From a virus, in IMG/VR virus record IMGVR_UViG_3300009506_000143, positions 1 through 38,039 of that record: a DNA stretch of 38,039 bases, one strand, 5' to 3'. Positions 1 to 38,039 of this stretch are shown one piece after another. The first letter of the stretch is position 1. Every line of letters begins with the position of its first letter. Under the pieces are notes generated by a model, which ran no database searches, was not told where the DNA came from, and saw only the letters and a list, made by a program, of their open reading frames with translations. Both the position numbers and the translations under genes were made by a program.

Positions 1-100
1 CGAATTTGCAAAGGCGTTCGGCGAACAGATAGTTAAGGCGTTAACTGCTAAATATGGGAATCCTAAAAACAAAGCGGTCAGCGCAAATAAAGTGAGTTAA
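1..100 (+). CDS. C-terminal end of a truncated small protein
   Basis: An open frame enters from the left edge and ends with TAA at 98-100, giving 32 residues that begin EFAKAFGEQIVKAL. The piece is hydrophilic and lysine-rich at its end, with no recognisable motif. It may be the tail of the gene that starts at 38000 if the molecule is circular, since both lie on the plus strand and the join would read naturally, but the frames miss by one base. No function is assigned. Confidence 0.45.
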   Translation, partial: EFAKAFGEQIVKALTAKYGNPKNKAVSANKVS

Positions 101-129
101 ATCTTCACACAATCTACACATAAATAGTA

Positions 130-158
130 TTGCTTTTTTATTGCGGTAGTGCTATATT
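130..158 (+). promoter_or_regulatory. Promoter of cassette copy 1
   Basis: TTGCTT at 130-135 and TATATT at 153-158 are separated by 17 bases, a good sigma-70-type match. The -10 is followed by a leader that is also found, diverged, in front of the second cassette copy at 22.9 kb. Transcription should start near 165 and run into the small acidic gene. Confidence 0.65.
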
Positions 159-165
159 TATATTG

Positions 166-218
166 TAAGGTGATTAAAACCTTAACACCAATTACCCGCT
201 GGTCGGTGAGTAGGCCAG
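166..218 (+). promoter_or_regulatory. Structured 5' leader of cassette copy 1
   Basis: Two short hairpins lie between the promoter and the start codon. The first pairs TAAGG (166-170) with CCTTA (180-184). The second pairs CTGGTC (199-204) with GGCCAG (213-218) around the loop GGTGAGTA and ends just before the start codon. The copy at 22.9 kb keeps both, with a G-C pair changed to A-U in the second stem. The place next to the ribosome-binding site suggests control of translation; that role is inference. Confidence 0.5.
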
Positions 219-227
219 AAGATGAAG

Positions 228-413
228 ATGACAAAGATTCAGTATGACACAGTAAACGGAATTGAGATTGTAGAAGAGTTCGATAGCGAAGCGAAGATCG
301 TTGAAGGTTTTGAAGTTGACGATTTGCGAACAGCTGATGACGGGCTTTTTGGTGCTGAAGTTACCGACGACCAGCTTGAAGAAATCCGAGCTGAATATGG
401 ATTTTTCAGGTAA
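228..413 (+). CDS. Small acidic cassette protein, copy 1
   Basis: A 61-residue protein beginning MTKIQYDTVNG, with 18 Asp/Glu against 5 Lys/Arg. It has no signal peptide or membrane segment, so it should be cytoplasmic. The start at 228 matches the start of its paralogue at 22711-22896; an in-frame ATG six bases upstream (222) is also possible. The two proteins differ at only 4 residues, while 13 of the 17 changed codons are silent, so both copies look selected as proteins. It has its own promoter, leader and terminator. Strong negative charge would fit a protein that binds a basic partner or mimics DNA, but that is only an inference. The family was not recognised. Confidence 0.85.
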   Translation: MTKIQYDTVNGIEIVEEFDSEAKIVEGFEVDDLRTADDGLFGAEVTDDQLEEIRAEYGFFR

Positions 414-420
414 ATAACTT

Positions 421-442
421 CCGGCCTTCGGGCCGGTTTTTT
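421..442 (+). terminator. Intrinsic terminator after cassette copy 1
   Basis: A perfect 6-bp stem CCGGCC/GGCCGG with a TTCG tetraloop (421-436) is followed by six T residues. It sits 8 bases after the stop codon, so the cassette is an independent transcription unit. Confidence 0.9.
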
Positions 443-456
443 AAGAGGCTAACAAT

Positions 457-765
457 ATGAAATTCAAACTAAAATCAAAAACCGGACGTGGCGAGTTCCA
501 TAATTTTATACTGGATGCCACGGACCTAGATGACGCCGCGAACAAGTTGTACGAGCTACGCGGGATTACCGAATACCCCACCCTCGATGACTACACTCTG
601 ACAGAGCACCACGAGACCCGAGGGAAAAAACCTCTGTTTAAAAAATCGCGCGTTATACCTTCGACGAGAATCGAGGAAGAAGACTGGAACCTAATACCCG
701 GAAATAAGGCGGGATATCTCCGTAAAGCTATTTCGGAAAAACTTAAAAAGGACGGGTTGAAATGA
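457..765 (+). CDS. Hypothetical early protein, 102 aa
   Basis: A basic, soluble 102-residue protein starting MKFKLKSKTGRGEF, with AAGAGG placed 8 bases before the ATG. Its stop overlaps the ATG of the next gene at 762 (ATGA), so the two should be translated together. There is no signal peptide, membrane segment or known motif. It is the first gene of the tightly packed early block. The terminator just upstream implies either read-through from cassette copy 1 or a promoter that I could not place. Function unknown. Confidence 0.75.
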   Translation: MKFKLKSKTGRGEFHNFILDATDLDDAANKLYELRGITEYPTLDDYTLTEHHETRGKKPLFKKSRVIPSTRIEEEDWNLIPGNKAGYLRKAISEKLKKDGLK

Positions 766-908
766 AAGGAATAATAGATGTCTTATGGGAAGAGGTCATG
801 AAAACGTGGGACAGGGAACATTCAGACTTGTCAGGCGAAGAGCTGGCCATAGCTCGGGAAGAATACCAGATAAGCCTGACGGCCAGAGCGAGAGAGAAGC
901 GGAAATGA
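762..908 (+). CDS. Small hypothetical protein, 48 aa
   Basis: A 48-codon frame starting MKGIIDVLWEEV, rich in Glu, Arg and Lys and predicted to be helical. Its start overlaps the stop of the 102-residue gene and its stop overlaps the ATG of the zinc-ribbon gene at 905, both as ATGA. This chain of overlaps is the main support. It also decides the start of the next gene, because a longer in-frame start at 785 would run through this one. Function unknown. Confidence 0.6.
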   Translation: MKGIIDVLWEEVMKTWDREHSDLSGEELAIAREEYQISLTARAREKRK

Positions 909-1030
909 AATTCTTCTATTGCCCAATCTGCCACAAAAGGCATCATGAAACAGTTTTTCGAGAGATCAAAGATAATGCTATTTGTCCTTGCGGTGTTCCT
1001 GTGATTTATTTTTTGGAGGATAGGAAATGA
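905..1030 (+). CDS. Small zinc-ribbon protein, 41 aa
   Basis: A 41-residue protein with two cysteine pairs, CPIC at residues 6-9 and CPCG near residues 28-31, plus a Lys-Arg-His-His stretch after the first pair. This is the pattern of a minimal zinc ribbon. The start at 905 is chosen because it overlaps the upstream stop as ATGA; the frame is open back to 785 but that stretch is out-of-frame shadow. Its stop overlaps the next start at 1027. Such tiny phage zinc proteins often bind DNA or act on host RNA polymerase or nucleases, but nothing here shows which. Confidence 0.65.
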   Translation: MKFFYCPICHKRHHETVFREIKDNAICPCGVPVIYFLEDRK

Positions 1031-1239
1031 GTGGAGAGGTGAAAAGAGATCCGATTGAAGATAGATGGAAAAGTACGTTATGGGAGAATAATCCCGAGCT
1101 TTTGGAATACACATCATCCCTTGAGCGCAAACTCAAGATTGCGGAGGATAAATTCGTGGCGATAAAGGACAACATCGGGAGTCCATCAGTAATCATCTAT
1201 CTTGCCAATGAAGCCCTGTCAGCTATAAGGGAGGGGTGA
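1027..1239 (+). CDS. Hypothetical early protein, 70 aa
   Basis: A 70-residue soluble protein starting MSGEVKRDPIED. It is charged and probably mostly helical, with a likely coiled segment around SSLERKLKIAEDKF. Its ATG overlaps the upstream TGA. The next gene begins four bases after its stop, with GGGAGGGG near its end serving as the ribosome-binding site for that gene. No family recognised. Confidence 0.7.
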   Translation: MSGEVKRDPIEDRWKSTLWENNPELLEYTSSLERKLKIAEDKFVAIKDNIGSPSVIIYLANEALSAIREG

Positions 1240-1242
1240 GAG

Positions 1243-1401
1243 ATGGAAGAATATAAAGTCATGTATTTTGTCCCAAAGTGCCCAACTGAAGCTGTAGAGT
1301 TTTTAAACAGATTCTCAGGGAAAGGATACGAATTAATATCCGTAGATGGTGGATATTTTTATTTCAAAAAGAAAGTATTGATAGAGTTTACGCACACATG
1401 A
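1243..1401 (+). CDS. Small protein resembling DUF4177, 52 aa
   Basis: A 52-codon frame starting MEEYKVMYFVPKCP and continuing with GKGYELISVDGGYFYFKK. The order of a first strand (EYKVMYF), a helix (TEAVEFLNRFSGKGYEL) and a second strand pair (ISVDGGYFYFKK) looks like the short DUF4177 fold found in many phages. The ribosome-binding site GAGGGG lies at the end of the preceding gene. Its stop forms ATGA with an ATG at 1398. Function of the family is unknown. Confidence 0.6.
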   Translation: MEEYKVMYFVPKCPTEAVEFLNRFSGKGYELISVDGGYFYFKKKVLIEFTHT

Positions 1402-1478
1402 AAACTAAGCACAATATACGGCTGGCCCATTTTTTTGTCAGGGATGTTGTCATTACAAAAGCAAAAAGGAGGAAAGCG

Positions 1479-1916
1479 ATGTATCAAAATAAGCCAGAAC
1501 CGGAACAGGATGAGATAATTATCGAGTTTTCTGATGAGCAAGCAGAGCTTAAAAAATATTACCGCATGCTTCACAGTCATGAAGCAGTTGTCTATTATTC
1601 AGGATATAAGCACGGCTATACCTCCCGCAACGCCGAAATCGAAGCCCTGAATGAGACGCACGAATTAGAAACAAAAGGCAGAGATGAATTAAGACGTGCT
1701 GATGTTGACTGTATTCTTAGGCTCAGAGAAGAAAATAGAAAACAGACTGAGGGAATCGAAGCCCTGAAAGCAGAGATTGAATCAATGAAATGTTGCGGGA
1801 ATTGTAAAAACTGTCTTATTGAAGATCAATATGAAGGGCATTATTGTTTTATTGATGAACTCTTAATAGAGGATATTAGGGTACATAAATGTAGCAACTG
1901 GAAAGCCAAGATATGA
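1479..1916 (+). CDS. Coiled-coil, cysteine-rich hypothetical protein
   Basis: A 145-residue protein starting MYQNKPEPEQDE. The start at 1479 is chosen because AGGAGG lies seven bases before it; an in-frame ATG at 1398 overlaps the upstream stop and would add 27 basic residues. The middle (about 55-105) is a long charged helix or coiled coil. The end holds CCGNCKNC, then two more cysteines, the last in HKCSNW, which looks like a metal-binding tail. The family was not recognised. The stop overlaps the start of a small membrane protein. Confidence 0.7.
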   Translation: MYQNKPEPEQDEIIIEFSDEQAELKKYYRMLHSHEAVVYYSGYKHGYTSRNAEIEALNETHELETKGRDELRRADVDCILRLREENRKQTEGIEALKAEIESMKCCGNCKNCLIEDQYEGHYCFIDELLIEDIRVHKCSNWKAKI

Positions 1917-2062
1917 TAATCAACGCAACAAAACGGTTTAGAAAACCAATGCCTTACATTAAATGGTATGAGATTTTTCTGTTCCCTTTGCTAATTCTTA
2001 TAGTTGTGATAATGCTGATTGCCGGAGCAATATTGCTTCAGTTTATAGACGAGGATATATAA
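1913..2062 (+). CDS. Small single-span membrane protein, 49 aa
   Basis: A 49-residue protein starting MIINATKRFRKP. Residues about 20-43 form one long hydrophobic segment (FLFPLLILIVVIMLIAGAI), after a basic N-terminal stretch, so it should insert in the inner membrane with the N terminus inside. It overlaps the upstream stop by ATGA, and the MazG-like gene starts right after its stop. Small early membrane proteins of phages often affect superinfection or the host envelope; there is no direct evidence here. Confidence 0.65.
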   Translation: MIINATKRFRKPMPYIKWYEIFLFPLLILIVVIMLIAGAILLQFIDEDI

Positions 2063-2063
2063 A

Positions 2064-2327
2064 ATGACGCGAATTACCAACGATGAACGATCAAGAATGC
2101 ATAATTACCTGGATAAATGTATTGATAAAATGGACTCCCCAAAGAACGCTAAAAAATGCCATTGGTCAAAAGAAAAGATCGAGTCTCTTGCAAAGATGGT
2201 GATGATCGAGGCGCATGAACTTGAGTTGGCTGTCATGGAAGAGGACAGAGAATCGGTTTACGAGGAGTGTAAAGATGTTATAAATCTCGCTATGATGATT
2301 ATTGATAACTTATTTTTGATAGAATAA
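2064..2327 (+). CDS. MazG-like nucleotide pyrophosphatase family protein
   Basis: An 87-residue all-helical protein. The core is HWSKEKIESLAKM, then EAHELELAVMEED, then EECKDVINLAMMIIDN. This matches the MazG-like fold, with metal-binding acids in an ExxE helix (EAHE) and an ExxxD helix (EECKD). Members hydrolyse nucleoside triphosphates to monophosphates and pyrophosphate; phage forms are linked to nucleotide pool control or to lowering of alarmone signals. The length fits the short phage forms. The substrate cannot be told from sequence. It closes the first early block; a strong promoter follows. Confidence 0.65.
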   Translation: MTRITNDERSRMHNYLDKCIDKMDSPKNAKKCHWSKEKIESLAKMVMIEAHELELAVMEEDRESVYEECKDVINLAMMIIDNLFLIE

Positions 2328-2332
2328 TTGTG

Positions 2333-2361
2333 TTGACAGTTACTTAAATATGCTTTAATAT
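2333..2361 (+). promoter_or_regulatory. Strong early promoter
   Basis: TTGACA at 2333-2338 and TAATAT at 2356-2361 are 17 bases apart, close to the ideal sigma-70 promoter. The spacer and -10 contain an inverted repeat, TTAAA-5-TTTAA (2344-2358), which recurs with one change at 2925-2939 and could be an operator. It should drive the second early block from 2386. Confidence 0.8.
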
Positions 2362-2385
2362 CATAGACAGATAGGAGCTAAATAA

Positions 2386-2643
2386 ATGACAAGATTTGAA
2401 TACGTCGATTACCGAGTAGAAAACATGACAATAGCCGAAGCAAAAATCATGAACGAATGGGAACTAGCTGGTGAAGCTGCTCAGGTTTGGGACTATATCC
2501 ATAGTGATGATTTTGCAAGATATATGCTCGAAACTCAGTGTATTGAAATCACGGAAGATGAAATCGCGGAAATATTCTGCGCTGGTATTGAATCGGACCC
2601 GGATGACGAGATAGCAAGCTATTTATGGTCCTTGACATATTAA
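2386..2643 (+). CDS. Hypothetical acidic early protein, 85 aa
   Basis: An 85-residue, very acidic soluble protein starting MTRFEYVDYRVENM, with TAGGAG before the ATG at good spacing. Its C-terminal half (EITEDEIAEIFCAGIESDPDDE) is rich in Glu and Asp. There is no signal peptide or membrane segment. It is the first gene after the strong promoter at 2333, so it should be made early and in quantity. Family unknown; a role as a small inhibitor is possible but unsupported. Confidence 0.75.
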   Translation: MTRFEYVDYRVENMTIAEAKIMNEWELAGEAAQVWDYIHSDDFARYMLETQCIEITEDEIAEIFCAGIESDPDDEIASYLWSLTY

Positions 2644-2648
2644 CAATC

Positions 2649-2668
2649 TTTTAATAAACTGATTAAAA
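2649..2668. repeat. Perfect inverted repeat before the 73-aa gene
   Basis: TTTTAAT (2649-2655) and ATTAAAA (2662-2668) form perfect 7-bp arms around AAACTG, just upstream of the ribosome-binding site of the next gene. It could be an operator or an AT-rich leader hairpin. Confidence 0.45.
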
Positions 2669-2678
2669 GAGGATTAAA

Positions 2679-2900
2679 ATGAAACTTTTGAGAAAATATA
2701 CAAAAATGGAATTGCTCTATAACTTGTTCCCCGAAATCGGTGACACAAGAGAGATTGAGGAGGTACTTGGGAAGACTGGGATCTCTTCTGTGAATTCGCT
2801 TCACGCGAATATTACATATCTCAAAGACTCAGACAGGATTCCGAATGGTGAAACGGTTGAGTTGTCCGTAAGAAATGGCTATGTGGTTAGGATCGGATAA
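2679..2900 (+). CDS. Hypothetical early protein, 73 aa
   Basis: A 73-residue basic protein starting MKLLRKYTKMEL with AGAGG at good spacing. The first half could be helical (MELLYNLFPEIGDTREIEEVLGKTG) and the second half has strand character (GETVELSVRNGYVVRIG). That helix-then-wing order recalls small winged-helix DNA-binding proteins, but the match is weak. The inverted repeat just upstream would suit self-regulation. Function not assigned. Confidence 0.65.
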   Translation: MKLLRKYTKMELLYNLFPEIGDTREIEEVLGKTGISSVNSLHANITYLKDSDRIPNGETVELSVRNGYVVRIG

Positions 2901-2924
2901 TCCGGTTCTTTTTTGCTCTGATTG

Positions 2925-2939
2925 TTAAAGATGCTTTAA
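2925..2939. repeat. Repeated operator-like motif (second site of two)
   Basis: TTAAAGATGCTTTAA here and TTAAATATGCTTTAA at 2344-2358 differ at one base. Both are inverted repeats (TTAAA/TTTAA with a 5-base centre) and both lie upstream of small early genes, the first inside a strong promoter. A shared binding site for one regulator is the simplest reading. Confidence 0.45.
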
Positions 2940-2950
2940 AGGTATAATAT

Positions 2951-3256
2951 ATGGTAGATATTGATTTTATTAAATGGATGTGTGATAAGGCTGAAGGGTT
3001 TGAGTTCAATGAAGGAGATTTCGTTGACGATAATTATGTTACAACTCCGACTGAATTAGATATAGATATGTTGCATGATATATCTTCTGACTTATGGATC
3101 AAGGGACTTTACCCTCTCCTCATTCAGCGAGCTTTCAGGTTTTGTATCGTCAACGAGCTATCATACATGAGCTATGATGATCTTGTTAGGATTTTAGGCT
3201 CTGATGAAGAAATAGAAAAATACCTTCGCTACATCTACGAACAGGAAACTAAATGA
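2951..3256 (+). CDS. Hypothetical early protein, 101 aa
   Basis: A 101-residue acidic, soluble protein starting MVDIDFIKWMCDKAEGF. It follows AAAGG at 8 bases. The motif content WMCDKAEGFEF and LLIQRAFRFCIVNE resembles short phage proteins of unknown role. Its stop overlaps the start of the HTH-membrane protein (ATGA), so the two should be made together. No domain was recognised. Confidence 0.7.
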   Translation: MVDIDFIKWMCDKAEGFEFNEGDFVDDNYVTTPTELDIDMLHDISSDLWIKGLYPLLIQRAFRFCIVNELSYMSYDDLVRILGSDEEIEKYLRYIYEQETK

Positions 3257-4140
3257 CACGCCAAGAATATATTTCAGATTTTAGGAAAAAGAACAATCGA
3301 CCACCAACAAAAATAGAGCTTGCAACAGCGCTTAAAATATCTGAACGCACCGCTATGCATGAATTGGCACAATATCTGGCTGCGGTGAAAGAGCCAAAGG
3401 CAAACCATGCAAACCCGGCAAAAAAGCGTAACTCATTATTACCGCTCAGGGTAGCACTGTTTGTTCTATCGGCAATGGCGTTTATCCTTTCCGTGTATTT
3501 CACAGGGTTATGGTTCTATGGCCGGTTTAATTTGTTTATATCCGGTCTGATCTCGTTAACAATGGTGCTGTTTATGGTCATTGCCCCACAGACATTGCGG
3601 TTTATCAATAACCCCCTGATAAGATTGATTGTTTCCGTGTCGTTTATAATTGCTATGGTTTTCAGCATGGGGTCCACGATTGCCGGACAGTTTCAGAAAT
3701 CCACACTTGTGATGGAATCAGAGATAGATAAATCATATGTTTTTAACCAGCTTGCAAGTAACGAGGAGGAGGTTAAGCAACTAATTTCCGAAGCGCAAAA
3801 AGATAAATCTATACATCAACAAACATTAGAGCAATTATCTGCAAGTAAGGATGATCGCCTTAATAACTGGCAGCAGATTGCAACGGAGCGGAAATACATT
3901 GATAACTTCGATTCCAGGATTGATTTTCTCAGGGCAGAGCTCACAGATACCAGGGAGAAAGTAATTGATAACGGAACAATAGAAGAGAAACGAGATTTTT
4001 ACTACTTCATTTCCGGTATAACCGGGGTCAAGAAATCAATGGTAGAATTCATAATATCTTCATTGCCGGCTATTTTTATAGATATCGTATCGGCGCTATG
4101 TCTGAATCTGGCGCTGTTTATTAAGGAGGATAAATCATAA
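3253..4140 (+). CDS. HTH-like membrane protein with coiled coil
   Basis: A 295-residue protein of unusual build. Residues about 1-47 look like a helix-turn-helix (PPTKIELATALKISERTAMHELAQYL). A basic linker leads to three hydrophobic spans at about 62-90, 93-114 and 120-145. Then comes a charged coiled coil (about 150-235) and a last span near 263-290. It is the largest gene of the left arm. It overlaps the genes on both sides, so it belongs to this operon. The layout suggests a protein anchored in the inner membrane whose cytoplasmic head can touch DNA or a partner. The family was not recognised; the HTH call is by pattern only. Confidence 0.75.
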   Translation: MTRQEYISDFRKKNNRPPTKIELATALKISERTAMHELAQYLAAVKEPKANHANPAKKRNSLLPLRVALFVLSAMAFILSVYFTGLWFYGRFNLFISGLISLTMVLFMVIAPQTLRFINNPLIRLIVSVSFIIAMVFSMGSTIAGQFQKSTLVMESEIDKSYVFNQLASNEEEVKQLISEAQKDKSIHQQTLEQLSASKDDRLNNWQQIATERKYIDNFDSRIDFLRAELTDTREKVIDNGTIEEKRDFYYFISGITGVKKSMVEFIISSLPAIFIDIVSALCLNLALFIKEDKS

Positions 4141-4295
4141 TGTCAACAAGATCAGAAAAAAGAGCCATTAAACAGGCGGCAGAAGCCCATGTAAAGAAAA
4201 TGATGAGGCTAGCCGACGAGTTGAAACGGTTGCCACTTCGGCACCGGATAATCATTTCATGGTACATCGTCACAAGAAAGAATTTTGGGGGATAA
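4140..4295 (+). CDS. Small basic protein, 51 aa
   Basis: A 51-residue basic protein starting MSTRSEKRAIKQAAEA. It is mainly helical, and its middle LKRLPLRHRIIISWYIV resembles a small phage family with a conserved LP(F/L)R-R motif followed by a hydrophobic helix. Its ATG overlaps the upstream TAA. The run GGGGG near its end serves as the ribosome-binding site for the next gene. Function unknown. Confidence 0.6.
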   Translation: MSTRSEKRAIKQAAEAHVKKMMRLADELKRLPLRHRIIISWYIVTRKNFGG

Positions 4296-4299
4296 ATGA

Positions 4300-4473
4300 A
4301 TGAACTGGCAGATTGAATATTTGATTGAAGAAAAGGAATGTGTGGCTTGCGAGCATTACGGAATGAAAGTACATGAAGAACCATGCTACAAATGCTTCGA
4401 GACTAAAAGTAAACCTAACTTTAGTGCAAACGATATTGATTCCATAATCGCGAATTACACCACAAACGCATAA
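4300..4473 (+). CDS. Small zinc-finger-like protein, 57 aa
   Basis: A 57-residue protein starting MNWQIEYLIEEKE. Two cysteine pairs, CVAC (residues 14-17) and CYKC (29-32), are 11 residues apart, which suits one zinc site. A Gly-rich ribosome-binding site (TTGGGGGA) lies upstream. An overlapping ATG four bases earlier gives only a six-codon frame, so the start at 4300 is preferred. Its role is unknown; it may bind nucleic acid or a protein. Confidence 0.6.
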   Translation: MNWQIEYLIEEKECVACEHYGMKVHEEPCYKCFETKSKPNFSANDIDSIIANYTTNA

Positions 4474-4482
4474 GGAGGTTAA

Positions 4483-4770
4483 ATGAACGACAAACAAAAA
4501 GAAGCATACCATGTCATGGCAACACAAATGGATAAGGATTACCAGTACAAATTGAAGCTTGCTGAGTTTTTCGGCCAGCATGGATATATTCCAGAAGCGG
4601 AGAAACCACTTGAACCGGATCACCACAAACTGGCCTTCGAGGCGTTCAAGCAGGATCGGTTCAAATGCTGGCGGAGTATGCCTAAAGTTGTCAAACGGAT
4701 AAAGAAGGCAGCTAAAAAAGCGGCAAAAGCGAAGGGGCTTGAAAAACTTACTGAGGATGCGAAGAGATGA
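4483..4770 (+). CDS. Hypothetical early protein with basic tail, 95 aa
   Basis: A 95-residue protein starting MNDKQKEAYHVMA, with an ideal AAGGAGG before the ATG. The N-terminal two thirds look helical and soluble. The C terminus is a strongly basic, Ala/Lys-rich helix (KRIKKAAKKAAKAKG), like a histone-type nucleic-acid-binding tail. The stop overlaps the next gene by ATGA. DNA binding is inferred from the tail only. Confidence 0.75.
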   Translation: MNDKQKEAYHVMATQMDKDYQYKLKLAEFFGQHGYIPEAEKPLEPDHHKLAFEAFKQDRFKCWRSMPKVVKRIKKAAKKAAKAKGLEKLTEDAKR

Positions 4771-5060
4771 ATATTTTGTTGATACTAGCTCTTTCAACAA
4801 TGATTTTGGCTTTTGTGGTGGCTGCTACAAAATCAATAATTGAGATAAAGGAAATGCTCCAAAAGTTGGAAGAAAAGAAACACATTGATCAACTTGAAGA
4901 AGCATTCAAAATGGTTGGTCCAATTTCCGCTATGTGTGGAGTATCTGAACAGGATACCAAAGAAACAATCAAGTTTTTTGATGAAATGAGATCACGTGGA
5001 GTAGACGCACGAGACGCTGCGCATCAACTCAGAGCCATATTAAAATCAAAGGAGGGATAA
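4767..5060 (+). CDS. Membrane-anchored helical protein, 97 aa
   Basis: A 97-residue protein with a hydrophobic N-terminal helix (residues about 2-22) and a helical, charged remainder (KEMLQKLEEKKHIDQLEEAF). There is no lipobox and no clear cleavage site, so it is probably a single-span inner-membrane protein with its body in the cytoplasm. Both ends overlap neighbouring genes. Function unknown. Confidence 0.7.
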   Translation: MNILLILALSTMILAFVVAATKSIIEIKEMLQKLEEKKHIDQLEEAFKMVGPISAMCGVSEQDTKETIKFFDEMRSRGVDARDAAHQLRAILKSKEG

Positions 5061-5215
5061 TGATTAACACAAAACGCCGGCAAAAAGCCATGGAAGAAAT
5101 CGTAAGACTAAAGGAAGCCAAACGAACAATTAATTCAAAGCTCGATAACGCCTACCTTGAGTATTACAGATCAATCGGTTTGACAGATGATCAGGCAGCG
5201 AGGTTGACAAAATGA
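5060..5215 (+). CDS. Small helical protein, 51 aa
   Basis: A 51-residue basic, helical protein starting MINTKRRQKAMEEIV. Its ATG overlaps the upstream TAA, GGAGGG lies just before, and its stop overlaps the following ATG at 5212. This double overlap is the chief support. Its C-terminal half (SIGLTDDQAARLT) resembles small DNA-associated helices but is too short to assign. Confidence 0.6.
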   Translation: MINTKRRQKAMEEIVRLKEAKRTINSKLDNAYLEYYRSIGLTDDQAARLTK

Positions 5216-5559
5216 ATGGCGCTATAGATACACTCAAAAAATATAAAGAATTAGAATCTATTTTAGAAGATTCCAGGTATTTTTATTGCTTTAATACGCC
5301 AAACGGTAAAAGAATGATAGTAAAAGCAGAAGGATCAAAGAAGTGTATTGCGATGGATAAAAATTTTAGAGTTGTGTCGTTTAGAAACGAAAAGCAGCGT
5401 ACATTTTACAATAGCCCACTTAGCCTAATCAGAAGCTATGATGCTGATTCTATCCCTATAACTGACATCTTTATATCCATGGATAAAGAAGAATGCATTG
5501 AGTATCTTTTTGGGATAAAAAAGCTCCCGGCAGGAGATCCGGGAGCGGAGGATAAATGA
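5212..5559 (+). CDS. Last gene of the left early block, 115 aa
   Basis: A 115-residue soluble protein starting MNGAIDTLKKYKELES, with mixed strand and helix character and no known motif. It ends five bases before the convergent Rz1 stop. Its last codons (KLPAGDPGAEDK) are encoded by the hairpin that terminates the late minus-strand transcripts, so the sequence at its C terminus is shaped by a double duty. Function unknown. Confidence 0.7.
   Translation: MNGAIDTLKKYKELESILEDSRYFYCFNTPNGKRMIVKAEGSKKCIAMDKNFRVVSFRNEKQRTFYNSPLSLIRSYDADSIPITDIFISMDKEECIEYLFGIKKLPAGDPGAEDK
5517..5546 (-). terminator. Late-operon terminator inside an early gene
   Basis: GCTCCCGG (5523-5530) and CCGGGAGC (5539-5546) form a perfect 8-bp stem with an 8-base loop. 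On the minus strand the stem is followed by six T residues (5522-5517). It lies just beyond the last late gene but inside the coding end of the convergent early gene. It lacks a T-run in the plus direction. Confidence 0.88.
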
Positions 5560-5564
5560 CACTG

Positions 5565-5834
5565 TCACTGGACAGCGTTCATCTTTTTCAAAATATCCAT
5601 TATTTCAGCGAGGCGTTTGTCTCGCTGTTTTTTTGTGATCTCACCTACAAGGTAACGCGATTCATTCGCCCATTCCATCCATCTGTAATGCTGAATTAAC
5701 AGACTCGTGGCTGTTGCCTCGATGTTGGATTCGTCGAGGACCGGAAGGGTTAGATCAGCGGGAAGCTTTATAGTCTGACAGCTTGCTATTCCTAGCAACA
5801 TTAAAAATATGAGTAACGGCTTTATCTGCTTCAT
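5565..5834 (-). CDS. Rz1-like outer-membrane spanin lipoprotein
   Basis: An 89-residue protein with a hydrophobic signal peptide and lipobox (GIASC, lipidated Cys19). The mature part has a Pro-rich start (KLPADLTLPVL) and a helical end. Its start lies inside the upstream Rz-like gene in a different frame, the classic overlapping arrangement of two-component spanins. The pair is expected to span the periplasm and fuse inner and outer membranes at the last step of lysis. This is the main evidence for a host with two membranes. It is the final gene of the late block, before the terminator. Confidence 0.85.
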   Translation of the reverse strand: MKQIKPLLIFLMLLGIASCQTIKLPADLTLPVLDESNIEATATSLLIQHYRWMEWANESRYLVGEITKKQRDKRLAEIMDILKKMNAVQ

Positions 5835-6027
5835 TTCTATTCTTCGCCTCCACTATTTTGTTAGTTACGGATTCCTGGACCTTCCGAATTTCGGCATCGG
5901 CTATACTGTGGTCAAGGAGGACATTGACGTTCTTTTTGATGCCGTGTTTACCTCTTGACAATCCCCATTTTATGGATAAAACAAGGAGAGCGAGTAACAC
6001 GATATTCGCTATTATTGAATAGATCAT
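5755..6027 (-). CDS. Rz-like inner-membrane spanin
   Basis: A 90-residue protein with one N-terminal membrane helix (residues about 3-22) and a charged, helical remainder predicted to lie in the periplasm. It overlaps the Rz1-like lipoprotein gene by 80 bases in another frame. Size, topology and position after the endolysin fit an i-spanin. The periplasmic domain is shorter than in lambda Rz. No direct sequence likeness to lambda Rz is claimed. Confidence 0.8.
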   Translation of the reverse strand: MIYSIIANIVLLALLVLSIKWGLSRGKHGIKKNVNVLLDHSIADAEIRKVQESVTNKIVEAKNRNEADKAVTHIFNVARNSKLSDYKASR

Positions 6028-6428
6028 TTATCAGGTCCTTTGGGTGTGGCTGTCTTTACTGCCCCATATGCACCAATAATCATAGCACCAATTCCGAAAA
6101 AGCATGGGATCAATAACACTTTAACCGGGCCATAAGTCCCTTTGTCTCTTACAAGAGATAACATTAGAAGCATACCTATCGACATAAGAGAAAAAACATA
6201 TCTTGATATTCTGAGATTCTCAAACTCACCAACCGGTAGGGATAAAGTTCTATCTCTTGTTTTTGCAATGTCAAATCCGAGCCATGCAGATAGAATTGCA
6301 ATATAACCACTCGCCGTAGCCACCATTACAGAAGAGTCGTTGTCAATTAAAAAAAATGCTGATGCTATCAAGAAAAATAGCACCACAAAAAACCATATAA
6401 CTGTCTTTGCTTTCCATTTATTTCCCAT
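6024..6428 (-). CDS. Four-span membrane protein of the lysis block
   Basis: A 134-residue protein with about four hydrophobic segments (near residues 9-28, 34-52, 76-92 and 103-122). The last ends in AVKTATPKGPDK. It sits between the permuted NlpC/P60-like gene and the spanins and overlaps the Rz-like start by four bases. A holin or antiholin role is possible from position, but two other membrane proteins upstream compete for it. Function not assigned. Confidence 0.7.
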   Translation of the reverse strand: MGNKWKAKTVIWFFVVLFFLIASAFFLIDNDSSVMVATASGYIAILSAWLGFDIAKTRDRTLSLPVGEFENLRISRYVFSLMSIGMLLMLSLVRDKGTYGPVKVLLIPCFFGIGAMIIGAYGAVKTATPKGPDK

Positions 6429-6941
6429 TTACACCTCCAATAGTTCAGATTCTAAAATATCGCATGGCGCTGTGAATTCCTCGTTGCTTCCAGGTAAAAG
6501 ATCTCGGCCAGCGAACTTGCAGGCAGTATCTACCGAAGCAGAGCAAAAGTCTCCCCAGATAGCGTTTATAGACATAGGGACCCAGCCTACTCTCTCCCAA
6601 AATGGTTTCGTTTTGGCTAATGCAAGCATAATAAAGAGCTTAACTAATCCATATCCTGTTTTACTGGCAATCTGCCATTCCCACCACGCTATAGCGGCGC
6701 CTTTTTCTCTCTCTGTCCATGACTCTTTGAACGATTGTATTTTGCAATTCTCGGAAGGATGTTCAACATAATTCTGAGTCTTCTTGAACCGTGGCCAAAT
6801 CGCCTCATACATTACGCCATCGATCACAATTTGCGTGTGCGTCCATGGAGATCCTGTGACTTTTTGTATTAGTTTTTGCACGCGATCAACAGCGCTATTT
6901 GTCAATTTTTTTGGTTTTAATGTTATTATCTTGACGCTCAT
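6429..6941 (-). CDS. Permuted NlpC/P60 (YiiX/YaeF-like) cysteine protein
   Basis: A 170-residue protein with His35 in SPWTHTQIVIDG and Cys133 in GDFCSASVD, the His-then-Cys order of the circularly permuted papain-like NlpC/P60 group. The family cleaves amide or thioester bonds in peptidoglycan or lipids. The start at 6941 is chosen over one 27 bases upstream because GGAG lies at the right distance and the ATG overlaps the endolysin stop as ATGA. It lies right after the M15 endolysin. No signal peptide is seen, so it would act in the cytoplasm or after holin release. Whether it is a second lysin or an accessory enzyme is open. Confidence 0.7.
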   Translation of the reverse strand: MSVKIITLKPKKLTNSAVDRVQKLIQKVTGSPWTHTQIVIDGVMYEAIWPRFKKTQNYVEHPSENCKIQSFKESWTEREKGAAIAWWEWQIASKTGYGLVKLFIMLALAKTKPFWERVGWVPMSINAIWGDFCSASVDTACKFAGRDLLPGSNEEFTAPCDILESELLEV

Positions 6942-7363
6942 TTTATCTCCATATGACACGGGTCCCACCCGTCTTTTAAGTTCCCATCTTTATTCCAATC
7001 AGCTCCGGATGTAATCGGATATCCATGCTGATTACAGAACGCCATGAACGCACCGGCAAGGTAGAATGCGTGTTTTGACTCCCATGTTGGTTTTTCGTTT
7101 ACCCACGGGACCAGATCAACGGCAAGCCCGCGCTGATGTTTTGATTTCTTTTTATATCCGTCGCATTTTGAGTTTCCCAGTTTGAAAAGCTGATTTTGGA
7201 GTTCGGCGGTCCGGTATCCGCCGTTCTCGATAATCGTAAAATCGATGGGCGCAACTTTTATGAATTCTTTGACTGCCAGCACGAGCAGCGAGGATCTGGA
7301 ATCTCCTGATTGGAGGATTGATTCTAAGTTTCTGGTTGTGTTTTTGCCGAGGGTGAAAGTCAT
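6938..7363 (-). CDS. M15 family L-Ala-D-Glu peptidase endolysin
   Basis: A 141-residue enzyme with the M15C zinc peptidase signature: GYRT near residues 49-52, SKHQRGLAVD with His76 and Asp83 as zinc ligands, and CHMEIK at the C terminus with His137 as the third ligand and Glu139 nearby. The family cleaves the peptide stems of cell-wall peptidoglycan. The length is that of single-domain phage endolysins such as the T5 type, and there is no wall-binding domain or signal peptide, so it needs a holin to reach its target. It sits between a holin-like gene and the second lysis enzyme. Confidence 0.9.
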   Translation of the reverse strand: MTFTLGKNTTRNLESILQSGDSRSSLLVLAVKEFIKVAPIDFTIIENGGYRTAELQNQLFKLGNSKCDGYKKKSKHQRGLAVDLVPWVNEKPTWESKHAFYLAGAFMAFCNQHGYPITSGADWNKDGNLKDGWDPCHMEIK

Positions 7364-7695
7364 TTATTTTCCTTCATATAATCCATAATCCAAATAATAT
7401 TAGTTTCAACTCTGGCAAGACCTGTTTTGATGTCTGCTTGACTTGATTGTATTTCTGCAAGAGAGACATCGGTTTCTTTTAATTTTTGAAAAATCGTATC
7501 GTCTGCAGCTTTTCTGTCAATTATTTCTTTGGCAAGTCGTTCTTCTGTTGCTTGTGATTTCAGCTCAAACTGAGTTTTCATAGTTGTTATTTGATATGTC
7601 CCTGTCACAATAGCCGCTATCACAACAACGATAACGCCTAGATTTGTAACAATTTCAGTCTTTTTGTCAACCAAAAAAGAAACCACCTTATCCAT
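7360..7695 (-). CDS. Holin-like protein with coiled coil
   Basis: A 111-residue protein with one membrane helix (about residues 19-37, GVIVVVIAAIVTGTYQI) followed by a long helical, charged region (about 40-100) likely to form a coiled coil. It overlaps the endolysin start by four bases. Position, size and topology fit a class III-like holin or a holin partner. Alternatives are a spacer-type membrane adaptor. It is translated with the endolysin gene. Confidence 0.65.
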   Translation of the reverse strand: MDKVVSFLVDKKTEIVTNLGVIVVVIAAIVTGTYQITTMKTQFELKSQATEERLAKEIIDRKAADDTIFQKLKETDVSLAEIQSSQADIKTGLARVETNIIWIMDYMKENK

Positions 7696-8137
7696 TTTCT
7701 CCGACCTTCAAAATTAATAAATCCAACGAGAACAAAACGCCATAAGCAATAACCACGTTCATCATGTCGGCCGGAGAGATCGAGTTTAAAACATGAGCAA
7801 CTATAACGCTTGTCAATATAAAAATGAATGTTAAAACAGAATATATTTTATTGTTAACAATTCTTGACGCAAACAACAAGAACATGACGCCAGCGGTCAA
7901 ATGATTTGGCTCTGGAATATCCATAATCGATAATGATCCAACTAATGTAAGAACTATTACTATTATTATATTGTTTTTCACAAACAAAAGGAGCACTGTC
8001 ACAATCCCCATTGTTGCAACATAAAAAAGGTATCTCTCTATTGGTGACCCCTTATTTATACAGTCAATTAGATTGTTAAACGTCACCAATAGAGATGAGA
8101 CAAAAAGAATGTATCTTACAATCTTTATTCGCTCCAA
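7688..8137 (-). CDS. Polytopic membrane protein of the lysis block
   Basis: A 149-residue, very hydrophobic protein with about five or six membrane spans and few charged residues. It overlaps the holin-like gene by 8 bases and the upstream gene by 13. Classic holins have one to three spans, so this would be atypical. A holin role, an antiholin role and an exclusion role are all possible. No family recognised. Confidence 0.65.
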   Translation of the reverse strand: MERIKIVRYILFVSSLLVTFNNLIDCINKGSPIERYLFYVATMGIVTVLLLFVKNNIIIVIVLTLVGSLSIMDIPEPNHLTAGVMFLLFASRIVNNKIYSVLTFIFILTSVIVAHVLNSISPADMMNVVIAYGVLFSLDLLILKVGENG

Positions 8138-8415
8138 AAACTCATCACTCCGATTTCAGGATCGGCACCTGTCTCAAGCAACGAAGTCTGTTCGTCTGTT
8201 GTGTCATCACCGTGTTCTTTTTCACGGTGGACAGCGATGGCGTAGGCCAAATCTGCCTTTATTCCTTCTGTTGCTAGCTCTATTCCTGCCGATGCTCTCG
8301 AAAAACACGAACCGAACTGTTCCTGCGAAAGGAAATCCTTGTCAAGTTTTTCTTCATTGAATATCTTCTCAAACTCAAACTCAAATTTTTCTGCAAGATA
8401 TTTGGATAATTTCAT
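8125..8415 (-). CDS. Hypothetical protein, 96 aa, tail-lysis border
   Basis: A 96-residue acidic, soluble protein starting MKLSKYLAEKFEFEFE, with helical character. It begins just after the stop of the tail protein and ends inside the next membrane gene. The C terminus (GADPEIGVMSFWSE) is distinctive. It lies between the tail and lysis modules, so it could be a minor tail part or a chaperone. Function unknown. Confidence 0.65.
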   Translation of the reverse strand: MKLSKYLAEKFEFEFEKIFNEEKLDKDFLSQEQFGSCFSRASAGIELATEGIKADLAYAIAVHREKEHGDDTTDEQTSLLETGADPEIGVMSFWSE

Positions 8416-9228
8416 TTATGCCTCCAATAACTGAAATTGTACAGTATTAACTGCTTTTCGTAAATCAGGACTGACTGAAATAACCTTCCCTTTTTTGAAT
8501 CCATAATACTGACGACCGGTGATTATTTGTGTATCTGCGTCAGCGAAATCAGGGGTTGCTTCAATGTCCTGAATATCATATATTCTTAACGTCAGGAAAT
8601 CTTTACAGAGCAGACTTAATGTCATGATTTCAGGAATCTCTTTGAACCTGAGAGCGCGAGCCGCAGCCGAATCCTCAGCGTCCGTCTGATCATTAAGCAG
8701 CGTATCCACTTGCAATGTATTAAGCTGCTTGAAGCGTGCCCTAACTTCTTCTTGATAATCACTGTTTGTCTCTGTGATAAACCGGCCTGAATTAAAACTC
8801 TTGTTGTATCGGACCTCAACTGACGCGAAAACCTGGTCGCTGTCCGTTGTGACTGGCATCTCGTCACGGTTTAAGATATCCACAGGCTCGATGCGACCGC
8901 TGGAAGCTCTAGCATTATCATCAATCCGAATTGTCCTCCTACCATCGGCGAGTATCTCATAACGGAATCCAACTGCTGAGCCAGACTGGACAATCCTAAT
9001 GGCCTCGTAAAGTTTGATTTCTTCATCGTAAACCCAACCACCAGAAGTAAGCCCAATCTCTTCAGCTTCCCATTCGGTTGTATCATAGTTAGACGCTAAA
9101 TACTCTATGCCAAGAAAGCGCTCGTTAAGCGTTAAGATCAACAATAATATCCGATGTGTATGTGATTGAAATCCCTGTTGGCAATAATACCCGGCAATCG
9201 CGAACAGCCCCACTTGAATCTCGACCAT
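8416..9228 (-). CDS. C-terminal part of the broken tail protein
   Basis: This frame continues the tail protein that stops at 9125. Its protein-like sequence begins at NERFLGIEYLASNYDTTEW; the first 33 or so codons are out-of-frame shadow of the upstream gene, and no ribosome-binding site supports the ATG at 9228. The real content is about 235 residues, rich in strands, ending VNTVQFQLLEA. Removing one copy of a 7-bp tandem duplication joins it to the upstream part as one 593-residue protein. It may be silent here, or made by a frameshift, or the break may be an assembly error. A role at the tail tip or baseplate hub is inferred from position. Confidence 0.7.
   Translation of the reverse strand: MVEIQVGLFAIAGYYCQQGFQSHTHRILLLILTLNERFLGIEYLASNYDTTEWEAEEIGLTSGGWVYDEEIKLYEAIRIVQSGSAVGFRYEILADGRRTIRIDDNARASSGRIEPVDILNRDEMPVTTDSDQVFASVEVRYNKSFNSGRFITETNSDYQEEVRARFKQLNTLQVDTLLNDQTDAEDSAAARALRFKEIPEIMTLSLLCKDFLTLRIYDIQDIEATPDFADADTQIITGRQYYGFKKGKVISVSPDLRKAVNTVQFQLLEA
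9123..9136 (-). repeat. 7-bp tandem duplication that breaks a tail gene
   Basis: On the minus strand CTTAACG occurs twice in a row. The second copy shifts the frame by one and creates the TAA stop at 9125-9127. With one copy the reading would be IIVDL-NERFLGIEYL without a break. An exact duplication is a typical slippage product. Confidence 0.9.
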
Positions 9229-10204
9229 TTGCTGACGTGAGCGTGAATTCTCCGGTGGACAACGATGACGAAGAAACAGATACCGTTGTCCACACTTTAT
9301 CGATGTACACCTGGACAGTCCCTAGTGCTGTCAGAAGTAACGCGACTCGATACGTGACATCACCACTGGTGGTATCCCCATTAGTTGGTATAGCGCGGGC
9401 TTCGCGTACCTGACCATACATTAGCGGTATAACACCACCGGCTTCATCTCCGATATTTGGATAGTCGGTGGAGTTGAATTTCTCAGAAGGGATGGTTATG
9501 TTTTGAGCTTTTCTCTTGTCCTGCAGTTTGATGCTTATCTGCTTAAGGCTAATATCGTAGTCCTCAATGTAGAACGCTGCAAGTGGAACAAGATCCGATA
9601 TGCTCGCTTCATCCGACGCACTGACAAGACTGTCGTCTAGGTAGTATAGAAACACATCGTTGTTGTATATATCGGAACCAATAAACGAATCAATCTGCCC
9701 CGAAATAGTCCCTTCCAGTCTCCGAGATCTGTTATTCAGTGTCAGGCTTCCGTTAATAAAGGAGAGGCGGTCATAGTTTATTATGTCCTGAGATTGCCTG
9801 ATTGACGGAGCAGAATCTATTAACGGAAGATATTCCTGACCATCAAGATAAATAAGCTGTTTATCAGAGAATCCGAAATATGTGCCGTATTGATAAGTCG
9901 CCGTCCATCCTTCATGACTGTGTTCGAAATGGACGTATAGAACTTGATTGGTATTGTCCCAAAAAAAAGACCCTTCCTGCGCGACGCAATCATTGTAGTT
10001 GTTTACTTCGTTGTATTTGATATCGTAGTCTCTAATAAAAGACTTAACTACTATGGTGTACGCCCGGGACTCATCTGGTGCCCCAAAAGTTGATGTCCAG
10101 AAAGGCGCCAAGCTGAGGAATCCGGGTCTCAATTCATAAACGAAAGGGACAACCGAAGCGAATCCGCTTGCTAAATTAAGACTAGAAACCTCAGCAATCG
10201 TCAT
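9125..10204 (-). CDS. Tail tip or hub-like protein, N-terminal part
   Basis: A 359-codon frame starting MTIAEVSSLNLASGF, with GSFFWDNTNQVLYVHF, then GVIPLMYGQVREARAIP. It is rich in strands and soluble. It begins with an ATGA overlap to the preceding gene and lies among tail genes upstream of the lysis block, so it is probably a structural protein of the tail tip. It ends early because of the 7-bp duplication described above; the intact form would have 593 residues. No catalytic motif is visible. The exact family was not recognised, though the text is reminiscent of long tail-tip proteins of other phages. Confidence 0.75.
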   Translation of the reverse strand: MTIAEVSSLNLASGFASVVPFVYELRPGFLSLAPFWTSTFGAPDESRAYTIVVKSFIRDYDIKYNEVNNYNDCVAQEGSFFWDNTNQVLYVHFEHSHEGWTATYQYGTYFGFSDKQLIYLDGQEYLPLIDSAPSIRQSQDIINYDRLSFINGSLTLNNRSRRLEGTISGQIDSFIGSDIYNNDVFLYYLDDSLVSASDEASISDLVPLAAFYIEDYDISLKQISIKLQDKRKAQNITIPSEKFNSTDYPNIGDEAGGVIPLMYGQVREARAIPTNGDTTSGDVTYRVALLLTALGTVQVYIDKVWTTVSVSSSSLSTGEFTLTSANGRDSSGAVRDCRVLLPTGISITYTSDIIVDLNA

Positions 10205-10485
10205 GCAAGGCTCTTGAGATACGCATCCATTTCAACAAGTTCCATAGAGAAAATGGCCCACGGGAAGTTATTGGCTCGGTCCTCTATCTTTGTGATTTCG
10301 GCAGGCTCCAGATCAATGGTCTTTAAATCTTTAGCCTCTTCGATCCGCTTGATTAATCCGGCCATTTCACCCATCTCTCCGATGGTCATTGCTTTGAGTG
10401 GTGAATTTTTAAGCACTCTAAGAAACAAATCGGCATAATTCTGACCGATTCCTTTCTCCTGAAACTCTCTGTTTTCGACTTTCAT
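10201..10485 (-). CDS. Small protein before the tail-tip gene, 94 aa
   Basis: A 94-residue acidic helical protein starting MKVENREFQEKGIGQNYAD. It overlaps the tail-tip gene start by four bases (ATGA) and has GGAGG upstream. The segment AMTIGEMGEMAGLIKRIEEAKD looks like a small helical assembly factor. Together with the 119-residue gene upstream it forms a pair of small soluble proteins inside the tail operon. Function unknown; a tail chaperone role is possible. Confidence 0.7.
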   Translation of the reverse strand: MKVENREFQEKGIGQNYADLFLRVLKNSPLKAMTIGEMGEMAGLIKRIEEAKDLKTIDLEPAEITKIEDRANNFPWAIFSMELVEMDAYLKSLA

Positions 10486-10497
10486 ATTATCCTCCGC

Positions 10498-10857
10498 TTA
10501 ACAGTCTACCATATCAGCAAACGGGTAGTCAAAGATTTCCTCGGTATACGCATCTTTTATCACCTTGCCGTCGTCGTCTGTTTCGGCTGGATGGCGCTTT
10601 GATCCGGTGTTTACATTGTGCGATTTCAACTCGGGGTAGACGAGCGCTAGGATTTGTTCCTTTACCTCATCAGACAGCTTGACCGATTGGACATTGTAAA
10701 ACTCAGCGTCTTCAGGGTTCTCCCTCCGATATTGTTCAGACGTATATTTAGCCATCCGCAACTCTATTTGCCCGTGCTGGATGAATATGCCTTGGATTCG
10801 GTGGTAAACATCTGTTGTTAATCCTTTAAATCTACCATTTTTTTCTTTAAACCCCAT
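10498..10857 (-). CDS. Hypothetical protein, 119 aa, tail region
   Basis: A 119-residue soluble protein starting MGFKEKNGRFKGLTTDVYHR, with AAGGAG before the ATG. The middle is helical and the end (DYPFADMVDC) is acidic. It is the first minus-strand gene after the antisense lipoprotein, so late transcription from the fibre gene has to cross that insertion to reach it. No domain recognised. Confidence 0.7.
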   Translation of the reverse strand: MGFKEKNGRFKGLTTDVYHRIQGIFIQHGQIELRMAKYTSEQYRRENPEDAEFYNVQSVKLSDEVKEQILALVYPELKSHNVNTGSKRHPAETDDDGKVIKDAYTEEIFDYPFADMVDC

Positions 10858-10868
10858 TTAATTTCTCC

Positions 10869-10896
10869 TTGCAATAATATGATAATGCGCTATAAT
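10869..10896 (+). promoter_or_regulatory. Promoter of the antisense lipoprotein gene
   Basis: TTGCAA (10869-10874) and a perfect TATAAT (10891-10896) are 16 bases apart. The expected start is near 10903, and AGGAG follows at 10904-10908, so the mRNA leader is very short. It points against the surrounding late operon. Confidence 0.8.
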
Positions 10897-10915
10897 TATA
10901 GCACAGGAGAAAACT

Positions 10916-11050
10916 ATGAAAAAGATTATATTTTTAATTGCAGTGGTTGTTGCGTTTTGTGGGTGTGAACCTATCTTTAGTGGAATTGACACAATTTCAG
11001 ATTTTTCTGTTACTGCTGTCGAATATTATCACAACAAAGCAACAGAATAA
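10916..11050 (+). CDS. Small antisense lipoprotein, 44 aa (exclusion candidate)
   Basis: A 44-residue protein starting MKKIIFLIAVVVAF, then CGC. This is a standard signal peptide with a lipidation site, most likely at Cys17 (FCGC), leaving a mature piece of about 28 residues. The Phe at -3 is unusual but tolerated in some lineages. The gene has its own promoter and ribosome-binding site and is on the strand opposite to all neighbours, the mark of a moron gene. It lies directly beside the tail-fibre gene. In phage T5 the exclusion lipoprotein Llp lies beside the receptor-binding protein gene, so a similar role in blocking the receptor is a reasonable inference. It is not proven. Confidence 0.75.
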   Translation: MKKIIFLIAVVVAFCGCEPIFSGIDTISDFSVTAVEYYHNKATE

Positions 11051-11082
11051 ATCATGTAGCCTCAAAATAGGCCAAGGGGTTA

Positions 11083-13017
11083 TTAATATTTTTGCCAATA
11101 GACAGTTTCGGTGCCGCTAGTAGTTCTAATTCTGACGTTTACACCATCTGATATTACGAAATCACCAGATGTACCATACGCAGATCCTCCTGCTGTTTGA
11201 GCCTTTGACATAATTCTCCATGATCCACTTACATATATTTCGATTTGTGTCGATGATAAAATCGTGCCATATGAAATATTATATAATCCTGCTGGAATAA
11301 CATATGCCGTTGTAGTCACAGTCCACGATCCAGAGGATGAAATACTATCAACAATAACAGCGCCCTTAAACGTTACAGTCTTACCAGAAGAATTAGTATC
11401 AAATGTTGCAACCTCTCCGTATGTATCGCTAAATATTCTGAAGCTTCCATAATAGTTGTCCATTTTAGCGGTTTCATATCCACTAGACATGAATTCAATA
11501 TTTGCTCCGTCTGCTGCTCCACCATTTACAATTAAAGCATTAGTAAACGTTACCCCCGCACTCGCTGTCTTTTCTGATATAGTATCAACCTTTACGGTAT
11601 TATTAAAACTAACACCCGCACTAGCCGTCTTTTCTGATATTGTATCAACCCGAACAGTATTCGCAAAATCCCACGTCGCCCCTTCCGTAGCGGAGAAAAG
11701 GAAAGCTCCGGTTCCACGGTTGAGAAGTGAGCCTCCTCCGTTGACTCCAGAACTGCGAATTAGACGAATTCCGTAATCAGTGTAAGTAGTATCGCCGATA
11801 AGATCAATGTACGCGTTTCCGTTTCCAGAGCGGTTTGCCCCCATTTCAATTGACACAGCATCAGTTGCAACAGATTGGCCTATTACAAATGTGTTACCCC
11901 CTGCATTTATTGTGGCGTTCCCAGCCGTACCAGTAACCTGGAACCCGCCAGCGTTTACAGTGACCTTGTCATTGAAGTTGCTTGTTTTATCTAAATTAAA
12001 GATCACATTAGCATCGGCTGGAGCAACACCTCGATTATTTGTTGATATAGCTATTCCACTACCAGCAGTTGTATCTGTTGCTCTAATCCACGACAAAGCC
12101 CCCACACGATTCATCTCTAGAACGTATCCTGACGCTGTCGTATTTATTCTACCCGAGCTACCCGTAAACCTCACCGCACCATTGACCTGTAGGAATTCTC
12201 CGGTGTCTGATGTTTGGTTGATTAGTACGTGTTGATTCTCATTTATCCGTAATGCTCTTGTGCCTGTTGGCGTTGTATTATTGGCCGCAGTGTAAAAATC
12301 AATTGTCGTAGCGGCATTAGCTTCAGCGTAACCACCGCCAATTCTGACAAGATTTGCCGATAGAGAGTTGGCCTGATCTATAAATGCAACAGGTGCTTCT
12401 GCATTAGTGTAATGGGCTCCAACCATTCTATTATTCTTTGTGTTGGCGTCGGTAATATTTGAAGCAAGCAGTAAAACGAACTGACCGCCGCCGACCATTT
12501 CAACTTTAGACCCTGATTTTAATGCAGTCGATTCCCCTGCAAGCACCTTACCTGAATCACGAGCAAGGACGACATCCCCTAACGTCGTTAATACATCATA
12601 CGCCCCATACAAATAATGCTGAGCCAACGCCGAACGCGGAGCGCTTCCCCCTCCGGCGTAATTTTTCATTTCGTTGAACAGATATGCATTGCCGCTGCCA
12701 TCCTCCCAAAAGTCCCACACGCTATTCCATGAAACACCAGTCAACGAAGACACATACGCCGCCGAGGCCGTTGCCCCAGCCGGAGTAATCTTTACATAAT
12801 CAGAAGGAGTCCCAGTGATAGCCGTATCAGCGTCAGCCAGATAGACAGATCCCCCTATCATTATCCTGACACCCTGCTTTATAGTATTGCTGCTGAAATC
12901 GAACAGAGACGCTCCGTTGATACCGAGAGTGTTGAACTCCATAATATCAATAGCTTTCTCCCAGTCTGTAATTGCTGTGGGCGCAGCGGCCGGAAACGGT
13001 ACAAGTGTTAAAGCCAT
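11083..13017 (-). CDS. Tail fibre or receptor-binding protein
   Basis: A 644-residue protein with a Gly/Ser/Thr/Ala-rich, strand-heavy sequence typical of trimeric fibres. A globular N-terminal part (about 1-190) carries the likely tail-attachment region. The middle has many short strands (NATINAGGNTFVIG, VTVNAGGFQVTG). A 20-residue unit is repeated twice near residues 452-493 (VDTISEKTASAGV). The C-terminal part has GSWRIMSKAQTAGGSAYG. There is no chaperone-type autocleavage motif that I can see. It lies after the tail-tip gene in transcription order and next to a lipoprotein moron, which fits host recognition. The receptor is unknown. Confidence 0.75.
   Translation of the reverse strand: MALTLVPFPAAAPTAITDWEKAIDIMEFNTLGINGASLFDFSSNTIKQGVRIMIGGSVYLADADTAITGTPSDYVKITPAGATASAAYVSSLTGVSWNSVWDFWEDGSGNAYLFNEMKNYAGGGSAPRSALAQHYLYGAYDVLTTLGDVVLARDSGKVLAGESTALKSGSKVEMVGGGQFVLLLASNITDANTKNNRMVGAHYTNAEAPVAFIDQANSLSANLVRIGGGYAEANAATTIDFYTAANNTTPTGTRALRINENQHVLINQTSDTGEFLQVNGAVRFTGSSGRINTTASGYVLEMNRVGALSWIRATDTTAGSGIAISTNNRGVAPADANVIFNLDKTSNFNDKVTVNAGGFQVTGTAGNATINAGGNTFVIGQSVATDAVSIEMGANRSGNGNAYIDLIGDTTYTDYGIRLIRSSGVNGGGSLLNRGTGAFLFSATEGATWDFANTVRVDTISEKTASAGVSFNNTVKVDTISEKTASAGVTFTNALIVNGGAADGANIEFMSSGYETAKMDNYYGSFRIFSDTYGEVATFDTNSSGKTVTFKGAVIVDSISSSGSWTVTTTAYVIPAGLYNISYGTILSSTQIEIYVSGSWRIMSKAQTAGGSAYGTSGDFVISDGVNVRIRTTSGTETVYWQKY
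11539..11658 (-). repeat. Two tandem 60-bp units in the fibre gene
   Basis: Units 11539-11598 and 11599-11658 each encode 20 residues of the form TV(R/K)VDTISEKTASAGV plus five more. The protein units differ at three positions while the DNA has several silent changes. Such units lengthen a fibre shaft and can expand or contract. Confidence 0.85.
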
Positions 13018-13724
13018 TATCTTGCCTCTCTTATTTTTAATGTAAACCCATATCTACGGGGCTTGTACGGAAAAGTTAAAGACTTCATTATTTTACCGTA
13101 TATAGGAGGTTCTTTGTCTCTGTTATCTTCGTAAATATCGATGTATATTGGCTTCCCAACACCGACGGACCTATACATGCTGTTGATCTCCGGATAAACA
13201 ACTCCAGTTTGATCCCGAAACCCGAACTCATATTCGCGTAACGGTTCAACATAATTTTGGAGCGTTTGCCCGTCAGGGGTCTCCACGAAATCGCTGTTGT
13301 CAGCATTGCCCGGGGAATAAGCCGCAAGAGGATCGGGCATGGCATAGCAAGCCCCTCCGCCAACACCTCCTAGGTAGAAACCACTGATTCCTGTTATAGT
13401 AAATACAACACTTCGGACAGTAGTTAAAGTAGTAAAATATTCCACTCCTATATCATCAGGAGAGGTTATGTTTAATGTCAAAAGAGTGCTACCTCCCGAA
13501 TTCTTAAAAACAACTGTCATAGATGTAAAATTGTGGAAACCATAAAACAAGCAGCTCATAACCTGGTCGCTGGTAAATGAAGCTGTAACAACAGATGACG
13601 TGCTCGTACTCTGGAACCTCTTCCGAAGAAACGGATGGGCTAAATTGGTAACAGGGTAGTTAAGGCTCTCGTTTGTTGCCAAAAATGAGGCATTTTCAAA
13701 AACATTATTAAAAAGTATTCTCAT
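13017..13724 (-). CDS. Distal tail or tail-tip protein candidate
   Basis: A 235-residue soluble, strand-rich protein starting MRILFNNVFENASFLA. It begins inside the end of the tape-measure gene (ATGA-type overlap) and its stop overlaps the fibre start. In siphoviruses the gene right after the tape measure is usually the distal tail protein, and the size fits. The N-terminal half (SLNYPVTNLAHPFLRKRF, then VMSCLFYGFHN) has the look of a jelly-roll carbohydrate-binding-like fold. Sequence likeness to known distal tail proteins was not seen. Confidence 0.65.
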   Translation of the reverse strand: MRILFNNVFENASFLATNESLNYPVTNLAHPFLRKRFQSTSTSSVVTASFTSDQVMSCLFYGFHNFTSMTVVFKNSGGSTLLTLNITSPDDIGVEYFTTLTTVRSVVFTITGISGFYLGGVGGGACYAMPDPLAAYSPGNADNSDFVETPDGQTLQNYVEPLREYEFGFRDQTGVVYPEINSMYRSVGVGKPIYIDIYEDNRDKEPPIYGKIMKSLTFPYKPRRYGFTLKIREAR

Positions 13725-16700
13725 TTGAGTGTTACCTTTACTATCCCGTTATTGTAATAATCTGCGCTGCTTTCGGCAACGATTCTTCCATCCATAAACA
13801 ACTGTAACACAAAACTTCCTCCTCCGCTACCACCTGCGTCAGCAACTTTTGACGCAAATTGCTGTAACAGTGCTTCACCTTCCGATCCTGCGTTTAGAGC
13901 AAGTTCAGCAGCTCCGTTTTCCGCCAAAACAGCCGGAGTCCCGCCACTCTGAGGTAAAACTATTCCCCCTGACTGTAATTGTGGAACAGGTGGCAACGGA
14001 GTGTTTTTTAACTGTGCAATAATGTTGTCATACATGTCGGCTACTTTGTCGTCAGTGTCTCCAAAAATGCCGGACTCATACCATGGTACACTGGCAACAG
14101 CAGAAACTTTGTCAATTTCAGCTTGAGAAATAGACAGTTCTTTTTCAAAAACAGCCCTGTCGTATTCAACCTGCGCGACTTGTTTTCTGTATTCAGCTTC
14201 AGCTGCAGCCTTTGCTTCTGTTGCGCTTTGCTGAGCACTAAATATGCTATTTATTGCGTTTATCTCTGCCTGACTATTAGCTTGCAACTGTGCTAACTCG
14301 GCTTCTCTTGCCGCCTGTTTAGCTGCTGCTGCTTCCGATTCAGCCTTGGCGATTGAGGCAATTCTCTCTTCTTCAGCAGCGCTTGCAGACTCTTTAAGAC
14401 TAGCGAGTATGTCTTCATTATCTATTTTTTGCTGTAGTAAATCAGCTTCAGCCTCTTCTCCGGCGGCTCTGAGGTCTGCTATTCTTTGTATTGTCTCTGC
14501 TCGTTCCCTTGCGTCAGCTTCGGCTGATAGCTGTGTTTTAAAATCAACATAGGCTTGCTCTTCTGCCGACAATTCTCCCAATGATTCAAGCCTCGCATTT
14601 AGCTCAGCGTCAATAGCTTCAAGAGCGGCCCCCAATTCAGTGTCGGTTGCTTCTGCTCTTCGCTCTACCTCCTCTTCAAGTTGAGACTCGAGCTTTTCAA
14701 GAGCCTTCTCTTTTAACCTGTCATAAGTATCTTCTGTATCTTCTTCGATCACCCCAAGAGATTTGAGCCTGAGTTCCTCTTCTTCTGTAAGTGTGCTCTC
14801 TATAGATGATAACTCGAATTCTAATCGGTCATCGATTGCTTTTTTCTCTTCTTCATACTCGTAATCGAGAGCTTTTTTTCGATTATCCAACAAAACTCTT
14901 GACAGTTCAGCATCACGATTAATAGTGTCTTGGTTTAATTTCTCTTCATTTTTTTTCCTGGCTTGAGCTATTTGCGGGCCAAAAGGAACAAATATGGCGA
15001 ACAAGGCTTCTTCAATTGTTAAACTCTCTTTATTTAATGTCTGTATAAAATCTTGAGTAAACTGCAAGGCGAGTCCTGCTGCTGCAATATAAGCATTTCC
15101 AGTCTGAGCCCCTAAAGAGATTAATATATCACCTATTGCATCGATTGTATCCTCTGCATTCTTGCTCATTAGATCCGTAACAGTATCAGCGGCATTGGAA
15201 AACGTATCAATATAACTCATTGTCGTGTCATGGAATATTTTCTTTTCCTGATCTGCTTTCTTGTTTTTGTCTTTGAGTATCTGGTCTTCAATTTCTTGTC
15301 TCTTGATCGCATATAGGCGCTCTATTGCAACTTTATCAGCACCAAGCTCTTCAGCTTTATCTAATGCTTCTTTTTTTTCTTTTTCTAACGCGTACAATCT
15401 ATCAAGAGTTAAATCATTTAACTGTTTTGTTATGGTTTTTTCAAACTCAACTCTTTCAACGTTTTTCTTTTCAGTATCCTCGATGGCTTTTTGTTCTGCT
15501 TCAGCGGCCTCTTCTTTCTGTTTTTCAAGCTCTGTTATTCGTGCAGAGTATGAGTCAACAGAATCTTGCTGCGCTTTGATGTCGGATAAAACCTGATCCG
15601 TAACTGTTCCAGACGCTATGGCCTGGGCGAGTATAAGATCGATTTCTTCCTGTCTGAGCTTGGCTTTCTTCTCAAGCGCATCAATCTCTTCGATGGCACC
15701 CTTGGACACAAGTTCGTCGAGAGTTGACAATTGACCTTGCAAAGTTTTTATTCGCTCAATCCGTTCTTCTTCTATTTTTTTTAGTTTATCCGCTTCTGCT
15801 TTTGCTTCGGCGTCTATCTTCGCTTGTTCCGCTTTAAGTTCTGCAATTCGCTTTTCTTTGTCGATTGATAAATCTTTGAGCTTATATTGTTCTGCTTCAA
15901 TGTCTAATTGGTCGTTTATAGCTTTCAGTTGTTCTTTTTGCTCGTCAGTGACATATTTGGAGGCCAGACCAATCTTTACTATAGCTCTTTCAGATAATCC
16001 GTAAGAAAGGGCTATTTGTTTTAAACTCTCTCTTGTCGTCGAGAGGTCACGATTAAAAACCTGCACGCTGGTAAAAACGCCGTCAAGAGAGTCTGCTTTC
16101 TTGACGAACTCGTCAACCTCTTCTCCGGTCAACCCTAGCTCTCTCGCCATATCTCCAAATTCTTCTTGCAGTTTTATGTCTCGGACCTCTTTCATTTTTA
16201 TAGCAAGGCCAGACAGCGCGACAACAAGAGCCCCAACCCCTGCTATCAAACCAAGAGATCCGGTGAGAGTAACGCCGACCAAAGCAAGAGCTTTACTTAA
16301 TGTAATAAACCCTATAGCTGCGGCGCCAGCTCCAGCACCTGCCCCTTTTAGCAATCCAGGCAGTTTATTGACGACACGGAGAAACCCGGCAAATAAATCA
16401 AGGACAGTCCGAATGATTGGAGACAACTGCTCTATAAATCCGTTACTTGTTCCCTCGATAGCCGACTTAAGCCCATCCATTGATCCCGCAAGAGTATCAT
16501 TTTGGACTGCATATTGACGTGCAGCCTCGTTTGTTCCAGTAACAGCCTTTTCGTAATCGTTGAGCGCGTCTTTCCCAGCGCTAATGAGTGTCACCATCTG
16601 AGGACCTGCGACTTTTCCGAAGATGTCAATTACTTGAGCAGTCGATAGGCCTGCTTCTTCAAGCGCTCCAATCGCGCCTGTGAGCCCTACGGCTTCGGGG

Positions 16701-17506
16701 TTTACATCAGCGAATGAAATTCCTAGCTTGTCCAGTTTTTCAATGGTCGGGCTTGCTTGATTTGCAAGATCAGCGAGAGCCGATTTAAGGGCAAGACCAG
16801 CGTTTTCTCCCTGGAATCCGGCATTGTATAAAGCCTGTAATGATCCAACAGTTTCCTCAAGCCCGATCCCCAGACCAGCTGCAACAGGTCCCACTTGTCT
16901 AAGTGAGTTTTGCAGCTTGTCAAGAGTGGCTTGTGAGTTGGAGTTGGCTGCCGCGAATATATTAGCAACTTCGGCAGACTGAGAGGCTTGTAATCCGAAT
17001 TGTGATAACGTAGACGTTACAGCCTGGGCGCTTTGCGCTAAATCTGACCCTGTTGCGCCTGCCAATTCAAGGACACCACTAAGAGCATCAACCGATTGTG
17101 CCGCAGATAATCCGGCAGACGAAAGATAAAACATGGCGTCAGCTGCCTGCGACGCCGTAAACCTTGTAGTTGTTCCAGCCTCTTCTACAGCCTCTTTTAG
17201 AATCGCGAACTCTTCCGATGTGGCGTTACTGACAGCTTTTACATTTGCAAGACTCTGTTCTGTATTGGCAAATGTGGAAATTGCCTGCTTAAACGCAATT
17301 GACACTCCGGCGATCGCAGCAGTCCCGGCAAGATTTATGCTCTTAAAATTGGCAGTCATAGCCTTTGTTGATTTATCTGACGAATCCTTAATATTTTTGC
17401 CGAGTTTGTCGAATCCGGTTTTAACTGAGGTTATGTCCTGCTGTAGTTTATCTAAGCGAATTCTTACATCACTATATATACTACCTGCGTCTTGTGGTGC
17501 CGCCAT
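13721..17506 (-). CDS. Tail tape-measure protein, TP901 type
   Basis: A 1261-residue protein, the longest in the window. Residues about 70-340 show the TP901-family core (SEEFAILKEAVEEAGTTTRF, then ASQAADAMFYLSSAGLSA). A hydrophobic stretch near 385-440 could insert in the host membrane during DNA entry. The rest is long coiled coil rich in Ala, Glu, Lys and Ile. The length predicts a tail of roughly 190 nm by the usual ratio of about 1.5 angstrom per residue. It starts inside the end of the chaperone gene. The C terminus ends GIVKVTLK after a Gly-rich segment. Confidence 0.92.
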   Translation of the reverse strand: MAAPQDAGSIYSDVRIRLDKLQQDITSVKTGFDKLGKNIKDSSDKSTKAMTANFKSINLAGTAAIAGVSIAFKQAISTFANTEQSLANVKAVSNATSEEFAILKEAVEEAGTTTRFTASQAADAMFYLSSAGLSAAQSVDALSGVLELAGATGSDLAQSAQAVTSTLSQFGLQASQSAEVANIFAAANSNSQATLDKLQNSLRQVGPVAAGLGIGLEETVGSLQALYNAGFQGENAGLALKSALADLANQASPTIEKLDKLGISFADVNPEAVGLTGAIGALEEAGLSTAQVIDIFGKVAGPQMVTLISAGKDALNDYEKAVTGTNEAARQYAVQNDTLAGSMDGLKSAIEGTSNGFIEQLSPIIRTVLDLFAGFLRVVNKLPGLLKGAGAGAGAAAIGFITLSKALALVGVTLTGSLGLIAGVGALVVALSGLAIKMKEVRDIKLQEEFGDMARELGLTGEEVDEFVKKADSLDGVFTSVQVFNRDLSTTRESLKQIALSYGLSERAIVKIGLASKYVTDEQKEQLKAINDQLDIEAEQYKLKDLSIDKEKRIAELKAEQAKIDAEAKAEADKLKKIEEERIERIKTLQGQLSTLDELVSKGAIEEIDALEKKAKLRQEEIDLILAQAIASGTVTDQVLSDIKAQQDSVDSYSARITELEKQKEEAAEAEQKAIEDTEKKNVERVEFEKTITKQLNDLTLDRLYALEKEKKEALDKAEELGADKVAIERLYAIKRQEIEDQILKDKNKKADQEKKIFHDTTMSYIDTFSNAADTVTDLMSKNAEDTIDAIGDILISLGAQTGNAYIAAAGLALQFTQDFIQTLNKESLTIEEALFAIFVPFGPQIAQARKKNEEKLNQDTINRDAELSRVLLDNRKKALDYEYEEEKKAIDDRLEFELSSIESTLTEEEELRLKSLGVIEEDTEDTYDRLKEKALEKLESQLEEEVERRAEATDTELGAALEAIDAELNARLESLGELSAEEQAYVDFKTQLSAEADARERAETIQRIADLRAAGEEAEADLLQQKIDNEDILASLKESASAAEEERIASIAKAESEAAAAKQAAREAELAQLQANSQAEINAINSIFSAQQSATEAKAAAEAEYRKQVAQVEYDRAVFEKELSISQAEIDKVSAVASVPWYESGIFGDTDDKVADMYDNIIAQLKNTPLPPVPQLQSGGIVLPQSGGTPAVLAENGAAELALNAGSEGEALLQQFASKVADAGGSGGGSFVLQLFMDGRIVAESSADYYNNGIVKVTLK

Positions 17507-18170
17507 TGTTTTGATCCCTCATTCTTTGATGATATATGATCCATGCTCTTTTATTTATATCTTCCCGGTTGAACTCAGAAAAATTACCTGGAAGATGATC
17601 TGCTGGATTGTCATTCCCGTTTTTAGCCATTACTGCCGACTCAAATAGCATATCTTCAGAAACCAATTTGATGTCACTCTCGTCTACTTTTAGAGCGTAT
17701 GACACAATAAAAGATACAAAATCAGCCGGGAGAAGGAACTCGTAATCCATCCTTAAGGTGTCAAGTTCAAGCTGAAATTTGTCGCGCTTCGGACCTGGCG
17801 TAAGCTCGGCTATAGCTTTCTTAAGCTCATCAAGTTCTATTTCTGCGCGCTTTCTGATCTCATCATAATGGTTCAAGCTCATAAGCTCATCGTATGTTGG
17901 TGATTTCATGGATGCTCTGAGAATATTGTATTGCAGCTCAGAATAAGAGATCATTTCGGCCATGGACGGTTTCTTTTTTCGGCTCATCATGTCGGACACT
18001 GTTTCAATCAAAGAGAAGTCACCACAAGCGCGGATCTGTGCATAATTCAACCGGTTAATCACGACAGGCAACGGCGTACCAATGAATGGAGCCATGATGC
18101 AAGGTGATAGCTCAGCTTCATAGAAAGCGGAGAGCCGCAAATACGACTCTCCGTTATGTTCAATCATCAT
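17481..18170 (-). CDS. Tail assembly chaperone candidate
   Basis: A 229-residue soluble protein between the tail tube gene and the tape-measure gene, the usual place for tail assembly chaperones. It starts with ATGA overlap to the tube stop. The helical middle (EIELDELKKAIAELTPG) and the end (NPADHLPGNFSEFNREDINK) look like a single-protein chaperone. Most siphoviruses make a second, longer form by a -1 frameshift; here the frame runs on into the tape-measure start and no slippery site was noticed. Confidence 0.6.
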   Translation of the reverse strand: MMIEHNGESYLRLSAFYEAELSPCIMAPFIGTPLPVVINRLNYAQIRACGDFSLIETVSDMMSRKKKPSMAEMISYSELQYNILRASMKSPTYDELMSLNHYDEIRKRAEIELDELKKAIAELTPGPKRDKFQLELDTLRMDYEFLLPADFVSFIVSYALKVDESDIKLVSEDMLFESAVMAKNGNDNPADHLPGNFSEFNREDINKRAWIIYHQRMRDQNNGGTTRRR

Positions 18171-19093
18171 GCCGCGATGTTCTCAAGACTGAGAGCTTCG
18201 TACTCTGATACAGTAAGCTTAGTCTCAACAGAGTCAGCCGTTAAGTTTCCGCTCGAATCCCTAGGCGAGGTTGCAGTGTAATTGTAAACAGAATTCACAA
18301 ATCCTCGCTCTCTGGTTCTGTCTCCGAAGGTTCCCTTACAGGAGAAGATCTCTGTCTTGATGTATCCTACCAAGTCTCCGACTTTATTTGTTCCGACCTC
18401 GTATTGTCCAGAATAAAGCTCTATTTTGAAATAGATTTTATCTGTCATTGAAGTGGGGGCTGAATAGGTTTCTGCTGTTTCATCATATACACCGCCCTCA
18501 ACAATTGAGCGCAGGAGATAATCCATGGCTGTATCAGTGAGAGTCCCGCCAGTTCCTTTGCGGTATCCATCGCTTATGACTTCCGTATCCACCCCTTTCG
18601 CGTCAGTTGTGGTAAAAGTTTCCTCGTCTTTCAGGTTTGGGGTATCGCTGAACGATTGCATTGTATTGGAATACACGATCCTTACACCTTTCCCCTGCCC
18701 AATCATTCCGAGCGTTGCAGCTTCTCCGTAAACCTGTACTCTGGAAGGCGAACCCGCTCCAGAATAAGCGATTTTCAGCCTTCCGGTCACAGCCTCAGCG
18801 CTCGCCGTCAAATCTGTAGGTGTAGCAAGATTAATAGCCGCGAACAGTTCAGCAACGGTGACAGCTGAAGTATCGGCAGCTCCGGAAACATCTACCAGAA
18901 CAGTCTCAGCGGCCGTAGTATCAATTTTGCTGATAAACGGTACTTGGGTGTCATCCGCCACTCCCGAGAAGTCGAAAGGTCCAACTCCACCGATGATGTT
19001 AGTTGTCGTCGGCTGTGTCAAATCGTCGTTGAGAGGAGTGATTAACACATCACACAACGAAAAGTCATACCGAGCATCTTCTTTTTTACTCAT
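18167..19093 (-). CDS. Major tail protein (tail tube)
   Basis: A 308-residue protein starting MSKKEDARYDFSLCDVLITP, with strand-rich content and a C-terminal region (KIYFKIELYSGQYEVG, then TSPRDSSGNLT) like tube proteins of siphoviruses. Position between the tail terminator and the chaperone and tape-measure genes supports this. GAGGAG lies before the start. A few hundred copies per virion are expected, but no separate promoter was seen. Confidence 0.75.
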   Translation of the reverse strand: MSKKEDARYDFSLCDVLITPLNDDLTQPTTTNIIGGVGPFDFSGVADDTQVPFISKIDTTAAETVLVDVSGAADTSAVTVAELFAAINLATPTDLTASAEAVTGRLKIAYSGAGSPSRVQVYGEAATLGMIGQGKGVRIVYSNTMQSFSDTPNLKDEETFTTTDAKGVDTEVISDGYRKGTGGTLTDTAMDYLLRSIVEGGVYDETAETYSAPTSMTDKIYFKIELYSGQYEVGTNKVGDLVGYIKTEIFSCKGTFGDRTRERGFVNSVYNYTATSPRDSSGNLTADSVETKLTVSEYEALSLENIAA

Positions 19094-19105
19094 AATAGCT
19101 CCTCT

Positions 19106-19483
19106 TTAAAATAATCTATCGCCCATATAATACAGGCGCTCTAAACTGATTGTATTGTCATCATTACCTGTATAAATTGGTCCTGGTAATGCCATTGGAT
19201 CAGAGCGTAAACGGTTATACTCTCCGCTTGCAGATGTTGCCTTGAAATCGTCCAACGCTCCGCTTATCACTGTTCGAACGAACGACAAAAGCGCGGACTG
19301 TTGCCCCGGTTGCATATGTGTAATAATTCTGAACGCCGTCCCAGATCCTCCCGCATCAACTTCCTGTTTAACAACAACATAAGGAAGTGCAGGAAGCGAA
19401 GCAGCACCGAAAGAGACAGCAGTTACAGGTTTGCTTACCGACGCGGAATAGGTATTGATTTGGTCGACTATTTTGTCTATCAA
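19106..19483 (-). CDS. Tail terminator protein candidate
   Basis: A 125-residue protein starting MIDKIVDQINTYSASVSK, with mixed helix and strand (LPALPYVVVKQEVD) and an end like LYYMGDRLF. The order HK97-gp10-like protein, this gene, tail tube is the common order for neck and tail completion proteins, and the size suits a tail terminator that caps the tube. It overlaps the upstream stop by four bases. No catalytic residues are expected. Confidence 0.65.
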   Translation of the reverse strand: MIDKIVDQINTYSASVSKPVTAVSFGAASLPALPYVVVKQEVDAGGSGTAFRIITHMQPGQQSALLSFVRTVISGALDDFKATSASGEYNRLRSDPMALPGPIYTGNDDNTISLERLYYMGDRLF

Positions 19484-19830
19484 ATTATCTCCTTTACATC
19501 CTTAAAAAACTTCGGAGCAAGCTCCTGTATTATTGGCCTTATCGCCTCATGTGCCCTGTCATTTGCAAGCTCAAGATATACGCCATAGTCCACCCCATGA
19601 GAAAGGAAAAATCCTATCTCATTTTTTGTCTGGAATGCATTGCTAAAAGCTCTTGATAACGCCTGTCCTGTTTGATTAGTCCAGTATTCATCACCTGTCT
19701 GGCGCTGTCGGAACAGATTAACGGCCTTCCCTGCATAGCTTAGACTCAAAGCTAAAAGTTTAACCTTCCTTTCTTCGAAACTCTTCGTTATGTTCGCCTT
19801 GACGTTGTTTATGTCCTGATCTGTACTCAT
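19480..19830 (-). CDS. HK97 gp10-like neck protein
   Basis: A 116-residue helical protein starting MSTDQDINNVKANITKSF. It has the typical pattern of this family: a helix (KLLALSLSYAGKAVNLFRQ), WTNQTGQALSRAF, then GFFLSHGVDYGVYLELA, and a helical end. These proteins act in head-tail joining or tail completion. A longer start at 19848 adds GCCWQ residues and is less likely. Its beginning overlaps the previous gene by about 70 bases in another frame, which is long for a phage. Confidence 0.75.
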   Translation of the reverse strand: MSTDQDINNVKANITKSFEERKVKLLALSLSYAGKAVNLFRQRQTGDEYWTNQTGQALSRAFSNAFQTKNEIGFFLSHGVDYGVYLELANDRAHEAIRPIIQELAPKFFKDVKEII

Positions 19831-19978
19831 CTGCCAACAACACCCCACTCAGCTCGTTAATCAAACTGATTGCATCAACACGGGAGAAAAATACACGCTC
19901 TCCCTTAACGTGCCCTATGATATATTCATTGTTTCTGGTTTCTTCTTTTTCAATATTTACCTGATCTGGGGCCGGCAT
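19760..19978 (-). CDS. Small protein of the neck region, 72 aa
   Basis: A 72-residue charged protein starting MPAPDQVNIEKEETRNN. The ATG at 19978 overlaps the upstream TGA as TGATG; an in-frame TTG one codon earlier is less likely. The middle reads GERVFFSRVDAISLINELSG and the last 20 residues overlap the gp10-like gene. No family recognised; it may be a minor connector or a non-structural protein carried in the operon. Confidence 0.6.
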   Translation of the reverse strand: MPAPDQVNIEKEETRNNEYIIGHVKGERVFFSRVDAISLINELSGVLLADEYRSGHKQRQGEHNEEFRRKEG

Positions 19979-20340
19979 CAAACAGCCTCCTCAAGCGGGC
20001 ATTCATACCCGTGTATTCCGCCGAACTTCTCCAAAGGATCGATTGACCCGAGTTTCCACTGTTTACCATTTTTGTCAGTGATCAATGCCCCGGCAACAAG
20101 AAAATCAACATCATATTCAACAGAAAGAAATCTGTTGAGGTTCGTTGAAAGCCCGATGGTACTCGACCCAAGATCCGGAACGCTTGAACTCTCGTGTGAG
20201 ATCCTCCCGGAAAACGTTTTCGTCACAGGCGTTGACCAAGGATCAGAAGGATCCACAGGTATATCAATAGATATTGTCTGCCTATCCTCATCAACAAGAG
20301 CTTTCATCCCTTTTCTGGCCTGTTTTAATAGCATATTCAT
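19978..20340 (-). CDS. Head-tail connector (stopper-like) protein
   Basis: A 120-residue protein with strands around VTKTFSGRISHESSS, YDVDFLVAGALITDKNGKQW and a short end. Many stopper and head-closure proteins contain this kind of small barrel, and the text YDVDFLV-GALITDKNGKQWKLG is like them. It sits between the 352-residue gene and the small neck gene. It overlaps the upstream stop by four bases. Confidence 0.6.
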   Translation of the reverse strand: MNMLLKQARKGMKALVDEDRQTISIDIPVDPSDPWSTPVTKTFSGRISHESSSVPDLGSSTIGLSTNLNRFLSVEYDVDFLVAGALITDKNGKQWKLGSIDPLEKFGGIHGYECPLEEAV

Positions 20341-21395
20341 ATTTTAACAATGTGCCCTATGGCAACGGCTTCTAACGAAGTAAGCCCGCTAAAGTTTTCT
20401 TTAAAAACTATTTCCAATTCGTCCCAAGGCTCTACCTTATTCGCTACTCCCTGATTTTCTTGTCCGGCCAGTACCCATTCGGCGAAAAACCCATATTTCC
20501 CAGTTCCAGGATTGAACGCAGAAAAAGGTGTCCAGTGGCCTAACAAGCCTTGCATCTCAAGGTTTGAATTAAATGTGACAAGATTTCTATATGGGGTTGT
20601 ATTCTTTTTTCTGATAGTTATCCCGTCTTTTACAACACCAGCAGCTCCGACTGATAAATCCCCGAACTCGTCTATTTCTGGAGCCGTTGCCGTTATACAT
20701 GTAAATCTTATCCTTGTAAAATGGAAAGATTCGGGAACATCGTAATTTTCTGTCCTTATACCGAACACTGCTTCGCTAGATGATGCATTTATCGCCATAT
20801 CTGTAGACGATAAAATCACCTTTGTCCCTGATGTATAGGCAAAGTCAAGAGGTCTATCTATTGGGATTGTAGTACCTGAGACGTATGTTGAGCTAACCTG
20901 GCAGATCATTCCTCGCTCGTTGACGGTATCTATAAGATGTAGCAGTTTCCCGGCTGTAAATCCTGTTGCATCGGAGACAACAATAGATCTATCAAACAAT
21001 GAGGTATTTGAAGCCAGTGTAGTCTCTGCCTCTTCCGTGAAAAACTTAAATACCAGTGCGTCTGTGGTCTGATCTTGTACATCGACATCAATCTCTTTCC
21101 GATAGTTGATATCGTAAGAAACAACTATCTCAGCTGTATCACCAGTGTTTTTACAGCAAGCATAAAAGATCCAATATTCGTTTTGTGCCGATAAAACAGC
21201 CCTATCAGTATTGTTTATTGGTTCGTAAATACGTCGTCCGCTTTCAATGATAGTTGACGATGATGGGATACCCTGATCTGTGCCGTATACATAAACCTCG
21301 GCCTTTCCAGCGTCGCCTGTACTTCCAGGTTGCATCCATACTGCAGCTGATTCACCTTGACTTGTTATAGCGGAAACTGAAGTGGTTATGTTCAC
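20337..21395 (-). CDS. Large unknown protein in the neck cluster, 352 aa
   Basis: A 352-residue soluble, strand-rich protein starting MNITTSVSAITSQGESAAVWM. It overlaps genes on both sides by four bases. The region LFDRSIVVSDATGFTAGKLLHLID, then SGTKVILSS, reads like a small barrel or Ig-like fold used in virion surface proteins. At this place most siphoviruses carry only short connectors, so an extra protein this size is unusual. It may be a head fibre, a decoration protein or a neck whisker. Function not assigned. Confidence 0.65.
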   Translation of the reverse strand: MNITTSVSAITSQGESAAVWMQPGSTGDAGKAEVYVYGTDQGIPSSSTIIESGRRIYEPINNTDRAVLSAQNEYWIFYACCKNTGDTAEIVVSYDINYRKEIDVDVQDQTTDALVFKFFTEEAETTLASNTSLFDRSIVVSDATGFTAGKLLHLIDTVNERGMICQVSSTYVSGTTIPIDRPLDFAYTSGTKVILSSTDMAINASSSEAVFGIRTENYDVPESFHFTRIRFTCITATAPEIDEFGDLSVGAAGVVKDGITIRKKNTTPYRNLVTFNSNLEMQGLLGHWTPFSAFNPGTGKYGFFAEWVLAGQENQGVANKVEPWDELEIVFKENFSGLTSLEAVAIGHIVKI

Positions 21396-21868
21396 AGGTT
21401 GCCTCCTCCGATTTCAGGCTGTTTAGTCTGCCCCCATCGCCCTGAGTTGTTTCCAGAGTTCGCCTGTTTTTCTTCGGTGCATAGAGAGAGAAGGTCTTTA
21501 TAGTAAGCTAGTGTATCTGCCAGTGTCTGATATTCTGTTGAATCTGCTCCGGTCGAGTTCCGTTTGATCTGTAATGATCTTCCGATTTGCGAGATTATTG
21601 ATTTTATACTTTGGCAAGTAGCGTAATCCGATCCGTTTAGATCAATCCAATTCCCGATACGTACATCAGATACCATCAATTCTTCAATCGTGTAATCGCC
21701 AGCTACGGCGCCAGTAGTTTTCTCTGTAGAATAATAAACCCCAGACAGCAGATAGCACGTCTGGGGAGAAGGAGAAGAAGGAAGAGCTGTTACCTCTTCA
21801 AAGGCGATGAATCCTGGAGGATCGGAGATTCTCAGTCTGACATCAAATATTTGATCGGTAGTAGCCAT
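21392..21868 (-). CDS. Head-tail adaptor candidate
   Basis: A 158-residue protein with strands at the start (FDVRLRISDPPGFIAF) and helices later (SIKSIISQIGRSLQI, then YQTLADTLAYYKDLL). The end is Gly/Asn/Gln-rich. The position as first gene of the neck cluster and the helical part fit a head-tail adaptor. The start codon lies only six bases after a good -10 box and lacks a ribosome-binding site, so the mRNA could be leaderless. Confidence 0.6.
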   Translation of the reverse strand: MATTDQIFDVRLRISDPPGFIAFEEVTALPSSPSPQTCYLLSGVYYSTEKTTGAVAGDYTIEELMVSDVRIGNWIDLNGSDYATCQSIKSIISQIGRSLQIKRNSTGADSTEYQTLADTLAYYKDLLSLCTEEKQANSGNNSGRWGQTKQPEIGGGNL

Positions 21869-21874
21869 ACATTG

Positions 21875-21903
21875 AGTATAGCAGTAGATTCAAATTATAT
21901 CAA
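21875..21903 (-). promoter_or_regulatory. Promoter before the neck cluster, possibly leaderless
   Basis: On the minus strand TTGATA (21903-21898) and TATACT (21880-21875) are 17 bases apart. The start codon at 21868 lies at the predicted first base of the transcript, and no Shine-Dalgarno sequence precedes it. The match is good but is not proven. Confidence 0.55.
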
Positions 21904-21969
21904 TTGTGTATTTTATCCGCAGCAATCAAACAGAGTGTGGCTTTTCTTGCGAGTTCTGCATTATTTGTT

Positions 21970-22125
21970 TTATTGTTTTTCCTCCACATTGAGCAAAGCC
22001 ATCATGATTATATATTTCGATACTGTCAATTCAAGCTCTTCTGCTCTTGCTTTAATAATCTTTTTTTGTTCCTGAGTACACCGGATCTCTATCTTTTCTG
22101 TCTTTTGGAATTTTGGTTTATTCAT
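21970..22125 (-). CDS. Ribbon-helix-helix DNA-binding protein, 51 aa
   Basis: A 51-residue protein starting MNKPKFQKTEKIEIRCTQEQ. A short strand (KIEIRCT) is followed by a helix (QEQKKIIKARAEELE), a turn (LT) and a second helix (VSKYIIMMALL). That is the Arc/CopG/MobC-type ribbon-helix-helix, which works as a dimer and binds operator DNA with the strand residues. AAGGAAG lies before the ATG. It sits in the short gap between the pentapeptide-like gene and the neck genes, beside the promoter at 21.9 kb, so it may control that promoter. Confidence 0.75.
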   Translation of the reverse strand: MNKPKFQKTEKIEIRCTQEQKKIIKARAEELELTVSKYIIMMALLNVEEKQ

Positions 22126-22148
22126 TTTGGCTTCCTTTTTACCGGCCC

Positions 22149-22616
22149 TTATTTTAAACTATCTTTCAAAGCCTTGTAGCTGTCCTCTGAAATAGTAATT
22201 TCCTTTCCATCGATTATAATAGTATGTTTCTTCTCATCAACGTCTATTCCAGAAATTTCCTTGAATACCTCTTTGTCGGAATTCGGAAGAGCATATAACA
22301 ATTCCTTATCTTCACTTGTTGCTTTTTCCCATGATTTTTTCCATGCTTCTTTATACTCATATCTTTTGAGATATCCCCCAGTTGTTTTATGTTTGGGATT
22401 ATCTTCCTTTTCTTTATCTGACATATCCGCAATATCAACCCATTCAGTGAGGGGGAAATAGATAAGTTCCGGCTTTTTTGCGCTGTCCCATATTTCAGGA
22501 GTGCATGGTTTATTAAATGCACCGAATCCAGAATAATCTACAGTGGAGAAATGTCCTGTTGAATAATTTCCTGTTGAATAATCTCCTGTTGACCTATTTC
22601 CTTGATTTCTTGCCAT
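22149..22616 (-). CDS. Pentapeptide-like protein with conserved C-terminal domain
   Basis: A 155-residue protein. After MARNQGNR come units STGDY, STGNY, STGHF, STVDY, SGFGAFN, a pentapeptide-type repeat. The rest (FNKPCTPEIWDSAKKPELIYF, then TTGGYLKRYEYKEAW) matches a conserved module seen in many phage and prophage proteins together with such repeats. No enzymatic motif is seen. It lies behind the cassette copy 2, whose terminator has decayed, so the two may share a transcript. It is inserted between capsid and neck genes, where it looks like an accessory gene. Possible roles include anti-host defence or a virion part; neither is shown. Confidence 0.75.
   Translation of the reverse strand: MARNQGNRSTGDYSTGNYSTGHFSTVDYSGFGAFNKPCTPEIWDSAKKPELIYFPLTEWVDIADMSDKEKEDNPKHKTTGGYLKRYEYKEAWKKSWEKATSEDKELLYALPNSDKEVFKEISGIDVDEKKHTIIIDGKEITISEDSYKALKDSLK
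22548..22592 (-). repeat. Three 15-bp repeat units in a coding region
   Basis: Units 22548-22562, 22563-22577 and 22578-22592 are variants of TCAACAGGAGATTAT on the minus strand and encode STGxY pentapeptides. The exact length and near identity make the region prone to change in copy number. Confidence 0.8.
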
Positions 22617-22679
22617 GTTTTTTATCTCCTATGTTTTGTATCGATTGTTTTCTACTCATCCGCCCGGATATACATACGA

Positions 22680-22703
22680 GGCCGGAACCGGCCCGAAAGC
22701 CGG
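22680..22703 (-). terminator. Decayed terminator of cassette copy 2
   Basis: On the minus strand the order after the gene is CCGGC-TTTCGG-GCCGG then TTCCGGCC. The stem of the copy 1 terminator is still visible, but the T-run is gone and GGCCGG-TT-CCGGCC can form an alternative hairpin. Read-through into the pentapeptide-like gene is therefore likely. Confidence 0.55.
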
Positions 22704-22710
22704 AGATTGT

Positions 22711-22896
22711 TTACCTGAAAAACCCGTATTCGGCCCGTATCTCTTCAAGCTGGTCGTCGGTAACTTCAGCACCAAAAAGCCCGTCACCAGCGGTCCGCAA
22801 ATCGTCAACTTCAAAGCCTTTTACAATAACCGCTTCGCTATCGAACTCGTCAACAATCTCAATTCCGTTTACTGTGTCATACTGTATCTTTGTCAT
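22711..22896 (-). CDS. Small acidic cassette protein, copy 2
   Basis: A 61-residue protein that matches the product of the copy at 228-413 at 57 of 61 positions; the four changes are E16D, K23V, E26K and D37G. The DNA differs at 19 of 186 positions. GGGAG lies before the start, stronger than in copy 1. It has its own strong promoter and leader. It sits between the capsid terminator and the pentapeptide-like gene, which is the classic place for an inserted moron. The repeated retention in one phage suggests that dose or different timing matters. Function unknown. Confidence 0.88.
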   Translation of the reverse strand: MTKIQYDTVNGIEIVDEFDSEAVIVKGFEVDDLRTAGDGLFGAEVTDDQLEEIRAEYGFFR

Positions 22897-22905
22897 CTTT
22901 TCTCC

Positions 22906-22964
22906 CTAGTCTACTGACCGGCTAGTAGGTCGATTTTATTTAAGGCTTTCTTCCGATCACCTTA
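22906..22964 (-). promoter_or_regulatory. Structured 5' leader of cassette copy 2
   Basis: The same two hairpins as in copy 1: TAAGG/CCTTA (22964-22960 with 22945-22941) and CTAGCC/GACTAG (22925-22920 with 22911-22906) around the loop GGTCAGTA. The third pair of the second stem is A-U here and G-C in copy 1; the fifth pair is a C-A mismatch here. Confidence 0.5.
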
Positions 22965-22971
22965 TGATATA

Positions 22972-23000
22972 AATATAACACTTTTGTCATGACATGTCAA
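22972..23000 (-). promoter_or_regulatory. Strong promoter with operator, cassette copy 2
   Basis: TTGACA (23000-22995) and TATATT (22977-22972) are 17 bases apart. Overlapping palindromes TGTCATGACA (22985-22994) and TGACATGTCA (22990-22999) alternate the half-site TGTCA three times across the -35 region, so a repressor there would block the promoter. Copy 1 lacks this feature. Confidence 0.8.
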
Positions 23001-23037
23001 CAGAAAACATAAAAGTTTTTTAATTTCTTTTGCCAAT

Positions 23038-23059
23038 AAAAAACCGCCCGAATGGGCGG
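23038..23059 (-). terminator. Terminator after the major capsid gene
   Basis: On the minus strand CCGCCC-ATTC-GGGCGG (stem 23059-23044) is followed by six T residues (23043-23038). It lies about 20 bases after the capsid stop and separates the head operon from the inserted cassette. Confidence 0.9.
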
Positions 23060-23080
23060 CTAGGTTTGAAAAGAATAGAA

Positions 23081-24334
23081 TTACGAATCAGAAGGTAATG
23101 TCGTCTCAATTACGCTTCCATAAGACGCTCCAAGGCTTGTGCCTGGATAGGAAGAGCCGAGGAAATCTTTAAGCCATACACCGAATACACGGTACCAGGA
23201 TCTTTCCTCGGTAGAGAGCTGCAACGTTGAGCCCATTCCGGTCTCTAATGTCAGGCCGCGTTTGTTCATGACGAACATGTACTCTTTCGGGACGAACACA
23301 TAAACGGTTCCGGCTGTAACTCCGGGAAATGACAAAGTTTCTTTACCCCATTTCATCCCGTCAGTGATGCCCTGATCATACTCGATGATCGAAGCGATTG
23401 GGAGTGCCTGGGCGTTTATCGTTGTGATTGTTCCGTTACCGCCTCCTGTCTGGAGCTGTCCACCTATTACGCGCTGGAGGCTCCAAGTGTCCGCAGAGTT
23501 ACAAAGAATGGCAATCTGAGAAGCATTGATCTTACGACCGGTCTGAGGATCTTTCAGACCTCTCAGTTTCTTGATTGCCTTACGAATCGTATTGTACATC
23601 AGGACGTCATAAGTCGCACCGGAGGTGGTATCAGCAGCCTGTTTCTGAGAAGCAACATAAGTAGCCCCGACGATAGCCCCGACAGTAGCCGCGTTTCTTG
23701 CATCGGTATCCGCATCAGCGGCAGCCTGGTTGACCTTGGCAATCGTATGGACTTTATTAAACAGCATGTTGGCGAGAGTGTCTTTCCAGCCCAGGGCGTA
23801 AATGCTCTGGGTGAAGGTATCCGTCGCTCCGAGCTTCTGTTCGATCAGAGGGACTGAGTCGTTCGATCCTGCGATAACACCCATCTTACCAACATACTTG
23901 TAGAAGTAGTTTACATTGACTGTCTGGCTCGAATTAGGGTCATTGGCTTCTGTTGCGATCAGACTGGTAAGATCACCGGCTTCCTGTGCCCTGCGGGTGA
24001 TGTCGATATACATCGCACCGATAAGCGCTTCGATAGCCGTCTGGCCTGGATATTGAGCCGCGTTGAATTTCTTCACGTCCGCTTCGGTGAGCTTGTACTC
24101 TTTGTTGTTCTTACAGAGTGTCTGAAGCCCTTCGATCTCTTCCATGAGCTTCTGCTCTCCGGCTGTTCCGGTGTAAAGACCATTGTTCTTTACGTGGATC
24201 GGGTTGCCGAAAGTCTCAAATGAAGTGGAATCGAGGTTTGCTTTGCTTCCACCTTTAAAAATACGGACAATGTCCGATCTGTTTTCTTTTGCCCGCTGTT
24301 CCGCGAGCGTGTTTTTGTTAAAAATGTGTACCAT
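23081..24334 (-). CDS. Major capsid protein
   Basis: A 417-residue protein starting MVHIFNKNTLAEQRAKENRS. It follows the decoration gene and precedes a strong terminator. Motifs such as TYDVLMYNTIRKAIKKLRG, SQIAILCNSADTWSLQ and KEYMFVMNKRGLTLETGMG resemble the spine helix and P-domain of HK97-fold capsids, with a Gly/Ser-rich C terminus. The N-terminal helix could be a scaffolding-like region removed by the protease. Order protease, decoration, capsid is common among siphoviruses. No exact family name is claimed. Confidence 0.88.
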   Translation of the reverse strand: MVHIFNKNTLAEQRAKENRSDIVRIFKGGSKANLDSTSFETFGNPIHVKNNGLYTGTAGEQKLMEEIEGLQTLCKNNKEYKLTEADVKKFNAAQYPGQTAIEALIGAMYIDITRRAQEAGDLTSLIATEANDPNSSQTVNVNYFYKYVGKMGVIAGSNDSVPLIEQKLGATDTFTQSIYALGWKDTLANMLFNKVHTIAKVNQAAADADTDARNAATVGAIVGATYVASQKQAADTTSGATYDVLMYNTIRKAIKKLRGLKDPQTGRKINASQIAILCNSADTWSLQRVIGGQLQTGGGNGTITTINAQALPIASIIEYDQGITDGMKWGKETLSFPGVTAGTVYVFVPKEYMFVMNKRGLTLETGMGSTLQLSTEERSWYRVFGVWLKDFLGSSYPGTSLGASYGSVIETTLPSDS

Positions 24335-24344
24335 TGATTCCCCC

Positions 24345-25052
24345 TTACGCTGCTTCTACGAGCATTCTGACAGTTCCCCTGTCGGCTGCACCGTTGGCTA
24401 TAACCTTCACAACGCCGTCGGCGATAACGTTGTATCCGTTTGTGGCTCCATCAATCGTTCCGACTCTTGTTAATGTCAGCACAGGTGTTGCAACAATCGC
24501 ATCCGTGATGTCGTTGTCCGAACTGTCCTGGAGCTTCAGAGTGGCACTGGCATTTGTCGCCGTTGAGTGTACGAAGGCGTCAAGAATCGTGAAATTGAAA
24601 CCGAAGTCAGTTGAAAGCGCCGTGGTGGCGTCAGCCGTGACATCGATCTCTAGCCATCCCGTTTCGCCTGGATTAATAACCACGATGAGGGAAACTGCTT
24701 CTCGTAGGATCGATACTTTAACTACGCCGTTACTGTCTTTCACGGTGTGTACGATCCCGATTTTGTAGTATCCTTCTGTCGCCGTGTCGGAGAAATCCCC
24801 GGACGAAGGGTCGAAGTAAACGGGAGCGTTTGCCGTTCCGAAGGTGTCCTCGCTTGCAACGAGATCCGCAACTTGAATGATCATCCCGGCTTCCACATGG
24901 AAAGACCCGGTTGCTCCGCTTGCAATGGCTTCATCGGCAATACATACTAGGCCACCAATAACGGTGAGTTCATACTGGGCCAATGCTGCCCCTGTGTCAT
25001 TGGTCAATACAACATGATCGACCGATTCTTTTTCTATATATACTGTTGCCAT
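24345..25052 (-). CDS. Capsid decoration protein, DUF2190-like start
   Basis: A 235-residue strand-rich protein starting MATVYIEKESVDHVVLTNDTG. The N-terminal 115 residues look like the DUF2190 head-decoration family (DHVVLTNDTGAALAQYELTV, then GSFHVEAGMIIQVA). The second half (SATLKLQDSSDNDITDAIV, then VKVIANGAADRGT) reads like a small Ig or surface domain. Thus one domain may glue capsomers together and the other may face outwards. It lies between the protease-scaffold and capsid genes. Confidence 0.7.
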   Translation of the reverse strand: MATVYIEKESVDHVVLTNDTGAALAQYELTVIGGLVCIADEAIASGATGSFHVEAGMIIQVADLVASEDTFGTANAPVYFDPSSGDFSDTATEGYYKIGIVHTVKDSNGVVKVSILREAVSLIVVINPGETGWLEIDVTADATTALSTDFGFNFTILDAFVHSTATNASATLKLQDSSDNDITDAIVATPVLTLTRVGTIDGATNGYNVIADGVVKVIANGAADRGTVRMLVEAA

Positions 25053-25062
25053 CAGCTACTCC

Positions 25063-25539
25063 TTAAAAGTCCATGACTTTGGGGCCTGAAGAAACGTTCT
25101 GTTTTTCCGATACCCCGATCCGGTTGAAATCACTGTCGAACTGCGCCTGTTCTGCAGCGAGTGTCTGAAAAATCGAGTTCTGTTTGATCTCGTTCAGCTT
25201 CTCATCGGTCAGTTCGGCATTCCCGATAATCGAATCCACGTAAGTTCGGACCTTGTTCTCTTTTCCGTCGATCTGCTTTGCACCGAAATGCTCCGCGATA
25301 TTCGCTTCACGAACCGCAGCAGCATTCTGTTTTCTTTCCTCAAGGATACCCTTGATAAACTCCACCGGATCAGCGTCTCCGCAGAGAGCCTTAACAGCAT
25401 TCATCTTCACCAGTGCGGTTTTCTGCTCATCGGTTACGATCAGCTCCGAAAGGTTAAGATGTGTTGCTATTTCCGGGAGAGTGACAGCTAAATTTTCTTT
25501 AAGCGTTGTGAGCGCATTAAGAACCTGTTCTTTGTCCAT
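25063..25539 (-). CDS. Nested in-frame scaffold protein, 158 aa
   Basis: An internal ATG codes MDKEQVLNALTTLKENLAVT, in frame with the fusion gene. AAGGGAG lies five bases before it, as strong as other start sites here. The product would hold only the helical scaffold part (to VSSGPKVMDF). Lambda C/Nu3 and similar phages produce scaffold in excess from such a nested start. Support is the ribosome-binding site plus the domain border; there is no direct proof of expression. Confidence 0.7.
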   Translation of the reverse strand: MDKEQVLNALTTLKENLAVTLPEIATHLNLSELIVTDEQKTALVKMNAVKALCGDADPVEFIKGILEERKQNAAAVREANIAEHFGAKQIDGKENKVRTYVDSIIGNAELTDEKLNEIKQNSIFQTLAAEQAQFDSDFNRIGVSEKQNVSSGPKVMDF

Positions 25540-26454
25540 AGTTACTCCCTTATTTTCTTTTTTATCGATTAAGTCTCTGAGAGACTGAGCCGCTTGTGAA
25601 ACATTATCAAGTCCCGCCTGAGCTGCGCGCTGTGCGATCGCGTTCAATGCAGACCGATAAACCTTGTTATTTTTCCCGTAGGGATATTTGAATCCCGCTT
25701 TCGTATTGTCGTCGAAAGCCGTATCACGGACAAGGTGCCATGATCCGTAATTCTGCCAATCGTCACCGTTAGGGCCGAGAAGCGCGTTACCATCTGCAGC
25801 GCTGAATGACCATGATGAAGTAGCGTCATAATCACCGGCGTTTATCAGCCTTCTTGCTTTCGTTTCGCTCGCGGAGATAAGCTCCTGATCGGATACGGCG
25901 TTCGTCTTTTGATCCATCGCCCCTTCGCCATATCCCACAATATCGTTGCGTTCTCCGTACATGGACTCTACAACGTTATAGGATACCGATCCATCTTGTT
26001 TTTCTTCAACGCTGTCACGAGTATAAGATACGAGCGAAAATTCAATCATATCGCTCTTTGCTTCTTTGATCAGCGTTTCATTTCCGGATGGAGGGAAATA
26101 GTTCTTAAAATAAACAGAACCAGTACCATCTCCATTCTTATCCATCTTCGCACCGACAAGCAGTATGTCCGTATTGCCACGTTTACCCCATGATGTTTCA
26201 TGCCCGTCTTTACTTCCAGGGATAGGACGGCTATTCAGCTTTGATACAAATGACTCAAAAAATGATTCAACATAATTGTACATGTTGGCAACTATCGGAT
26301 AATCAATTTTCTGTATTTTATAGTATGGGTCTGAATCACCTTCCATCCATTGCGAGAGGATCGAAGAAGGTACAAGCGTCGGGATTTCATCAGGATTTAA
26401 TTTGAGAAGTTCGTCCGAAGATCGTAGATTTATTTTTTTTAGAGCTTTGCCCAT
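25063..26454 (-). CDS. Prohead protease-scaffold fusion protein
   Basis: A 463-residue protein. The N-terminal part carries a likely serine protease core with His in SKDGHETSW and Ser in MIEFSLVSYT. The middle (GDDWQNYGSWHLVRD, then FKYPYGKNNKVYRSALNAIA) matches a domain often attached to phage prohead proteases. The C-terminal third is helical and charged, like a scaffolding protein. The enzyme should cut the scaffold and the capsid N terminus during maturation. A second product starting at Met306 is likely. The gene lies between MuF and the decoration gene. The acid residue of the catalytic set was not placed. Confidence 0.8.
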   Translation of the reverse strand: MGKALKKINLRSSDELLKLNPDEIPTLVPSSILSQWMEGDSDPYYKIQKIDYPIVANMYNYVESFFESFVSKLNSRPIPGSKDGHETSWGKRGNTDILLVGAKMDKNGDGTGSVYFKNYFPPSGNETLIKEAKSDMIEFSLVSYTRDSVEEKQDGSVSYNVVESMYGERNDIVGYGEGAMDQKTNAVSDQELISASETKARRLINAGDYDATSSWSFSAADGNALLGPNGDDWQNYGSWHLVRDTAFDDNTKAGFKYPYGKNNKVYRSALNAIAQRAAQAGLDNVSQAAQSLRDLIDKKENKGVTMDKEQVLNALTTLKENLAVTLPEIATHLNLSELIVTDEQKTALVKMNAVKALCGDADPVEFIKGILEERKQNAAAVREANIAEHFGAKQIDGKENKVRTYVDSIIGNAELTDEKLNEIKQNSIFQTLAAEQAQFDSDFNRIGVSEKQNVSSGPKVMDF

Positions 26455-26485
26455 AGTTTAGTTTTACCCCCTTAAGGTGTTTATG

Positions 26486-27529
26486 TCAAGGATTTGCTGT
26501 TTTGTAAATGGTTTGATACCACTGATCAAGATACGCAGGACCAGACCCCGGGGTCCACGACTTCAAGTCTGCTACAAATTCACGTTGATCCATCAGAACC
26601 GGAACTACAGAGCAGGAACAATTGGGGTGTTGATAGTCTGGCACATCTTCCAGTTTATACGGGCTAGCTTCCTGCAAATCAATACACCTGAGACCGGATG
26701 CGTTCCGCGAACCGTCAATATCAATCGGATTTCCAGACTGCTTGACCCAATTGTACATTTTTGTTGCGGCAGGGTTCACAGTCCCTTCAAGGATCCCTGC
26801 TTGCTGCAACGATGCGCTCATCTCTGATCGTACAATTCTGAGCGCCCGCCAGTCAACTGTTCTCGAGATCCTTCGGTAATATTCCCGAGCCCCCGGCAGC
26901 AGTTTCCCGTATCTCCCTTCGGCAAACACGACGTTCTTTCCCTTCGTCACATAGGTCTGGATATCCTGAGCAATCTTGATGTTGTCACGCCCCTGCGCCT
27001 GCCCAGAGAGAATGATATTCTTAATCCGGTATTGGTAATCACCATTTACGCCAATCGGTAAGCCTGAGTCAGGATCAATCAATCCCCAGATCCGCTCTGA
27101 AAATGTGTACCCGTCTTGAAACACACGGTTAGACTGTATAGCGAGCAACTGAAGATTGATACCAGCTCCAATATTCTCTACTCCTGCTTTCGTGATTGCA
27201 CTTGTTCCCGATGCTTTGATAGTGTCCCTCAAGTAGTCAACATCCACACCCATGTAATTCCCATAGGCTTTGGATATTGCTTTCGGAGTCAACTCCTGCA
27301 CGGCATTTGAAACAAGATCAGCTCCGGCTTGTAGTTGGTTTTCTATCTGACGCCATGACATAGATGTAATGTCTGATAGCCCGGCAGCTTCTGTTATCTT
27401 AACCTGTTCCGCGGCTAATTCAGCCGCTTCTTTAAAAACTTTTATTAACTCCCTCTGGGTTTGGAGCGTTATTTTGTTTGCAAGATTCCGCGCCTCAATA
27501 TAGGCTTTCCGGTACTCATCTGCGGTCAT
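26486..27529 (-). CDS. MuF-like head morphogenesis protein
   Basis: A 347-residue protein with long helices in its first half and the typical minor head protein (Mu gpF-like) end: RRISRTVDWRALRIVRSEMS, then PDYQHPNCSCSVVPVL with conserved His and Cys. Members bind the portal inside the capsid and may be injected. It overlaps the portal stop by four bases. The C terminus lacks an added toxin domain. Confidence 0.85.
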   Translation of the reverse strand: MTADEYRKAYIEARNLANKITLQTQRELIKVFKEAAELAAEQVKITEAAGLSDITSMSWRQIENQLQAGADLVSNAVQELTPKAISKAYGNYMGVDVDYLRDTIKASGTSAITKAGVENIGAGINLQLLAIQSNRVFQDGYTFSERIWGLIDPDSGLPIGVNGDYQYRIKNIILSGQAQGRDNIKIAQDIQTYVTKGKNVVFAEGRYGKLLPGAREYYRRISRTVDWRALRIVRSEMSASLQQAGILEGTVNPAATKMYNWVKQSGNPIDIDGSRNASGLRCIDLQEASPYKLEDVPDYQHPNCSCSVVPVLMDQREFVADLKSWTPGSGPAYLDQWYQTIYKTANP

Positions 27530-28908
27530 ACTGCTCCGGTAGTCCCGAGTACGTCAAGTATGTTGGATTTCGTCGAAGCTGTATGCGCGACCATTCTGGC
27601 GATTCCTGCTTCAAACTCTGTATAATCCTCTTCTGTTGCATCCGGGTAGTTTATCTTCCAGAGCCGCCATAGCTGATTAGTCGTTAGAGCAGCTGACCCT
27701 ATAGCCTTTGAGATTCCGTCACAGAAAGAAGTAAATATCTCAGATTTAGTTTTATCTGAAAGCCCGTCAAGCCGATTCCATGCGATCTCAACATCTGGGG
27801 CGGTATCTACGAGATAGGCTTTATTCATCAGTCGAAGTGATGCTTCGAACAACGTCTTATAAGCCTCAATTTTCTGGTCCTGTTTATCCTTGACGAAATT
27901 CATGAGCATTGCCATGTTTTCTTCAACCGAAGCGAGATTCCCTTGTGTTTTGAGCCCCCAGGCAATTTCAGGGATACCGGAAGACTCGACTATCTTGTGG
28001 AATATCTGCTTTAACTTGTTTTGCATAGATTCTGTCATGCGTTCTGGGAATATAAAAGATGTTGATTCATCAGGCATGTTCAGGATTAGGTCTATTGTGG
28101 TTAAATCGATATCAGCTATAGACGAGTACCCATTATTATCGAGCCAGTCGTCAACATTTTTCGTGTTCTGAACCATCTTAGGCAAAAACTTCGCTAGTGC
28201 CGTTTGTTCTGCCAGATCGATGTCATGGTAACTCTTCAGGTCAGCAACAAACCGCTCGTAATCCGAGTGCCCGCGAATCTCGTCGCCATCTGCATTGTTC
28301 GAAAAGGGGATCGGGATTATCCCGGATGGGTTACTGTAGTCAGCTCCTTTGATGTCGGCAGGAACTGGACCGGAATACTCAATCGTGACTCTGGATCTTG
28401 TGAACGTCCGTTGCCGATTAACAGTAACCGTGTTTCCGGATCCGGTTGAAACGGTGATATCCTCATTCGTCTGAATTCTGATCACATTACCGGTAGAAAG
28501 ATCACGGATAATGTCGGTCACCGAAGCGTCTGGAATAAACTCCCAGACCAAGCCATCAGCTGTAAACTTCGGCCATATCCATATAGTCCCTTCGCGATGG
28601 CTCTGGATATGGATATCTTTCATCGCATCGGTCATTAAGCCAACGATCTCGTCAAGGATTACCTGAGCCTGTTCATCCTCAGCCCTCGGGATCGGCAGCC
28701 CCATGAGAGAGGCAGGAATCGAGATAGGATTATAGGCAAGCGCCCCGCCGAGCTTGATCCCCTGGTATGTGTTATGGTACAGCCCCTTTGTGAGTTCGGC
28801 ATTGACCTGCATAGAGTCGGTCCAGTCTACAGGAGCTGGTGACCGCCGTGTAATTTTTGTTTTATTATCTTCAGCTTCTACTTTTTTGAACCAATCAAAT
28901 ATAGACAT
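27526..28908 (-). CDS. Portal protein
   Basis: A 460-residue protein starting MSIFDWFKKVEAEDNKTK. It follows the large terminase and precedes MuF, the standard order. Segments such as YNPISIPASLMGLPIP, DIDLAEQTALAKFLPKM and IPEIAWGLKTQGNLASVEENM resemble wing, stem and crown parts of portal proteins. The portal is the 12-fold ring where DNA enters the head. The length is typical. Confidence 0.85.
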   Translation of the reverse strand: MSIFDWFKKVEAEDNKTKITRRSPAPVDWTDSMQVNAELTKGLYHNTYQGIKLGGALAYNPISIPASLMGLPIPRAEDEQAQVILDEIVGLMTDAMKDIHIQSHREGTIWIWPKFTADGLVWEFIPDASVTDIIRDLSTGNVIRIQTNEDITVSTGSGNTVTVNRQRTFTRSRVTIEYSGPVPADIKGADYSNPSGIIPIPFSNNADGDEIRGHSDYERFVADLKSYHDIDLAEQTALAKFLPKMVQNTKNVDDWLDNNGYSSIADIDLTTIDLILNMPDESTSFIFPERMTESMQNKLKQIFHKIVESSGIPEIAWGLKTQGNLASVEENMAMLMNFVKDKQDQKIEAYKTLFEASLRLMNKAYLVDTAPDVEIAWNRLDGLSDKTKSEIFTSFCDGISKAIGSAALTTNQLWRLWKINYPDATEEDYTEFEAGIARMVAHTASTKSNILDVLGTTGAV

Positions 28909-30236
28909 TAACGTCTCCTTCTGGCAGCCATTGCTGCGCGGGCATCGTCACTCATCATGGTACTACCTCCTTGATAAAAAGTCAAAATGATAGCATCAGC
29001 CTTGTCAGGAGATCTCTTGTATCGTTTCTTATATTCTGATTTAGGTTCTATCATGTATCGCCCTTTGCCGTCATAAGAGTATCTCCTACCAGATAATTGT
29101 CTCATAAGCTCAGGGTCATCTGGTAGGTCTATCTCGTCGATAATCTCGCGAAGGTGAAACCACATCTCTGTGACAATATCCGCGTATTTATCCGAATCTT
29201 CAGCATTTTGGGCAAAGTTTATCGGATAGACTTTAAGGCCTAATCGCTTTGAGTTATCTCTGGCGGATGTTCCGATTCCCGTTGTATCAATACGTACAGG
29301 TACAGCAGGATCACCATTTATCATTGATTTTATCTCGTTTGCAATCTCTTCGCCACCTGAATATGGGATTGTCTTACTGCTTACAATCTTGAGCCCCTTC
29401 CGCTCAAAGATTTCTGTCTTGTCGTCACCATAGTCTGCCGGGTCACATCCTACTGATCTTTGACCTTCAGGGTTAATTATGTTTCTGTCCATGGCTTGAC
29501 GAATCTTTGCACGAGCTAGTACAGATCTGTTACCTTGCTTCCGTGGAAGTCCGCGCCAGACATGCTCCGCTTCATCAGGGTCATATTTGTAATCCTCTTC
29601 CATTTCTTGAGGGAGTGTTGTCTCATACCACCATGGATTATCTATCGGGCCAGGCTCAAGGTGAAGGATACATGAATTTTCTCTTTCGTTAACAATAAAG
29701 CGCTCATAAACCGGGTCCATTTCTTCTTCCCGGTTGAATATGGCCCATAGCTCAGACCCTTTCTTGCGAAGAGTAGGAAGTAATTTTGTCCATGAGTCGT
29801 GTGTTATGGTTGCTGCTTCCTCAACGAAAAATATATCATACGACTCAAGAGATTTTATTTGATTTGCAGCTCTCATGTCCTTCAGACCACGGAAAATAAA
29901 ATGAGATCCGTTTTTTCTATTCTCGATTGACTCTTTTGTGAACACCCAATCAGTGTAACCCAATCTTTCAACTGTATTTTGGATAAGTGTATAGACTGAT
30001 TCTTCAAGGGATTTTTGTATTTCTCGAAGGCACGCGACACGGTGGGTGTTTTCCTCGGCTGCCTGTACAATGAGACTCGCAGCAGACCAGCTCTTAGCTC
30101 CTGCTCCTCTTCCGCCTTCCGCGATTTTGTACCGGTAAGGTTTCCGCCACTCTTCAAACTTCGGTGCGACACGCTCCCGGTCCTCTTGCTCCAATAGTTG
30201 TAAGAGTTCCAGTTCTTCGGCTTCAGTCAGTGGCAT
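28908..30236 (-). CDS. Terminase large subunit
   Basis: A 442-residue packaging motor. Residues 41-49 (GGRGAGAKS) form the Walker A loop, 134-140 (DIFFVEE) the Walker B with catalytic Glu. The nuclease domain carries Asp265 in SVGCDPADYGDD, Asp317 in RIDTTG and Asp411/Asp414 in SPDKADA. The type looks like Terminase_3/6 and Sf6 or PBSX-like enzymes that pack a headful. Walker A has an Ala before the Lys (GAKS), a slight departure from the usual GGKS. It overlaps the small-subunit gene by 14 bases. Confidence 0.92.
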   Translation of the reverse strand: MPLTEAEELELLQLLEQEDRERVAPKFEEWRKPYRYKIAEGGRGAGAKSWSAASLIVQAAEENTHRVACLREIQKSLEESVYTLIQNTVERLGYTDWVFTKESIENRKNGSHFIFRGLKDMRAANQIKSLESYDIFFVEEAATITHDSWTKLLPTLRKKGSELWAIFNREEEMDPVYERFIVNERENSCILHLEPGPIDNPWWYETTLPQEMEEDYKYDPDEAEHVWRGLPRKQGNRSVLARAKIRQAMDRNIINPEGQRSVGCDPADYGDDKTEIFERKGLKIVSSKTIPYSGGEEIANEIKSMINGDPAVPVRIDTTGIGTSARDNSKRLGLKVYPINFAQNAEDSDKYADIVTEMWFHLREIIDEIDLPDDPELMRQLSGRRYSYDGKGRYMIEPKSEYKKRYKRSPDKADAIILTFYQGGSTMMSDDARAAMAARRRR

Positions 30237-30711
30237 TCCGTTTTTCCAGTAGTTCGGAGATACGCTGTTGCTTCTCGCTGTGTGAAAGCTCTACCGGACC
30301 ACCATCTTTCCCGGTGAGTTCGATTGATTGTTTCTCTCGCCATATCTCTGGTTGTCTGTTTTTTAGCCAGAAGATTATTGATGTAGGATCAGGAGGGTAA
30401 TGTTTTATGGTAGGGACTATTACAGGCTCACCTTTATCAAGGAATATCTTATCTTCCGGATGCTCATACCCTTTTGCTCTCTGGAATAAAGAATCAACTA
30501 CAACAGCGTCAGCAGAATCTTTTGCTTTTTTTATGGACTCAAAAAACCCTTCATGATCTTTCTTCCAATTATTAATCGTCTGCTCGGTAACGCCGAAAAA
30601 TTCAGCCAGTTTCTTGTCAGTATATCCCAATAAGCAGAGCCTGTATGCCTGCTCTGCATATTCTGATCTGTAACGAGTCGGTCTACCTCCTGGGTGTTTC
30701 TTCTCACTCAT
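30223..30711 (-). CDS. Terminase small subunit
   Basis: A 162-residue protein starting MSEKKHPGGRPTRYRSEYAE. A helix-turn-helix is clear at LAEFFGVTEQTINNWKKDHE. The remaining part (DSADAVVVDSLFQRAKGYEH, then TSIIFWLKNRQPEIWREK) is the well known phage small terminase core. It recognises the packaging start site on DNA and feeds the large subunit. The packaging site may lie inside or near this gene. Confidence 0.88.
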   Translation of the reverse strand: MSEKKHPGGRPTRYRSEYAEQAYRLCLLGYTDKKLAEFFGVTEQTINNWKKDHEGFFESIKKAKDSADAVVVDSLFQRAKGYEHPEDKIFLDKGEPVIVPTIKHYPPDPTSIIFWLKNRQPEIWREKQSIELTGKDGGPVELSHSEKQQRISELLEKRNATD

Positions 30712-30720
30712 TCCTTAATC

Positions 30721-31083
30721 CTACCTTAAACCCCAATATTTTTCAACATGATTTTCGACTATTGATTTAACATCATCAACCGAACGCACCAGAAAAAACT
30801 CATAACCTGCATCGGTGACCCGTGCTTCAAACTTTTTTTGATTATCAGATTGTCTACCTGTTTGTGTTTTGACCTCAATAAAAACTATCCGGTAAGGGAG
30901 ATCCGGAGTAGGGAGTATTGCTATGAGATCAGAAATTCCGCTTCTCATTCCAAGGCTTATCATTTGCATCGCTCGGATTTTATTCGATCCAGCCGATTCA
31001 TTTGGAGTTGCCCAAAAGTAAATGTCTTTGGATTGCAAATACTTGACTATTTCAACCTGGATTAGAGATTCTTCGTTTTTCAT
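30721..31083 (-). CDS. VRR-NUC type nuclease
   Basis: A 120-residue single-domain nuclease of the PD-(D/E)XK group. The signature GISDLIAILP, then VFIEVKTQTGRQSDNQKKF shows the Asp and Glu-x-Lys of the active site. The C-terminal YEFFLVRSVDDV is typical of VRR-NUC proteins. Stand-alone phage forms cut branched DNA such as Holliday junctions. Position just before the terminase fits resolution of branched DNA before packaging. Its start overlaps the upstream gene by four bases. Confidence 0.88.
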   Translation of the reverse strand: MKNEESLIQVEIVKYLQSKDIYFWATPNESAGSNKIRAMQMISLGMRSGISDLIAILPTPDLPYRIVFIEVKTQTGRQSDNQKKFEARVTDAGYEFFLVRSVDDVKSIVENHVEKYWGLR

Positions 31084-31322
31084 TTTGTTTTATCACCTCT
31101 TGCTATTTTTGCTATATCAATATTTTGCAATTCCTCATCAACCCTTAATAGTGGTTTTAGAAGATCGTGGTTTTTTAATATTGCCAAAATTTCATCCCCT
31201 CCGGTATATCCCCATTCCATTATCCACTCAATCCTTGCGATAACTTCTCCTTGCCCAGATTTGAATCCATCTTCAAAAAACATTTCAAATGCTTCTTCTT
31301 TTGTTAATAATTTTTCTTCCAT
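31080..31322 (-). CDS. Hypothetical protein, 80 aa
   Basis: An 80-residue acidic helical protein starting MEEKLLTKEEAFEMFF. The start at 31322 is chosen because AAAGGAG lies at the right distance; the frame is open to 31352 but that stretch lacks a binding site. It follows the GTAC-rich repeat array and overlaps the nuclease gene by ATGA. No domain recognised. Confidence 0.7.
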   Translation of the reverse strand: MEEKLLTKEEAFEMFFEDGFKSGQGEVIARIEWIMEWGYTGGDEILAILKNHDLLKPLLRVDEELQNIDIAKIARGDKTK

Positions 31323-31350
31323 TTTAGACTCCTTTTTTTCCCTACATCGC

Positions 31351-31458
31351 ATGGTACGGTAGTACGTTTTCTAAAGAAAAACGTACCGTACGTACCCTAT
31401 ATGCTCGTTTTGTCCGAAAAGTACGTTTTTAATTTCGTACTGTACCGTACCATCGTAC
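31351..31458. repeat. GTAC-rich iteron-like array
   Basis: Ten GTAC tetramers fall in 105 bases (31354, 31362, 31383, 31388, 31392, 31421, 31437, 31442, 31447, 31455). Outer arms ATGGTACGGTAGTACG (31351-31366) and its near complement (31436-31453, two extra bases) form an inverted repeat. Inside, GTACGTTTT (31362-31370) pairs with AAAACGTAC (31378-31386). The array fills the gap behind the primase-helicase gene. A replication origin, a regulator-binding array or a complex hairpin is possible. Confidence 0.75.
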
Positions 31459-33455
31459 TATTTGTCATTATTTATAGTGATCGATGATATGATTTCATCA
31501 TCAATTATTAAAAATCCGTGCTGAAATTCTTTTATTATATTTTCGCTTATGAGCCTTGTTGCCGAAGCCATTCCAGATGGTTTTACTCTTTTTTCTGCTG
31601 CCGCAACGGTTTTCCCTTCATTTGTTATTATCGCGTTTTTCCATGCTGATCTTGTAATATATGGTTCTCCTGATTCTATAAGCTCCCCACTGTTTTTTCT
31701 CCATGCTTCAGTAATTGATTTTATATCAGAGGTTAAAGTTTTGTTTTTCTTCTCTTGGGGCTTTTGGGATGGCAAGATAACAGCAGATGTAACATCATCA
31801 CCATCTTCATCAACCCATTCATCAAGTTTAATTTGTCTTAATTCAACAAAATGGTCATCTAGTTCTTCTGAATCTTTCATTTTTACCTGTCTCAGTCTTA
31901 TCTTATCGGAAACTGGTTGAATACTGATCTCATTTTCAAGTGCTCCCCTCCATGCACCAGATCCACGCCCGCGGTCCTGTGTTTCAGAAGATACCCCAGT
32001 GTGGTGGACCAATATTACGGAGCATCCAAATTCTCTTTTTATTTTGTCACAGGCGTCAATCATGCTTTTTGAATCTTCAGAGTTTGAATCGTTTCCCTTT
32101 AAAAATCTATGGAGAGTATCAACAACTACTAAACCAGGCTTAACGGGAAGGTCTTTTATATGTTCAAAAACCATAAATAAGCCCTCATTTGTATTAAGAT
32201 CAACGCCATGTTCAGAAACCCACATAGGGAAATCTCCGGATACTCCATGATATTGCATCCATCCGGCAATCCTCTGCTTTATACCTATATGCCCTTCTCC
32301 GGCTAAATATACAATTGGAGACGGTTTTATTATATAATCCAACCATTTTTCAAAAGAAAACGCCGAATGCAAAACCCAATCCAAAACAATAAATGTTTTT
32401 CCGCACCCAGACGGGCCGTGAACCATAATTGTTGCGTTTTTTTGCAACCATCCTTTTATGTGCCATGCCACTGGAGTTTTGTCTTTAATAAATTCTGATG
32501 CTTTTACAAGAAATGTTTTTTTATTTGGCAAAAGTAAATTTTTTACATCTCCACCACCTTCTCTGTAGTCATTTATGTCTGTTTCCTCTACCGGAGAAAT
32601 TATAACTCTCGCTCCTATTTCATTAGCTGCAATATGGGCATATTTTTGACCAGTCCCAGATTCATCATTGTCCGCAACGATTATAATCGTTTTGTCCGGA
32701 TATTTCTCTTTAAATATTTTCGCAACTTTAGGGAGGTTCCCAGCACTAAAAGAAACAACAGAGAATTCACCAGTTTCTTCATATATTGTTGCGGCTGTTG
32801 CAAATCCTTCGGCAAGGAAAATAATATTTTTTAATTCACCAATAGGGAAAAAACATCCTCCAGCTTTAGCGTCTTTAAAAAATATTTTTTTCCCTTCTTT
32901 TGGAATTATTTGTATGGTTGATAGTTCATCTTTGTCATTATATCCGGCGACCATAAGGGCTCCAGATGCTGAAACTTTCGCCCCATAACCTCCAGACAAT
33001 CCCTTTTTTTTACAATATCCCGTTGAAGAATCGGCCAAACCAGAAGAATTCCAAAGAGCCAATGCATTTTCAGCTGCCTCTTTGTATGACGCTTCTCTTT
33101 CTTCTTCTCTTATTTTTTTTGCCTGTTCCTGTCTTTTTTGAATAGCCATTTCTTCAGCTAATGAAATAGGCCGTCCAATGTTAGCCCTAAAACAAAAACC
33201 GGAACCGCCCTGCCTCCAGTCGCCGACATATCCAGCAGGAATTAAAGAATCAGGATAGATTCGATACCATCCTGTATCGTCGTTTTTGTTTTTCAAAGGA
33301 AACCGGTGAACCTCCCCATCTATAATAATTTCAGACGGCGATGGCCATCCGAAATCACGTATAGCATCTTTTACTTGATTTTCAACTGACCTGTGTTCTT
33401 CAAAATCCTCTGGACAAAATCCATGCTTCCCGAAAATTGATTCAAGATTTCCCAT
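31458..33455 (-). CDS. Primase-helicase (TOPRIM and RecA-like ATPase)
   Basis: A 665-residue replication protein. The N-terminal part resembles the lead region of phage primases (FPLKNKNDDTGWYRIYPD). The TOPRIM domain has Glu216 (FLAEGFATAATIYE) and Asp262/Asp264 (IVADNDESG). The helicase domain has Walker A GPSGCGKT (347-354) and Walker B LVVVD (442-446), of the RepA/AAA_25 type. There is no zinc-binding motif at the N terminus. The C-terminal 100 residues are likely a winged-helix-like or loader region. It primes and opens the replication fork. It follows the Cro-like gene at five bases. Confidence 0.88.
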   Translation of the reverse strand: MGNLESIFGKHGFCPEDFEEHRSVENQVKDAIRDFGWPSPSEIIIDGEVHRFPLKNKNDDTGWYRIYPDSLIPAGYVGDWRQGGSGFCFRANIGRPISLAEEMAIQKRQEQAKKIREEEREASYKEAAENALALWNSSGLADSSTGYCKKKGLSGGYGAKVSASGALMVAGYNDKDELSTIQIIPKEGKKIFFKDAKAGGCFFPIGELKNIIFLAEGFATAATIYEETGEFSVVSFSAGNLPKVAKIFKEKYPDKTIIIVADNDESGTGQKYAHIAANEIGARVIISPVEETDINDYREGGGDVKNLLLPNKKTFLVKASEFIKDKTPVAWHIKGWLQKNATIMVHGPSGCGKTFIVLDWVLHSAFSFEKWLDYIIKPSPIVYLAGEGHIGIKQRIAGWMQYHGVSGDFPMWVSEHGVDLNTNEGLFMVFEHIKDLPVKPGLVVVDTLHRFLKGNDSNSEDSKSMIDACDKIKREFGCSVILVHHTGVSSETQDRGRGSGAWRGALENEISIQPVSDKIRLRQVKMKDSEELDDHFVELRQIKLDEWVDEDGDDVTSAVILPSQKPQEKKNKTLTSDIKSITEAWRKNSGELIESGEPYITRSAWKNAIITNEGKTVAAAEKRVKPSGMASATRLISENIIKEFQHGFLIIDDEIISSITINNDK

Positions 33456-33459
33456 TTTG

Positions 33460-33621
33460 TTATCCCCTGAAGTACTTTGTGAGTTTTTCTATTGTGCTGT
33501 AATTTGCTCCTCCACCCCTCATTATTCTATATAATGTCTCTCTATGAATCCCAACTTTTTCGGCAACAACAGAAATTACCCTGTCTTCAAGTGCTTCTCT
33601 AATTTCTTCAATTGTCATCAT
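33460..33621 (-). CDS. Cro-like XRE-family regulator, 53 aa
   Basis: A 53-residue protein starting MMTIEEIREALEDRVISVVA. A helix-turn-helix is plain in VVAEKVGIHRETLYRIMRG, then NYSTIEKLTKYF. Size and fold fit small Cro-like repressors that bind as dimers to inverted repeats. AAAGGA lies before the first ATG; a second ATG follows directly. The perfect inverted repeat at 33649-33683 lies 28 bases upstream and overlaps promoters for both arms, so the protein probably controls its own gene and the recombination arm. No second repressor was seen in the window. Confidence 0.82.
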   Translation of the reverse strand: MMTIEEIREALEDRVISVVAEKVGIHRETLYRIMRGGGANYSTIEKLTKYFRG

Positions 33622-33648
33622 TTTTGTTTATCCTTTAATATTTTTCTA

Positions 33649-33683
33649 TTGACAGAATAAACCGATATAAACTATTCTGTCAA
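33649..33683. promoter_or_regulatory. Divergent promoters within a perfect operator
   Basis: TTGACAGAATA (33649-33659) and TATTCTGTCAA (33673-33683) are perfect complements around a 13-base centre. Each strand reads TTGACA, 18 bases, TATTCT, so the -35 of one promoter overlaps the -10 of the other. Plus transcripts should start near 33685 and minus transcripts near 33647. A dimeric repressor bound here could switch both arms at once. Confidence 0.8.
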
Positions 33684-33731
33684 CAGATGGCCAACAAGAA
33701 ACCAATTCTGATCGGCCAGGAGGAAACATTT

Positions 33732-34391
33732 ATGGCTATTAAGCTACAAAGCACGAAAGACGTGCATACCAACGGGTTTAAAGTGTTGGTCTACGGAGAC
33801 AGCGGAGTCGGAAAGACTACGTTGATTAAGACCTTGCCGAATCCGGTAATTATCAGCGCCGAATCAGGGCTGATGTCGCTCAAAGATATGGATATTCCAT
33901 ATTACGAAATTACGAGCTTGAATGATCTTTATGAGGCATACCAGGCTTGTGTTAATTCTGATTTTGAGTCTATCGCTCTGGATTCAATTTCTGAAATTGC
34001 TGAGGTAGTTTTGTCTTATGAAAAAAAGCAGACTAAAGACGGGAGACAGGCGTACGGCGCTATGAACGACAAACTGGCAGATCTGATCCGGGCGTTCCGT
34101 GACATTAAAGGGAAAAACGTTTATATGTCTGCGAAGCTTGAAAAAGCTCAGGACGAAATGGGGCGCGTTCTCTACTCACCGTCAATGCCAGGGAAAACGC
34201 TCACACAGAACCTTCCCTACTATTTTGATTTAGTCTTTGCGTTGAGGGCTGAAAAGGATGAGGACGGCAACATTCAGAGGGCGTTACAGACTGATACTGA
34301 TGGTCTGTGGCGAGCTAAAAGCAGAGGTCTTGCTCTCGAATTTTGGGAACCTGCTGACCTTGGGAGGATAATAGGCAATGACAAAAGCTGA
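33732..34391 (+). CDS. Sak4-like recombination ATPase
   Basis: A 219-residue P-loop protein. Walker A is GDSGVGKT (22-29), and Walker B is IALD (81-84). The sequence GFKVLVYGDSGVGKTTLIKT, then VIISAESGLMSL and LVFALRAEKDEDG is typical of the Sak4 / phage NTP-binding family of RecA-like single-strand annealing proteins. The start at 33732 is chosen because AGGAGG lies 8 bases upstream; an ATG at 33687 in the same frame sits at the predicted transcription start without a binding site. It is the first gene of the recombination operon and works with the DUF669 protein and the nuclease. Confidence 0.87.
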   Translation: MAIKLQSTKDVHTNGFKVLVYGDSGVGKTTLIKTLPNPVIISAESGLMSLKDMDIPYYEITSLNDLYEAYQACVNSDFESIALDSISEIAEVVLSYEKKQTKDGRQAYGAMNDKLADLIRAFRDIKGKNVYMSAKLEKAQDEMGRVLYSPSMPGKTLTQNLPYYFDLVFALRAEKDEDGNIQRALQTDTDGLWRAKSRGLALEFWEPADLGRIIGNDKS

Positions 34392-34719
34392 AAAATGGCT
34401 AATTGCCAAAGAAATGGAACGCGCTGCACAGGAATTGCGGCGCGCGATTGAGGATGAAATGGGCCCGGATTATACCGAGTACGGCTACAAGATTACTGTA
34501 ACCGAAAGGATGAATCGGAAAATTGACGCCGACCTTCTTCAGGAGATCGCGGCAGAGAATGGTTTAACGGATCACCTTTCGGCTCTGTTTAGATGGAAGC
34601 CTGAAATCAACGCTAAAGACTGGAAGGCTGCTGCGCCTGAGATAACCGCAGTATTGGAAGAAGCTATCACAAGCACACCTGGACGGGCGAGCTTTAAAAT
34701 TGAGAAAATAGAGGAGTAA
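34378..34719 (+). CDS. Hypothetical protein of the recombination operon
   Basis: A 113-residue protein starting MTKAEKWLIAKEMERAAQEL. The N-terminal half is helical, followed by YGYKITVTERMNRKIDADLL. Its start overlaps the Sak4-like gene by 14 bases. Genes of this look often sit between the recombination ATPase and the DUF669 gene in phages. The role is unknown, probably an accessory factor. Confidence 0.75.
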   Translation: MTKAEKWLIAKEMERAAQELRRAIEDEMGPDYTEYGYKITVTERMNRKIDADLLQEIAAENGLTDHLSALFRWKPEINAKDWKAAAPEITAVLEEAITSTPGRASFKIEKIEE

Positions 34720-34724
34720 GGAAA

Positions 34725-35201
34725 ATGAACTTAGGACAAACTTTTAACACGGCAGACATGCCAGAAGAATCAGGATTCGCACCATTGCCAGCAGGATGGT
34801 ATCAAGCGAACATTGAAAAAGTTGAACTCAAAGAGAGCAACGATAGAACCAGTACGTATATGAATATACAGTACAAGATAATGGGCCCGACTCATCAAAA
34901 CCGGGTTGTTTTCGGAATGTGCGGTGTATCAAACACCGACCCTGGGAAAGAGGAGACAAGCCGGTACTTTATGGGGCAGTTGATGCGGGCTTGTGGACTC
35001 CAGCGACTGACTGATACCGACCAGCTCGTCGGTGCAAACCTTGAGATAAAACTCAAGGTAAGACCTGCTACAGAACAGTATGACGCGTCAAACAATGTTA
35101 CCGAGTATCGGTCAATTTCAGGGTCCTCTATGCCGAAAGCGTCGGCCCCATCACAGGCTGCCACAAGCGGAGATAGTGCTCCCCCGTGGGCTAAAAAGTA
35201 A
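34725..35201 (+). CDS. DUF669 protein (SSB-like)
   Basis: A 158-residue protein with the DUF669 signature: FAPLPAGWYQANIEKVELKE, then TSTYMNIQYKI and GQLMRACGL. Members bind single-stranded DNA and pair with Sak4-type ATPases. The C terminus (GDSAPPWAKK) is the disordered tail often seen in this family, though not acidic as in bacterial SSB. AAGGAAA lies before the ATG. A GC-rich hairpin follows the stop, so it may be made in excess over the nuclease behind it. Confidence 0.87.
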   Translation: MNLGQTFNTADMPEESGFAPLPAGWYQANIEKVELKESNDRTSTYMNIQYKIMGPTHQNRVVFGMCGVSNTDPGKEETSRYFMGQLMRACGLQRLTDTDQLVGANLEIKLKVRPATEQYDASNNVTEYRSISGSSMPKASAPSQAATSGDSAPPWAKK

Positions 35202-35212
35202 AAATGGTTTTT

Positions 35213-35240
35213 CCGGGGTTCGAGTCCCCGGTTTATTTAT
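35213..35240 (+). terminator. Hairpin with a tRNA T-arm-like sequence
   Basis: CCGGGG (35213-35218) and CCCCGG (35226-35231) form a perfect 6-bp stem around TTCGAGT, followed by TTTATTTAT. The stem and loop match the tRNA T-arm consensus exactly (GGTTCGAGTCC), but no acceptor, D-arm or anticodon arm is found nearby. It works best as a weak terminator or attenuator between the SSB-like and nuclease genes. A relic of a tRNA or of an attachment site is an alternative. Confidence 0.6.
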
Positions 35241-35256
35241 ACAGGAGAATAAAAAA

Positions 35257-36267
35257 ATGAAACTAGAAAAAGAAATCGACTTTTCAATATCGTCACTAGT
35301 AGATAAATACCATGAGTCAAAAAAAGAACTTCCGCGTCCTCATCTTGGCGTATCGATAATAGGGAATGATTGTGAAAGGTTTTTATGGCTTACTTTTAGG
35401 TGGGTTGTAAAAAACAATTTTTCAGGCCGTATCCTCCGCCTGTTCAGACGCGGTCAACTAGAAGAGAACCAAATCGTGACCGATTTGAAAAACATTTGTA
35501 TACGTGTATATGACCAACAAAAACGTGTTAATTTCAATTATCACGTGTCTGGTAGTATTGACGGAATAATTAAATCCGGGGTACCTGAAGCTCCGAACAA
35601 AGAACATTTACTGGAAATGAAAACCTACAATGATAAACGTTTTCAGAAACTTAAAAAAGAAGGAGTTGAAAAATCAGATCCGGTTTATTTTGTCCAGATG
35701 CAGGCATATATGAGAGGATTAAATATTGATCGCGCTCTATTTTACGCCGTAAACAAAAACGACGACGAGATTTATACTGAGCGCGTCAGGATGAATAAAG
35801 AAGTTGCCGACAAATATATTGAGAGGGCTCAACGGATCGCAATATCTGATCGAATGCCGTATCCAATAAGCACCGATGCTACGTTCTATAAATGCAAAAT
35901 GTGTTCTATGCATGAATTTTGCCACAAAACATGTCTTACTACAGAGGTTAACTGCCGGACCTGCGCCCATTCTACTCCGAAAGAAAACTCGACATTTTTT
36001 TGCGAACGATATCAAAACGAAATCCCGATTGAGTATCAATATCAGGGCTGTCGTTCACATGTTATTCATCCTGACCTTGTGCCGTGTAAAATGGAAGAGG
36101 TTGACAAATGGAATGTAAAATACAATGGGATTATAAACGGAGAGAAAGGGAAAAGCAGTATCGAATTATTGCACGGAACAATCGGGGTTGTTAAAGATGT
36201 ATTCGCAGGAGAAGAGGTCAAAGACGGCCCTGAGATGAAACGCAAAAAAGATATAGGGATTTACTGA
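35257..36267 (+). CDS. Cas4/RecB-type PD-(D/E)XK exonuclease
   Basis: A 336-residue nuclease. Asp102 (VSGSIDGII), Glu120 and Lys122 (HLLEMKTYND) and Gln147/Gln149 (FVQMQAYMRG) are the active-site set. Cys39 (NDCERFLWL) and Cys213, Cys216 and Cys222 (CKMCSMHEFC) fit the four-cysteine iron-sulfur site of Cas4/AddB-like nucleases. A second cysteine group (233, 236, 249, 265) follows. The start at 35257 is set by AGGAG; the frame is open to 35080, inside the previous gene. It should resect DNA ends for annealing by the Sak4-like and SSB-like proteins. Confidence 0.88.
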   Translation: MKLEKEIDFSISSLVDKYHESKKELPRPHLGVSIIGNDCERFLWLTFRWVVKNNFSGRILRLFRRGQLEENQIVTDLKNICIRVYDQQKRVNFNYHVSGSIDGIIKSGVPEAPNKEHLLEMKTYNDKRFQKLKKEGVEKSDPVYFVQMQAYMRGLNIDRALFYAVNKNDDEIYTERVRMNKEVADKYIERAQRIAISDRMPYPISTDATFYKCKMCSMHEFCHKTCLTTEVNCRTCAHSTPKENSTFFCERYQNEIPIEYQYQGCRSHVIHPDLVPCKMEEVDKWNVKYNGIINGEKGKSSIELLHGTIGVVKDVFAGEEVKDGPEMKRKKDIGIY

Positions 36268-37856
36268 TGAAATTACGTCCATACCAAAGACATACTATTG
36301 ATTCGATATACGAATGGTATAGGTCAAATGCTGGCAATGTTTGCGCAGTCATCCCGACTGGAGGGGGTAAAAGCATTCTCATGGCTCAGATTTGCAAAGA
36401 GGCCATACAGGCAAACGGTGAAATCAGGATTTTAGTGCTTGCCAGCAAAAAAGAACTGTTAGAACAAAACTCGAATGAGCTGTTAACCCTATGGCCTAAC
36501 GCTCCAATAGGGATTATCTCTGCGTCTATCGGTAAAAAAGAATTTGGCGAACCGATAACTTTCGGCGGTATTCAAACGATAAAAAATTGCATCGACAGAT
36601 TAGGACATATAGATATTGTCTTGGTAGACGAGGCCGATGAGATAAACCACGAGGATACTGGAGTTTACAGATCGTTTTTGTTTGAGCTTAATCCAGACAG
36701 AGTGATTGGATTTACGGCAACGCCGTGGAGGGTTGGGCACGGTCTTATCACCGATGATCCGGCAATTTTTGATGACCTGATTGAGCCGGTCACAATCGAG
36801 GAGCTTCAGCGAGATGGATTTTTGGCGAAACTCGTGTCTAAACACACAAAAAAACAGATTGACATTACCGGTGTACATAAGCGCGGCGGCGACTATATAG
36901 AGAGAGAATTACAGGAAAAAATTGATGTTATAGAGACAAACTTGGCAGCCGTTGAGGAAACAATTGAACGAGCAGGGTACAGAAAAAGCTGGCTATTTTT
37001 CTGTACTGGAATCGATCATGCTTTACATATCCGCGACATTTTAAGAGATAAAGGGATTTCCGCGGAAACCGTAACAGGGAAAACCCCGAAGTCAGAGAGA
37101 GAAGAAATAATTCGCAAATTTCGTGATGGAGAAATCATAGCTCTTACCGGAGTTGATGTGTTTTCTGTCGGGTTCAATGCTCCAAATATAGATTTGATTG
37201 TCTTTTTGCGCCCGACGTGCAGCGCGCGGGTGTATGTTCAGCAGGCGGGGCGAGGGTTGCGACTGAAGGATCACACCGATAATTGCATGATCCTGGATTT
37301 TGCCGGTAACATCGAAACGCATGGACCGATTACTGACGTTATTCTGCCGCACAGAAAAAGCGATGAGCCTGGAATACCACCATCTAAAATATGCCCTGAT
37401 TGCGACTCTATTATAGCGGCACAAGCTCGGACCTGTCCTGACTGTGGACATGTGTTTGATGTAGAGAAACAAGTCAAAGAATGGAAGTTACACCATGATG
37501 ACATAATGGGTATAGCTCCAAAAGAAATGTATGTCTCGAAATGGGAATGGTCTGAGTATCACAGCAGGAAAAGTGGGAAAGACATGATCAAAATATCGTA
37601 TTATGGCGAGGCTTTAAGTGATAAACCAATACACGAATATCTATGCCTTCAACACGAAGGATACGCGCTGCAGAAAGCCATGCATGTACTAAGGCTAATA
37701 GTCAAAGAGACAGGAGCTAACATAGATGATGCAAAAACCCTATTTGAGCTTGCCGAAACGATGAGACTACAACCTCCGCCTGAATCGATAGAATACAAAA
37801 TGGAAGGTAAATATCCCAGGATTTTATCAAGAAAATGGCAAATAATACCGTTTTAA
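36267..37856 (+). CDS. SF2 DEAD-box DNA helicase
   Basis: A 529-residue helicase. Motifs: RPYQ near residue 4, Walker A PTGGGKS (30-36), DEAD (121-124), TATP (150-153), and QQAGRGLR (326-333), followed by DFAGN. A zinc ribbon with Cys377, Cys380, Cys391 and Cys394 (CPDC twice) lies after the helicase core. The last 130 residues are a distinct domain (SKWEWSEYHSRKSGKDMIKI) like the tail found in phage helicases. Its ATG overlaps the nuclease stop (TGATG). It probably acts with the nuclease in recombination-dependent replication. Confidence 0.9.
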   Translation: MKLRPYQRHTIDSIYEWYRSNAGNVCAVIPTGGGKSILMAQICKEAIQANGEIRILVLASKKELLEQNSNELLTLWPNAPIGIISASIGKKEFGEPITFGGIQTIKNCIDRLGHIDIVLVDEADEINHEDTGVYRSFLFELNPDRVIGFTATPWRVGHGLITDDPAIFDDLIEPVTIEELQRDGFLAKLVSKHTKKQIDITGVHKRGGDYIERELQEKIDVIETNLAAVEETIERAGYRKSWLFFCTGIDHALHIRDILRDKGISAETVTGKTPKSEREEIIRKFRDGEIIALTGVDVFSVGFNAPNIDLIVFLRPTCSARVYVQQAGRGLRLKDHTDNCMILDFAGNIETHGPITDVILPHRKSDEPGIPPSKICPDCDSIIAAQARTCPDCGHVFDVEKQVKEWKLHHDDIMGIAPKEMYVSKWEWSEYHSRKSGKDMIKISYYGEALSDKPIHEYLCLQHEGYALQKAMHVLRLIVKETGANIDDAKTLFELAETMRLQPPPESIEYKMEGKYPRILSRKWQIIPF

Positions 37857-37946
37857 ATACGGCGACATGCCTGAATAAATGAATTAATATTGTTTTAATA
37901 GTATATTTTTATGCAGGGTTTTATTAAAAAATAATTAAAATAAGGC
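37857..37946. other. AT-rich intergenic stretch
   Basis: About 90 bases after the helicase gene are over 70 percent A/T, with TTTTAATA (37894 region) and TATTAAAA (37924 region) as complementary arms. No gene, terminator with T-run or known site is seen. It could be a regulatory leader, or an easily opened region. Confidence 0.4.
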
Positions 37947-37975
37947 TTGCAATGCATACATGTATGTTATATAAT
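37947..37975 (+). promoter_or_regulatory. Strong promoter with palindromic spacer
   Basis: TTGCAA (37947-37952) and a perfect TATAAT (37970-37975) are 17 bases apart. The spacer holds the perfect 12-bp palindrome CATACATGTATG (37955-37966), a likely operator between the -35 and -10. It drives the gene at 38000 and, in a circular map, the left early block. Confidence 0.85.
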
Positions 37976-37999
37976 ATTAATTAGATAGGAGATAAAGAG

Positions 38000-38039
38000 A
38001 TGACAGTAGGAAGTAAAGAACACTACGAAATGATAGAAA
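38000..38039 (+). CDS. Start of a small early gene, cut by the window end
   Basis: An ATG with AGGAG eight bases upstream codes MTVGSKEHYEMIE, then the window ends. The opening VGSKEHYEMIE is like that of a small phage protein family of unknown role. The 32-residue fragment at the other edge (1-100) would make a plausible remainder, which supports a circular or permuted molecule, but one base is missing from an in-frame join. Confidence 0.65.
   Translation, partial: MTVGSKEHYEMIE

Follow-up and report, generated by a model that had tools for sequence, protein, structure and literature searches.

The window, which is the whole stretch of DNA analysed, corresponds to a 38,039-base virus record. 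It belongs to a tailed phage (siphovirus) that carries the same unit of ∼290 bp twice, on opposite strands and 22 kb apart. Each copy comprises a promoter, a leader, a gene for an acidic protein of 61 residues and a terminator. A sequence-only reading of this DNA had placed one cassette at 130–442 on the plus strand (copy A) and its repeat at 22680–23000 on the minus strand (copy B). Comparison of the genome with itself confirmed the pair: positions 148–438 (+) align with positions 22686–22982 (−) over 298 columns at 83% identity (E = 1e-82), and no other repeat within the genome comes near it in strength. The homology runs from the extended −10 box at 148 to a point inside the terminator stem, while the flanks, both upstream and downstream, show the background identity of 43–45%. 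Flanking similarity extending far beyond the cassette, which would have pointed to a local duplication, was thus not seen in the alignment of both copies with their flanks. The pair is therefore due neither to chance nor to a simple segmental duplication. A transposable-element reading was also considered and rejected, since neither common ends nor a duplicated target site can be seen at 148/438 or 22982/22686, and no recombinase is encoded in the cassette.

The gene occupies positions 228–413 (+) in copy A and 22711–22896 (−) in copy B. The start common to both copies is the ATG at 228 and 22896; starting at the in-frame ATG at 222 of copy A would lengthen the protein by two residues, but a ribosome-binding site would not fit in front of it. 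The counts reported earlier were reproduced exactly: 167 of 186 bases and 57 of 61 residues are identical, and of the 17 changed codons 13 are silent, which leaves four amino-acid changes. Fifteen of the 19 base differences are at third positions. The NG86 counts gave dS of 0.47 and dN of 0.04 (dN/dS ∼0.09); when the same base changes were placed at random, the mean number of amino-acid changes was 12.9, and four or fewer were seen in 0 of 20,000 simulations. Purifying selection thus acts on the 61-residue protein, be it on the two copies in this genome or over the separate history of each.

The first homologous bases of the two copies, AGTG[C/T]TATATTTATAT, lie at the extended −10 box (TGnTATATT). 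The promoter of copy A (130–158, +), read from the sequence and, from 148 onward, from its homology with copy B, has a weak −35 element TTGCTT (130–135), a 17-nt spacer and the extended −10 element TGCTATATT (150–158). The promoter of copy B (22972–23000, −) has the form TTGACA-17-TATATT with the TG of an extended −10 element and, with its exact 17-nt spacing, is the best promoter match within 20000–38039. The two −35 elements, TTGCTT in A and TTGACA in B, lie outside the homology. Both promoters are predicted to be active as host sigma-70 extended −10 promoters. A palindrome, TGACATGTCA, overlaps the −35 element and spacer of the copy B promoter (22985–23000, −) and is missing in copy A; it is a possible operator of copy B.

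In the leader of copy A (166–221, +) two hairpins precede the start codon, hairpin 1 (TAAGGT-GATTAAA-ACCTTA) and hairpin 2 (CTGGTC-GGTGAGTA-GGCCAG). The leader of copy B (22897–22971, −) retains all six pairs of hairpin 1 (TAAGGT/ACCTTA) despite a loop that is 5 nt longer. Five of six pairs are kept in hairpin 2 (CTGGTC/GGCCAG), where one pair is compensatory and one is broken; this hairpin is missing from the minimum-energy fold of the B leader. The first 27 bases of the homology are identical at 24 positions and the remaining leader at 36 of 52; outside the −10 block the divergence (31%) is about that of silent sites (35%). When neutral change was simulated in a simple way, both hairpins were retained with P ∼0.02. 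This joint value derives from hairpin 1 (P ∼0.04), and a structural role of the leader is thus suggestive only. Folding z-scores ranged from −1.0 to −1.8, and an Rfam search gave no match.

The intrinsic terminator of copy A (421–442, +) reads CCGGCC-TTCG-GGCCGG-TTTTTT. Copy B has the same stem (22683–22704, −) with TTCCGGCC in place of the T-tract, so its transcription may read through into the downstream gene for a 155-residue protein. Similarity had been claimed for the −10 box, both leader hairpins and the terminator stem: it holds for the −10 box, hairpin 1 and the stem, it is weak for hairpin 2, and the T-tract has no counterpart in copy B.

The minus strand of the genome carries the terminase, head, tail-tape-measure and endolysin module; the plus strand carries genes for a Sak4-like protein (33687–34391), an SSB, a Cas4-type exonuclease and a helicase. 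A PHROGs search with 34 of the proteins turned up neither an integrase nor a repressor. If positions 37945–38039 are joined to 1–100, both contig ends fall in one small gene, whose frame stays open on the assumption that about one base has been lost, which suggests that the genome is circularly permuted and nearly complete. The promoter region of this end-spanning gene contains a palindrome-like sequence, CATACATGTATG. Once the genome is closed in this way, copy A comes after the replication genes, from which one small gene separates it; it opens an early array of small genes and ORFans, none of nine tested members of which matched a PHROG. With the neighbour gene g457 as bait no relatives carrying the neighbours of copy A were found, and a terminase search of GTDB genomes gave no match. 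Elsewhere on the plus strand, between the SSB-like and Cas4-type exonuclease genes, lies a perfect hairpin resembling a tRNA T-arm (35210–35232; CGGGG-TTCGAGT-CCCCG). ARAGORN reported no tRNA there; the hairpin may represent a terminator, what is left of a tRNA or the core of an attachment site.

Copy B resides in the head operon, in a gap (21869–23080) between the major capsid gene (23081–24334) and the next conserved head gene (21392–21868). The major capsid gene is followed by a terminator (23042–23061, −) that precedes copy B. Downstream of copy B the gap holds a second gene (22149–22616, −; 155 aa), whose product has a weak pentapeptide-repeat start and phrog_14105 (function unknown) as its only match; a pattern scan found no relatives of it. 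Related phages, fetched via their major capsid and terminase proteins, differ widely at this place. The gap measures ∼85 bp in G005/L007, ∼93 bp in L029 and 247 bp in L042; in the window it is 1.2 kb long and is filled by copy B and the 155-residue gene; in G003 it is 1.7 kb, filled by small opposite-strand genes; and in G002 it is 3.5 kb, with opposite-strand genes including a pentapeptide-type ORF. The contents in G002 and G003 are completely different. Because the gap is nearly empty in some relatives and holds unrelated small genes in others, copy B is, on this comparison of gene orders, best classed as a moron-type insertion in an accessory hotspot, whose content varies and which is empty in some alleles.

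Repeats of control elements are also present in the relatives. G003 has a 70-nt promoter/RBS element near the terminase gene (3855–3924, +) that recurs in the hotspot (20490–20559, −) with 94% identity; the hairpin GGCCGGAGCAATCCGGCTTT lies 3′ of both associated genes, and the genes themselves are unrelated. G005 has three near copies of a promoter. The G003 repeats hint at recombination at shared control elements. As a separate observation, G003 carries ∼10 kb of accessory genes (L016 3050–13010) between the terminase and portal genes, which are adjacent in the window; by eye this block includes a glycosyltransferase-like gene, a DNA methyltransferase-like gene and a gene for a membrane protein.

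The sequence-only reading had likened the unit to a mobile moron, whose mobility would be supported by copies at varied positions in unrelated phages. Searches made separately with the protein and the leader found none. No homologue of the 61-residue protein was detected by tblastn (E ≤ 1) in 50,697 phages and 72,556 plasmids, nor by peptide patterns in IMG/VR (two pattern sets) and GTDB genomes; these pattern scans reach close relatives only, and distant homologues in metagenomes are possible. A DNA pattern search with the leader and promoter returned no other copy, and 19 related records, many of them fragments, contained no real match to the cassette. A weak match in G001 (13.8 bits) is antisense to the portal gene and was dismissed as chance. 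The phages, plasmids and genomes searched thus yielded no further copy, and the idea that the unit moves between phages is unsupported. The protein also had no sequence match to a known inhibitor or family in Pfam, PHROGs, NCBIfam, PADLOC or PDB, where a PADLOC match with E = 0.01 (12.8 bits) was set aside as near chance. Judged by these searches, the protein appears to be a new family and the cassette ordinary in kind.

Acidity had been the basis for proposing that the protein is an inhibitor of a basic partner or a DNA mimic. In the copy A protein 18 residues are acidic and 5 basic, in the copy B protein 16 and 5, and another small protein of the early array (2386–2643) is slightly more acidic still. 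Acidity thus does not single out the 61-residue protein in this phage and was rejected as evidence for DNA mimicry, which is only a guess. An AlphaFold model built from the two sequences (pLDDT 46) was unusable and was discarded. Position, size, an own promoter and retention in the genome lead us to suggest, tentatively, an early role in host takeover or counter-defence as the most likely function.

In our view the two units are probably copies of a single moron-type accessory cassette for expression, which has been copied from promoter to terminator and is kept by selection at both places in this siphovirus genome. The suggestion that this is a small unit with its own promoter and terminator under selection is borne out by the sharp boundaries, the opposite strands, the low dN/dS and the empty hotspot of relatives; against the moron-type reading count the lack of a copy in any other phage searched, the G+C content of the cassettes (41.9% and 44.9%), which is not distinct from that of the genome (42.6%, window SD 5.4), and the lost T-tract of copy B. 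The two copies might instead be xenologues, acquired separately from related phages, with a silent divergence older than their meeting. This history is plausible, if hardly the likelier one: silent sites differ by ∼0.47 per site, the −35 regions and flanks are unrelated, and hotspots normally take DNA of other phages, as the dissimilar contents in G002 and G003 illustrate. Yet no donor phage with the cassette was found, and divergence alone cannot tell the two routes apart. It is rather unlikely, in our judgement, that the copies should be seen as an old pair of paralogues serving as separately regulated sources, A early and B late or constitutive. Conservation of the protein alongside differing −35 elements and terminators would fit such a pair, as would the spacer palindrome of copy B and its predicted read-through into the next gene; no relative has both loci occupied, however, and this account overlaps with that of a copied moron-type cassette and does not exclude it.

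Two further explanations have much less in their favour. If the RNA leader were the functional element, as a regulatory or protein-binding RNA with the ORF secondary, the preservation of hairpin 1 around a loop of altered length and the compensatory pair in hairpin 2 would be accounted for. Divergence at the level of silent sites outside the −10 block, the modest z-scores, the empty Rfam search and the strong purifying selection on the reading frame make this very improbable. The source of the sequence, an IMG/VR record, raises the question of a chimeric metagenome assembly joining two related phages with one copy each. We regard this as highly implausible: the longest exact match between the copies is some 40–45 nt, short for usual assembly k-mers, both contig ends lie in one small gene as expected of a circularly permuted and nearly complete genome, and the late-region gene order agrees with that of relatives.

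Under the favoured reading of a copied moron-type cassette, each copy would be transcribed as a stand-alone unit. Its parts would be an extended −10 promoter read by host sigma-70, a short 5′ leader in which a hairpin has a stabilising role, the gene for the protein and a terminator. Copy A would head the early small-gene array, and copy B would have been inserted into the hotspot inside the late (head) operon. Copying of the whole unit from promoter to terminator most likely took place by recombination, either illegitimate or at short homologies, while the phage replicated or during a co-infection. The Sak4-like annealing protein of the phage is a candidate agent along this presumed route; single-strand annealing proteins are described as recombining diverged DNA (PMC5499656). 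Repeated control elements such as those of G003 and G005 could supply the short homologies for such a protein. Purifying selection would since have held both copies to the same protein, most likely a small host-takeover or counter-defence product that is expressed from host promoters; copy B would contribute a higher dosage or a later expression. The copying of a whole cassette in the window, together with the shared control elements and swapped cargo of G003, invites a broader reading in which this phage group moves whole cassettes within its genomes via repeated control elements and loads the head-operon hotspot from its own genome; we hold this to be improbable.

In compact phage genomes duplicate genes are not expected to persist for long. 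Here a cassette is kept twice under strong selection at the protein level, so that supply or timing of the protein may matter to the phage. The pair cleanly illustrates how the piece that moves can run from promoter to terminator, and it defines a hotspot, bounded by the major capsid gene and the head gene that comes next, in which more accessory genes may be sought.

Small acidic proteins that act as DNA mimics or inhibitors include Ocr and some anti-CRISPRs. The 61-residue protein resembles them in size and charge, and differs from them in having no sequence match to them and in an acidity common to unrelated early proteins of this phage. The definition of morons, from lambdoid phages, is restated in PMC2920897 and PMC6316719. 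Transcription signals of their own are evident in the sequence of the two cassettes (an extended −10 element in both, a strong terminator in A and a consensus −35 element in B), the unit was not found in relatives that share the core genes (19 related records, many of them fragments), and copy B sits between genes that are adjacent in relatives (G005, ∼85 bp; L029, ∼93 bp). A small orphan protein and a site also used by other accessory genes complete the likeness to morons. Unlike typical morons, the cassette occurs as two diverged copies in one genome, has been seen in no other, lacks the deviating G+C content that is usual though not required, and has a degraded terminator in copy B. We found nothing directly comparable in the literature on duplicated morons. 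In SPP1, ORF14 lies between the capsid module (gp11–gp13) and the head-completion module (gp15, gp16) and is classed as a moron (PMC6316719). Copy B is likewise a moron-type small gene at the same head-operon position; in contrast to this shared position, its protein has no match in 50,697 phage records, and the window cassette is duplicated, whereas no duplication is described for ORF14. The SAS/ESAS repeats of cluster K mycobacteriophages are repeated leader elements too; they contain inverted repeats and directly precede the starts of a subset of genes (PMC3203893). There the control element alone is repeated, in 11–19 copies before different genes, a case to which the repeated promoter of G003 is closer than the window cassette, in which the whole unit including the gene is present in two copies. 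What is noteworthy here is the duplication itself, with a conserved protein and sharp promoter-to-terminator boundaries.
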